Shown: positions 1-64,000 of the stretch, in pieces | Layout of the letters: every line of letters starts with the position of its first letter | Numbering within the stretch: the stretch's first letter is position 1 | Source of the DNA: Lasiosphaeris hirsuta | Lineage: Eukaryota > Ascomycota > Sordariomycetes > Sordariales > Lasiosphaeriaceae | Length of the DNA: 64,000 bases | Assembly: GCA_030549175.1 (NCBI GenBank) | Contig: JAUKUA010000002.1 | Location: 3,782,001-3,846,000, forward strand | Direction: 5' to 3' | Program-made: the position numbers and the translations under genes | The notes under the pieces: model-generated | Databases searched by the model: none | Seen by the model: the letters and a program-made list of their open reading frames with translations, nothing else | What the model was told of the DNA's origin: nothing

Positions 1-484
1 GTAATTAGAACTTGGAACGTAAATAACCTTTTGGAAGGGCAAGGCCTGATCATTAGCATGGGCAAGCGATTTTGCGTAGAGTTTGTTGAGCAGTGCGATT
101 GGAACATATCCATTCTCCCCGTAATTAAGATTCACATCCACCACTTGCCGACCTCGTGTAATTTGGGTATCTTGCCTAAAGGAAGCGTAAATTCTAGCTA
201 AGCACACATGTCGCAAAAGCAGCGCCGCTACCTGACGAACTATCGACCAGAAAGGCCATCATGGTCCTCCAGCAAACGCTGTTCGAGGCCTTGGTATCAT
301 ACGTCGTAACCGTACAGTCCTCCCGTACACACAGATATCGTCCCGATATCCATTGGTCCTATATCAACAACACAATAAACAAACAGGGATATATACAACC
401 CGCTTTCTCACGCAAAAAAAAAAAAGAGAGCCAAAAGAGATCCGCTACCCGACCCGACCCAATGCTCCAACTCAAATTCCATAC
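1..484. other. 3' flank of the MARVEL gene, no gene seen
   Basis: No reading frame here resembles a protein and no RNA gene was recognised. The right part is presumably the 3'UTR of the minus-strand MARVEL gene that ends at 485. A short A-rich tract lies at about 414-425. Confidence 0.5.
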
Positions 485-1183
485 CTACACATATGCCCTC
501 GAGTGGGAGTGCGAACTCCTCCTGCTCCCCCGATGGCTCCCGCTGTGACTCCGGCGGTGGTGGCTCCCGCCGTGGCTGCGCCTCCTCGTCTCCTCGACGT
601 AGCGCGTCTCCTTAACCTCAGCATGGTCGCCGTGGAACCACGCTAGCACGGCCGTGAAGAAGAAGAAGATGCAGTTCATGATGCCGAACGCCCAGGAGGC
701 CTTGAGCATGGCGCACGTCTTGTCGACGCTCACGTCTAGCGTGTTGAGCTGCGCGCTGCCAAAGATGCCGAAGCTGATGTCCGCCGACGACCCCGGCGTT
801 ATGTTGGTGCAGTTGACGTCCTTGATGAAGCGCAGGTAGTACACGCCGGCGATGAAGGCGCCAACGAAGCCGAGGTCGACCAGGCCAACGAACTGCGCGT
901 TAGCGCTGCTGCGGTGGTAGCTAAACAGGGTGAAGAGGGCCCAGGCGAGCGCGAGGACCGAGACGATGAACAGGATGAGGATGTAGTTGGGCGTGAGCAG
1001 GTTGGCGTCGACGTAGCCGTGCACGAAGTAGGCGAGCATGCCCATGGCGGGGATCTGTGCGCGATGGGGGTTAGGTTTGAGGGCTTTGGGTCGGCAAGGG
1101 GGGAAAGGGGGGGAAAGGGGGAAACGTACCAAGGTGATGATCTCCATAAAGCGCCAAAAGGCGAAGAAGATTGCGAACATCAT
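485..1183 (-). CDS. MARVEL-domain membrane protein
   Basis: Two exons, 1130-1183 and 485-1054, give a protein of 207 residues. The intron (1055-1129, 75 nt) starts GTACGT and ends GCACAG. Its length is a multiple of three and it has no stop, so unspliced RNA would also be readable. The product has four hydrophobic segments: the N-terminal one formed across the splice junction, then about residues 40-60, 72-92 and 135-160. A long extracellular loop with two cysteines lies before the fourth segment, and the cytoplasmic tail is rich in Ser, His and Arg. This four-pass layout and the opening Phe/Trp/Arg-rich segment fit fungal MARVEL proteins, which associate with membrane apposition and trafficking. 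The exact role is unknown. The two adjacent ATGs at 1183 and 1180 make the start ambiguous by one residue. Confidence 0.75.
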   Translation of the reverse strand: MMFAIFFAFWRFMEIITLVRFPLSPPFPPCRPKALKPNPHRAQIPAMGMLAYFVHGYVDANLLTPNYILILFIVSVLALAWALFTLFSYHRSSANAQFVGLVDLGFVGAFIAGVYYLRFIKDVNCTNITPGSSADISFGIFGSAQLNTLDVSVDKTCAMLKASWAFGIMNCIFFFFTAVLAWFHGDHAEVKETRYVEETRRRSHGGSHHRRSHSGSHRGSRRSSHSHSRAYV

Positions 1184-1680
1184 CGTGGTGTTGTCTGCGG
1201 CGCGTGGGAGGCGTTATCCCTCTTGTGAAGTGCTTCTTTTGACGTTGCGGTCGAGATGCGCCGAGTATTTTTATTTGGCAAAAGGTTTTTATGTTGCGCA
1301 GATTCAGATCGGCTGCGGGCGGTCGATCGGCGGGGTGCCGCTGTTTTAACAGGAGGAATCAATCCCCAATGGAACAGCTGCGCAGCTGATGCGCTGGTCT
1401 GGTAGGCGCACGACAGACAGCTCAAACTCAAGGCGAGGTGGTGTGAAGGGGCACGAGACGTTGCGGTTGGGCAAGTCGGGATAGTTATTTGGAGCAGCAA
1501 TTGGCGTGGTGGGTGGCTGGGGAGGTGGCCTCGATGGTCGCCCTGCCAGCGGCTGCGAGCGACTGCAAGCGACCGCAAGGATTGGCTCGACGCTCGCTTT
1601 CTTTCTCGATCGCTTTTCGCAAGTGAGATGCACTGGGCCGGGTGCACGTGGCTCTTGCTCGTTTGCCAATTCAATAGTTC

Positions 1681-1686
<6 letters not shown>

Positions 1687-1719
<33 letters not shown>
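1687..1719. repeat. (CT)n microsatellite
   Basis: An uninterrupted CT dinucleotide tract of about 16 units, with a few more pyrimidines on its left side. It lies about 500 bp upstream of the MARVEL start. It reads as GA on the minus strand, where GAGA-type tracts can exclude nucleosomes, but no function can be shown from sequence. Confidence 0.9.
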
Positions 1720-1723
<4 letters not shown>

Positions 1724-2194
1724 ACACCTCCGATGTCTCGCGGGTCGGACGGCAGATAAGACAATCCGCAAAACAATTTTGTTTCGCCCTGTCTTGTCGC
1801 AAAATCGCAAGTCGCAATGCGCCGGGCAGCAGGGAGACCCTTATGACGTCGATTGCTGATCGGTGGGCCAGATAATGCGCCAACAAAAATGGGTCCGCTT
1901 GGTGCAGGTACGGACAGAAAACCGGATGAACGAGACGGGAGAAAGGTCAAAAACGTATCTCAGGAACAGTCAACCAGGTTTCCTGGCGGCACGATATTTC
2001 TACGACGAGATATATGCGTCCATGTAAGAAAAGTGGTTGGTGACCTCACGTCTTGTCCATCAGCAAGCGGCGGATAAGCACAAAATAAGTGGGGGTTGGA
2101 GCTGTGTGTTGCTTGGCGCGACCCCCGCCGCCATCGCACCAAAGTGGCCTCAAAGTGGCTGGCTGGCTCTCCACACATCCACCCGGCATAAGGC

Positions 2195-2210
2195 GGGGGG
2201 GGGGGGGGGG
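2195..2210. repeat. 16-nt G homopolymer
   Basis: Sixteen consecutive G residues in non-coding DNA. The length is likely polymorphic and prone to sequencing error. Confidence 0.85.
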
Positions 2211-2617
2211 CTGGTGGCACGCCATAACCTAGGAAAACAACCTCAAGGTTCCGGGAAGACGGGCAGACGCATGGAATCAGGCACGGAACAAACCCTTACA
2301 AGGCCTTACCGGGAGGCCGGCTTGCGTTCCTGCACGTGTGTGGTAGCACCGTCACGATGCACGAACCGGTCTGGTGGACTGGGTGACTGGCCAAATAAGA
2401 CGTCCTTCACTCATTTTCCTATCCTATCTTGAGAGTCCTGGCAATCATAATAGCGAAGAAGCAGCACAGCCATCCATGCATCCAAAGTAAGAAAGACAAC
2501 CGAAATCCCAAGTCTGCAAAAAAAAACAAACCCGTCGGCAACATCAAGATCGATTACCCTATCCCAATCCCACGTTTTCACCCAAATGGTATATACCGAA
2601 ATAAACCACCGCTAAGG

Positions 2618-5600
2618 TCACGGCTCATGGTCATCAATCACATCCAACTCGTCAAAATCCTTGATCACTGGCCCCACGCTCCCTGTCTCTGCGCCATGGC
2701 CATTGGCCCCCATTCCACCTCCAAGCAATGGCCGATCGCCCCGCATAGCGCCTCCTCCACTTCCCGTGCCTCCACGCACCGCACTCAGCGCTGCCCTGTC
2801 CCTGCCCGACGAGCTGTATGCCGTAGTGAAGCTGCGCTGGTCATCCACCATCTCATCCAGCACGAGGAAACCACCATGTTGGCTGACATTGGCGTTGTTC
2901 CCCCCACCGTTACCATTGCTCAGCTTGTAGTTACTCATCGGACCTGTGTGGGCGTATGTCTGCCCTGGCGCTGAACGCTCGTGCTCGTCGACACGCTCGA
3001 TGGACCTCAGCATGGCTACCTTGGCGCTAGTGCTCTCGCGCACGCCTGACCGCGCCTTGCGTGACGATGTGACCGAGGGGGGTGACCGCACGCTGCTGCC
3101 CGCGTCGCTCTCGGAGTACGTCGACACGACACTGCCAGCTGAGCTGAACGACATGTACTGGCCGCCCGCCGCCGACGGTGCACGGCTGCTGCTGCTGCGC
3201 ACCGAGCGCGCCCCCGCTGGCGTGTAGTACCCGCTCTGGCCCGCAACCGAACCGCCGCCCCTCGTGCTGGGCGGCGCCCGCGGTAGCGGGAAGGCGTACC
3301 CCCGACTGATCGGGCTTGTACCTTCTTCGGCAGAGCTCTCCGCACCGCTATTAGCCGCGCTGTTGCTGATGTTCCACGTTCGCGGCGCGGTCCAGCAGTG
3401 TGACAGCTCGTGTGCTGCCTCCTCAGTGTTGCCCGAGTGGCCGCCGTTGAAGTTTTGGTTCGTTCCTGTCTTCCACGGTGGCATCTTGGCGCCCTTGAGC
3501 CGCGGCGAAAGGTGGTACGGCACATCATCGCGGTAGCGAACATTCGGCGCATCCACCGAGACACTTGCAAGTGTCTGCAACACGCCGTAGATGAGCACCC
3601 AGCGGCCCCGGCGTGCCGTGGACGGATCAACCTCACTAATGCGATCTGCCTTCTCAAACTTCCCAAACGCGTCGATGAGATCCGAATGCATGAACTCCGA
3701 GCCGAGAATGCAGATGTTGGTTGCCTCCGTGTATGCCAGCTGGATGCGTCGTTCTACCGCTCCCGGGCGGCCAGCATTGCCGTTGCCATTAGGGTTGGGC
3801 GCACTAGCATTGCCATTCTTTTTGTTCGAGGACTTGCCGCCGAACATGCCAGTCGACGAACCGTTCCTACTAGCCAACGAGCTCAAACTAGAGGAAGGGG
3901 GCGGGATCGACTCGGGCACTAGCGGGTAGGGGTGGGGGATATGAGGAAAGCGAAGCCTGTTGTCATATCCGATGAGCATATCCGTCAAAGGTAGGTCTGG
4001 CGTGTCGGCCTCGAAGCCTCGGTTGCCACATTCGCTGACCATCATCCACTTGCGGCTTGACCGCGCTTCGGACTCGTCCCAAACAATGTCGCGGTTGACA
4101 AGATAGTCGTACAATGCCGCGAAGTCCTTTTGCAACGCTTGCGATACCGTCCTCGTCAGCCACATATCCTCATCCCCTTCGGCCCCACCGTGGGCCGCCC
4201 CGATGGTCTGGTTGTCGAGGCCCTGTGGCATGGGGAGCGGGGGCCACCGGCCAAACTCGCGCTGGTAGTGCTGCAGGAAGAACTTCTGTAACCTGTCCGC
4301 GGCAGCCTTGGCCGGAGCCGTGGCTGCATCACCAGGCCACATGTCGCCATACTGGAATGCGGTAAGGCGCTCCTCGGCAGCTTGGACGCGGAGCTGTGTT
4401 TCCAAACAAGCCCTCTCAAGCAGCGCTCGCGTGATAGGCGTCACGTTTTTGAAGTCGGCGCACATCTCAAGCTGCGAATACATGCCTGCACAGTGCAAAA
4501 AGCTCTCACGCCACCCTTCCTCCCACCTGACTTCGCTCCCCTCACTCCAGGCCAGGATACTGACTGCCGTCTCGGCATCGTTGCGCACATCGTCGATGCC
4601 CCGTGCCGACAGGTAGTTGAGGATGGTACCGACGTTGTCGGCCTCTGGGGGCATGTATGATTCGAGGCGCGAATGCAAATCCGCCAGCGCTTGATACAGA
4701 GACAAGCCTACCAAGGAGGCGTGGTACAGTAGGGCAAATACATTGCGTGTGGTGATGTGGTGTCGTAGTTGGTCTAGCTTCGTCATGTTGGAAGGTGTTG
4801 GGAAGTACATCTCGTACGAAATCTGCCCATCCGACTCCCAAAGACTGTTGTCCTCGGAGACGGGAGGGGTTGGCTGCCCGCCGCGACCATTGTAGCCTCC
4901 GTTGTGCGGCGCAAGATGTTGTTGCCCGTGGTGGCCATGTCCGTGGCGGAGCATTGGCGGCGCGCCTATAGGGGATGGCGGCATGTGGATATCTTCCTCC
5001 GTTGAGCCTTCGCGCAGGAGGGTAATCAGATAACGTGATTCGGTCGCCTCAATGATGTGCGACGACAATCGGAAGGACGGGTTCGGCCGTGGAGATTGGC
5101 CCTTGTGTCCAAAGAAGACAAGCACATCGCCGTTCGGATCCCAGAGCTCAGGGTCTTTCCGCAACTTGTTCCACCTCTGAACGGGTCGTCCAGCACCAAT
5201 CCACCGCTTGATAGGCGGCGCATTACCACTTCCTGGTGGCACCGGAGGAAGCTTGGAGGAGGGTGGCGGCGATACAATGCTGGCGCTGTCTTCCCAGGGA
5301 CCAGAGTTCTGTGACCCCTGGTACTGGACCGGGGAGTTGTCGGCATCGTAAATGTCTTGCAGGTCACTGGAATACGCCTGCGTGCCTGGGTGCGGCCGGA
5401 CGGTCGCCGACGACTGCGGCCGGAAGTCTATCGCCTTGTCGACGTCGAGGTTCTTCTTGTCCTTCTTCTTGAATGCAAATGTCTTGGCGAGGCCCTTTCG
5501 AACACCCTCGCTCTTCTTGTCTAGGATGCTGCGGAAGCCCGACTTTTCGATGCCCGAGACGTCTTCCGTCTTGATTGCAGGCCTCCTAGCGCGGGCATAT

Positions 5601-5986
5601 GCAAAGTCCTCAAGGGGCCTGTTGTAGTGCGTTGCGCTGGAGGTTTCTCTCCTCCCGTCAATGCTGGATCCGCTCTGGCTACCACCACTCTGGTTCCCGT
5701 AGCTCGAGATGTCGTGGGAGTAGTTCAGTATCTCACTCTCCCGGGCAGGTTCCGAAAACTTGAGGAACCGCGCATTGGTAGTCCCGATGCCGGTGATGTC
5801 CCTATGCCTCTCCCGGTCCCTGTCCTGATTTTGCCGCAATGCGGGCATGGACCCTATGGGGTAGTCGCTGATGGTGGCATTGTCAGAGCTTGCGGTAGAC
5901 TTTGCTCGGCTTCGCACGCCATTGTCCCTTTCCCCGGGCTTTGTCTCGGTGATCTTTTTGCGCACATATGCGCTGCGGCCCGACAT
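2618..5986 (-). CDS. Large conserved-type fungal protein of unknown function
   Basis: One uninterrupted frame of 1122 residues from the ATG at 5986; the frame extends nine codons further upstream but without an ATG. About the first 250 residues and the last 250 are low-complexity (Ser, Gly, Pro, Arg) and probably disordered. The middle, roughly residues 260-880, looks folded. It has a stretch of Trp/Lys/Arg and aromatic residues around 265-320 (WNKLRKDPELW, VLVFFGHKG), then helical segments around 400-560 and 600-720. It resembles large single-exon Pezizomycotina proteins carried in databases as uncharacterised, possibly of the DUF8004 type; that label is from memory. There is no signal peptide or membrane segment. 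A nuclear or cell-cortex scaffold is conceivable, but nothing visible decides it. Confidence 0.75.
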   Translation of the reverse strand: MSGRSAYVRKKITETKPGERDNGVRSRAKSTASSDNATISDYPIGSMPALRQNQDRDRERHRDITGIGTTNARFLKFSEPARESEILNYSHDISSYGNQSGGSQSGSSIDGRRETSSATHYNRPLEDFAYARARRPAIKTEDVSGIEKSGFRSILDKKSEGVRKGLAKTFAFKKKDKKNLDVDKAIDFRPQSSATVRPHPGTQAYSSDLQDIYDADNSPVQYQGSQNSGPWEDSASIVSPPPSSKLPPVPPGSGNAPPIKRWIGAGRPVQRWNKLRKDPELWDPNGDVLVFFGHKGQSPRPNPSFRLSSHIIEATESRYLITLLREGSTEEDIHMPPSPIGAPPMLRHGHGHHGQQHLAPHNGGYNGRGGQPTPPVSEDNSLWESDGQISYEMYFPTPSNMTKLDQLRHHITTRNVFALLYHASLVGLSLYQALADLHSRLESYMPPEADNVGTILNYLSARGIDDVRNDAETAVSILAWSEGSEVRWEEGWRESFLHCAGMYSQLEMCADFKNVTPITRALLERACLETQLRVQAAEERLTAFQYGDMWPGDAATAPAKAAADRLQKFFLQHYQREFGRWPPLPMPQGLDNQTIGAAHGGAEGDEDMWLTRTVSQALQKDFAALYDYLVNRDIVWDESEARSSRKWMMVSECGNRGFEADTPDLPLTDMLIGYDNRLRFPHIPHPYPLVPESIPPPSSSLSSLASRNGSSTGMFGGKSSNKKNGNASAPNPNGNGNAGRPGAVERRIQLAYTEATNICILGSEFMHSDLIDAFGKFEKADRISEVDPSTARRGRWVLIYGVLQTLASVSVDAPNVRYRDDVPYHLSPRLKGAKMPPWKTGTNQNFNGGHSGNTEEAAHELSHCWTAPRTWNISNSAANSGAESSAEEGTSPISRGYAFPLPRAPPSTRGGGSVAGQSGYYTPAGARSVRSSSSRAPSAAGGQYMSFSSAGSVVSTYSESDAGSSVRSPPSVTSSRKARSGVRESTSAKVAMLRSIERVDEHERSAPGQTYAHTGPMSNYKLSNGNGGGNNANVSQHGGFLVLDEMVDDQRSFTTAYSSSGRDRAALSAVRGGTGSGGGAMRGDRPLLGGGMGANGHGAETGSVGPVIKDFDELDVIDDHEP

Positions 5987-6238
5987 ACTCGCTCGCCAAA
6001 AATCTCTAAGCAAAAATAAAATAGAGAAGAAAAGGGAAGTGGGTTAAGAGGCCAATTGACGGTCGGCCAAGACCAAGCCGGGCTGTTATTAATCGCCCAG
6101 CGTCCCCGATCGTCGTTGCGACGGTCCCAATGTGTCGGACGTGCCGACGGGTGTCAAAATTCGCGCTCTAACGTCACGATAGGAGATTTTGACTCCTTTG
6201 CTTTTTCAATACGGACTTGGACGGACGTGGACGGACGT

Positions 6239-6257
6239 GGGGGGGGGGGGGGGGGGG
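6239..6257. repeat. 19-nt G homopolymer
   Basis: Nineteen consecutive G residues, about 250 bp upstream of the start of the large unknown gene (minus strand, start 5986). It can form G-quadruplex on the plus strand in principle. The length is likely unstable. Confidence 0.85.
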
Positions 6258-7433
6258 CTTTTGCGCAACAATTTGGCCGAGAATCAGTGTTTTGTCGCTG
6301 CCAGTGCTGATGCTGCGGTGTTGAACGTCGATCACCAAACACTCGGGCCGTTGCTGGTTGGGATGGTGGGGCAGAGACAGGACGCCGTTAGATGCCGAGT
6401 ACAAATGTGCAGTGCGCGGTTGCGGATGACGTCTGGTTTAATGCGCGACCATAGCCAGACGGAGGCGGCTTTTGGGCGTCTGTCGCTTGTCTGGTCTATA
6501 TGCTATCTGGTGTTTCGTGTGGAACAAAATATCGCTCAGGATCAGAGGGTGCGCCGCAGCATCTGGGGTCAATCTCGTCCGAGTGTGTGTCGTCGCTCTT
6601 TCGTATTGTCAGTTCTCTGGTCTGCACCCATAACGGGGGGGCCTGCTGCTCGAGATCGAAGCGTATATGTTCAACATCCAACACAGCAGCCGCTCCTGGA
6701 GAAAGAGACAGTCGAGGGGGCGAAAAGAGCAGAGGATCAGAAACGGACAGGGTTAACGGCCCCTCGGTGGGAGAATATGGCAATATGACAAAAAGCGAGG
6801 GTCGAGGCAAAACGTGCACACTTGCTTTTTCCGTGGGCGGACAAGCAGCACCTTGGTCGAGCAACCGGTGCTTGTGCTTGGTACGTACTTGCAGGCCTGC
6901 TGCTCACTCACTTGATGCACGTTTCGCCCATGGGGGAGCTGCCGTTCGCTCGGGTCCAATCTTATCAGGGCGGAAAGCACCACACGCTTCCGAATCCAGC
7001 CTCTCTGGCTGGCTTGGTCTCGAGGGCCGCCGCGCTCCCTGGCTCGCCGGCGTATCAGGCGGTGTCGACGCTGGCGGGTTATCCATTGGTCTCAAGCAAT
7101 CTGGGGGTGTGGGATGGGAAGGGGCACCGGCCAATCCTTTCGCTTCCCTATCGAGATGGAGTGCTGTTCTTGGCTTGCAACTGGCCCGCGACTGGCTTGG
7201 CTGCTAAGAGCCGTTTCTAACGTCCATGTCACGCACAACACAGTACACAGTACACTCTGCAGCGGAGAAAGAGACGCGAGATGGGTCTCGCGGGCACCGA
7301 GGGACCTCGCGGAAGGGAAGCTGACATCAGGAATAGCGATGCGACTGCTACCTCGACTTGCGCGCGCAAAAGCGCGTCCCAACCCCAATGCGGCATAGAC
7401 GCTGCCCTACCGCGCTCTGATCCTATGCAGTTG

Positions 7434-7484
7434 ATGCTGTGGTGCAGTGCTGTGGTGCAGTGCTGTGGTGCAGTGCTGTGGTGC
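7434..7484. repeat. Short tandem repeat, 13-nt unit
   Basis: The unit GGTGCAGTGCTGT is repeated about three and a half times with perfect copies, then breaks down into GGTGCTGC. It lies in non-coding sequence and is a minisatellite-like tract. Confidence 0.85.
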
Positions 7485-10400
7485 TGCACGAGCAAATGGT
7501 GCCTGGCCAGACTCGGCAAAACCTGATGGAGCAGAAGAGGTGAGGTCGCAAAGTGCCCGCCCCCTGTCGCCAAAGTCAATGGGAATCCCTTGGGATCCCT
7601 TGCTGGGTAACGGGCTGCATGGCGCTAGCCGATAGCACGATGGGTCGAAGGGATGGCGGGCAAGCGGGCGAAGCTAACGGGTGGGGCTGAAGGCGCTGAT
7701 AAGGGCCCAGGTCGATGCGGTAGTGTAATGGGTATTGGATGTTGGGCGTTGGTGTTGATAGCGTTCGCCCCCCCGCCGGTTTGAGAAGTCCTGCCCTCTC
7801 TTTTTTTTGGAGAGGCATGAATTCTGCATACCTTCTGCGGGCGTTCTGGCAGTATGGCATTACTATTACTACTAGCAGTATGGGGCAATGCTGGGGTGGG
7901 CGGCATCCTCAGCCCGTCATCCACGAAGAAACAAGATTTAATTAGGGGTCAGCCCCAACGCACGACAACGCGCCTCCCTTCAGAGCGGAGGGGCGGGACG
8001 CGACGTTGCGCTGCAGACATCGTGGCCCGTTTTCTCCGCAGTGCCTCCGGATGGCGCTGGCGGCATCATCTCACCGGTCGGTCCGCTCGGTCGTAGGTCC
8101 GTGGTCAAAGTAACGGGACCCGGAATTCGATCTCGATACCTGGAACGAAGCTGGGACGGTGGCACGCTGTTGGCCAGCGAGCCAAATGGCCGTGCTGACC
8201 ATGACCATGCTTCCGTGTCGCAGCGCAACCACAGCACGTCCCCAGTGGCTCAGGAGTAAGTGCATACAGAAACGCACATCAGAAGCACGCCACAATTACG
8301 ACTTTGCGGCAGTCCTCACGTGTGGGTGTTGTTGGTAGATATCAAGCGTCCGGAGTACAACGTGTAGCACGGAGTACACGTGTTGAGCCTGGCCGTGGAA
8401 GCAGTTCACGACTCCAGGCCCTACCCCCCACTAACGGTCAATGAGGCGTCGAATCCCCCCACCCCACCACCCGCCACCAAACGGGTAGCACGAGACATCG
8501 TCAACAGGCACCGCGAGCAGCCAAGCGCGATGGCGAACATTCGGGAAGTTCAATCTCGGCAGCAATCTCCCTGACACAACCCACCATCGCGCAGCATCCA
8601 GCCAAGCTGGATCAAGTGCAGGTCACCATCGGGCGCAGGGAGCATCGCGGTTGATCGTCAGGGTCTCGAAGGTTAGCATAGATGGATAAACAACTGCTTG
8701 GGGGTATCCGTACCAAAATCTGAAGAAGCGAATCTATTGATCCAGGACGGATGAATGCTGCCAAGACTGGCAAGTCCGAGGACGAGAGATAAGAAGACGG
8801 GCAGGAAGCGGACGAAACGATCATACCTGCTGCTAGTGATGCGGGGTACAGTACTCGCCCCATGCAAGGCTCGCGATGCGCGCCACAGGGGCTCCTTCCA
8901 AAATCATCCTTGGCTCCTGACTGAGCTTCTGAGGTGAGATTTGACTCCCGCAGCGCAATTTCCCTCTCGCACCGCATCTGTCCATTGCGTTCAACCCCAC
9001 GTCCGCGGCTGTCCGATCGACCACGACTCCAGCTCGGCCAACCCCGTAAGCCTCAGCTCTCGCCAAATCGGCTACAGCAGCATCATGCTGACAGCAAACA
9101 CAAACAGTGTGACGATGCGCAAGCCCCAATTCATCACATTATTCTTTATACGCAGTAAACCACCCACGCCCATTGACCGTGTCCAGTCTGACGCGCTGCC
9201 GGCGGGCTGCAACGACGCCACGGATGCAATTCCGCGACCCTGGAACCACCACACCACCAAGACCACCACTGGACACCACCAGGCACACCCGCCGGGGGCC
9301 CGCTCGATCGACCGAGTTGCACTCATCCATCATGCTGCCGCCGCAGTGGTCTGGCGTCTGTGCTCGCCGCAACCCAGCCCCCTCCTCTAACGCGCTTGCT
9401 GCCGGATTCATCCGCAGGTTTCGGCCCTTGAGTATCGGGGGCTCGGGGCTCGGTAAGACTTAGGTCATCGGCATTGCTACCTTTTTGCCCCCTCTTTTTG
9501 GCATGTTATTGCAGCCGTGTCTGTCATGTTCCACACCGGCACCTTTACCAGTCAGGCCATCGTCCAGTCTTGTGCCCTCATCACGCTGTAAAAATAGTAG
9601 CTCCTTCCGATTCCCCAGATTGATGTGCTTGGTGGTCTTCGTCGCTGACGTGAGAAATTCGGCACGTTGCAATGCACGGGGACTCCCTTATTGACGGCAG
9701 ATGCGAAAACGGGACCCAAGCGGGTAGCAGCCCCCTGAGTGAGACCCATCACATCACACCGACTCTCCACCACAAATCTGACAAGTCTGTGTTGATTCTG
9801 TTGCTTCGTAAAGACCTCAAGATTCACGCTTGGGTACAACGGATTCGGAAAACGATCCAATGCCGTCTTGGCACAGACAAACGCACGCGGCCACTGGCGC
9901 CCGAGATAAGCTTCTGACCTGCGAGTCTCCCAATCCCTACCTTCATCCAATAGGAGCTTGGGCGTTCTGTGATATAGTCTTGGTATTACAAGGAATTAGC
10001 AACCATCGTTAGCAGCCTGCCTTGGCTAAGTTCGATAACTGGAAGCATATATCGGCATCAATCGAAACGTGTCGGACGTGCCGATTCTTCATAAGTTCAC
10101 TACATTCAAGGCCCCATCTTCACACATAAAATGACGGCATATTTCCTTCTAGTTATAGACCTAAATATGAAGTCATCTTTCCAGCTTGTTAATAGCAGGT
10201 GCGAAGTTGGCATGGCTGTCTGAGACTATAACAAAACCAAACATACTCGTTATCTCGAGCTCATCGGACAAGAAGACCAAATCCTACAACACTTCTAGAC
10301 TGCAACACGACGCGAAGCTTCACCGCTTGTGGCTCTGAATAACATCAGTTCTGCCAAGTCTGCGCGTCGGGCCTACATTCTTGATTATACAGAAGGCTGC

Positions 10401-11097
10401 GTGAGCTCGAAGCGAGGCCTCTTCGTATAGATGTTAGGGTGGGGGTCGGGAAGCGGACCTGGCAGCAAGGTGAGTTAAACGATCAAGGCATGCGCTCGGG
10501 CAACGAAGGATCGCGCGTCACCTAACGCCAGTTTGGGGGCTTGGAGCTAGAAGGATACCCAGTAGTGTAGCTATCAATGCCCAGACCACACACCTAGATC
10601 TCAATGATCCCATTCCTTCCTGTTTCATGGTGCACTCGAGGTCGTTGATAGGCTATTCGTGGGCCAGTGGTATAGGCAGCCAAGTAGCATCCTTCAACTT
10701 GCTTTCGCCATTCCTCCAAACGACTCATAATCAAGTTATCTGAATATTCACATCATCGTGTCTTGAAAACACAACTTGAAGTACATCTCGAACAAAGAAT
10801 TGTTGCCGAATACGTCATCACATACCATTATCCATCCCCTTGCTCCTAAAGTACTGCAGGAATTATTCGCATAATGTACCCTGAAGGCGCCACGCCACAG
10901 TGCAGAGAATCAAGTAACCTGCAGCAATTTATTTGGCCGAATGAAAAGGTTGCGGGTGTGAAGAAAACTGCAAGCCTTCGCGAGTCACAACTAGTTGGAG
11001 GTGCGTGCCCACGCACAGACGGCGCCATGTGCTCAGGCGACAGACAGGTGCGAATCTGGGAATACAGCAGCTTTGAATCCGTGCAGGCAAAAAGAAG

Positions 11098-11189
11098 GGG
11101 GCCACCCGGGGATTGAACCCGGGACCTCTCGCAAACACTGCTGTAGGGTGTGACCCTAAGCGAGAATCATACCACTAGACCAGCGGCCC
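11098..11189 (-). tRNA. tRNA-Pro(AGG) with intron
   Basis: On the minus strand the seven-base acceptor arms GGGCCGC and GTGGCCC pair (one G-T) with discriminator C. The D arm (TGGTCTAGTGGTATGA), the anticodon stem CTCGC/GCGAG and the T arm CCGGG-TTCAATC-CCGGG are all present. The loop reads TTAGGG with anticodon AGG. It is interrupted one base 3' of the anticodon by a 20-nt intron (11134-11153), the standard position for nuclear tRNA introns. A run of five T follows shortly after the 3' end on the minus strand, a Pol III terminator. It sits 218 bp beyond the 3' end of the CHAT-NLR gene. Confidence 0.93.
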
Positions 11190-11407
11190 TTGTTGAGTTG
11201 ATGATGGGTTGCTCGATGGTTTTGGTGTTTGGGCGGGTGCTCGGATGGAGGCATTTGGTGGAGGCCTTGGCGGATGGACGGACGGGGCTGGGAAGTGACA
11301 GTCCTCAAAGAAGTCGTACACTGCTGACGACATGGGTACCGAGATGTTTGCCAAGTGGTCGAGAAAGAGAAGTTGACGAAATCTGAGGGGTTGCGGGCGC
11401 CGACTGA

Positions 11408-14400
11408 TTAGTCGTCGTCAACAATGTATCCCGCCAACCTTAAAATCATCTCCGTCGGCACCTTATAGTCGCGTGGCATGGGAGTTCCACCGGGGAAAGA
11501 CCCGATGGGTCCTGGATCCCCAAAAACAGTTGCTGGCGTCCACGGCGTCGCTGGCAAATCCCTCCTCTCCGTGCCACCAGCCAACCAGGTTTCCCCGACC
11601 GTATAGAAATGGTCAAAGAATAGACGCTGTTGCTCCAACTCTAATCCTTCAAAGTGTCCGGTACCCGCACGCCAACCTGGCGGTCGAAACAGCCTCTCAC
11701 TTAGCTCCTCCATGCACTCAACAGAATATGCATCCTCCCCGTCCACATCGATCTGGCCCATCACGCGGTCAGCCAGTCCCGGCATGAATAGAGACTGCAG
11801 CGTGACAATCATATTCAGCGCAGCATACTCCCCCAGCGACTTCGGCTCCGCCATGCCCATCCCTCGGGCCAGCGCTCGCGCAGCGGGGGAATGGTGCAAA
11901 AAGACGCGTGTGCTGAGCATGGGAAACACCATCTGGCCGAGGAGAGTCGAGAGGAAGAAGATGGCGAGGGATTGCGGACGCCAGTCGGATGGGCCGAGGA
12001 CCCAGATGGGCTGGGTGTTGTTAGTCAGGTCCATGGTGGTCTGGAACGTTGTGGCGGCCAGGGAGGAAGGTGACGGGAGGTTGCGCTGGATGAGCAGCAT
12101 GGCGCGCACGAGTAGGTAAATGGCGGAGACGTCGCCGTCAAGGCGGCGGACCAAGGGGAGCTGTGAGAGGAGCGTGAGGGTTTTGAGTTCGAGGGGAATG
12201 TTGGTAGTGTGGAGGTTGTTTGCGCGCCGGAGAAGCGACCGGAGGAGGTGCTGGGTTGTGGGGGTATCGCCGGCGTTGTTGTGGAGGTAAGCCAGCTCGT
12301 GTTCGCGGGTGATGCGCTCCTCGAGAGTGAGTGGGAGGCCAGGAAGAGAGTCGCGGAGTTGATGAGCAAGGTTAGTGTTAGCAATAGCGTCGTCCCACTG
12401 CTCGTCGTCTTTGTCAATGGCGACAAGGCATCCCAGGAAAACAATGCGCGTTGCGGCTTGGTTGGATCCCGTGGCGAGTTCCTTCGCCATGGCACACCGT
12501 ACAACACGTCGCGCCTCGTTAAACCGCTTCTGCTTGCGAAGGCTCGCTACAATGGCGTGCACCTCAAGAGCGGGCGAGCCAGAGAGGGTAAGGCTGTTTA
12601 GTGTATGGGGCACGACGCGAGCGCGGAACTGATCGTGCGGGACCTCGTCCCCGTTACGGCTAGCCACCCAGGTGAAGTAGCGCTCACGCATAGTCCAAAA
12701 GGCCTCTGGGTCGGAAACATCGGCCGTGAGACCCTGCCATGAGTATTCGAGTACCTTGCTGCCCAACTCAGCGTACGGGTGGTTGAGACTGCCCAGCAAT
12801 GCCAACGTGCTTTCGACGTGCGGCCGCAGAGTCGTTTCAAGACTATCGTGTAGACCGCGGCTGCCATCAAACATGCCGGTTCGGAACACGGTTCCGGCAA
12901 GAGTGGTCTCTATGAGAACGACGCATCGTAGGATGAAGTTCAAGACCTCTTGCGAGCTGCCGAGTCGACTCACGACGCCACTCACCGAGTCGATTTGTGA
13001 GCACAAGACAGCAGCGACAGTGGCGTTTCCTGTTGGTGGGTGGACTAGCAAACCAAGGCCACGGGTGAGCATCTCCTCAAATGCAAAGGAGAGGAGTTCG
13101 TAGCAGCTCTTGTCTGAGAACAAGCCCTTGCCCACATTAGAGCTCAGTAGAAAGATAGCCCACTCGAAGAGTGTGATTCCAGGGGAGCTATGGACGGCAG
13201 CTAGTAGTGCTCCGTAAAGATTGTTAAAGTTCAATCCTATTTCTCTCCGTGCATCCTCCCATTCGTCTTTCCAGTAAAAGCTCGAGGTGGGAAAGGAAAA
13301 GCAGGACTGCAGCTGGAAGAGTACGAATGCTCCCTGCAGCGCATTCATCGTCCTCTGGAAGTCAACCCTACTCCTGATGTATACGGTTAGAATAGGGCTA
13401 AGACCATAAAACAGCTTTCGAGGTCTATCTTGCGAGGATTTAGCGGCAGCTGGGTTGACTAAATTCAGCTCATGTAAGTCGCCGATAAGCTTGTGTATTT
13501 GACCTTGGATAGCGCTGATTGCAGGTTTGAGTTGCGATTGCTGTCCAGAGGAAGAGCCAGACTTCTCAGATACAGAAAGTGATAGGATAAATGCGGTGAA
13601 TAGCTTCTCCTCAAGTCCGGATGGTGTTGTTGGAGTTGCGTCAAACCCCATCGTGCTGCCAACGGCACGACTCATCCTGGCCGGATCGCTCAGCGTACCC
13701 ACACTAGCAAACAGGACATATTTCCACAAATCTTCCATCGGCATAAACCCCCAAAACATACCTAGGGCCGCAGGGTGGAGTGGTGGCTTGAGTTGAGTAG
13801 TGTCCTTGTTTGCCTCGTCCAAGCCAAGGTGTTTATTGAGGATTGCCGCAAGAACAAGATTACTGATCTCATTCTCGCACTTTTCGCAGTAATCTCTGAG
13901 CTGGCGGATAGTTCTTGCCCCATCGTTGGACTCGGCCTGATCTGGCAGATAGTCGATACCGGCCCCTTCGAGTAAACCTGCCATATAGCTTCTTACGCTA
14001 ACGTTTTTCTGTGCAAAGTCGTAGGCAAGCATCTTCAAAGCTAGGGGGTTGCCGTCCACGAGCTTTACAAGCCCTTCTAGATATTTTAATGTGACTCTCT
14101 CAAGGGCCAAGGCCGGGCCATCATGAAAAGAGACCTCGGCGACGAACAGCCTTGTTGCTCGAGTCGTGACGAGACCCGACATTCTCTGGGAAAAGGCGCG
14201 TTTTCCCACACCCGATATTTTCTCCAACCAAGTTTCTTCCCCTCGAGAAACAAAGACGAAGAAACTTTGGCCACCGTGGACCTTGCCAAGGAAAGTTTTG
14301 AGGCGCTTTTGTTCGGTCCTCTTTGAGCCACCCTCTGGGACCTTCCACGACTCCAAGTGGTCGATGATAATGAGATGCCGTGTCTTGTTGAGGTATTCCA

Positions 14401-15888
14401 CTATTTCGGACGCACGGTCTGAGGACCCAAGTACCGATCTGGCAACGTAAGCCTCAATGTTGGCCATGTCAATGGCCTCGTGCTTATCCTTGAGATCTTC
14501 AGAGTCAACGTTTAGGTAGGCGACGCCTTCAATCAAAAACGTCTTCAGCCACCATTGGCCGACGTTATTCATCAGGGATGTCTTTCCAACTCCCGGCTCG
14601 CCCTTCAAAACGCCAATATTGGAGTCCATTAGAAGCATGCTCTCAAGCAGGAGGATGTCGTTTTCTCGGCCGATAACGTTCTGAGATGAGTCTGCGACGG
14701 TTGAAGAGGGTGGAGTGGGGTTAACACGCGATTCGACAAGCGGCCGGTCGTCCAGATTTGGGCTTTGAAAGCACCTAGGGACTAGATAATCCAGGACATT
14801 CACAGTAATACCAAACTGAGTCTTCTTTGCCGGGTGCTCCTGCATAGCCGCCCGAGCCACTCGTAGCCCTTCGGCCAAGGTAAAGCCGCCGAGCAAAACG
14901 GCGTCATAGAATGTGCGAACCATTTGGTCGACGGCTGAGGAGGCAATTTTGTAGGACATGGCCACGACAGCAAGCATGCCGTAGTTTACAAGAGTCGCGG
15001 CGATGTTGGAGTCGGAGGAGCCCGTAGCAATCGCTGACTGGCACGCATTTAGGACAGCGTACTTGACTCCGTTTCTAACAAGAACTTCGGAAACCTCTTT
15101 GGCATTGCGTGGGTCGGTAGTCAGCGTCAGCTCATCTCCGGATCGGGATTTTCGAAGGAATGAGAGCGTCGCCCTGATCGAAGAGGTTACTGCTATGAGC
15201 TAATTATTTAGGGTTGAAAGGTGGGTACTAACAGGGAAGTGGTCGCTTCTCCATGCATATCAAAGTGAACAATGTCGAAGAACCCTTTTGGGCGGCTGCC
15301 AAGATGGTCTTCGAAGCCATCGAAAGTCCCCGGCCGAACAATCTCGACACGGGCCTTCCCCAATGTCAGATCCGCCACCTTGACAATTGTCGACGAGACG
15401 AAGCGATGGGGAATATCTTGATCCAGTTGCGGCCGGGCAATGACAACAAGGATATTGATAACCTCTTTTGTTTCGTAAAGACACACCGTGTCGATTGGAG
15501 ATGTTTCACACGCAACACATCTCGTCACAGTGACGACGCCTACTCGACTGGTTGAGGGCCAAATTCCCGGTTGCTCAAGGGCTTCCCAGAATAAATCCTC
15601 ACTATGACCTTGGAGTACTTGTATGTGGACAGCTTGCAGTTCAAAGTCGAGCTGGGAGAGGGCGAGACCCTGGACCAATTTACGTCCGTATGTTGAGACT
15701 AGGTCTTGAGCCTCCTCGGCCTTCGATGCCTGGAACGGGTCGTCTTCGGCGTAGTCTTCGAAATACCAGCGTAGTAGCTGATAGTCATCGTCAGTGCAAA
15801 GGGTCGGAAGGTAAACATCATGTGATGTTTCCTTGAATTCGAGGCGAATCTGTCCGCCTCGGAGTGGCGTAATTCGGAGTTTGGCCAT
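11408..15888 (-). CDS. CHAT-protease NLR/STAND-type protein
   Basis: Two exons (15233-15888 and 11408-15173) give 1473 residues. The 59-nt intron (15174-15232, GTTAGT...ATCAG) keeps frame and rebuilds one CHAT domain. CHAT domains are caspase-like (clan CD) cysteine proteases. The probable catalytic pair is His212 in FDMHGE and Cys263 in VLNACQSA, one on each side of the intron. The CHAT domain ends near residue 350. A P-loop NTPase follows: Walker A GEPGVGKTS at 410-418 and a Walker B-like LIIIDHLE near 486-493, with NB-ARC/NACHT-like sequence after it. The C-terminal half is helical and partly TPR-like (around 1080-1240), with no clear WD40 or ankyrin repeats. Start: the frame extends upstream, but the ATG at 15888 has an excellent GCCATGG context. 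It is divergent from the gasdermin-like gene, which suggests a sensor whose activation releases protease activity toward that neighbour. Confidence 0.85.
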
Positions 15889-16246
15889 GGCGAACAAGCT
15901 TCGTAAATTTGGTAGCGGAGTAGCGGAACATGAGGAAGATAGCTGTGCGAGTGAGGTGGTTGCGGTGGGCGGTAGGATTATTGTTCAGCTCAAATAGGCC
16001 AAACGAAATAGGAATAGGGGCAAAGCGGCGAACCCCTCACGAAAGCCGAAAATATTGGTCATACCCATGTGATAGAGTGCGGCTGAGTTTCAGACCCCCG
16101 TTCCACCTCCCCCCCCCCCCCCCTACATCTTCGGAATAACTTCACGGCCTGGTCTCAAAACCTTGGTCGGACTTCAACTTCATGACCTCGAATAGACAGA
16201 AGCAGAAAATCATCGAAACTTGTGACCACTAATAACGAGAGAGGAA
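15889..16246. promoter_or_regulatory. 358-bp divergent promoter of the CHAT-NLR/gasdermin-like pair
   Basis: The start codons of the two genes face away from each other over 358 bp, so they must share upstream DNA. Visible elements are an inverted CCAAT box at 16054-16058 and a 15-C run at 16109-16123. No clear TATA box is seen near either start. Joint control is an inference from geometry. Confidence 0.6.
16109..16123. repeat. 15-nt C homopolymer
   Basis: Fifteen consecutive C residues (G on the minus strand) inside the divergent promoter, about 125 bp before the gasdermin-like start codon. Confidence 0.85.
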
Positions 16247-17182
16247 ATGCCGACTGCCCTCCTCCCCAATGACCCGATCTTCTTCCGCTTGCGGGGACAC
16301 GTCCTGCCCCCCGGCTCCGAAGCGAAGAAGATGCTCGGGAGGGTAGTCCGCAACTATGCCCAACCTCTGGGCGGCGGATATACCCCCGAGGATGGCTCCC
16401 AATTCACTTTCGGACCACCAGACGAGACAAAGTGGTTACGCGCGAGCGATATCTTCTCGCGCTCGGCCTCTGGGTCCATCGATGTCCGGCTGCTTCCAGG
16501 GTCTGGCGCATCGGCGGAGTTTGACCACGCGCAAAACCACGCCTTGACAAACAGTGAGGTGCTCGCCCTGGCGCTGCGACACCAGCCTGAGGTATATCAG
16601 CGACTTCTCGCGGACCCCGAAGCCGGGGCTTGGATTCGGGCCAACTGTGGTATAAACCGCCCGTTATTTATGATCACCGGTGTGCTGGTTTGGCGCGACG
16701 CTGTTCAGCAGGATGTATATGAGAAGAGGGCTGCCGGGCAGGCGCAGATTGACCCCGTGGCGGTGGCGATGGCGGCGACCCAGACGGCTGCACCCCTTGC
16801 TCCTCTCGTAGCCGGTAGCACAGGGATCACAGCTGCTGGCGAGAAGGTTGAGGAGCGGAACCGGGAGCGGGAGAGCGAAGACAGCCATGTTTTTGCGGTC
16901 GAATACAAGGTGATCAGACGGCGCAGGCGCGACTTCCTAGGTGGTTTCGCTCCCAAGTTCCAGGACCACGGTCCGGCGGTTGATACAGATCGTCAGTATG
17001 CAAACGCTGTGGCTGCTGGGTTGGACGCGGCGGGGGGGCAGGAGGAGGATTTCCCTGAGCTAGCTCTGGACTTTCCTTGGCTGGATGCTGTGGAGGAGTT
17101 GGATGGTGTCGGCGACATTGACACAAAGATAGTGGAAGCGGGAGAGAAATGTGTTGAATTCGCCATCTTCGAGGATGAATGA
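16247..17182 (+). CDS. Gasdermin-like pore-forming protein (predicted)
   Basis: An intron-free frame of 311 residues. The length, the lack of a signal peptide and the order of elements resemble fungal gasdermin-like proteins, the family of Podospora HET-Q1 and Neurospora RCD-1. These act at the plasma membrane in regulated cell death after removal of a short C-terminal segment. Seen here: a Pro/Gly-rich N-terminal part (1-50); a helical stretch at 100-130; a hydrophobic strand PLFMITGVLVW at 139-149; an Ala-rich segment at 168-197; a charged stretch at 200-212; a second hydrophobic strand HVFAVEYKVI at 214-223 followed by five arginines (224-228); and a strongly acidic tail (266-311). The basic patch suits acidic-lipid binding and the acidic tail could be the inhibitory end. 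The assignment rests on remembered family resemblance plus the CHAT-protease neighbour. Fungal gasdermin-like genes are known to cluster with protease genes. Confidence 0.72.
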   Translation: MPTALLPNDPIFFRLRGHVLPPGSEAKKMLGRVVRNYAQPLGGGYTPEDGSQFTFGPPDETKWLRASDIFSRSASGSIDVRLLPGSGASAEFDHAQNHALTNSEVLALALRHQPEVYQRLLADPEAGAWIRANCGINRPLFMITGVLVWRDAVQQDVYEKRAAGQAQIDPVAVAMAATQTAAPLAPLVAGSTGITAAGEKVEERNRERESEDSHVFAVEYKVIRRRRRDFLGGFAPKFQDHGPAVDTDRQYANAVAAGLDAAGGQEEDFPELALDFPWLDAVEELDGVGDIDTKIVEAGEKCVEFAIFEDE

Positions 17183-17552
17183 CCGGTACCTATAGGGTGG
17201 TAACGGAGGCCCTATCCCAGGATCCGACAAGTCCTCAAACATTCACACCAGATTTCACCACATTTGTCTCACATAACTCACTGCAAACTTCCAAAAGTTC
17301 AAGAACATTTCACATCTTCCAATTATGTACAGCTCAAAAACCAGGGCCCCAACCCAAACCTAACCGCCCACTTCACGCGACGGCGGAGCCTAGACAAGCC
17401 CATGGAAGATAAGGGGGTATCCAGCGTCATAAATGACCGTATTAACAAAAAGCACACATACATCGCCACAACCAACTCCCGCTGTCTAGTAACCAGCGCC
17501 AGCACCATCGCTCCTTTTTCTTTTCCCTGGTTTTCCAATATCATTTCTTCAC
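17183..17552. other. Convergent 3' flanks, no gene seen
   Basis: The 370 bp between the 3' ends of the gasdermin-like gene and the permease gene. It is AC-rich with no plausible coding frame and presumably holds both 3'UTRs. Confidence 0.5.
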
Positions 17553-19509
17553 TCAAGCATTCTTCGTGCCCTTCTCGCCCCCAACGTCATCGCTATCGCC
17601 CCTCAAGCTCTCACGCTCAGCCACCGATGCCGCCGGCGGGACGGCGGCAGGGTCCGTCGTAATCGTGTCCTCAATCTCGAGGGGCAGCGTCAAGCTCAAG
17701 ATCATGGCGACCATGGCCGTGACGGCAAATCCAGTTTCCATGACGAGGCCAATGGCGTCGAGGAAGCCCTGCAGACTCTTGTTGTCACCCTGGTAGGTGA
17801 AAACGTGCTCAAAGTAGTTGGGGACGAGAGTGGCGCCGTAGCCGAGGGAGAGGGCGGCGGTGAGGATAAAGCGGTTGCGGCGGTTGAAGGGGACACCGCG
17901 GGCAATAATGGCGATACCCGAAACAGCGACGGCGCAGAACAGGAAGGTTGTCATGCCGCCGATGACAGGGGCGGGGATGGAGACGAGGGCGGCGGCGAAC
18001 TTGGCGAAGACACCCATGATGATGAGGAACATGCTGTGGGAATTGAGTTAATGATTGTCCAATAGAGTAATTACGAAGATGGATTTCTTACCAGCAGCAG
18101 TAGCCGGCCATTCTGTTCGCGCATCTGGTTAGGGCGATAACACCATTGTTTTGCGCAAAGGTGGTCATTGGCGTGATGGTGCACAGGGCAGCTAGGATGC
18201 CGATGATGCCATCGGCCAAGACGCCACCTTGGATGCGGCTCTCATAGATCTCGCCCTCCACCTCAAGGCGCGAGACGTCGCACGTTGCCGTTATGTCGCC
18301 AATGGCTTCGGTGGCGCAAATAATGAAGACGGCCAACATGGGGAGCACGAGAGGAGCGTAAATGCTGAGCTTGAATGTGTGCACCCAAACGAACGAGGCA
18401 GCGGGGGCAGAGTCGATGCCAGAGCGGTCAAAGTAGCCCGTGGCACTCGCAATGATGCATCCAACAAGAAGGCCGATGACGACGCTGGTGGACTTCATGA
18501 TAGGGGCGCCGAAACGCTCACACAAGATGATGGTGAGGAAGACAGAGAAACCGAGACCTGGTGGTGAGTCAGAAGCAGCTCGATTGACACCCAGATAAAC
18601 ACATCATGTCTTACCAAGATACTCAGCCGAGCCCCAGGGCAGGGCATGCGGTGCGGTGATGTTGGGGCACTTGGCGAAGAACTCAAGGGGCTCGAGATCA
18701 GAGCAGAGACCCGAACCGCCCGCCCAGTTCTTGAAGCCAGACTGGATGAGGTTGATGCCGATAAGCATGACTGTGGGGCCCGTGACAAGAGGCGGGAAAA
18801 TACGCAGCAGGACCTTGGGCGGAATGAACGAGATAAGGATTTCAAGGAGGGCGCAGACAGCGGCGGTCCCGATGATGGCACCATAGCCATCGGGACAGGG
18901 CAGGCGCTCGCCATCTGGGCCAGTCGGACAGAAGCCGTTGGCGTACATCTGGCTGAAGCCGCCCGAGGCGACGGGAATGATGGCGAACGAGATGCCGACG
19001 ACTGAGATGAGGCCGGTACCGATGTAGTATCTTGAAGCGCGGGGTTAGATATTAAGCCCGGACCCGCCATAAGGCGTCAGTCAGGGGATGACATACGGAG
19101 TCTTGTAGATGTGGAACCTCGTGATTTGGATGGCGGATAGTGTGCCCGAGACGATCAGAGCAGTGGATACGAGGTACTGGGTCATTTCGGTGGTGAGGTT
19201 GACGCCGCCGGCGCCGGCCATGATGATAGGGGGAGTGATGACGCCAGCCAACATGGCAAGCGAGTGCTGGAAGCCGAGAACAAGCGCAAGGACGACAGGC
19301 ATCTTGTCATTGAGCCCGAAGAAAGGCGGGACCTGGTCCGACTTCTTCATGAAGGGCAGGTTGGGCCTGAAGAGAAAGCCATAGTTGTAGTTGCCGACGA
19401 GGCCCTCGCGGGTCCCGAAGGTCTTCTTGATGGCCTGCAAGCGGTCGCCGAAGGTCCGCCGTGGAGCCTTCTCAGGGACGATCTGCGACGGTACCTGGTC
19501 CTCATCCAT
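17553..19509 (-). CDS. Xanthine/uric acid permease (NAT/NCS2 family, UapA/UapC type)
   Basis: Four exons: 19097-19509, 18615-19030, 18092-18557 and 17553-18033. Introns are 19031-19096, 18558-18614 and 18034-18091 (57-66 nt, GTATGT or GTAAGA donors). The protein has 591 residues, close to the roughly 575-580 of Aspergillus UapA and UapC. It has about 12-14 hydrophobic segments typical of nucleobase-ascorbate transporters and the NAT signature QNNGVIALTR near residues 416-425. It would import purines such as xanthine and uric acid across the plasma membrane by proton symport. The first splice gives the conserved-looking KTPYYIGTGLISVVG. UapA versus UapC specificity cannot be settled here. It converges on the gasdermin-like gene with no obvious functional link. 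Confidence 0.93.
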
Positions 19510-22500
19510 GGTGGCAGCCGAAGGTTGATCCGGGCGGGTGTTTTGCGTTGATGTCTGGGGATGAGGAGAGCCGAAGGCGGGAACCGATACTGCGGGACAA
19601 CAGAGCAGCTGTCCGAGTCAGTGGTCAGGGCGGCGGCTGTCGTGAACTTAAATGTGAAGAGACTTCAGGGCAGGGAGGGTGCATCAGGGAGCTACCCGGT
19701 CATCCTTATCTACACAGGTTCCACAGTTCCCGGGGGCCTGCGGTGGGCCTTGTGAGCGCCATGGAGCCGTAAACCAGAATGGCTAGGGCAGCCGGTTTCG
19801 ATACGATCTAGCGAAAACAAAGCCGGACGCAAATCTGGGCCGAGACCTAGCAACTGTGCAGTCTGTGTCCCAAGCTGCATATCGTGGTGGTGGTCTGGGT
19901 GGTGGGAGGGCGGCCAGGACCGACGACCATTCGCTCGGAGCCGGCTGGGCCCAGCATGGCTCGAGATAGTCAGATCCTTCACTCGGTCCCCCGAGGACTC
20001 GGCTTGCTCGCATGGCACACAGGGCTTGCCAGACATACAGCAACGCGCTGCAACATCCTTACTGCCTACAGCAGACTGCAGCTGCCTTAGCCCGGTCATT
20101 GCGGGCAAAGAATGCTACCTAACCCCCAGCTACCGATTTCCAGCCACTGGCTGCCAGATAGTTGAGAGCGAGGATGCTTCCCGGCAATCCCCTGGCGGGC
20201 TGCGGGGCATCGGCGGATCCCTCCACGCGTTGGACAGCCAGAGCCGCTGGACTGTCGCACGATGTACCAGCACCCAAATTTCGCGCATGGTTGAGTATGG
20301 GTATCTATTGGCGTTCTGTTGCCGACAATCGGCAAACGAGTGCGTCGAGACTCAGTGGTCATGATAGCTCTCGTGAGCAGAAGCTAAGCTTAGTTAGAGC
20401 TACGGCAGAGGGGAAGAAGAAAAAGGGCCTGAGGGGAAATGTGGGGGGCAATTGGGGGGGGGGAAGCTTAGGGAGATCGTATCGCCACGCAGCTGACTGC
20501 GGCTAAGCTTCGAGCTGTGGGACAAGCTGCACTGGCGAGACTGGGGCCGCTGCAACGCTGGGAAGAGGCGTTCACACCGACGCACCTGACGCGGGGAATT
20601 AGCGCTGGCGTTGGACCCCAAGAGACGCTCCCCTCCCCCCAAAGACGAAACTCCCCACGACAACCAAGTCCCATCAGTATCTGAGGGAATAATCTCATTT
20701 GCTACTCTAGCCCTAATAGCAGGCTTGGCTAGCGAGCCGGCTGGGTGAGTCTGACAGTTTACTTCGAGTCACCCAGGGACTGTCGCGTGAGTTGGACGGC
20801 AAGAGGGGCCGAACTTGAACAAAAATGGCCCGTACGGGAGACACTGGGACGACAGACATACGACGTAGCGGGAAGCGTCCACGGGTCAGTGGGGGGGCCA
20901 CGGGGCCACGAGGCCATCGAATCCCGTAAAAACAACCGAGAGGAAGGCGAAAGCGCGCAAAGGTGCACCCACCGAGGAAGCATAGGCAATTGATTTGAGA
21001 GATTGGACGAAGATAGCCGACTCCAGAAATTGTCCAAAGATTCGGATTCGGGTTGGACAGAGATAAGCTGTGGCGTCGTTAGATAACGGACGCCTGCTCG
21101 TCATTGAAAGCTCTGAGCTTTTCGCGTGAGATAAGGTCAAAAGCTCGCCAAATCCATCGTGGAGGACCCATCCTGACACCAATTGGCAAGCCCATTGGTT
21201 CCCAAACCGCCTGCTAGTGCAAACCAGCTCAGGCCAGCCCCAAACCAGCCGTGGCCTACCATGCTGGGCGCCGTCTGACGCGCCTTGGCTGCTTGGCCTC
21301 TTGGCCCGCCTCTTTTTCCACCATCTCCTTTTTGGGTGAGCGGAACCCGCCGAGCTCTCAAGGCAGTCCTTGCCAGCCACGCCGGGTGCCGGGAGCACGA
21401 GTTTTCCTTGGCTTCCGGCCAGCCCGAGCTGACGGCCCGGTTTTTGTCTTGAATTTTCCGTCTCTTCACGTCGTCTCGAATGCCTCGTCCATCGCAACAC
21501 GTACCTCCCACCTCCACCCTCCTGGGGGTTTCCGCTCATCCCATCGCCATTGCCGAAGACTCCAACCCTGCTCCCGCTAGTAACCGCGCCATCGCTGTTT
21601 GCTTCTGGGATCTATTATCGACTTCCCCAGGGCCCCACCTATGCCCAAGCCCTGTAATCGCGCCCTCGCACCCCAGACCGGAGGATCCGCCAAAGAGAAT
21701 TCCGATAGCACGAAAGCATTCAGTTGAAGTACGCAGTAGGTAATGCCTACGACAACACAAGACACGCCAATGACAACTCAGCTGCCCAATGACGATGTTA
21801 GCCTGACAACCCGGATAAGAGAACGATGGTCAAATTTCTCATCAGTTCTGATACCTGCTGGCCTACTGGGAACCAACCCAACCCCAACACTTTGAAGCAG
21901 TGTGTGGTTCAAGTTGATCTTCACATCTTCAATACCCTAGTCTCGGTGTATGGGTGCGTCGATGTCGATGTATGGCAAGACGGCAACCGAAAAAAGGACA
22001 GAAGCAGCCGCAAGAAAGCTCTCAAAAACTCGTTACTCGTCCACTTCTTATAGAAGTCGCCTCCTTGATCACGAATTACTATGCAGTACACCTGCCAAAA
22101 TTCGGCCCAGGGTCCCGCGAGGTTACACAGCAGGATCGTATATTTGCGTTAGTGTACCTACAACCTACCGGGCTAGTGTCTAAATGAAAGCGATTTCATG
22201 AACCGCACTTCAGACTCTTCTAGACCACCAACGTAATGGGTGAGTTTCACAGCGTCTATCAATCCCGAAGTTCCTTGAACGTCATGTGTCGAGATGGGCA
22301 GAGGACAGCCCGGCTCAAAACTCCTTAGCAATCAATAGCCTCACTTCGCCAAGCCTGCAAACCACCGGCCAAAGTTCGGTTTCCGTCTCAACAAGTACAG
22401 TGCGGTGCACCAATTACGTGGGATAAGATCCTACCAATTGCTTCTCCCCGCATCGGGAGAGCCACTTTAAGTCATGCTTCTCCTATTCGGTGACGTGGAT

Positions 22501-22704
22501 CATTACTTACCTAGTCACAAGGCAGTACGACGCAAATGATCATGTAGGTAGTACAGCTCCAAAGTAGGAAGCTCCGAGGTAGGAAGGCACCAGGTGGCCA
22601 AGTTACCTAGTGCTGTACAACGAAACTCAATCTCCTCACCGGCATAAATGCCATGCTCCAGTCCTCGCGTGCTCCCGACTCTTGCCACGTTAATCGTGGT
22701 GACA
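19510..22704. other. 3.2-kb intergenic region, no convincing gene
   Basis: It lies between two genes transcribed away from it, so it should contain both promoters. The frames seen (217 codons at most, 20886-21539 minus) overlap on both strands and look like GC-driven noise. A G-rich tract occurs at about 20443-20463. No RNA gene or repeat family was recognised. Confidence 0.5.
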
Positions 22705-24536
22705 ATGACCAACATTGCGACTCAGCTCAGCGTCCTCGCCGTCCTGGCGTTGATATTCCGCTCCGTCTACCGCCTCTACTTCAGCCCTCTCTCCAAGTTT
22801 CCCGGCCCGCGACTCGCGGCCCTCACCAGCGCATATGAGGCCTATTACGACTGCTTCAAGGACGGGGGCGGGCGATACTACGTCGAGATAGCGCGGATGC
22901 ACGACGAGTACGGTACGAACAAACTCCCGTCTAAACCCCAAGACCAAATCCACCTAACCAGCCGCAGGCCCCATCGTCCGCATCAACCCCTGGGAGCTGC
23001 ACATCCGTGACCCCGAATGGAGCGACGTGTACAAGGTAGCCCGGCGCGCGTCCAAGTCGCGCTGGTTCTACCAGTTCCTAGGCACGGCCGAAAACGCCTT
23101 CGGGTCCGAGTCGGCCGACGTGCACCGCCGGCGCCGCGACGCCCTGCAGCCCTACTTCTCGGCCACCGCCGTCGCGCGCCATACGCCCGAGATCGAGAGG
23201 CTCGTCAGCAAGCTCGTGGCCCGCCTGTTCGCGCTCCGCGGCACCGGTGCCGTCGTCTGCCTGAGCGACGGCTTCCGCGCACTGGCCACCGACGTGGCCA
23301 CGGCGTTTGCTTTTCGTCGTCCGTTTGGGCATCTCGATGTGCCGGACTTTGAGAGGGCCGGGAATGCGGCCGTTAGGCGGCTTGGGACGCTGGGGTTGTT
23401 GAATCGGCACCTGAACGGTTGGGTGTTGACATTCCTGCGGTTTGTGCCGCCGGGGGTTGCCCTGCGGTTGAGTCCTGCGTCTTTGGGGGTGGCTGGGTTT
23501 TTCAAGGTGGGTTTCAATGTTCTTGGTTTGAACTTGAGGGGTTTAGGTTTTGGTTGTTGCTTACGCTCTTGACAGCAACTCGCCGTGGTGGTAAACGAGG
23601 AGCTGCAGTCGCCTGGCAAGTTTGTGGAAATAGGCGCGGCGGAGACAAATGTCATTCGGCAAATCCTCAACTCCGACCTTCCCGCTGAAGACAAGTCGCC
23701 CTGGCGAGTCAAGGAGGAAGCCAGCTCCGTCACGCTCGCCGGTACTGAGACAACGGGGAGCATTCTTGCAGTCATTGTGTTCTGTTTGTTGTCCGAGCCA
23801 GAAAAGGCGGCCCGACTTCGAGAGGAGATTGGGCAAGCATACAGCAGATACGGAAGATCCCCGGTTTATCAGGAGCTTAAAGAGTTGTCTTACTTGGTAC
23901 GTATGGTTGAATTTTTATTTTTTTAATTTTTTTATTCAAATCATCCCAGTTGATTGTGAGTTTGATATTGATACAAAGGCAGACCGGTGTGGTAAATGAA
24001 GGGCTCAGGTGAATACTTTGAGATTTCAACGTTGTGGCCATGATACCTGACTTTTGAACAGAATAGACTCTCCCTCCGGACGCTTCCCAAGATATGACCC
24101 AAAGCATGATATGTCCTACAAGGACTGGGTCATTCCGAAAGGAGTAAGAAGCCCGCCGCCGGTCAGAACCCGCCCTAGTACTGATAAACTTCCTCTTTCA
24201 CAGACACACGTGTCAATAACCCAAAACGACATTAGTTTCTCTCCCGATATCTTTCCCGACCCGCACAATTTTCTCCCTGAGCGCTGGAGCGATGAGGCCG
24301 AGAATAAGCGCATTGCAAAGTACTTCAACCCCTTTGGGCGGGGCACCCGCAACTGCATTGGCATGGAGATTGCCCTTATCGAGATGTACCTGGCGCTCGG
24401 GAGGCTATTTGCCCCTGACGTTGATTTCACAATGAAACTATACGACTGCGATAGGGAGAACGACGTCGAACTGTTTCACGACTACTTCTCGCCCTTTCCT
24501 CGGAGCTATAAAGGGGTCAACGTGGCTGTGTGGTAA
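22705..24536 (+). CDS. Cytochrome P450 monooxygenase
   Basis: Six exons: 22705-22912, 22968-23506, 23576-23896, 23983-24008, 24062-24143 and 24204-24536, giving 502 residues. All five introns keep frame. The fourth exon is only 26 nt and carries the start of the ExxR motif (NEGLR), completed across the next splice. An N-terminal membrane anchor (about 7-25) is followed by the proline-rich hinge FPGPR. The I-helix shows AGTETT at 304-309 and the haem loop [10 protein letters not shown] has the iron ligand Cys443. It should be an ER-bound oxygenase that draws electrons from P450 reductase. The overall look recalls trichodiene oxygenase-like (CYP58-type) fungal P450s, but the substrate is unknown and no biosynthetic cluster surrounds it. 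An earlier in-frame ATG at 22648 has weaker context and would precede the anchor. Confidence 0.9.
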
Positions 24537-24758
24537 AATGGGGCTGTGTGTGCAGTGGACGTGACAGGTTGTTGACGCGAATCAGGCGAACAAAGCAAAC
24601 AGCCAAACCTGTTGAAAGGTTTCGGTATTCTTTCGCTGGAATGCTGCGGCTTCAGGTGGCTTCATACGTCTTCTCTTACTACAAGGCAAATGTATTGCTG
24701 CCACCTAGATGTCGGGAACAAAAGGATTGAATCCTCCTGAGCTTGGAGGACATGGTGT

Positions 24759-24863
24759 TGATATCGGTGAGATTCGAACTCACGCCCTTTCGGACCACGG
24801 AATCTGAGATTGTATTAAGGGTACTCCTTAACGTGGCGCCTTAGACCGCTCGGCCATGATTGC
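24759..24863 (-). tRNA. tRNA-Leu(AAG)-like gene with intron, acceptor stem poorly paired
   Basis: On the minus strand: a D arm TGGCCGAGCGGTCTAAGGC, anticodon stem CCACG/CGTGG, anticodon AAG, a class II variable arm (TCC-GAAA-GGG), and T arm GTGAG-TTCGAAT-CTCAC. A 25-nt intron (24801-24825) follows the base 3' of the anticodon and contains CCTTAA, able to pair with TTAAGG in the loop as pre-tRNA introns do. The acceptor strands GCAATCA and CGATATC form only about four of seven pairs. The internal promoter boxes look intact but the gene may be a pseudogene. Confidence 0.65.
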
Positions 24864-25296
24864 CATATTGAATTGCTATTATTATCGGCTCGTAATAGCG
24901 TAGATGGCGGGCATGATCAGGACTTGGTACCAAGATAAAGTTGAAAACACAGCGGAAAGCTAACTGATGTGTCCGGCCCAGCTCTTTTCTGACCTTTTAG
25001 GTTCATTGGAGAAGCTTTGTGCTCTTCAGCAATCAGTATCAGTGTTTGCCAGAACTGGTGCAACCCATCAACATGGTCTTGTTTGGTAGCACTCTTTGTT
25101 GCCCCATCTGTCATAATTTCAAGCTCCAGCCAAAACTTCCGGGCACACTACACCTCCGCAGATAAATACCTACGAGGTAAAGGTACCTCGGGTAGGAAGC
25201 TAGGTACTAGCCCCTTTAGCTTGATTTCCATCCCGTCTCCTGTTCATCAACATTACAACTGCCCCTTGGGAAGCAGCCACTTTCTGTCAAGTAACA
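24864..25296. other. Short intergenic region, no gene seen
   Basis: The 433 bp between the tRNA-Leu-like gene and the decayed gene. Several near-copies of a CCTACGAGGTA/GGTACCTCGGGTAGG-type motif occur around 25165-25205, but no gene was recognised. It may hold the remains of the decayed gene's promoter. Confidence 0.45.
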
Positions 25297-27567
25297 ATGG
25301 CAGCGTCAAATAGACCAGACTTCGAAGACTTGGATGGAAGAACTGTACATGAGGTAATGTCAGCAGTAACCAACTTCAACGATGGCCTTGCTAACTCTGT
25401 TCGAGCGATGCATCAACATCCGAGGTTATTTTCGCGATACGCCCTTTTCCGACGGCTCCATTGAAGTCTCTACCAGAGACGTCGGCGGTTCCGAAATCTT
25501 CCCACGCCAAGTGCGGCCCATGGAGAAACGCTACTTCACTTTCCTTGCTATGCTCTCTCCCGAAACCAATAAGCTACATATTCGCCAACACCGTGACCAG
25601 GTACAGGTGCCCGGAAGGAGGCGGCGGAGGACGAGAAGCTTATCCCAGCACTCGACATAACCCTCACCTGCGTCCCCCTGCTCCAGAACCTGCCGCTCTA
25701 CTTGGCTATCGTCGTCCCCAAAAACTTGCATTGGGCCATCCAGAACACAAGGACGGCAGCGCACCAAGCACTACAAGACGTCATTCAAAGACTTCGTATG
25801 GCGGTGTACATGTGGCAAGCATTCATAGCCAGGGACATGTGGTTGAAGGACTCGGCTTAGAGCCCTTCCGGCTCGAAGAAGAGTGGGATTTGGATACCGT
25901 GACGACAAACCGGGGGCTGGCACCTGGGCAGGAGACTTCGTATCAGTATTGCGCAACGCGTGCAACGGCAAAGGTGCATATCGTACAGTCTGACTGCCCC
26001 TGGGTACTAAGTGACCTTGGGTTTGTTGAAAACCCACATGGGCCAGTCGAGAGACTCTGGCCTTGCTGAATGCTTTGAGAAGACATGGGCCACCATTCAC
26101 GCGCACTCCGAGTCTCGAGCAGATTTTCGGACAAATAGTGGTGGCAGGACTCGACTTTGAATGGCCTTCATCTCTCTCGAACACTTATACGCTGCCCACT
26201 CTTTTCCACGACCCGGAATCTTGGGGGATCTCCATTATACGTGCGGCAGCCTTCGCACATCAACTTGGCCACGCTTTCTTGAGGAGGTGAAGGGGTGTCT
26301 GACTGATACGTCCATGGTCCCGGTCCCCGATTGTGCTCTTTGGCATGGATGGCAACTGTGTTCTCATAGCCATCTGAGGATGCTCGATGGTCTTCTTTCC
26401 GCCTTCGCAGCGCCGAATACGAGAGCAACGAGCCTTGCCAAAGAATTAGGACAACAACACCCTCACTAGCCGCGTAACTTTCTGGAGCGAACAGCGGCCC
26501 AGGGGTGTTTTGTTGAGCAACGAGGGAGCCGAAAACATCGTGTGCGGGAACATCTCAAATGCCCTGTGGCTCCAACTGGTTCCTCACTTTTGGCGCCCCG
26601 GTGGCGACCCGGAACTCCCACAAGAAGTGCGATCAGCCCGGCCAATAATCAACCATCGACGTGCCCCAATCCCCTCCCCCCCCGGTAGTCCTTTCGTACC
26701 TCAAAGACCTCAGGATATCATGCCCCACAGGAATATCTCTAGTCGGCTTCAACGACGAGGCCGGGGTGATAGTAGCAGAAGAGCCAGGGCCCTTTGACAA
26801 CATGATCATAACCGTAAAGTATCTCAGAGCTTGCTTCAACCCCGAGATGCCCCTTAAGATTAAAGCTGTCGTTCGGCATGAACGGTACGGCCAACGAGTG
26901 TGCCAACGTCTGGCCTCCTTACGCAAGCAAGTTGGTCGTACACATATGAAATTACACTCGTATGCTTCGGAAACGCTCAGCCATAACCAGGCCCCTCGAG
27001 GAGCGCGACGCTGAGACCGAGAGCTATGAGACAGGTCACTACGAGGTCGGGTCAAGTCCCAGGAAGTACTGGAGGTGGGCCACGCTGCTGACAAAACGGG
27101 CCGCCGATAACTCGGTATCGCATGTAACAGCCATCATCGTATGCGCAGAAGTGTACACATTCGAGTGCGTCGTCGTATGTTTCGGCGATGCTGGCCAGCT
27201 TGTTGAGGACCAGCACATCTGCGGGCCGCTGCTGACCTTCGCCGAAGACCCTAGCAAGCAGGCTCCACGCCGGCAGCTTAGCTCCGACCCTTGGCCCAGG
27301 AATCCACGCCCAACCCGGTACCAGCATGGAGGCTTTCTGACTGAGAGGAAGCCTTTCCCAAATGGGGCTGAGATTGTCAAGGTTGGCTTGTTGAGAAAAG
27401 GGCCCAAGTTGGTCACCATGCGACTTCACTTTAGCGATGGGTCCACGGTCGGTAAGCTAGACGAGGCGGCGAGCTACGTTCCAGACGCCGAGAGCAAAGT
27501 CCTCGAGATCAACCCGAAGGAAGAATCGTTGGGTTTTATGGTTTTAAATTGCTTCCGAGCGATATGA
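25297..27567 (+). pseudogene. Decayed protein-coding gene of unknown family
   Basis: Protein-like stretches follow one another on the plus strand but keep changing frame, with stops between and no splice signals to explain the shifts. Pieces include: an N-terminal part from the ATG at 25297; a different frame at about 25382-25600; a well-behaved Leu-rich stretch at about 25610-25857 ending at a TAG; another frame at about 25850-25950; then pieces at 26063-26290, 26510-26690 and 26661-27000. A 200-codon open tail runs from 26962 to 27567. At least four frame changes are needed, so the gene is read as broken. I do not recognise the family. Alternatives are an undetected many-intron gene or sequence errors. 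No strong C-to-T bias of repeat-induced point mutation is obvious by eye. Confidence 0.5.
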
Positions 27568-28485
27568 CATCACAAAACGATAAAGTTCACGAGTTTGGCA
27601 TTATCATCGCGTCAACAAAACGCGAGTTTCTTCAATTGTCTGCAGAAGCCTATGTTGCGTCAGATCTCTGTAACACTGACGGCGGCCAGGAGACTTGAAT
27701 TGGATACCAGAATACGCATAGAATGCCTTTCCAAGTATTTTAAGGCCTTCTAAAAACACCAAAATGCCTTTCGTTATACTACAAACGCTTTTTCGGGGCT
27801 TCAATACAGACTCACCTCCTGGCGGTGCCACGCGCTAACAAACAAACCAGGGCTAGGTTGTATGTCGAGGTTCGGCTACCGTACCCACAGGCCACTTTAT
27901 CATGTCACCAACTCACGGTATTTATTTAGGCCATGATACGTTCCCGCATCACCCAATGATGGAAATGGACCCGCGTGGATACCGTTCACAAACTGCAAGT
28001 GTGGGGCGGACTTTGTGTAGAGTATGACGAGTGGTCCCGTATGTCTAATGTTTTACTATTTGTTAGTGCTGTGGTCCAGGCCATGAATAACGGGCGCCGC
28101 CTCACACAGGGGAACACCTCGTAGCACAATTACGTACCAATGCAAACAGAAAACAACAATGCACCAGGAAACGAGAACGCTAACAAGGCATGAAAGCAAA
28201 ACCAAAGCCGGATCAAATTGCCAAGGAAACCCAACAGGCCACTCCCGGACCCCCCTCCTTACCTGCCCCCCTTTGTGCGATGATGTCATGGCCCCCGTAA
28301 ACACCGGCCCCCCCCCCCGCCGGCCATTACATCACTGCTTCCTCCCGCCCATATATGTCCCCAGAGATCCCATCTTCATCCCAACTCAACATTCCACATC
28401 AGGAACTTCCTCAATAACCAGACCCTCAACTACAGTAACTAGACCCTTCAACCACCTCACTCAAACCCCCCAACCCACCAACACA
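27568..28485. other. Upstream region of the small stress-type gene
   Basis: The 918 bp has no coding frame of note. A TATA-like CATATATG lies at about 28349-28356. Two CCCCT stress-response-type pentamers are listed separately. A C-rich tract lies at 28308-28318. The last 100 bp before the start codon are CA-rich, typical of a fungal 5'UTR. Confidence 0.5.
28252..28272 (+). promoter_or_regulatory. Two STRE-like CCCCT sites
   Basis: CCCCT occurs at 28252-28256 and again at 28268-28272, about 80-100 bp before a TATA-like sequence and about 215-235 bp before the start codon. This pentamer is the binding core of Msn2/4-type C2H2 stress factors. Relevance is inferred from position and from the stress-type product. 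Confidence 0.35.
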
Positions 28486-28867
28486 ATGGATTTCCTCAAC
28501 AAGATCACCGGCGACAAGCACAACCAGCCCCAAGGCACCGTCCACACCCAAGGGCAACAGTCCAGCGGCGGCGGCGGCCTGATGGACAAGCTGCACGGCG
28601 CGGTCGGCGGCGGCACCCAAAGCGAGCACAAGGAAGACGGCCTCGACAAGGGTACTTAGCTCATCTCACAACTTCCCTCACGAACACAGAGCTAACCATG
28701 ACCTTCACAATATAGGCGTCGACTGGGTCCAAGAAAATGTCTTCAAGAAAGGCCCGCAGACGAACGAGAGCGCGCTCGAGCAGGCTAAGGACGAGAAGAT
28801 ATCGGACATGATCCGCGATCAGTACAAGAAGGGTACGGGCAAGGACTTTCCCATTGCCGACAAATAG
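28486..28867 (+). CDS. Small hydrophilic stress-type protein (Ddr48-annotated family)
   Basis: Two exons, 28486-28651 and 28716-28867, encode 105 residues. The 64-nt intron starts GTACTT and ends ATATAG. The protein starts MDFLNKITGD, has a Gly-rich middle (GGGGLMDKLHGAVGGG), and ends in a charged helical part (about 57-105) beginning GVDWVQENVFKKG and finishing DFPIADK. The same layout occurs in small, abundant, stress-induced filamentous-fungal proteins that databases often label DNA damage-responsive protein 48; the link to yeast Ddr48 is loose. No catalytic motif, signal peptide or membrane segment is seen. It is probably an intrinsically flexible cytosolic protein. Two stress-type CCCCT sites upstream fit induction by stress. 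Confidence 0.75.
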
Positions 28868-29224
28868 GCGGCTCGCGCTGATGGTTACGATTTGACGGCT
28901 ATCCCGCAAATGGGACCCTCTAATATTTTATTCTGAGTCTATGAAATTTGTAATGCCACTTTCAAGAGTGCCTACTCTGATTCTCTCATTTTCGCTTATG
29001 AAGCTGTGTGCATGCCAAACCCACCGTGAAAATCCGAAAGGAAACGCAAAACAATTGACTTGATTTCTACCATGCTGGTCATAGGTACCTCAAAGGCTTC
29101 GAATATCTGCACGTCCCATGCTATTATTACAATACATCAAGCTCGGTCTTCGTAGTCAAAACCCCTTCCAGATCAAGTCCGATACCTATGGAAACCTACC
29201 ATCCGCCGCCATCCCCTAGACTTT
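28868..29224. other. Convergent 3' flanks, no gene seen
   Basis: The 357 bp between the 3' ends of the small stress-type gene and the oligopeptide transporter gene. AT-rich; probably both 3'UTRs. Confidence 0.5.
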
Positions 29225-31758
29225 CTAGTTGAGCGCATTCGGTGGAAGATCCGTGGGAGGGTAACATCGGTCAACGGCTAGTTCCTGAAAAGCGTTAGCA
29301 TGATAGCACAAAGAATCAAGCCATGTAAACTCACATCATTGCCCCACCAAAACGGCATGGTTGCAGCGGGTAAGTTGATGCCGAACATGACGACGGTCGA
29401 AGCAATTTGCGAGCCGCAATCAAGTCCGACGCCGAGCAGGTAGTTGTACTTGCGGAACCATGCGCCATGATACCGTAGCATGTAGCCCATGAAGAAAAGA
29501 GCCAGAGATCCTGAGGTAAACAGGTTGACAGTCTGGTAAACTGGGAACGCGACGGCGCCGTACATGATGACGACTGGATTGCAGCGCGTCTCGAGTTCCC
29601 ACTCGGGCTTGAAGCGGTGGACCACGTAGACGATCACCACTAGCGCCGGCCCAAGAAGAAACGCCCAGTACATCCAGGCATACTCGGAGCCAGCCGAGAA
29701 GAATACTTTTGGTCCGAGGATACCCCAAAGAACCGAGATGCTGTAGTAGTTGCGCGTCTTCAGTGCGTACCACCCCGGGTTCTTGATGATACCCTTCAAC
29801 GTATCGGCGCCGATATAATCAATGATCATTCGCATGACACCGTAGTTGACAAAGGGTCCAAGTAGAGTGCCGTAAACCTGAGCCCAGAACATCTCCTTCT
29901 CGGGTACTTTCATGTAGAAGCCGAACTTGTAATCAGAGATCAAGTTCAGATTCTGCTCCAGAATCTGGCGCCCGTAGGTCATGCAGGCCAAAACGGCAGC
30001 CGGGTTGCCAGGGAAAAGGCCACCGGCCATCAGCTCGGAGATGAAGGCCATGCCAACCTGCATGTTTGCCACACCCCATAAAATGCCGTTCGGGAATGTG
30101 CAGATGACTGAGACGATGCAGGTCAGGATGAATCCCCACCAGGGTAGACCAATCTCGGCACCGTAGAGACACCCAAGAGATAGGGCGAGTGACACAGCCA
30201 GGAGAGTAAGATACCACCAATGCGGGACACGGGCAGTTCGGCTCATGAGCTTCAAGTAGGGATCATTGTAGTCGCTACGGCGACCCTTCCAAGATTCGCT
30301 CACGGCTACCCACGAGTCCTTTCCATACCACAATGCTGAGTACACTATGGCGCCAGTCGAACACGCAAAGCCCCAGAAGAAGTACATGGCATACGAGATG
30401 GACCAGTGAGGAAGAGAGTACTCATCCATGGCTGTCTGATTGAGCGTGTACTGTGGCGTGAGGATGCGGCTGATGTTGTACTTTTGGCCCTGGTCGTCAA
30501 ATGTGCCAGATGACATGGGCGGATAGTTGAGGGCATTCAACGTGTTGGTGAAGTACATGATGGGATAGATCAACCATACGGCAACGGCGGCACCACCAAT
30601 CTGAGAAGCGTTGGCCCATAGAGGGGTGTAGAGTGGCTGCCAAAAGGAAGCGTAGTTCCAGTCGAGCGAGATGTCGAGCATGCCGAAGCCGTAGGTACCC
30701 GATCCCATAAGAAAACCCCTCCACTGGCCATGGGCGAAGTAGCACACCAGCGGAAGTGAGGATAGCATGGGGAAGACGAATCCAGGGAACCACTGCCAGA
30801 TGAAGGTGGCAGTGGCGACGTAGGTGAAGAAGCGGAGCGACTTTTTGGTGACCGATGGGTTGTGGTGCATAGCATTGAAAAGCGCAACGTTGGGGAGCAC
30901 TCCGGGATAGTACATCTTGGGCGGGCGGACGAGGATATCCCGGAAGATGCCAGCAAAGCCGTAGCCGATCATTTGTGTCGTGAGCAGAAACAAGATGCCC
31001 CAGCCAGCGTTGATTCTCCTGCCGTAGTACAGCTCCATGGCGGATAAAGGACCAAGGCCATAAGCTGTGTAGCACTGTTGTTGGGCGGAAGACATCCACA
31101 TGTCAGCAGCTTGTTTCTCGGGGAAAAGAAAGGAGAAGGAGTGGACAACAACATACACTTCCCCAGTACGCGACGACAATCAACGAATGCTCTTTTGCAT
31201 TCCAGGGGCCTGGGTTGAAGCTGAAGGAGCGGCCAAAGACGGCGAACTTTCGCGTAGGCAGCCATCTGGCCATGAAGTCTCCCATACCCCATGACAGAAG
31301 CTGGACGGCATAGCTGGTGAGTGTCGTCGTGTACGGTTTGAAATAATACATGGACGAAACACCGCAACCGACAACAACCCAGAAGGTGGACAAGAACCAA
31401 AAGCGGAACGTGAGAATCGGCTCGCTGTTAATGGCATTAGAATCGAGAAATCAAACTAGGGATGCTGGATCGGCACTCACTTGAAGTCATTGTGCAGAGA
31501 TACGGTCTTGGCCACGAGAGGGACTGGGTAGTCCTTCAACCTAGGATCGATGACATCGTCGTTTTCGTCGGGGACGTATATCTTGGCGGCGTCGTCGTAG
31601 TCGGAACCAACGACATTGTCCGAGGCGGAAGCAACCTCGATGTCGCTGGTGCGCTTCTCATCCTGAGCTGCCTTGTCGTTGGTGACACGGGGCTGGGTCT
31701 CAGGGACGACCTCGACGATGTCGAGGTCGTCCTTGCCGGTCTTTTCGCCGACAGCCAT
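29225..31758 (-). CDS. Oligopeptide transporter (OPT family)
   Basis: Four exons: 31481-31758, 31157-31424, 29335-31074 and 29225-29284. Introns are 31425-31480, 31075-31156 and 29285-29334, and the protein has 781 residues. The last intron is easy to miss, because reading through it gives a false C-terminus; the spliced end is a 19-residue tail finishing PPNALN. An acidic cytosolic N-terminus (about 1-90) precedes roughly 14-16 membrane segments typical of the OPT family (yeast Opt1/Opt2, fission yeast Isp4), proton-coupled importers of tetra- and pentapeptides or glutathione. The sequence NPGPWNAKEHSLIVV in the second exon is characteristic of the peptide-transporter branch. It probably sits in the plasma membrane and supplies peptide nitrogen. 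The substrate cannot be assigned. Confidence 0.92.
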
Positions 31759-33691
31759 GGCGCGGGAGGGCGGGTCGCGATGCAGGGAAGCGTGCGTTAG
31801 GGCAGGCCAGAGACCCGGGGAAGCGGTTGATGGGGAGTATTTGGCGTGGGGAGCAACCGTGCGACTGCAAGATGAGTCGGGGTGGTCTTTGTTAAATACC
31901 CACGGATACCAGTGAAGGCGGAACTTGAGGCTGCACCACGACTGTCTGTCCTAAGTTTCTCCCCAAATTACCAAGGTAGGTAATGGATAAGGTAAAGGCA
32001 GGAACCGAAGACAGCTGCAACAGGCGCGTGTTGTCGCTGTACAACTTCGGACGGCCCGACCTTTGTGAGGAAGGTGCGACTTATCTCTTCTGTCCGTTAC
32101 CCAGCCCTCCACAAACTTCAATACCTCGCCACGATACTACTACAGCAGAGCAAGGGAACGCGCAGGAGGTGCGCTGCCCTCCTGACAACAGCACGGCAGC
32201 ACGGGTGAGATGGTAGACATGCTCGGGGTTAGACGCCGGCCACCCTATGCAGAAGGGGGTAATAGCTGACCAGCTTCCTGTTCGAGGCGGGACCGGGGAG
32301 GTGTGAGGGCGGGGAAGAGGCCATCCCGCTGAATCTAGCCAAACGATCCAAGGTAATTATTTACAGCCATCGCGACATAGCGAGGGAGGGGGGCCGAAGG
32401 GCTGATGGGCGAGTCGGGACTTGTGCGGATGAAGTCGACGGGCCATAACCATTTGCCAAACGCCATGTCATTCGCCCGTATGTTAGTCTGCCGGCATCAT
32501 CCCATTCGGCCCAGACCTAAGATAACGCACATGGTTCAAAGCCTTGCCTATCTTTTACAACCTCGACTTCCCAATTCGAGGATAAATTGCATGAGTAGTA
32601 GACGGCAGCTCGATACCGCGGCAGGAGCCAATTACACCCAGTCAATACCAGTGGCATATAGGCGATGTCCACAGGGTCGCGCAGCACGCAGCCCGTGAGC
32701 ACAATAAGGTCACATGGAGCACGCAAGGGGAGTACCAGCATGCGGCGATGCTAGAATCCGGGGGTAGCGCAGAGCTGAGGAGAGACCAAAGCTCGACACC
32801 GGTATGCCAAGGGCTTGCAGTCTTGGGAGGAGCTTGAGCGGCCGCGCCGCAATGCTCGTCGAGGCTTGTCTGCTCTTGTTAAATGCTTGTTGGCAGTCCT
32901 TGTTTCGTGCCGCGTGCCCGATGAGGAAGGAGGCGTGCGGGATGGCGTGCAGCGGTCGGTGGCTTGCTATCCGACTTTCCTTGGCTCCCTTATCCTCACT
33001 GAAGGTAAATAACTGCCCTACCATTGCGACATAGTCAGGCCATCGAATGAGATGCCTTGCGGACCTTAAAGTGGCAACTCTCTGAGCATTCTGTTCGGTG
33101 TAGCGCACTTGTGATTTGCGCTTCAGTCCACTGGGCACACCACGCCGCAGGGGCGACGTATCGGAGCAAGCATGTCGTATACGCGACACATCTGTCTATG
33201 TTCATAAGCTTCGCATAAGCTCTTCGCGAGACCTAACAGCCGTGGATACTACCATAGGACAGCGGAATCCGGGTATGGTACTACTGAGATAAGCAGCAGT
33301 GATATCTCTATTCGACCAGGCGCTCCCAATACATAGAGGAAAGCACCGAATCCGAGCCGTCCTCCCTCGACAGGTCATGTAGAGATCATGTGATAAGCAC
33401 GTGTGCAAGTAACACAAGTGGAGTAGCTGGAGGAAGGTGTTACTGGGATATAAAACGGATACAAGTGAACAATATGAATCAGTAATCAGACTCACAGCAG
33501 TCGGAGACAAAATGCCGCCACAACACCAAGGGGGGGCAACGTAGCATCGTACTTTGTGATCACCAAATCAAATATAATGTACAGAAAAGGCATACGGCCA
33601 GATAACCCCTAGCTCAAGGGGAAAACAAAAGCAAGAACGAAATGACGACGAACGAAATGACGACAGCCGAAAAGAAACGAACAGAAAGACC
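31759..33691. other. 1.9-kb intergenic region, no convincing gene
   Basis: It should hold the oligopeptide transporter promoter at the left and the GH17 3'UTR at the right. Frames of up to about 160 codons exist on both strands without protein-like composition. At the right, GAACGAAATGACGA occurs in two near-copies around 33635-33663. Confidence 0.5.
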
Positions 33692-35049
33692 TCATAGATA
33701 CATCCCCCAGAACTGCTCGGCATAGAACGTGCCCGCTTCCGCCTTTTTCCACCCGTCGTCAAACGCGGTAAACAAGATGAGCCCGTCCGGGTTCGACGCC
33801 CCGTACACATCGACGATCGACTGCACCGCCAGCTTCTGGTTTTGCCGGCCAGGCACGGCCAGCCCGTTGGTGTTCCCCTGCCACGGCCAGCCGCTCTCCG
33901 TCACCACCACCTTCTTCCCGCTATCCAACAACACCTCCCTCACATCCGCCACCTTGCGCAACACGAACTGCCCGGCTTGCCCCGCTGCCGTGTTCCCGTC
34001 GAAGAACGGATGCACATTGATCGCGCAGTAGTCGCTCGCGTCGCACAAGACGGGGAACCGCTCGACCGCGAGGAACGTGTCGACTGTGACTACGGGACCC
34101 TGGTAGCCCGCGCTGCGCAGCGAGGCGCGCGCCGCCGCCACCGCGTCCACCACCTGGCGGGGCGTCGCCTGCCCATTGTTGATCAGCTCGTTGCCTACGC
34201 TGATGGTATCCACGAGTCCCCAGCCGCCCTCGCTGGCCTGCACCGCCCGCACCAGCGTCGCCACCTGCTCGTCCAGCCCGTCTAGGTTGAAGATGCCCAG
34301 GAACATCTTGACCCCGATCGCCCGTGCCGCCGGCAGCACCGCCGCTACCTGATCGCAGTCCACACCGTAGATGCGCACCACAGTGTAGGGCGGAGCCTGC
34401 TGCGCCGCCAGCTGCTGGAAGTCGGCGTACACATCGCTGGCCGAGCGGCACGTCCCGTCCGCGTTGTAGGGCGAGTACGTCACCCCTGTGACGGGGTTGG
34501 TGGTGCTGTTGCTGTCTTTGGTGCCGCCGTTGCCGGCGGTCGGCCCGGGGTTGATCTTGGGGATGGGAGAGGACGGGGGGGATTGTGAGCTTATGGTTTT
34601 TGTTGGCTGTGGCGGCGAGGGCGGCGGCAGTGGTGGTGCTGGTGCGGGCACTATTGGTGGTCCGAAGACGGGGCCGAAGAAGGGGGGCCGGTTGCCGAAC
34701 GGACCGCCCGCGGGTGTTGGTTGGAGCTTCGCCGAGGGGACGACCTTGAATAGCTCCGTTGTGGTCCGGGTGGCGCTGCCTTCCTCGTCAACATAGACGA
34801 CGACGCCAGGGACCTGAGTCTCAGTTGTCGCAGCATTATCGGCAAGCGTCACCGTCCTACCATTATCGCCGCCCGGCCAAAAGAATCTAGGCCGGTGATT
34901 CTGACCATGGCGATGTCCTGTTTCGTGTATCTATGTTAGTTATGTCGCGTACTACCAACCAGGGGACGAGGGAGATAGGACTTACCTGGAAACTGAGCGG
35001 CAGCCCCATTCCAGAGCAGGGCTAGAGTAAGTGCGAAACCGAATCTCAT
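33692..35049 (-). CDS. Secreted GH17 beta-1,3-glucanase-like cell-wall enzyme
   Basis: Two exons, 34986-35049 and 33692-34917, with a 68-nt intron (34918-34985), give 429 residues. The small first exon encodes a signal peptide (MRFGFALTLALLWNGAAA). A His/Arg-rich segment, a short VVVYVDEEG stretch and a long Pro/Ser linker (about 100-160) follow. The catalytic domain spans about 165-429. Probable acid/base Glu265 lies in SVGNELINN and the nucleophile Glu362 in VVVTESGWPW, both typical of GH17. Relatives include Aspergillus and Neurospora cell-wall glucanases and yeast Scw4/Scw10/Bgl2, which cut or rejoin beta-1,3-glucan. No GPI signal is visible at the C-terminus, so it is probably secreted or wall-retained. 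It lies near the FKS1 gene, which makes its substrate polymer. Confidence 0.92.
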
Positions 35050-35850
35050 GCTGACTACCGAGGGAGCTATCTCAATAGAACCCGTTCAATATCAACTGTT
35101 GACAAGGGGGTGTCCGACAAAAGCCCCTGGAAGGCAAAACAGGCTGACAGTCATTCGATATTTGGGCCGGAAAAGCTGCCCAGGAATCCCTCTTAAAGAT
35201 CCAGAGTGATTTGGCCGTGGGTCAACTAGGGAGACCAGCACAAGGAACATCTGTGGTTTCAAAGTGAGAACGGTAAGTGGGCTTTGGAATGTCACCGAGG
35301 GAAGAGTCGGAAGGCATTGGCCGGGTGGGAAAGGGAGAGCGAAGTTGTCTCAGACCATTTTGTCCCCTTCCTGCCATTTCAGCTGTAGAGTCCTGCCGTC
35401 CCCGTGCCCTGGGATCCAGGGATGATGTGGGAAGCTGCAACTGGAACTACCAAGAAACCGAGGGTCTGGCCTGCTGTGGATCGACAACTTTCTCATAACT
35501 TGGGGAGGGAAGGAATATACAGTGCTGCGAGACTTCCCCAGAACTCAAGCCCCCGATACAGGGTCCCCTCTTTGCAACATTCCCCTTTGCAACATTGTGT
35601 CATATTATTAACATTATTCTGGTTCGACCAGCTACCCAGGTATCTATACCAGTTCATCTTCCTCGTCCCCAAATCTGCGTCTGAAGCCGGGTCCAGAACA
35701 AAAAACCTCAGGCACAGCCATTAGCCAGCCGCTCATCAATAGCCCCGTTGTACGTCCTCCCGCCTGCCTCTATGGATTGTAGACCCGCTAAACGCCATTC
35801 TATGATACACCCAAACTTCAAAGTGAACCACCATCGCTTCATGTAGTCCC
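35050..35850. other. Intergenic region, GH17 promoter side
   Basis: No gene seen. It covers the GH17 promoter (left) and the LCB1 3'UTR (right). A 13-nt direct repeat CCTTTGCAACATT-like sequence occurs twice around 35569-35596. Confidence 0.5.
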
Positions 35851-37650
35851 TTACGCAGTCGGGAGCCCAAGCTTGTTGTTGGTCTTCTTGGTCATGACCT
35901 TGGTGATGGCATGCCTAATAGTGACACCGGCCTTCTCAATATCCTTCTTCGACAGGCCCGAGGTGATGCAGATCTTCAGTGCCGGTTGAACGGTCCAGCC
36001 TCCATCCTTAAGTCCGATGCTGTTGGAAATCGGCCACCCCTTGAGGCGCGTGATGAGGACACCATTGGCCAGGCTCTGTAGATACAGTTAGACGCCATGA
36101 GAGCTAAATATGGATATGCTGGGGGATATCCTACCTCGTCGACGCATTCCTGCAGCAGTCGCTCCTGATCCTCGATCGCTAGCCTCCTTGCATTGACCAC
36201 ATCAGGCTTGAGCACAAGAAGCATGATTGGGTTCTCGGGGGCGCTTGTGCAAACGACCCAATCACTACGGGGATCGAGCTGGCCCTTCATCAACCGAATG
36301 TTTTCGCGGCAGTGCAGTAAAATCTCGGGGTTGGACTGGAGCACGTTGAGACTCTCACTGGCCGTCATGGCCAGCATAGCCGGCAGCGCAGCCGAGTACG
36401 TGTAGGCAGCACCCATGAGGCGCTGATGCTCGACGACGTCTCTGGGACCAGCGCAGAAGCCACCACCCGCACACAACGGGCCAGCGAGCGAGCCAACAAT
36501 CATGTCCACCTGAGTCGGATCCACGTTTTGCGCCTCAGTCAAGCCACGGCCGGTTCGGCCCAGTACGCCAAAAGACCATGTCTCGTCAAGGATAATCCGG
36601 AACTTGTACTTCGTCTTGAGTTCGACCTGTGACAAGAGCATTAGCCAGCAATCCCGCGCCAGGTCTGTTTTATTAAAAACAAGTCTTACTAGTCTAGGCA
36701 GGTCATTCAAGTCACCGATCGTCTCGAAGAGGGCTTCCGTCACGATGAAGCGTCTCGTCAGCTTCTTCTTGGACTGCTCCTGTACCACTTTCTGCATGAC
36801 GCGCTCAAGATCATCGAGGTCACCGTGATTGTACCACTTAATGTTGCTACGCGAGATCTCGAGTCCTCGGCGGATAGAGTAGTTGACAGCGCGGTCGGCT
36901 ACGATGATGTCGCCACGCTTGCAAAAGGCCGGGATAACGCTAGAGATAGTCGAGAAAGCCTGGGCATACACGATGCAGCCCTCAGTGCCAAGATACGTCG
37001 CGATGTCGGACTCGGTCTTCATATGAACGTCCTGGGTACCGTAAAACTGCGGGGGGCCACAGGGTCCAACGCCATAGGCGCGGAGAGTTTGGATGGCCTT
37101 CTCCTTGATCTGCTCGTTCGCGTTCAGGTTGTAAAAGTTATAGGATGCAAGGTTCGTCACTGTCCGGCCGTTCGCGAGCTTCGACTTGGGGCCGGTAGGA
37201 CTAGAAAGGGCTTCAGTATTAGCGCAGCTTCACTCTGTCGTGACCAAAGTCTCGTACCCAACCAATACGGGGAGCTTCTCCATGTCAGTCTCCTCGAGCG
37301 CTGTCTGAGGCGCCACGAGCGGCTCGGGCACCCACTCGTCAACGAGTTCATCGATTTCCTAGTAGTCGCCGCGTGGTTAGCAGAGACCGCGACAGGATCG
37401 TGACGGTAAGAAAGCCTACATCTTCGGTGAGCTTGATGAAGTTCTGCTTCGAGGTAGAGTACGAGGGCGCGAGGAGGTAGCGGATGAAAAAGATGACGAG
37501 GATCAGCTCGATGGCGGAGCGGACAGGATCATTCTGGTAGCTCGATCTAACGTAGCGGAGGAGAACGGCAGAGCCAGGCACCTTGTGGAAGACGGTGGCC
37601 GCCTCGTTGACCCATTCCGTCAATTGCGTTTGCACCTCCTGGAGATCCAT
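35851..37650 (-). CDS. LCB1: Serine palmitoyltransferase subunit 1 (LCB1)
   Basis: Five exons: 37420-37650, 37258-37358, 36690-37200, 36135-36626 and 35851-36075, giving 519 residues, the usual size for fungal Lcb1. Introns are 37359-37419, 37201-37257, 36627-36689 and 36076-36134. The third is 63 nt and stop-free, so unspliced RNA would stay open. An N-terminal membrane segment (about 40-57) precedes an alpha-oxoamine synthase fold. The stretch LDETWSFGVLGRTGRG matches the Lcb1 side, which lacks the PLP-binding lysine found in Lcb2. With Lcb2 it condenses serine and palmitoyl-CoA at the ER, the first step of sphingolipid synthesis. The gene lies 829 bp downstream of FKS1 on the same strand. 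Confidence 0.95.
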
Positions 37651-38479
37651 GGCGGCGTAAGAGTGTAGGGCGGCGCAATGAGAAGGTCAGGGAAGTGGTT
37701 GATTGAGAGGTTCATGGATTGCGGTTTTGAGATTTTGGCAATGCGAACGTCAATAGACAGCGCAAAACAGGAGATGCGGGAATGGCGCACTGTCAGTGTC
37801 AGCCAGGGACTAGAGTGGTACGGGTGGGCCTCCAGCGTCACGTCGGCGCCCCGTTGAATTTCAATTCGGGTTTGCCGGCTCCATATTTTATCTTTCAGGG
37901 GAAATCAGAGAGCCGACCAATCAGCACATCAGACCATACTCCATGGCATCGCTGAGTCGCGCTAGCCAAACCCAAGGCATCCGACTGGATCTTCTGGTAT
38001 CTCATCAAACATATTTGTTTTCTTTTTTGGGCCCTGCTTATTAAGAGTCATTACACCTTCACATATCGCCAACTCCACACTCGAAAGAGACACTGGGCTC
38101 AACATTTGTAGTTGCAAGCAAAAACAGAATTAGCAGTCGAGCATATTACACAAAATTCCCAGAACAGAAACATGTTCAGTAATTATGGTATTGCCTCCAA
38201 TCCAGCTTCCGTGGATTAATCAGGAGGACGTATTTTGTAAAATAAAAAATGTCGAGACGAGTCTAAAATCCATTTACCCTGCCACCCGCCCCTGATGTGA
38301 TGTTGCATGCCTAGAAAACAGAACCAATACAAAGCACTCCCGACAATACAACATTCATGAACCCGCCCAAAATCACCAAGAAAGCAAACCCGTATGGTTC
38401 TTTGCAATTCGTCCTCTCCAAATTAGAGTCGATTGGGATATGATACAAATTCGTCACCGCTTGCTTACTCTGAAGCGCT
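37651..38479. other. Intergenic region between FKS1 and LCB1
   Basis: It holds the LCB1 promoter (left) and the FKS1 3'UTR (right). The right half is AT-rich. No coding frame or RNA gene was recognised. Confidence 0.5.
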
Positions 38480-41400
38480 TCAAGGATCCGTCGAGGCAGA
38501 CTTGGTGGGTGCTGGCGCCGATTCAGTCGAGGAGAATTTGAAGACGCCGGAGTAGCTAGGGGAGCCCGTGCCCGTTGGTGTCTTCCCCATCGTATCATCA
38601 TTGTCTTGACCGGTTGGCTGCATCAAATTTGTCGAATCCAGCTGCTTCGTAAGGGATTCAGGGATGTATTTGCCAGCAACGATGGGACCAATAATCATGG
38701 CAAGGAACAGAACAAGCAAAGCAAAGTAGAGAACAGCGTAACGGAATACACGTCTCTTGCGGAGCTTGGACTGCTTCATAGAATAAATGGGGGGGCGAAT
38801 TTGGCGACTGTACCACACTGTTAGCTATGAATCTTGCAACCAGTAAAAATGGTAACGTACCTTGGGCGAAGCCAGAAGAGCATCATGGAATGCAGCTTGT
38901 CGACTTGCGGGATCAAAATGACTGGAAGCATCATGAACAGAATAATGTGACCCAGCACAAAGTCTGCAGCGAACATGCTCAACTCCGTGATCTTGCAAAG
39001 GAACTCACGAGCTGGCTGAGAAACGGTGTGCCAGCCCATAGAGTACCATTTACCGGTCCAGAAAGCAATGTTTGACTGATCCGTCTTGAACTCTCTGGTA
39101 AGTGTCAAGGAGATGATCAACTTGAAGATAAAGCGCTGTATGGAAACCACGGTGATCATTCCCAGGAGGGTCTTGGCGAAGTCAAATCCTTCTAGGAAGA
39201 ACATGACTTCGAAGAAAACCAAGAGGAAGACGACAGCAAGACCGTGAGCGATGCCAGCAAGTACGCTACCGAACTTCTTGCAGCACATACTGAGGAGCGG
39301 TCCCATGAAGCAGGCCATGAAGAAGAAGACCATCAAGACACCAGCGTTGATGGCGATAGGTGCAAAAGCAACGATACCCACCCGCAGAAGCGATGCAGTA
39401 GGCTTCGCATCCGGGTTCAGCCCCTTGTTGGGGCCATTGACACCTGTCTGCGCATTGATGAACAGATATGGAATGAGGGTCAAGGCCACAAGCATGAGCG
39501 GGAAGACAATCTCTGCCCAAAACATGTTAACAATGGCAGCCCGGGGAACATCGGCGGACATCTTGCTGGAAGGATCGCCCAGAGTCTTGCGCTTGTATCC
39601 AGTAATTCTGGTTCGGGAGAGGCGGCAAAACGAAATCCACGAGGATGCATGTGAGCGCGAGTTACCGCGGGACAGCCACCGAAGGAAGTCGCGGTAATCG
39701 ATGAAGAAGTCGTTCCAGGCAAACTGATGGGGGTTGTACAGGAAAGGCGAGACAACCAAGGCCAACAGCGAGATCCAGAAATAGACCAGAGCCGCTTGCC
39801 AGATGGTGAGTGAAGCAAACAACAGCATCATCAACATGCGAGCTCCGAAGTAGATAGATGGCCCGGCAAATCGAGAGTAGAGGATACCGAAGGGAATACG
39901 AGCAGTGGCAAATCCACGACCGGTACCGATGTATCTAGCTCCTCCAAACGAGAGATCCTGTTGAACCGAATTGGCGTAAATCTGGCAAACGAAAACCTCG
40001 AAGAATGGCGAAAACGAGCAGAACTGCTTGGCGAAACGGGTTGCTGCACGCCATAGACCACGCTCCGTCAACTCCTGGACGAGCAAGGGCACGAACGAGA
40101 GGAAGAAGACGAAGAAAATCGACAAGATACAGCGGTAAACCCAATCCATGAGGGCGTCGGTGTTCTGGCAGCCAGTAGGAACGAGCGGGTCCCTAATGGG
40201 CACGTTCCGGTTGTAGTCGCAAGGAATAGTTTCCCTGCGCAGGGCGCCAATGTTGACGAGGCAGATCATGAAAAGCTGGACGGACAACATGATGAACATG
40301 TTGTTCAAATGAAAACCGGGATGGGCGTAGTAAAACGAGAGGAAGCGATCCAGGGGCAGTTGCGTTCCGAGATAGTAGTATTCTCTGGAAAGCATCTGCT
40401 CTCCCATACCGGTTCCAATCTTGGTAGTGAAGTTGAGAATCGATCCGAAGCCCAAATCACGACCCTTGCCGCATTGATAATACTCGCAGTGCTTGATGCG
40501 ACCACCACGAAGGAGTGCGTTCATACCAGCGTAAATATCCTCGTTCAGATGCAAGCCCTTCTGAGCCTTGGACACACCTCCACGAGTTGTCATGAAAATG
40601 CCGTTGAGGAAATCAGGATGACCATAATGGAGCTTGCCACCAATCTGAGCCAGTGTTCTCGAGAAGAGAGTACCAAATGTCTGTTCCTTTCCGGCGGCGA
40701 CGTCACCGAGGATACCAATATTCTCGGAGAAGATGTATTCACGAGCTCCCAAGATAGCAACAGGGGCCTTGGCGACATTCTTAACACCGGGTGTGTATGG
40801 CGAGACATTGTCGGTCTTCATCTCCTCGAACTCGGCGAGAACACTGCGGATCTTCAGGCACTCCTCGAGATAATTGTCTTGATTGGCATCGATGAGCTGG
40901 ATGTACTCGCCACGGTAAAAGATCAGAGAGTGGTTTTGGTTGTCAGATTTGCCATCGCCAAGGATGGGGTTACCGGAGAGCTGGATGCGGAACTTGGGTC
41001 TGCGCATGCCATTCTCCATGATCTCAGAGTGCCCGTCGATAAGAGCAGAGTACAGACGTGGCTCATCTCCTTCAGCAAGTGGGGGCTCCTCGTCCAGATA
41101 AGCGATCTGAAGATCAGGGTACGCGCGAAGAAGGAACTCAGCGTTCTCCATCTCCTCCTTCTTGAACTTCGCATAACGTTGCATAGAGATGACCAGCTTG
41201 AACTTGCGACGGGCCATACGCTCCAACTCACGCTCGAGCTTATCGGAGTTGCCGCCGAACATCTGAACAACCTCGGGGTTCTCGACGCGGTAAAGAAGCT
41301 TGATAGCACGGCTGTAGTTCATGAAACCAGACACAGTGCGGTAGAGCGTCTGGAACCGAAGAGAAGCCCAAATACGAGTCCTGAGCGTGTACTCGGGTGC

Positions 41401-44400
41401 AGACGACTTGAAACCAATGCAGTAAAACGGAAGATCGTCAATCTTGCTCTTCGCGGTGTCCTTCTCGTTCTTGTCCACATCGCCATTAAATTGTGATGTT
41501 TCGTCAGCCAAGATCTTGGTGTCCTTGACGAAGCAGTCCCACTCGTGAGGATGCAGTTGCTTGAGGTACTCCAGGAGCGTGACTCGGGAATAAGGCTCAT
41601 CCTCACGAATGATCTCTCTCAAGGAGAGGAGGATCTTTTCGCTGTAATGAGGAATCAGAACCGTGAACGTAGGCATGTTGTCAACCGGGAGAGGCTCCGG
41701 AATAGGCGTTGACAGCGACTGCGCAAAGAACGATATTCTACGCTCTGCCTCGCTGTGAGACGGGAAGAATTCCGTTTTGAACGAGTGATCCTCCTGGGAA
41801 ACGAAGAAAGTCGGTGCCCTGAGCGTCCGCTTGCCCTCCTGTTCGGACGGAACCTGGTGATAAAGCAGCTTTTGGACGTGGTCGATGGCGAGAAGATGCT
41901 CGCGATACATTGAAATGACGATAGCATTCCAGATCTGCGAGATGAGAACCTTAGGCTTGTACTTGATCTCCATGTCGGTTGTCGCCAGGATCTTCGAGTA
42001 AATACGCTTGGGGAGACGAGAGAAGATGTTTCTCCACGGGGTCCAAATCGATGATCCAATGTAGAATGACCGAGCAATGGAGAAAATGGTGTTGAGGAGG
42101 ACATAACAAAGGTACGTGTCCAAGAAGAAGAAAATCATGTCCGTGAAGATCATAAAGCCGAGTGTGATTTGTGGTTGATACTGGCAGAGATACCTTTGCA
42201 CAATCGTGTCTCCCAGGCAGCTCGACACATCCATGATCTGAAGATATCGGATAGGATCACGTAGCGACAGTGCCAGATAGAGATAGGACTCTCCAAACTT
42301 GAGACCAAACACTACCATCCAGAGACCAAAGGACATGGCCATGTCGTTGCCGGCGAGACGTGGATAGCTGGCAGTGAATGTCTGACTCGCCACATATTTC
42401 CGGGAGTTCTTGGTCAGGTAGCTTCCGAACAAGCCACCGAGGGGCATGACCGAGAAGAATACGAAGGTGATGACGGCAATGAAGAACTGCACAATTCCAA
42501 GAATCAACGCAACCTTCCCGTTCTGCCTCTCAAGATAGGCTTCGGTGTCTGCGGCTGGCATGAAGACGTAGACTCCAGGTCCAAAGTTGATGATGAAGAT
42601 GACAATGAGGAAGAGCAGCCGCTTGGTGAGATGCTGAGCGCCAGCCCATTTTCTTGGGACGTACGCCCATTCCGCGAGAGTCGCCATAATCTGAATCAGA
42701 GAGGCAATGGATCCTCCAAAGCCACAAATCGACCAAACAGCAGCATTGGGTGGCTGGTTATTGGCTTCCTGCTCGTAGTTTGGTGTGATCAGAGTGGGCG
42801 AATTGTATGCGGTATAGAACCAGAACATGGTAATATGAATGATCCAAATGCGGTTGAAGTTGACGAGCATGTGGAACCAGGAGCGGTTTTCCTTGTAGGT
42901 CTTGAAGAACACCTTCTTCCAGTTTACATCCTTCAGCTTCAAGTAGCGCTCGGCAGGAGGCAGGTCAACAAGCTTGCTCTTGTCTCCAAGAATGATGCGT
43001 TCGATACCCTCGGGGTACCAGAACAGCTGGTTACAATCATCGTAGCCAATAATCTGGTGGTGATCGCGTTCACGGCGGACGTAAACCCCATCCAGAATTT
43101 CGTAGCCCTGGTCCCGGCAGTACTGGTAGAGAGGCGTAATGACGTTGTTGAGGAATGTGAGTTCTTCAACTGGCTCAACCAAGGCCTGGCACGCAGGCGA
43201 GTTGAGATAGTCGTCTGCGCACTTGAAAATGAAGCACAGACATTCCGGCATGAAGCGGACTTGATTAGCTTCTCCCCAGCAGAGCAGGTAGAGCGCAATC
43301 TGGCGGACGCGGTCGTGCTGAGACATCCGGTTCATGCGTGTCTTCCAGCGATATTCGGCAGCTTCCAAGGAATCATCACCTTCCAAATCCTCGAGTGCTT
43401 GGTTCTCCGTTGCTTGAGCCTTCTTGTTCTTCTTGGACCGTTTGAGGCCCTTGCCTTTGATGTTGGCGAAACCAACAGCATCGTCCAAGTCAAGGTGGGC
43501 AGCAAAGTACCACTTGCGGTAATTTGCGTTGTCACCGCCAATGTAGTCGGCATGGAGTGATAACAGCGCCTGATTCGGCGTCATGCGCGATGCCCTTGAA
43601 TCAAGAAGCGTCATGAAATGATCATACATGTTCCGCATGCTGTCGCGCTGGAAACCAAACTTTGCGGTCAGGTCGAGGAAAATGTCTTCCACCTCCTCCT
43701 TGGAGAGGGGGATCTGAGCATCGGAGGTCCAGGCTGGGTACGGTTCCCGAGAACGCTGGCCAGCTGGCAAAACATTGCCGTAGTCCATTCCATAGTTCGG
43801 GGTGGATGCACCTGATGACCGGTTCCCGCCGTAGGAAATCTGCGAAGAAGGGGGGCGATATCCTCTGGCTCCTCCCTGGCCTTCGTTGTAGCTGTTGTAG
43901 CGCTCGTCGCCGCGTCCGTAATAGTCCATGTCGGTAGCGCGCGCCATGTCGGATCTCATGGTGAAGTCGCTGAAAGTCTCCGAGTCTTCCTCGGAGCCAC
44001 CTCGGGGAGCCCGGTTGGCGTACCCGCCCTGTTCATAGCCCTGGTCATAATAAGGGTCTGCGCCATTGTTGTTGTTGTTGTAATAGTCGTCATGATACTG
44101 CTCCTGGCCCTCATAATAGCCGCCATCCTGCTGGTATGGGTTGTTCGCGTCGGCATTGTAATATCCACTTGAAGAGATGTTAGTATATAAAACGTGAACC
44201 TTCAACATCGATATTTCTTACGATTCGTCGTAGTATCCTTCGCCTTGCGGGCCTGGGGTCCTTCCGTGCGGTGGTTCTGGCTGTCCACGCGCATCGTAGG
44301 CGGCGTTGTTATCGTAGTACTGATGCTCGTCCTGGTAGTAGGAATCCGTGTTCGCACCACCCTGGGGAGCCGGGCCATATCCATCGTCGTAGTCCTGATG

Positions 44401-44448
44401 GCCGTGAGGAGGCTGGCCTTGGCCCTGACCTTGGGGGTATCCCGACAT
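38480..44448 (-). CDS. FKS1: 1,3-beta-D-glucan synthase catalytic subunit (FKS1/GLS1)
   Basis: Three exons: 44222-44448, 38861-44167 and 38480-38807, with introns 44168-44221 and 38808-38860, giving 1953 residues. It has an N-terminal Gln/Gly/Tyr-rich cytosolic segment, an FKS1 domain, a first membrane cluster (about 560-800), the large cytosolic glucan synthase domain (about 860-1400) and a second membrane cluster. It polymerises UDP-glucose into beta-1,3-glucan at the plasma membrane under Rho1 control and is the echinocandin target. Hot-spot region 1 reads YLALSLRDP with Tyr706 where Candida has Phe; the hot-spot 2 region reads DWVYRCILS. Missing the last intron gives a false C-terminus after the final membrane segment. 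Start: the ATG at 44448 opens [11 protein letters not shown] as in relatives; an in-frame ATG at 44532 probably lies in a 5'UTR intron. Confidence 0.97.
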
Positions 44449-47400
44449 ATTGGGCGACAGGTCTGTAAGCTTGGTTAGCCCGACTCGTGGCGCCGAATCA
44501 CGCCGATTTAGAAATCCATCCTTCATCTTCAAACCACTTGGATGTTCTGATGCTGGATATCATAGTCGATGTGTGACTTGTGGTGCAGAACTAACCAGAT
44601 CAGAATGTCATGGGGTGCTTGTTGTGAAGCGAGTCTCCCGAATATTTGCGAAGGACTGTCTGTTGACCCTGCGAAAAGAGGTACCGCGGGGGTGTTAACG
44701 TGGCCGGCCACAACAAGAGATTTGTTAGGAATAGGTGGGGTTGGTGTTGGTTGTGCTGAAGAGCTGTGCTATGTTGTGTCGGGAGGCCCGTGATTGTTGA
44801 TATACAACTGCAGGAGCCAACACAAGATGATGAGCGATTGGTCGCGCGGCAGAGGCGCAGTAGGGAGGTTGGCTTGGGGATTTAGGGGGTGCGGGCTAGC
44901 CCAGAGCGAAAGGTCGGCTGCCGCGAAATGCAACTCACTCAAACCTCAGGACCAGTAAATACCGGACAGAAAAATTATGTTCTCGTCGCACCGTTGAACG
45001 ATTGCTGGACTGCTGAATATCGTCGCCCTTGGGTCTTCGCGATTGACTGCCGTGTCGGCGTGGGCGTCTCAAACGGCGGGCACGCTGTGGGCGAAATCAC
45101 AGCTGGTGCTCTATTGGGGATCCAAAGAAGGGCGCGTGTGGCGTGCAAACCTTCAATACATCCACCACTGCACTCGACACACACTTGGCGACTGAACGAG
45201 AGATGGTCAAGAGGGAAGAGAGAGCGAGCGTAGAGTGGAAAAGGAAAAGAGTCGAGAAGGCATGGGCCAGGTCGAGGTTGAGGGGAAAGAACTGGGAAAA
45301 TGGGAAAAAGGAGGCATTCAAGGATGGGGCTACGTTTCGTCGTGACGGAAGGAGACAGGACCCAGTCGCTGGCCAGGACGGGCTCCAGGACTGCTTGGCC
45401 GCTTGCTAGGGTCGCGGCGGAGGAAGGGTTGGCCAGGGGCTGTCGAATTAGGGAGGGTGGGAGGCCAAGGACACCACGGTGTCAGATTTAGCAAGCGCGT
45501 ACTGTATACCGCGTGCAAGTGCCAGGAGCACGCCGATTGCAGCACGGCGCCAGCAGAAAACTCGAACGTGCACTGTTGGAAGCGAGCAGAGGATCATCAC
45601 AACATCACTGGCTACTTCCATGCCACTCTTTCTCAATTCAAAAACATTCATCCATTGAATACTTCCCCTCGAACACAGGCCGTCGACGAGGGTATCCAGC
45701 AGACCCAGTGTTAGTCTTTTCACTTCCAATCCGATTTTTCTCGTTCCTGGGTCTTCCAATCCTGACCCACCGAGATATCGAACCCGGCTGGGCTGTCTTC
45801 TATCCTGATCCTGGCAGTTTTCCGACAGGGTTGGCGACCTTGGCAGCTGCGTCGGACTGGCGATCCCCGCTAGAAAGTCACCGATACGCCCCCTTATGGC
45901 CTAGGTACTTGTGGGAACCTGTCTTCTGTTCGCGCCACGATCTCGATTGACACAGGCACACTCTTCCAATGAGAGCGCGCAGGTTCGTTTCTGCTATGAA
46001 CACTCAGGGATCACGCGGGTCTAGCGACGGCCCAGTCCAGGCTTGCGACTCGAGATTGCAGCACATCTGCGAACATGGCTTCGCCACCTTCTTGTACCGC
46101 AGCCCCTTGGTGACAAAGGAGCCACAGCTCCAGCAAAGTACCACCCATGTACTGCGTACTCTGTTCTAGGCTATTGGCGGACGGGACAGAGCTTGGTTCA
46201 GCGTTGCTGGATATGACGCTCAGGATAAAGAAAACAGGGAAAGTCCCGCCAAACAGCAAGGCTGGGATGATTCGACAATTGATCAGCCATGGCTTTTGGT
46301 TCTTCTTCTAAACCGCAGGCGATGGGAATTGAGGCGACTTCGGTTGGCAGGAGACAGGAGCCTGACAGGGCTAGCAGTCGGATTGCTTTCACTTTAGGAG
46401 AGTCGAGTTTTCTCTTCCTATCGACACCTTGTCCCGCCCTGGCGCTCCACGCCTATGCATGTCCACACCAGACTACCGACACGAGCGGGTCGTGTTATGT
46501 GCGGCTACTGCTGAGAGGACGGCCAGGGCGTAGCTCAGTGCAGTGGCGAGAACACGAGGGATAACCGTGTTCGATGGCTCCTCGCCAGTTGTTCACCTCC
46601 GGCCTCTTACCTTTCAGTGAGACATACATCAATATCCCACACAGACTCGGTAGTTTCTCTCCTGCGCTTGTGGAAACTGAAAAATCTGCGACCGAGAACC
46701 CCAGAAAAGTCTCCGACCGTTTTCGATAATACAATTGACAAAAAGAACGAAAGGGCTCTCAAATGCTGACAGTGGAGGTGTCCGCTCCCCCTTTCGCCCT
46801 TTTTGAACAGCGCTTGGTTCTTCTTGAAACCGAGTGTTCCGAACACAGTGCCCACTTCAAGGCGCCCCCATCTCTGCATTCCCACCCCCCATCTCTCCTC
46901 ATTCCCCCCTTACCGTGCCTCACTGGTACCTGGTAACCTCAATTTGTTGGACAATCTATTTCCAGTGCTCCGTACAGAAAATGAAGCTAGAAGGCACATT
47001 GTTGTACCGGTAAATGGCAGTAACATGGGAGGTGTCTGCAAGGAACCGTTGGTTAGCACTCCACAGATAGGAAGCCCGATTAGGAAAAGGCCGGCCGACC
47101 CAATATCAATGACGATGCTAGCAATTTGTTCTGCCCTGCTCCAGGCGTCTGGCGCGGCTCTGGGTTCCGATGACATCGCTACTCTCCCATGCCTCATGCC
47201 CGTGTGGCTCACTTGCAGGGCTTGCGCAGGCTTGACAGCGCCCATGCCTTATCTCAAAGCCCCGAGTCGGCGGTCGGCGGCCCGTCGAGACATGTCCAGG
47301 TTGAGTAAGAGGCCGCGTAATAACAAGCAAGCCAAGTCGCGGTGAATGGTAGAAACGTGAGGGGCTTGCGACGCGGTGCTGTGTGGCGGCATGATCTCCG

Positions 47401-48899
47401 CCCAGTAACAGTCAGAGCTGTCAAGCCTCAGGCCACCTCACGGGCTGGCTGACGCTGGAAAGGGCCTGTCCTGCGCCGGCTCGGACACCGGATGGCCGGT
47501 ACCTACATTAGCATCCGCCGCGAGCGCTCTGCCGTCGACACATCCACGCAAGCTTGTGCGTCGCACCCAACTACCAGTCAAGCTCGGCGCCCGCCGCTGA
47601 CCAGCAGCCGCATCTGTTCTGCTCTACTGTGTACACGCTACGGGAGATATTATCCCATGCCCAGTGGCGAATAGGCTGAAATGTCGATGCTGCTGGCGCA
47701 TCTGTGTCGATCCACCCCAAGCTCCAAAATACGGATTCTCCTACCTCGTGTAGCGAATAGCCGCCTAAATTTAGGCCGCCATGCACGCTGTAAAGGCCTT
47801 TGAATTTTCCAGACTGCGATGGGTGTCACACCCAGTGAGACAGGAAAATTGCCAGCACACCCACGCAAGTTTCGCACGCAAGAGACACAAGTTGCATGCT
47901 GCTCGAGCCTCGAGCAGCAGCGAGCAGCACGCACTTCGTACTTGTCGTAGTTTTCGTAAGATTTGCGCTAGCTCGTCACGCAAGATGGGCGTTGGTTGCT
48001 ATTGTGGGAAGGGCACAATGCGATACCAAAACGATGCCCCACCTAACCCATCAGTCCAGACGAGCCATGGAAAGTTTGGACGCACTCGTTTAGGGGCGTC
48101 GATCAACTGTTATCTCGGCCTGCCTTGCTGCAAGCCTTGCAGTAGCGCTGCACGACAAGCAAGGCCGAGGAGCACTCCCTATTCAGGAAGATTGCCAGGC
48201 TCACCAGGTTGTGCTGTTACCTAGTCTGCTAGTATATCTGAGACCACAAGATCACGGCATGCCAAAAGCACAAAGTCCAGGCCGCTCGACAGAGTTCTGA
48301 ACATGGCCTCGGAGATCGGATGAGTGGACGGACGATGCAAGATTGCCTGACTGGACGACCGAGTCAAGATGGCGAAGATTGGGATAAGTCTCGTCGCGGC
48401 TGGCACCCAATGATGGATTTGTGGATTTGTGGCTGCTGAACGGAAACAGCGCTGAGACGGGGCCGCCGCTGCGTTGAGTGTCACAGAAGCTCGGCGCACC
48501 AGCGCGACGAAAGGCAACGCCATTAGTAGCCATCAACCTCCTTAACGTTGTCGTGCTGCCTTGGCTTGCATACAGTGCCCTGCACGCCGTCGCAAGGCAA
48601 GACCAAGCCGGAACGCAGAAGCCATTCAGTTTTCTTACATGGTGGGATGAGAATTTGGTCACAATGGCGGGGTGGGTTATCGCTCTCGGATACAGATAAT
48701 CGCACGGTTATCGCCGGTCGCCCATGACAACGGCCAGCCGTTTACACCAATTGACTTTGGCCGTGCCAGACACCTGCAGCACAGCAAGTCCAGCCCGCGC
48801 CCCAGTAGACTGGCTCGAAGCCTAATAACGACCAGCAAAGGGGATTTGCATTCCCATCGGCCATTCTCGAGTGATCAAGCGACATTCTGACCGAAGGTC
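44449..48899. other. 4.4-kb region upstream of FKS1, no convincing gene
   Basis: It lies between the starts of FKS1 (minus) and the SprT-type gene (plus). It should contain both promoters and the FKS1 leader. Frames reach about 180 codons but overlap on both strands and resemble nothing known. Composition is mixed, with pyrimidine-rich tracts at 46840-46915, and nothing else was recognised. Confidence 0.5.
44463..44595 (-). other. Probable 5'UTR intron of FKS1
   Basis: On the minus strand a GTTAGT donor starts at 44595. A textbook branch and acceptor, GCTAACC followed nine bases later by CAG, ends at 44463, only 14 nt before the chosen FKS1 start codon. Splicing would remove the in-frame upstream ATG at 44532. 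The acceptor is clear, the donor less certain. Confidence 0.45.
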
Positions 48900-50828
48900 A
48901 TGGCGAGGTCATCGAGGCCGAGGGTCATCGACTCCAGCGACGACGACAGCGAGTTCCCCGCCTTGGACAAACTCGTCCGAGTAGAGCAGGAACCGGCACC
49001 ACGGGGAGTAGCAAAGGCCCAACCGGAAACGGCTCGGCGTCCTAAACCTCCCCAGGCAAAGGCAGCGAAGGCACCGGCATCGGTGAGGCGGCGCAAGTTG
49101 GGGCCAGTATCCGACAGCACGTTGCTGAGGGCATGGACGCCAGACAGCACGACGAACGAAGAAGGTGATTCATATCGTGCGACCCAGGAGAAAGGCAGGC
49201 TGCGGCGCCCCAGAGTTCAGCTTCGAACACGACAGACGACTACGCCCTCAGTTTCGGCCGTATCACCGAAAGATGACGAGGACGACTACGATTCCACGCA
49301 CGAGATCACTATAACGGAGGATGTATCTCTAGCTGAGGATATCTTTCACTCGGCTGAATCTGGGGGGTCTGAATTTGGTGGAGAGGAGTCCGAGGACGAG
49401 TTTGGTGATTCCGTGATGGAGATAATTCCAAGCGGGGAACCTCCCAAACCCCGTTTGCCTGCCAACGGTAGGAAGCCCTCAGGGCTGCCCATGGCAAATG
49501 GCTTGGAGATGAAGGAAAAGAAAACAGCATCCGGCGGGCCAAGCAAAGCCAAAGAGTCTGCAGGCGAGCCAGCGCGCCGAGCAAAGAGGGAAAAAGCCTC
49601 GGCCAAGGGAACCGACAACGACTTTGCAAACACGCTTTCTCGTTTGCAACTGTAAGTTCTAATTGACCCACGCACCGACAGAAAGCAACTAGCTAATACT
49701 CCTGTGTCTAGCAATGATCCTGAATGGCTTGCAGACCAACAAATCTCTCTACCCCGAGAAAAAGATATCACACCTCCCTCAACGCCTCCCAAACCCAAGT
49801 CGGGCCTTGTGTCACCGAAAAAGCTGCCCCGGATACCAGCCACACCTCACCGTCCCGAGGCAGATATTTTTTGGAGCCGAGAATTTGTTGACGACTGGAA
49901 TGATGAGCACTCCCCCCGAAAGCAACTGTTCCCTGACCCCTCCAAAGTAGTCCCACCCAAGACGACGAGTCCCAAGAAAAAGGCTGGGCCCAAGCCGCCC
50001 AGCGCGAGGGAGGCGAAGAAGACATTCGAACAGGCCAAGCACAACATGGCTGATAAGTTCATCCGCGAGCTCGACACAGTCATTACGAACGGCAAGCTCG
50101 CGGAGCTGGCTGCCTCGACTGGCGGCATCAAGCTAAACTGGACTAATAAGCTTAATACCACTGCCGGGCGCGCCAACTGGAAGCGGGAGACGATCCGTAC
50201 CAAGTCGGCCGCCGGTGAGACTATTTCGGTGGTGTACAAGCACCACGCCTCGATCGAGCTAGCCGAGAAAGTTATCGACGACGAGCACCGGCTGCTCAAC
50301 GTGGTGGCGCACGAGTTCTGCCACCTGGCCAACTTCATGGTCTCGGGCATCACCAACAACCCTCACGGGCGCGAGTTCAAAGTGTGGGCAGCACAGTGTT
50401 CGCGCGAATTTGGGAGCCGCGGCATCGAGGTTACGACCAAGCACTCGTACGACATCGACTTCAAGTACATTTGGACGTGCACCGACTGCTGCATGGAGTA
50501 CAAGCGGCACTCCAAAAGTGTGCACCCAGAGCGCCACCGGTGCGGTGGCTGCCGCGGGGAGCTGAAGCAGACGAAACCTATTCCCCGTGGCACGGGAGCC
50601 GGTGGCACCGGCGCAAAGAAGCCGAGCGAGTATCAGGCGTTCATGAAAGAGGAGATGAAGCGCATCAGAGAGGGCAACCCAGGGGGCCCGCAGAAGGATA
50701 TCATGAAGCAGGTGGCGGCTAAGTGGGCGCAAAGACAGCGCTCTCAGGGGCTGACATTGCCATCAGGGCATGACCCCGTGGACGAAGCAACGAAGAGGAT
50801 CGAGGTTTTGGTTGTGGACGACGAGTAG
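48900..50828 (+). CDS. GCNA/SprT-type DNA-protein crosslink protease with HMG box
   Basis: Two exons, 48900-49651 and 49712-50828, with a 60-nt intron, give 622 residues. The N-terminal 300 or so are disordered and acidic, with SSDDDSEFP at the start and a Glu/Asp-rich stretch near 120-180. The SprT-like metalloprotease domain follows, with zinc motif HEFCH at 451-455. A four-cysteine ribbon (CTDC...CGGC, about 504-535) comes next, then a C-terminal HMG-box-like segment beginning KKPSEYQAFMKEEMKRI. This order matches germ-cell nuclear acidic peptidase (GCNA) proteins, nuclear enzymes that help remove DNA-protein crosslinks. The acidic N-terminal part may carry SUMO-interacting motifs, but none is certain by eye. 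It faces away from FKS1 across a long intergenic region. Confidence 0.9.
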
Positions 50829-51188
50829 ATGGGTTTGACGGCATCTACCAAATGCATCGCATGGCGACACATTGATACCCGTGTAGAACTAACTAGTTTT
50901 CTCTACATACATGTTTAATATAGATTCAGCGCTGGCTTGCGCTTAATGAGGAGCTCATCATAAACACCATGCTGCTTCCCTCCTGCTGATGTTGGTCGTG
51001 GACACATGAGTTCCTCCTGTCAAATCAACGCCATCCAGTCCGGTCCTTTACAAAACTCATTCCGCGAGACGTGCTCTCCCGCCTTTGCCCCAAATTCCCG
51101 CTATACTCACATGCCAACCCGGATCATAGTAACAAACGAAACCCCCCTTTTTCATATCCCATCGAGTACCTCTTTTCGTCACGCCGGA
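50829..51188. other. Convergent 3' flanks, no gene seen
   Basis: The 360 bp between the ends of the SprT-type gene and the Mog1 gene. No coding frame or RNA gene was recognised. Confidence 0.5.
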
Positions 51189-51968
51189 TCAAACTTCCTT
51201 GAAAAGGCCCCAGTCCTTGATATCCAGCGTCGACCAGATCCGGGACGCATACTCGACAGCGTCGCCAATCAGCTCGCCCTGCTTGCCGAGTGCCAGGTCG
51301 ACGTCCTCCTCATCGTACTCGCCCTTGATGTGCGGCACGTTGATGGTGATGAGAATGTCGGTGCTCTGCTTCTCGAGCCGCACCAGCGTCAGGATCAGCG
51401 CGGTGAAGTCGGGCGCGGACGCCCGCCCCTCGTCCGCTTGCGGGGTCTGGGTTGCGATGAGGGTGTATGCCGGGGTTGTTTCGCTGCGAGGGAGGGGTTA
51501 ACATTATGGGTGGGTGCTTTTGGTGTGGGAAAGGAGGGGCACATACTCGAGGTGGGTGATTTGGGTCTCGGTCGTGTTCCAGACCTTGACGGTCTCGGCG
51601 TCGTCGCCAACCAGATCCTCGAGGTGCGTTGTCAGGGCGCGCCCGTCGGCTTCCAGGCCGGTCCCCTTGGACTTGACGCGCTCGGTGATCTCTACGATGA
51701 TGCTGGTGAAGCCGTCCTTGTCGATGTAGACTTCTTGGTTGTCGGGGACTTGGCGCAACGTGCTGTGAGAATGGTGCTGTTAGTCGATACACATTGTACT
51801 TTCAGGGATCGCGCTGGCCCTGGGAGAGGATGGAAGATAGGGGTAATGGCGAGATACACAGCGCAGGGGCTAGATAGGGGCATATTCGTACCTAACATCG
51901 GCGAATTTGTCTGGGAGGTCGCACTCGATAGCCCCGCCAAAGAGAGGGGTGCTTTTGTAGTGCGACAT
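51189..51968 (-). CDS. MOG1: Ran-binding nuclear import factor Mog1
   Basis: Three exons: 51892-51968, 51547-51762 and 51189-51483, giving 195 residues. Introns are 51763-51891 (129 nt, the longest coding intron of this window) and 51484-51546. The N-terminal pattern LFGGAIECDLP, then the spliced DVSTLRQVPDNQEV, is the hallmark of Mog1. The rest is a compact alpha/beta domain ending WGLFKEV. Mog1 binds Ran/Gsp1 and stimulates nucleotide release, supporting nuclear protein import. No targeting peptide or membrane segment is seen. It shares an 843-bp divergent region with the HIT-family gene. Confidence 0.9.
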
Positions 51969-52811
51969 GGCGCAAAACTTGGGATGGTATTGATGTTGGG
52001 AATAATGGTGAACAATAGATTCAACAGGGGTTGCTGAGAGACTTGGGTATCGCAGGGAAATGTGGAAATTTTGAGGAGCAGAGAAGGCTATGTATGCCCA
52101 GGTATATGGTTTGCGACAAAATGTGGTTATATGACTGCGAGGCTTTGCGACCAGGCAACTTATGATGTCGATGGGTTCCGGATGCGGGGGTGGGGCACAC
52201 AGTCGCCAGGCAGCTTCAACAGGGTTTTAAACGGGCGGCTGAGGCGCTCTCTCAGTGGTCCCCCCATTTTCCTTTCTTGCGTCGACTCATCGATTCATAA
52301 CCTAACTACGGTCATATGTTCGGTCTCCTGCAAGTTGGTCGAATAACTCGGGCAACATGAGACTGGGCAATCGCACTGAAGTTTCGCTGTGTAACCAACG
52401 AGACGCTCGTGGCTATGAAGGAGGGCAGAAACAAAGACCCCTGATGCAAAAACATGCAGCGTCTTCTTGCGATATCGTCGGCTTAATGCCAACTACTGCC
52501 TAAGACGCAAAAGATACGATGAATTCATTGGAAACATCATAATCAGAACCAAGATCAGTATCAAAGAGTGACAGCCATGAAATTATAAGCCACGAGGCAG
52601 GTTTTCTGCAGAGCTTTAGCATGTATTCAATGTCTCGGGGTTCGGAAAGCCCCGCTCCACCACCACACCTCGACGCGATCCCGAATCGCGACTTGCGGCA
52701 CAGGAGCTTAGCTTCCATATCTACGTCAGATAACCCCTCTTTGAGAGAACAGCTTGGTCCAAATAGCTTCAAATAAGCACCCACGGTCGCGAATATCCAA
52801 TGTCAAGCAGA
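51969..52811. promoter_or_regulatory. Divergent promoter region of MOG1 and the HIT-family gene
   Basis: The 843 bp between two start codons facing away from each other. No gene-like frame is seen. A CCAAT pentamer lies at 52797-52801, too close to the HIT start to be a typical promoter box. Sharing of control elements is not shown. Confidence 0.45.
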
Positions 52812-53478
52812 ATGGCGTCTTGTATCTTCTGCAAGATCATCAAGGGTGAGTCCAAGCTGTCTTTGTCTCACTGCAGCTCTACCCTCCCATGAACTATAGC
52901 TAATCCAATTCCCCTGCATCAGGAGATATCCCATGCTTCAAGCTCTACGAGTCCGAGAAGACGCTAGCATTCCTCGACATCAACCCTCTCAGCCGCGGCC
53001 ACGCGGTCCGTTCCATTGCTCGCAATTGAGAAATTCCAGACAGCCCGCAGCTAATTTTCCTTTCCAACAGCTCGTCATCCCCAAGTTCCACGGCGAGAAG
53101 CTGACCGATATTCCCGACGACCACCTGACTGAGCTTTTGGTATGCCCCTTTACTGGACTCGAACAAGGGCCTGTGAGCGCTGACAATGTTCTGTCTCCAG
53201 CCCATTGCCAAGAAGCTCGCACTCGCGACCGGCGCAAAGGAGTACAACATTCTCCAGAACAATGGGCGCGGCGCACACCAAGAGGTTGACCATGTCCATT
53301 TCCACATGGTAGGTCACATACGCCCTTGTCGAGATGCTGCTGGCATACATCTAATCTCTCACAATGGTAGATCCCGAAGCCGAACCCCGAGGAGGGACTG
53401 GGCATCAGCTGGCCGCAACAAACGACGGACACGGACAAGCTCAAGGCCCTGTACGAGGAGATCAAGCAAAAGCTATAA
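52812..53478 (+). CDS. HIT-family nucleotide hydrolase (Hint/Hnt1 type)
   Basis: Five exons: 52812-52845, 52923-53005, 53071-53139, 53201-53308 and 53371-53478, giving 133 residues. No single frame shows the gene; it appears only when the exons are joined. The start MASCIFCKIIKGDIPCFK and the histidine triad HVHFHM near residues 93-98 identify the Hint branch, which hydrolyses adenosine phosphoramidates such as AMP-lysine. The second intron has an unusual GTCCGT donor, though frame and sequence agree (GHA joined to LVIPKFH). It is probably cytosolic or nuclear. It is divergent from MOG1. Confidence 0.92.
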
Positions 53479-53720
53479 GCCCTCGAGAGTATAGCACATT
53501 CTAAGAGACACCAATCCTACACGGGGGCTTTCTGGACGCCCCAAAAGAGGTTTTGGTTTCTCTTCAGGTCATGTCGATGAAAGGAGATTCTCTAAACCTC
53601 CAGCTGTCGTTATGTGTCTACATTGCAGCTGTAATATAAATGCAAAAACAAAAGTGTATGCCGCGTTCCGGGACACCACAATCTAAGAGAACAAGATAAA
53701 GGACATTACGTAGAAAAGCC

Positions 53721-55818
53721 CTAGTCAACGTCATCCGCCGACGTCTCTGCAGTCGGAACGACCACAGGCACAACGATGGGAGCAGTAGCCGCCGCCGCGC
53801 CATTAACCTTCTCCGCCACCTTCTCCACCTCCACCTCCTTCTTAGCTAAAGGATAGAAATCAATCTTACCTCCCGGCTGCAGAACCCCAATCCTATCGTA
53901 GTACGACCGCGCGCGGAGGTACGGGTCGACAACCCAGTAATCGTCGCGAAGGCGGCTGGCGAGGGCTGCGCGCCGCGCCTTGATCTCGGCGCCCTTCTCG
54001 CCCTCGGGATGCTGGATCCACTGCAGGGTAGCCTCTTCGTACTCCTTGACGAGCAATGCTCGTGCGGCCACCAGGCGGTCGCGTGTCGCCGTGTCCTTCA
54101 TCCGGTCGTTCTCGCCGGTTACGGGCTCGACGTAGGAAAACTCCCAGTCTTCCTCGCCGTCGAGATCCTTGGGGATCTGGCTGCGCGCGATGAACTCCTC
54201 CATCTCCTTGACGTTGTTGGTGAAATGGACCTTGTTGGCAACGACGGGGTCGAGCCAGCCGCGGATCACCTTCCAGATACCTGCTAGGTGTCAACGGGTG
54301 GGGGGATATCAGAGCTGGAAAGGGAGTGTGTACCTTGGAAGAGCCAGGGGGACTTGTGGACAAGTACTGCGCCCAGACTTTCAGGGTAGTTTGCCTCGAA
54401 GCACTTGATCATGAATTTTACGGGGGAATAGTCCTGAGGTGTCGAGATCAGCAATTTGAACCGCGTGAACGGAGTCATGTGCGCCTTACCATATTGGCCA
54501 TTGAGAAGCCAGTCATGTCAAAGACAATTGTCTGCAATCATAAACTGTCAGCAGAATCTCCATCAACGCTAGGGGGATGCCAACTTACGGCCGTGTCAAC
54601 GGGGGGCTGTAGCACCATGCGGCAAGTCTCGATAAGATAAACTGTATATCTCTCGAGACTCTCCTCAATCTGCTCACCCTGCTTGTGCAGCCTGACTCTG
54701 ACATGGCAAATTGGCCTGCCACTCTTGTCAACTCCGTGCAAAAAGCTCTTGCCCATCCGTGCCTGAGCAAGGAAATCATGCGCCAGCCTCTTCGCAGCAG
54801 GGTCGCTATCATTCTTCTCGGCCTCGGCAGCAGCGCCCTCGCCATTCTTCATGATATCGTCGTCGACGCTCATGTCCTGCGCCCGCCAGTTCATAGTTGA
54901 CACGAGCATGATGAGCGCCTTCTCGACATCCCACTTCCGCGCCCTCAAAAAGCGCAATACAAGGGCATCCGGGTGGTCGTGCTTCACCATGCTCCAGATG
55001 GTAGTCCGTATGGACTCTGGGCTCTGGCTGGCGAGGGTCTCGTGGAAATGCTTCAACTGGCCGTACTTATCCTCGTCTCCATCCTTTGTGGAGGTGAGGA
55101 TGACTGACGGCGTAGGACCGGTGGGGGCGGTAGGTGCCGGCTCCGGCTCTGACTCCTTCCTGCCCCTCCGCGAGAAGATAGATAATCGGCCTGTTTTCTT
55201 CGACTTCACCTCTTCCTTCTCAGCTGCCACTGGGACAGGTGCAGCGGTCTGCTCCGAGCCGTTCTCAGGCTGGGCAACGCTACAAACCTGGAAGACAAGT
55301 TTCCATAGCTGTCTGAGCTTCTCCTCCTGCTCGGGCGTAAGGTTTCCGGACCGACCCGGGGCTATTTCCGCCGACATATTGTCAATGCTAGCGCTCCCGT
55401 CTGAGTTATTCGGAACCTTGGATGAGACTCTGAGATGTCGCAGACCAACAAGGGCGGAGAATCCAATGCCGAATCCGATACCGAAGATACAGGCAAGGCT
55501 GACAAAGTTGCTTGACGAGGCAGTGAGTACTCTGGTGCTGTGTAAACGTCTGAATTGGCCCGCCAACCGAAACCCCGTGGAGCCGGTTGTGCAAGTCTGT
55601 TGGGTGCGGCGACCCTTTGAAGCTCCGCTCCTAAGATGAGACAAGCCTCGGCCAAGAATGCCACTGGCAGATGCGCTCGACACAGAATAAGAAACCCGGT
55701 CAGTGGGCCAGAGACGGGCGCAACCGAGTAAAAAGTTGGGATTCGCAAAAGAGCCCCTGGTGGAAAGAATGGTAGATGAGAAACGGAGGCGAGCTACGAC
55801 AAACTGCGAGGGGCGCAT
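53721..55818 (-). CDS. Sec14-like CRAL-TRIO lipid-transfer protein with N-terminal extension
   Basis: Four exons: 54589-55818, 54490-54531, 54334-54433 and 53721-54280, giving 643 residues. Introns are 54532-54588, 54434-54489 and 54281-54333. The second exon is only 42 nt (TIVFDMTGFSMANM) and supplies a CRAL-TRIO strand. A CRAL-TRIO N-domain (about 255-345) and lipid-binding domain (about 365-540) resemble yeast Sec14 homologues such as Csr1/Sfh2, which carry phosphatidylinositol or related lipids. Before them are a Ser/Arg-rich segment, a hydrophobic stretch (about 107-130) and a disordered region. The long form starts at the ATG at 55818 with a basic, mitochondrial-like N-terminus. The alternative start at 55377 (MSAEIAPGRSG) gives about 496 residues without the hydrophobic stretch and may be the conserved form. 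Confidence 0.87.
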
Positions 55819-56809
55819 ATGGATATCTTTCTTAGAAGTACAAGGTCAAGACGGGTGTCGGCTCGCGCGCAAGGCCAACAAAGTAGCAGGACGCAAGGTA
55901 ACTCAGTTCAGTACAGCCCCATTGACCATCCAATGACAGAGCAAGCGATCCCGGGCTTGCCGTGTCGGCGTCGTTGGAGGCGCAAAATGCAAAGTTGAAG
56001 GAGTGTAGCCAGAGTAATCGACGTAACTGGGGTTCGTATACTGATAAACACGGCTCGGTGATATCAGACCGGTGTCGATGATGGCAGAGAAAGTAGCTGG
56101 CGTGCAACCCGGTGTTTAGGGCCTTTTGCGCTGGAGATCATGGCAATGTGCGAAGACCGTAACAAGGCCGGCCCCCCCCCAAGGCCGAGAGTACACAGTA
56201 CACAGTACGTCAAGTCAAGCGCGCAATTAGGAGTGGGACTGCGCTGCAGGAACAGGCTGACGCTGGACACGACCCCAATCGAGGTCGCCTAGTTATGAAC
56301 TTGTCTCGAGGGTAGGTACGCAGCTAGACTCAATTCAATAGCATCCAAAGATAAAACCCTTCCATTCTCCGCACCGTCAGCCATTCCGGCATCTTCAGAC
56401 CCCGGGAACCTGTAGCTCTCCGGAGACCGAGAATTGCTGAACAAAAATATCAACAGCGCAATCCCCGCCCCACTAGCTCCATCAGGTTGCATCTTGGCGG
56501 ATCCCATTTGGATCCCTTTTGGCTGGAATGACTCGCGTGCTGTCAACGAACCCCTCTGCCCCTCAGGCTCGCCCCTCCACTCCTTGGGACCGTGCACGTG
56601 CTCCAAATTCTGGGCCATGAAATGTGGGGGAGAGGGGAGAGGCCATCGTTTTCGCGTCCTGGATCTCGAACCTGGGGCCCGCCTGAAGTAAACAAACGAC
56701 GACCGATTGTACCAGCCAGGAACACCCCAAATCAACCACGAACGCGGCCTTGACCCTGGGTCTCCCACCACCCCAAACAAATTAATACAAACCCTACCCA
56801 TCACCGACC
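55819..56809. promoter_or_regulatory. Divergent region between the Sec14-like gene and DAM1
   Basis: The 991 bp between two genes transcribed away from each other. The minus-strand frame at 56289-56939 overlaps the DAM1 start and looks like noise. A C-run occurs at 56173-56180 and the direct repeat GTACACAGTACACAGTAC at about 56191-56208. Confidence 0.45.
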
Positions 56810-57649
56810 ATGGCCGGCGGCGAGCACCGCGAGCGAGACTCGAGCACCAAGCGCACGCGCTCGACGTCGCGGACACGCACTTCGCGCCCAACCACACCTC
56901 TCCGCCCGTCGTCGCGATCATCCTTCCGCGAGTCGGCACGGGAGAGCGTCTCGGGCGAGGCGACGTTCCCGCTCAACACGTTCGAGCCGGCGTTCGCCGA
57001 GCTGTCGGACGCCATGGCCGACCTCGAGGCCAACATGATGCACTTCCAGCTGATGCACGAGAGTCTGGCGCGCTTCAGCGAAAGCTTCGCGAGCTTTCTG
57101 TACGGATTGAATATGAATGCGTTTTGTGTGGACTTTCCCGAGGTAAGGGGCATTGAGGATAGGAGCTCCGGATTGGGCTATAGACTGGGTTGGTGACTGA
57201 GTTGATGCAGGGACCGCTGTCTGAGTCGTTTAAGAGGATGAAGCAGCAGGAGGAGTTCCGTAGTAGTAAGTCTATGGTTGGAGAAATGGCTACGGCTACC
57301 GGCTAACGTGTGCGTTCAAGATGCTTCGTTATACTCGGAGGGGCCTTCAACTGGGAATAATAATGACGGTGAAACCACATTCATGTGCGTAGCTACCTGC
57401 TAGCCAGCCCAGACCACAAAGTGGGCAACGCCGCTGACTTGATACTCTAGGACCACGGATACTTCGTTTGTAGAGAACCCTTCCTCCAACAAACCAACAC
57501 CCAAGTTCCAAACACCGACTCCAGCTACGCGCCAGTCGCGTTTGCCTCCCCCACGGGGCGGCACCAGGGGTGGCCGCGGAGGCGCACGAGGCGAATCCAC
57601 GCGGGGAGGTCGCGGCATCGCGAGGCCCAGGGGTCGGGGAATAAGATGA
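56810..57649 (+). CDS. DAM1: DASH complex subunit Dam1
   Basis: Four exons: 56810-57142, 57211-57265, 57321-57384 and 57451-57649, giving 216 residues. Introns are 57143-57210, 57266-57320 and 57385-57450, the last with a GTGCGT donor. A basic, Ser/Thr/Arg-rich N-terminus is followed by the conserved Dam1 domain (about 55-130), which contains FEPAFAELSDAMADLEANMM and FLYGLNMNAFCVDFPEG. The C-terminus is an Arg-Gly-rich tail. The DASH/Dam1 complex forms rings or arcs on kinetochore microtubules and couples chromosomes to depolymerising ends. The Ser/Arg-rich ends are plausible Aurora/Ipl1 phosphorylation sites, as in yeast Dam1. The RGG-like tail is notable; whether it is methylated is unknown. 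Confidence 0.93.
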
Positions 57650-57952
57650 TTTCCTGGTAGATGAAGATGACACTATTAGGTGCCGCCAGCACCACTAAAG
57701 CCGATATGCCGAGACAGGGTTTAGTCGGGATTCCTGGGAAACCGTTGACTAGCTGCTGTTGCAGCGAGAGTCGACATGACGCTCCCAGAATCATATATGA
57801 TTAGCAGCTTCGCGGTGGTTTTATCTGCTTCCCTTAATGGGATGCTAGGCAGGCCGCGTAGCAGATGACTTCGGCTAGATGGACTTTCGGCGCCGAGCCG
57901 TGATGTGATAAAGGGGATAGCTGAACACCCGTTGATCTTGTTGGGCCGGGGT
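57650..57952. other. Convergent 3' flanks, no gene seen
   Basis: The 303 bp between the ends of DAM1 and the DUF167 gene. No coding frame was recognised. Confidence 0.5.
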
Positions 57953-58437
57953 TTAAGTGTCATTGGTGGCTTCGTTTAAATACTCCTGAACGCGCTTAAG
58001 GCACTCTTCCTCGCCAGCGCTTACCCACGAGCCAACAACGGCAATGGTCTTATTTCTAGACTTGAGCCCCTGGGTGATTTGCAGGTCGGACTTGGAGAGC
58101 TTGAGGGCCTGCGAGGATATAAGACGAGGTAGACTGAATGCGGATTTGCAATATTCACCTCGCTGAGAACTTTGACCACGGCTTTGTTTGCTTCCCCTTC
58201 TCGGGCCTGTGCAGCCACGCATATCTCAACGGCGTCGTCGCGGACAGATGTGATGCCTTCGCGGGACTTGCTAGCCCCGGGCTTGACGCTGCAATTGATG
58301 AAGAGGGTGCCGTGAGGCGACTTTTTTGTCCCAGTCACATACCATATGGCTCTGCCACTAGAGGCCATTGCTTCAAGCTCGGTATCCGTAGCCAACAAGG
58401 AATGTTGATGGTGGGCGGACTGTTCGGGCTGTAACAT
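57953..58437 (-). CDS. DUF167 (YggU-like) family protein
   Basis: Two exons, 58159-58437 and 57953-58108, with a 50-nt intron (58109-58158, GTGAAT donor), give 144 residues. The core (about 25-130) shows the DUF167 pattern: [13 protein letters not shown], then [18 protein letters not shown] joined by splicing to [21 protein letters not shown]. Bacterial YggU and human C15orf40 share this small alpha/beta fold; the function is unknown. The first 23 residues before MASSGRAIW are less conserved-looking, so translation may start at the inner ATG (58368). Confidence 0.88.
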
Positions 58438-58909
58438 GCAAGGGTTGCGGGGTTATAGCTCCACAATTGCACCACCCGAAAGGGCTCCAGCTGTTCTGCT
58501 TTTATCGGAGCTTGGAGGCTTCCAAATAATATTCGAGCTTCTAGCTGGTAAACTACAACTTACCTACAGATCTTTAGATCGAAGGAAGTGCGGATGGCAC
58601 ACCTATATCACACATTCAAAACTCAGACAAATAGGTAGTAAGTAGCACTGCACCCTCACAAAATCGGCGACTTGGGAGACTCGAGTCCGCAGCACGGATC
58701 CGTAGTATGCTACGCGGGGGTAAGCTGCATGGACCCTTGAATTGGTGATGTCATCTGAAACCCGCAAACGCGGACTCTGTAAATTGGTGATTGGGAGAGG
58801 CTCAATTGAGCGGGACCGGAGAGCTGACAGCTTCACCACACACCACCTCAGCCCTCCGAATCCCCCCCCTCCCAAACGCTCCCTTCCCAAACCACCACCA
58901 GCATCAAAC
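58438..58909. promoter_or_regulatory. Divergent region between the DUF167 gene and the peroxiredoxin gene
   Basis: The 472 bp between two divergent starts. No gene seen. The last 50 bp before the peroxiredoxin start are C- and CA-rich leader sequence. Confidence 0.45.
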
Positions 58910-59585
58910 ATGTCCGTCCGCCACGCCACCCGCGCCCTACGGCCCCTGGGCCTGTCCGCCCGCGCGGTCATCGTCCCCCGGACGACCACCCCCACCACTC
59001 ACGCCACAGTGCGGACCTTCCACGCGACGCGTCCGGCCTTCATCAAGGTCGGCGACCCGCTGCCGGGGCTGGATGTGCTGGTCGAGGGCTCGCCGGGCAA
59101 CAACGTCAACCTGGCCGAGGAGGCCAACGTGAGCAACAACATGATTGTGATTGGCGTGCCGGCGGCCTTCTCGCCCGCGTGCTCGGCCTCGCACATCCCC
59201 TCGTACATCAACCACCCGCAGACCAAGGAGTTCGACACCGTCGCTGTCGTCTCGGTCAACGATGTCTTCGTCATGAAGGCGTGGGGCGATGTGCTGGACC
59301 CGGACCATGGGTCGGGGGTAAGTCTGAGTTCTGTTCCGGTGGGTGTTTTGTGGGTGGTCGGTGGACTAACCGGTCCTGCTTCAGATCCGCTTCCTTGCCG
59401 ACCCTACCGCCAAATTCACGCAGGCGCTGGATCTCGCTTTCGACGGCTCGGCCATCTTCGGCGGAGACCGATCCAAGCGGTACGCCATCGTGGTCGAGAA
59501 CGGCAGAGTCAAATCGCTTCATGTGGAGCCGGACAACACGGGCACCAATGTGTCCCTGGCCGAGCATGTGTTGGGCAAGGCTTAG
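58910..59585 (+). CDS. Prx5-type peroxiredoxin, probably mitochondrial
   Basis: Two exons, 58910-59317 and 59385-59585, with a 67-nt intron, give 202 residues. The Arg/Thr-rich N-terminus (about 1-42, ending TFHATRPAF) is a probable mitochondrial presequence. The thioredoxin-fold domain carries the peroxidatic site PAAFSPACS with Cys91. This is the only cysteine in the predicted protein, so no resolving cysteine exists within it and recycling must use glutathione or another thiol. The family (yeast Ahp1, human PRDX5, Aspergillus Asp f 3) reduces hydrogen peroxide and alkyl hydroperoxides. Such proteins are also known as fungal allergens. Confidence 0.93.
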
Positions 59586-59746
59586 AGCGCGATTCAATGT
59601 GGAACAGATAGAGTCACCGTAGCTTCTCGCCTCAAGCGCTCGGGCCGAAATATAAAAATATGACCAAAGCTGGTATTTACCACCACCTTGCCGCGAGATG
59701 CACCAAAAAAATGTACCCTAGACACGCGTATATACATGGCTCATCC

Positions 59747-59764
59747 AAAAAAAAAAAAAAAAAA
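59747..59764. repeat. 18-nt A homopolymer
   Basis: Eighteen A residues between the convergent 3' ends of the peroxiredoxin and CoA-transferase genes. It is in non-coding DNA and could mimic a poly(A) tract. Confidence 0.85.
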
Positions 59765-59872
59765 TTGGGGTTCGATACCTCTCAGTGTCTCATTACAGGC
59801 AGACATGGGTTTTCTACAGCCCGTTCCCCTTTTGCAATCTCCAACACACTGCTTCCCTCACCATGGCTCCAC

Positions 59873-61569
59873 TTAGAGCATGGGCTTGAGGTCCTCAGCC
59901 ACGTGGAAAGGCGCCCCGGTCTTGCCCTTAACCTCCTCGACAGTCACGCCATCGGCAATCTCGACAAGAGTAAGTCCCTTGGTGAAGTCGACATCAAAGA
60001 CACCCTATAGTTATTCATTAGCTTCAACTCTCCATGACATGGAAAGTGGTAAGGGACACTCACAAGCTCGGTAATGATCCGCGAGACACATGCCCTACCG
60101 GTCAGGGGGAACGCGCACTGCTTGACGATCTTGGCATTGCCCTTCTTATCGGTATGCTCCATGGTAACAACAACCTTGGTCTTGCTCGGGTTGCTGACCA
60201 GGTCCATAGCACCACCAAAGCCCTTCACCTTGCCGGGCAACATCCAGTTGGCTAGGTCGCCGTTGGCGCTGACCTGCATGGCACCAAGGATGGTGAGGTT
60301 GATACGGCCGCTGCGGATCATGCCGAAGCTCTCCTCAGACCCAAAGACGGCAGCGCCGGGCTTGAGTGTGACGGTCTCCTTTCCGGCGTTGATCAGGTCG
60401 GCGTCCTCGTCACCCTTGCGTGGGTATGGGCCCAGCCCGAGTATACCATTCTCGCTCTGCAGTTGCACCTCGACCTCGGGTCCGACGAAGCCCGGGGCCA
60501 ACATCGGCATGCCGATACCCAAATTAGCGTACATACCGTTCTTGAACTCCTTGGCCGCGCGACGTACGATGCGCTCGCGCTTGGCAGCCTGGTCGCCGGA
60601 TCCGAGGGCCTTCTTGGCAGCCGCGGCGGCGTTGCCGGCGACCTCCTCCTCCTTAGCCCACGTATACTTCTCGATCTTCTTGTCGGTAGTGCTCTGGATG
60701 ACACGCTTGACGTAGATGCCGGGCAGGTGCACGGCCTCAGGGCTGATCTCACCAGGCTCGACAATGTGCTCGGCCTCGACGATGGTCATCTTGGCGTTAC
60801 GGCCCATGGCACCGTTGAAGTTGTTGGCAGCTAGGCGGAACTGGCAATTGCCGAGGCGGTCGGCCTTCCAGGCCTTGACAAAGGCATAGTCGCCGTCAAT
60901 GGCATGTTCGAGGAGATAGCTCTTGCCATTGAAGACCTTGACGTCCTTGGGGTAGGAGAGCTGGTCCGGGGTGCCGTCGGGCTTGTTGCGGAGCGGGAGC
61001 TCGCCTGTTTGCACGACGGTGCCAAAAGCGGCGGGTGTGTAGAAGGCCGGGATGCCCTTGCCGCCGGCGGCGCACCGCTCAGCCAGCGTGCCCTGGGGCG
61101 TCAGCTCGAGCTCGACCTCACCAGTCAGGTACATCTTCTCGAATGTCTTGTTCTCGCCAATGTACGATGCAACCATCTTTCTGATCTGCTTGGTCTTGAG
61201 CAGCTGGCCCAGCCCGCTGTCGTCGGTGCCCGCGTTGTTGGACACGGCCGTCAGCCCGGTAATCTGGGGCTTCTTGAGCATCTCGTTGATGAGCGTGTCG
61301 GGCACGCCGCACAGGCCGAAGCCGCCGCACAGCAGCGTCGTGTTGGGCTTCATGTCCTCGAGCGCCTTGGCAGCCGAAGGGTACACCTTGTTGATCTCGG
61401 CGCGCCGAGACGTCACCGAGAAGGCCCGGGCAAAGAGCGCCGCATGCTGGGGAAAGAGGGTCAGCAATTGTCCAGCGATTTCAGGGGCAGAGTGGAGGAT
61501 TCAGCATACGTTGGACCCGTACCTGGCGCACGCCCTCAGCGTCCTCATGCGCAATGCGGTTGACGGCAT
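59873..61569 (-). CDS. Succinyl-CoA:3-ketoacid CoA-transferase, mitochondrial
   Basis: Three exons: 61510-61569, 60064-61446 and 59873-60004, giving 524 residues, the usual size of SCOT/OXCT1. Introns are 61447-61509 and 60005-60063. The 60-nt first exon ([20 protein letters not shown]) begins an Arg-rich presequence that continues to about residue 35. The fused alpha and beta parts follow: [14 protein letters not shown] near the N-terminus and the beta-type motif [10 protein letters not shown] with the catalytic Glu352. It transfers CoA between succinyl-CoA and acetoacetate in the mitochondrial matrix. The exon 1 donor GTATGC was chosen because it alone keeps frame with the main exon. The last exon restores the C-terminus [10 protein letters not shown] to ML; reading through gives a false end. 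Confidence 0.95.
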
Positions 61570-63042
61570 CGCTGCGAACTGGTTCCGTGAAGGGGAAGGG
61601 CGGGTATTGGAGGGATAGCGGGGAGGAGGCGTTCAGCGACCACTCAGCTCGGCAATTGAGATAGCTAGGAGGCTGTTGGAGGGGCACTTGGGGTCTATAA
61701 GATAAGAAGTCGGGGGGGGGGGATCGTCAAGGCCGGAAACTGGGGAAACCATTTACTCAGGGTGCGGGCTCAGAGTGCAGGAGATGGATAAAGTTAAAGA
61801 TAAAGACAAAAATAATAAAAAGAGAATTGAAACGGTTCAGCCATCGCCGCGCCTGGGTGACGCTAACTCATATTTTCCCTTTCCCTATGGGCTGTGGCAG
61901 CAGCAACGCAGTACCTAGCTACAGCCGTTAATGGCCGATGGCAGTACCGTGACCCCAGACACCCGGCTCGACTCCGCAATCCTCGGAAATGCTGTTCGGC
62001 AGAGTGCCTTACATCCCCCGCCTTTGCCCTGTCCTGCAAGGGGTCCCTCGGAAACCGGTGGGGAGAGCCAGTGCCGCGGGTAATTGTTTTTGGCAGGCGG
62101 CGAGTGCGACGACAGGACCAGGAGAAACTCAGCTTGACCATATATAAGATAACAAAACACACACACATGTGCGACGAGTTGGCCGGCTCTTGGGCCTCTG
62201 TTCCGGGTGGTCTGCTGTCTGAAGCTGGAAACTTTATTGTACCTTTGTCCACAGCCACCGGGCCCCAAGACCATCTTAGGGGTAAAGTTCTGTCGGCCTT
62301 GGTGCAAACCAGAACCCGAATATCCCCCGTTCCATGTCCTAAACTGCCCTAGCCGCTCTGCAGGGGAACAAAAAGACACCAGGCATGGAGACAGTCACGG
62401 CAGGGAGAAAGCAAGTCAACGCAGAATTCAGTCAAAGGTGAATATTTTCTATGTACCTCGCGCCGGCCAGTAAATGGACTACTAACACGAAAATCGAAGC
62501 CAAAGAGCACCATCCTCGCCTCCGCTGCGCTTCCGGCCCAGCCTTCCCAATCCATTTCTAAACAATTACAAAAGTCACAATATTCCTGTTCCTGTCCTTG
62601 TCCTTATCCCATCCCGGTGCAATGATAAACTCCTCCAACACGCCCGACCCATGCACCCAGATGCAACTCAGTCCCGCGGCCATGCTCTCATGATCGGGCC
62701 CGGCGAACCCCGAACCACAATAGTCGAAGAACAATCCTTCCCCCTCTCAGTTAATTTCAGGACCACTCTCCTCAAAGCTCTGAAAGCTGTGACTCTGAGC
62801 TACGTAGACACCAAGACAAAACCCAAGTCCCTGAAGTCCGGTGTATTGTAGTAGTCAAATTCGTAGGAGAGGCATGCTCGAAAACCCGAGATATAATCGT
62901 GGACGCCTGGCAGCATGATGTCGTACGGTGGCCAACGCCTTGGACACCTTAGATGCTTTGCCGCCACCTCGCGTTCTACAGACACGTCGCTTGGCATCTT
63001 TAACAACTCTCTTCGCATTGCTGAGGGCATATCGCCCGGCGC
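61570..63042. other. Intergenic region, SCOT promoter and RBR 3' flank
   Basis: No convincing gene. Frames reach about 155 codons on both strands without protein-like character. A run of nine to ten G lies at about 61713-61722. The part near 62560-62640 is low in complexity (CCTGTCCTTGTCC-type steps). Confidence 0.5.
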
Positions 63043-64000
63043 CTAACGGCGATTGCTCGGTCCGCCGCTGGCAGGAGCGGAGCCTGTAAGCTCAACGTTA
63101 AAAGTCCAACGACCTAGCACTGTTAGTACTCGTGACAAAGAATAGGAGTTAACTTGATATGGCTCACCATCAGCCAGGTTCTGGGCAGTGTCGTCCAATA
63201 GGATGATCCTCCGCTTGTTGCAGTAGGACGTCTTGTCCATAATTTCTACTTTCAGTTTGGGATCGGCAAGTTCCGTGACTGGCTTCTCGAACATCTCCGA
63301 CAAGCCCTCGACCGCCATCTCCAAGTCCTTCTGGTTGTCCTCGAAAATCTCCGTGAGATTGTTGCGAGCAAGGTAGAAAGCGAATGCGTATGTCCACATC
63401 AGCGTCTGGCGGCATGTTTGGAGCGCCTGCGAAGCTGAATTGAGATACTGGACCTCGATCCAAGACATGCCAGACTCCTTTTGCAGCTGGACCATCTTCT
63501 TTTCGGTTTTTGTGTAAATATCCTTGTCAAGGCGTGCTGATTGCTCGTGGTTGGCATAGCGGTTATAGTAGTGCAAATAGCGCTCCAGAGACACCCGGGA
63601 CTTAGCCTGTGCGTCTCGTGCTTCTGTACCGCTCTTCTCCTCGAAGCGATTGCAACTGTACCAACTCGTCCCGTGCTCTGACCAAAGGCCCATACACATC
63701 CAGCAAAACTCGTGCTTGCATTTGCGGCACGTCATATGGTTGCACCCACCGTTCTTCTCGATAGTGCTGTTGCACTTGGGGCACTCTTTGGTGTTGGCCG
63801 AAATCCAGTTGGCCGTCTCCGAATCGTCAGCACACTTCTTAAGCCACTTTTTTACAAGCTCGCATGGGGCGGGCTGGTGGTCGCTCAAAATGCAGCCGAA
63901 GCAAAACCGATGGGCGCAGAGGCAGGACACTGTGGGGACCACCTTGTCTAGGTCCTTCTTCTTCACTCCGCATTCGATCGCATTTTGGCAGTCAGGGGCC
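63043..64000 (-). CDS. ARIADNE-type RBR E3 ubiquitin ligase, C-terminal part
   Basis: The frame is open to the window edge, so the N-terminal part with RING1 is missing. The visible exons are 63168-64000 and 63043-63113. Intron 63114-63167 (54 nt, GTGAGC...CTAG) is stop-free and in frame. From the edge come the end of an IBR zinc region (CPDCQNAIECG, then CLCAHRFCFGC), then RING2/Rcat: ECPKCNSTIEKNGGCNHMTC, where the Cys of GGCNHMTC is the probable ubiquitin-accepting residue. After it comes CRKCKHEFCWMC, then the long helical Ariadne domain (RYLHYYNRYANHEQS onward), which identifies the HHARI/ARIH family. RBR ligases take ubiquitin from an E2 onto this cysteine. The Ariadne domain normally holds the protein inactive until neddylated cullins bind. 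Confidence 0.93.
   Translation of the reverse strand, partial: APDCQNAIECGVKKKDLDKVVPTVSCLCAHRFCFGCILSDHQPAPCELVKKWLKKCADDSETANWISANTKECPKCNSTIEKNGGCNHMTCRKCKHEFCWMCMGLWSEHGTSWYSCNRFEEKSGTEARDAQAKSRVSLERYLHYYNRYANHEQSARLDKDIYTKTEKKMVQLQKESGMSWIEVQYLNSASQALQTCRQTLMWTYAFAFYLARNNLTEIFEDNQKDLEMAVEGLSEMFEKPVTELADPKLKVEIMDKTSYCNKRRIILLDDTAQNLADGEPYQVNSYSLSRVLTVLGRWTFNVELTGSAPASGGPSNRR

Follow-up and report, generated by a model that had tools for sequence, protein, structure and literature searches.

A CHAT-NLR gene and a divergent gasdermin-like gene form a probable cell-death pair in Lasiosphaeris hirsuta

The window analysed here, a stretch of 64,000 nucleotides, lies on contig C7 (6.67 Mb) in the genome of Lasiosphaeris hirsuta, a member of the Sordariales, which comprises 44.4 Mb in 14 contigs. 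It contains two divergent genes (Table 1) that the first-pass annotation had described as a CHAT and P-loop NTPase protein of 1473 residues, head-to-head over 358 bp with an intron-free 311-residue gene of gasdermin-like layout. This gene arrangement proved to be exact, the small gene being an uninterrupted reading frame, and splicing of the two exons of the large gene (15888-15233 joined to 15173-11408) yields 1473 amino acids identical letter for letter to P0013 (B0H67DRAFT_550890, Lasiosphaeris hirsuta); B0H67DRAFT_686198 is a second deposited protein from the same genome. Past the CHAT-NLR reading frame, about 220 bp from its 3' end, lies a tRNA-Leu gene (11097-11189, minus strand). Ordinary neighbours, all on the minus strand, are a piece of a xanthine/uracil permease (17556-18032), an OPT oligopeptide transporter (29281-31101), a 1,3-beta-glucan synthase of the FKS1 type (38824-44208) and a CoA transferase (59947-61353), and an open frame of 1122 residues (2618-5986, minus strand) has no Pfam match at E 1e-5.

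Table 1. Features of the two genes, with positions in the window.
Feature	Position	Strand	Remark
CHAT-NLR exon 1	15233..15888	-	first part of CHAT domain with His212; spliced product is P0013
CHAT-NLR intron, 59 bp, GT...AG	15174..15232	-	between the two exons
CHAT-NLR exon 2	11408..15173	-	remainder of CHAT, then the STAND/NLR NTPase and a C-terminal part that is almost all helix
CHAT His212 codon	15253-15255	-	within exon 1
CHAT Cys263 codon, LNAC motif	15041..15043	-	alignment, 9/9 proteins
Walker A (P-loop) GEPGVGKT, residues 410-417	14579..14602	-	K416 and T417 in 9/9 aligned proteins
GNPLAL motif, residues 593-598	14036..14053	-	alignment
Intergenic region, 358 bp	15889..16246	.	separates the start codons; presumably a bidirectional promoter
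311-residue gasdermin-like gene, intron-free	16247..17182	+	exact ORF; profile and fold searches
Gasdermin-like body, residues 7-248	16265..16990	+	widest alignment span to fungal gasdermin structures
D248-R249, candidate cleavage point	16988..16993	+	putative body-tail boundary
Acidic C-terminal tail, 62 residues, 6.6 kDa, pI 4.05	16994..17179	+	presumed inhibitory

The domains of the large protein were also read correctly at first, as CHAT scores 42.6 bits in Pfam, where the cut-off is 24, and a P-loop is present. We aligned nine of the ten matches of the protein, leaving out P0022 (NB-ARC, no CHAT, 18% coverage). Cys263 is conserved in all nine aligned proteins and His212 in all three rows long enough to cover the position; the two residues are presumably the catalytic positions of CHAT, and with the domain and the His/Cys pair in place the protein is predicted to be a protease. 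A candidate for Walker B is HLIIIDHLE, around a D490 that is invariant in the same alignment, so that a STAND NTPase with both Walker A and Walker B is found, and the GNPLAL motif is one that we take to resemble the GxP motif of NLR/STAND NTPases. In Pfam the AAA family is barely above its cut-off (22.1 vs 21.2 bits) and NACHT is below it (22.7 vs 26.7 bits), whereas NACHT is above it in P0016 and P0018; no repeat family is found by Pfam in the protein. PADLOC gave a weak match to TRIP13 (AAA), and a search of the PDB with the CHAT-NLR profile gave no match at E 0.01 or better.

The NLR assignment made in the first-pass annotation gains from the predicted structure. The best eight Foldseek matches of the part following CHAT consist of plant NLRs together with a STAND-TPR protein, with NRC3 and the STAND-TPR protein at the top of the list, the latter extending over 902 columns at a TM-score of 0.15/0.24 only. 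The top rows of the VIA search with the same part are a mixture of STAND, ORC, p97 and a plant resistosome. For the alignment behind this model P0013 was omitted, its first row already being the window's own piece. The C-terminal part is modelled as helices almost throughout, with a pLDDT below 50 in places.

For the small protein, Pfam gave nothing but chance matches under its cut-offs, Pilosulin among them, and a single-sequence search of the PDB gave two unrelated matches and no solved gasdermin. Profiles reach further: the one built from the orthologs only finds RCD-1 at E 0.45-0.84, and the one from the orthologs and two paralogs finds HET-Q1 first (E 0.0021), followed by RCD-1 (E 0.006). 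Compared alignment against alignment, the two gasdermin-like subfamilies match with 96% probability, and 200 column shuffles gave at most 2.9%. The AlphaFold model has low confidence; ranks 1-15 of Foldseek, at low TM-scores, and ranks 1-17 of VIA are nevertheless all gasdermins, with RCD-1 being the best match in both, and the protein is thereby predicted to adopt a gasdermin N-domain fold. What had been an impression of layout at first is now backed by profile and fold searches, though the model is poor.

Behind the gasdermin-like body follows a short acidic tail. We aligned 14 small proteins: that from the window and five relatives of it, two further paralogs, and six members of the P0007 subfamily. 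All are acidic in their last 60 residues, where the net charge lies between -11 and -23. At the boundary of body and tail an Asp is present in 14/14 and Asp-Arg in 12/14, the two exceptions being the C12 paralog with Asp-Lys and the second C7 paralog with Asp-Met; the gasdermin paired with the TPR-CHAT protein on C11 and its five relatives also align with Asp-Arg. In nine of the 17 gasdermin rows of the VIA search, including all three fungal ones, the aligned structure stops at residue 247-248, and in the other eight it stops at residue 225. Separase and metacaspases, which are relatives of CHAT, cleave after basic residues, and R249 is therefore a plausible cut point. We propose D248-R249 only tentatively as the cut site, in a region of low model confidence and alignment gaps, and an alternative candidate is the conserved run of basic residues at 224-230.

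In order to see whether the two genes occur together elsewhere, the genome was searched exon by exon, which makes all counts lower bounds. This gave 15 CHAT matches with E values up to 0.1, of which 14 are above the cut-off, and, with six queries, nine gasdermin-like candidates. Three further hits, probably due to chance, had been set aside before counting: C9:2616555 (21 residues, E 0.12), C1:296191 (19 residues, E 0.36) and C7:2509595 (E 0.97). Five of the nine candidates have one of the CHAT matches at a distance of 4.3 kb or less, and in all five pairs the genes are divergent. Besides the pair in the window these are C12:608253, where the start codons of the two genes are 389 bp apart, C11:2468713 and C7:6584721, each next to a protein that has CHAT at its C-terminus and a sub-cut-off TPR match (distances 295 bp, counted from that protein's first ATG, and 737 bp, respectively), and as the weakest C13:832196, where the gasdermin-like gene is intron-split or broken and which was admitted on weak matches (E 0.97; reverse search E 0.062). 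The chance of finding five of nine within 6 kb, a limit picked after the distances were seen, is about 1.3e-10, and omitting the C13 locus (four of eight) changes it to 1.8e-8; when six loci were placed at random 2,000,000 times, three or more CHAT neighbours never occurred.

The second receptor layout, with CHAT at the C-terminus, is seen at L031 (C7:6584718-6589837), with the gasdermin-like gene at 1719-2672 (-) head-to-head with the gene of the C-terminal-CHAT protein at 3410-6838 (+), and again at C11:2463573-2469525. The weak fifth pair lies in pieces, either by introns or by decay (L032, 4194-4589 (-) with 5236-5938 (+)). No CHAT match is near the candidates C9:623557, C9:4590473, C12:1118020 and C12:1175341, the last of which has three stops within the match. 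The gasdermin-like stretches in L033 (4558-5013), L041 and L042, likewise with no CHAT nearby, have by eye a (Y/S)(I/M)VTGLK stretch in common. Beside C9:4590473 (L041) a frame looked S8-like by eye but gave no PF00082 match at E 0.001, and we do not count it as an S8 protease.

A second data source is provided by the orthologs. The gasdermin ortholog P0002 and the CHAT-NLR ortholog P0017 share their source, and the contig of each is exactly 45,047 bases long; the two genes are therefore very probably linked in one contig. This probable linkage concerns one of the five gasdermin orthologs; for the remaining four, the longest contigs reach only 1.1-7.8 kb. With gasdermins as the best matches of the model and the pair co-occurring in five places of the genome and in the P0002/P0017 orthologs, neither a missing gasdermin fold nor a separation of the two genes in relatives speaks against the first-pass annotation.

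The first-pass annotation had regarded the general pattern as known, and it is known more fully than supposed. As the excerpts of three reviews report CHAT genes beside fungal gasdermin genes, the pair belongs to a known type: about 80% of fungal gasdermin genes adjoin protease genes, about 63% S8 and 17-19% CHAT, dozens of CHAT NLRs are described, CHAT-NLR/gasdermin clusters are explicitly reported, and a Podospora gasdermin is activated by a CHAT protease that bears TPRs (PMC10197012, PMC12881547, PMC10989679). A close likeness is to the fungal CHAT-protease/gasdermin clusters with Q2L proteases (Clave et al. 2022, as excerpted in the same three reviews), where the gasdermin also lies beside the CHAT gene and some CHATs are part of NLRs. 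Compared with these the subfamily in the window is divergent, since a single-sequence search finds no solved gasdermin for it. HET-Q1 from Podospora anserina, the best profile match, is a gasdermin with a short C-terminal part under protease control, as proposed for the small protein here, and loses about 5 kDa (40 residues) when cut, but its protease HET-Q2 is an S8 subtilase cutting after Phe238, according to the excerpted review (PMC10989679), whereas here a CHAT cysteine protease resides within an NLR. The Aspergillus fumigatus hetB protein resembles the large protein in CHAT and size (1,327 aa) and acts in heterokaryon incompatibility; it differs in that for its other allele a short protein is predicted, a likeness drawn by description only from an excerpt (PMC11138114). 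In bacterial gasdermin operons a protease adjoins the gasdermin as well (PMC12881547, PMC10197012), and bacterial gasdermins are among the VIA matches of the small protein. Among the matches listed in the literature on Lasiosphaeris hirsuta or on NLRs the species name occurs in none, and the trigger of such pathways is described as a major open question in the field in the excerpt of PMC12881547.

We consider it likely that the two genes form a pyroptosis-like death module consisting of a CHAT-NLR receptor and the gasdermin that it cuts. As a cell-death pair of CHAT-NLR and gasdermin the two genes are well supported; we infer the cleavage step, the pores and the trigger. The large protein would carry an N-terminal CHAT cysteine protease of caspase/separase-like type as effector, followed by the STAND NTPase and a helical C-terminal sensor, and the small protein would be a fungal gasdermin kept inactive by its short acidic tail. 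A non-self or danger cue would be sensed via the C-terminal part of the NLR, the NLR would then assemble through its NTPase and this assembly would switch on the CHAT protease, which may cut the gasdermin near residue 249 and thus remove the tail. The freed body would form membrane pores leading to the death of the hyphal compartment. In Podospora and Neurospora the trigger for which there is a precedent is non-self recognition after hyphal fusion.

In such a death module the gasdermin could also be activated without cleavage, the CHAT-NLR being a scaffold or cutting another target and the gasdermin assembling on contact like the RCD-1 variants. RCD-1-1 and RCD-1-2 from Neurospora crassa, the best fold match of the small protein, are a two-variant pair that is activated by meeting and works without cleavage according to the excerpt of PMC12881547. 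We regard this as unlikely, given that the CHAT Cys (9/9) and His (3/3), the acidic tail (14/14) and the boundary Asp-Arg (12/14) are conserved and that, in the same excerpt, proteolysis is thought to control most fungal gasdermins. Somewhat less probable still is that the 311-residue protein is not a gasdermin but another kind of partner, such as one that inhibits or chaperones the CHAT protease, its likeness having arisen by chance in a poor model. The low model confidence and TM-scores and the missing single-sequence and Pfam matches would fit such a partner, but it is at odds with the gasdermins of fungal, bacterial and animal origin heading the VIA list, with those heading the Foldseek list and with the profile matches to HET-Q1 and RCD-1. 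In PADLOC, moreover, the paralog P0007 weakly matches bGSDM, the bacterial gasdermin model (E 0.0076), which neither the window's protein nor the second C7 paralog does. Chance neighbourhood of two functionally unrelated genes is very improbable and we reject it, because the adjacency, which would be weak evidence at a single locus and has no counterpart at four candidates, recurs at five loci and in the P0002/P0017 contigs, with a chance of about 1e-10 for five of nine.

In the preferred reading, that of a receptor cutting its gasdermin, two points apparently go beyond the reviews' accounts of Clave et al. 2022: the divergent, apparently co-conserved CHAT-NLR/gasdermin subfamily, and the candidate cut point D248-R249 between the predicted pore domain and the acidic tail. 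Among the matches listed, the literature excerpts name no site at which a fungal gasdermin under CHAT control is cut, the primary survey (Clave et al. 2022) lying outside this coverage. It is possible, if rather doubtful, that a separately evolving CHAT-NLR/gasdermin lineage exists here in which the NLR's own protease cuts the gasdermin right after the boundary Asp-Arg.

The locus thus presents a compact pair of receptor and executioner with a caspase-like enzyme built into the receptor. One genome holds five CHAT/gasdermin-like pairs in two receptor layouts, with CHAT either near the N-terminus or C-terminal behind TPRs, which allows asking whether the same cut site is used despite different receptors. 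If cleavage at the boundary is true, Asp-Arg could be an activation site common to differently built CHAT receptors.
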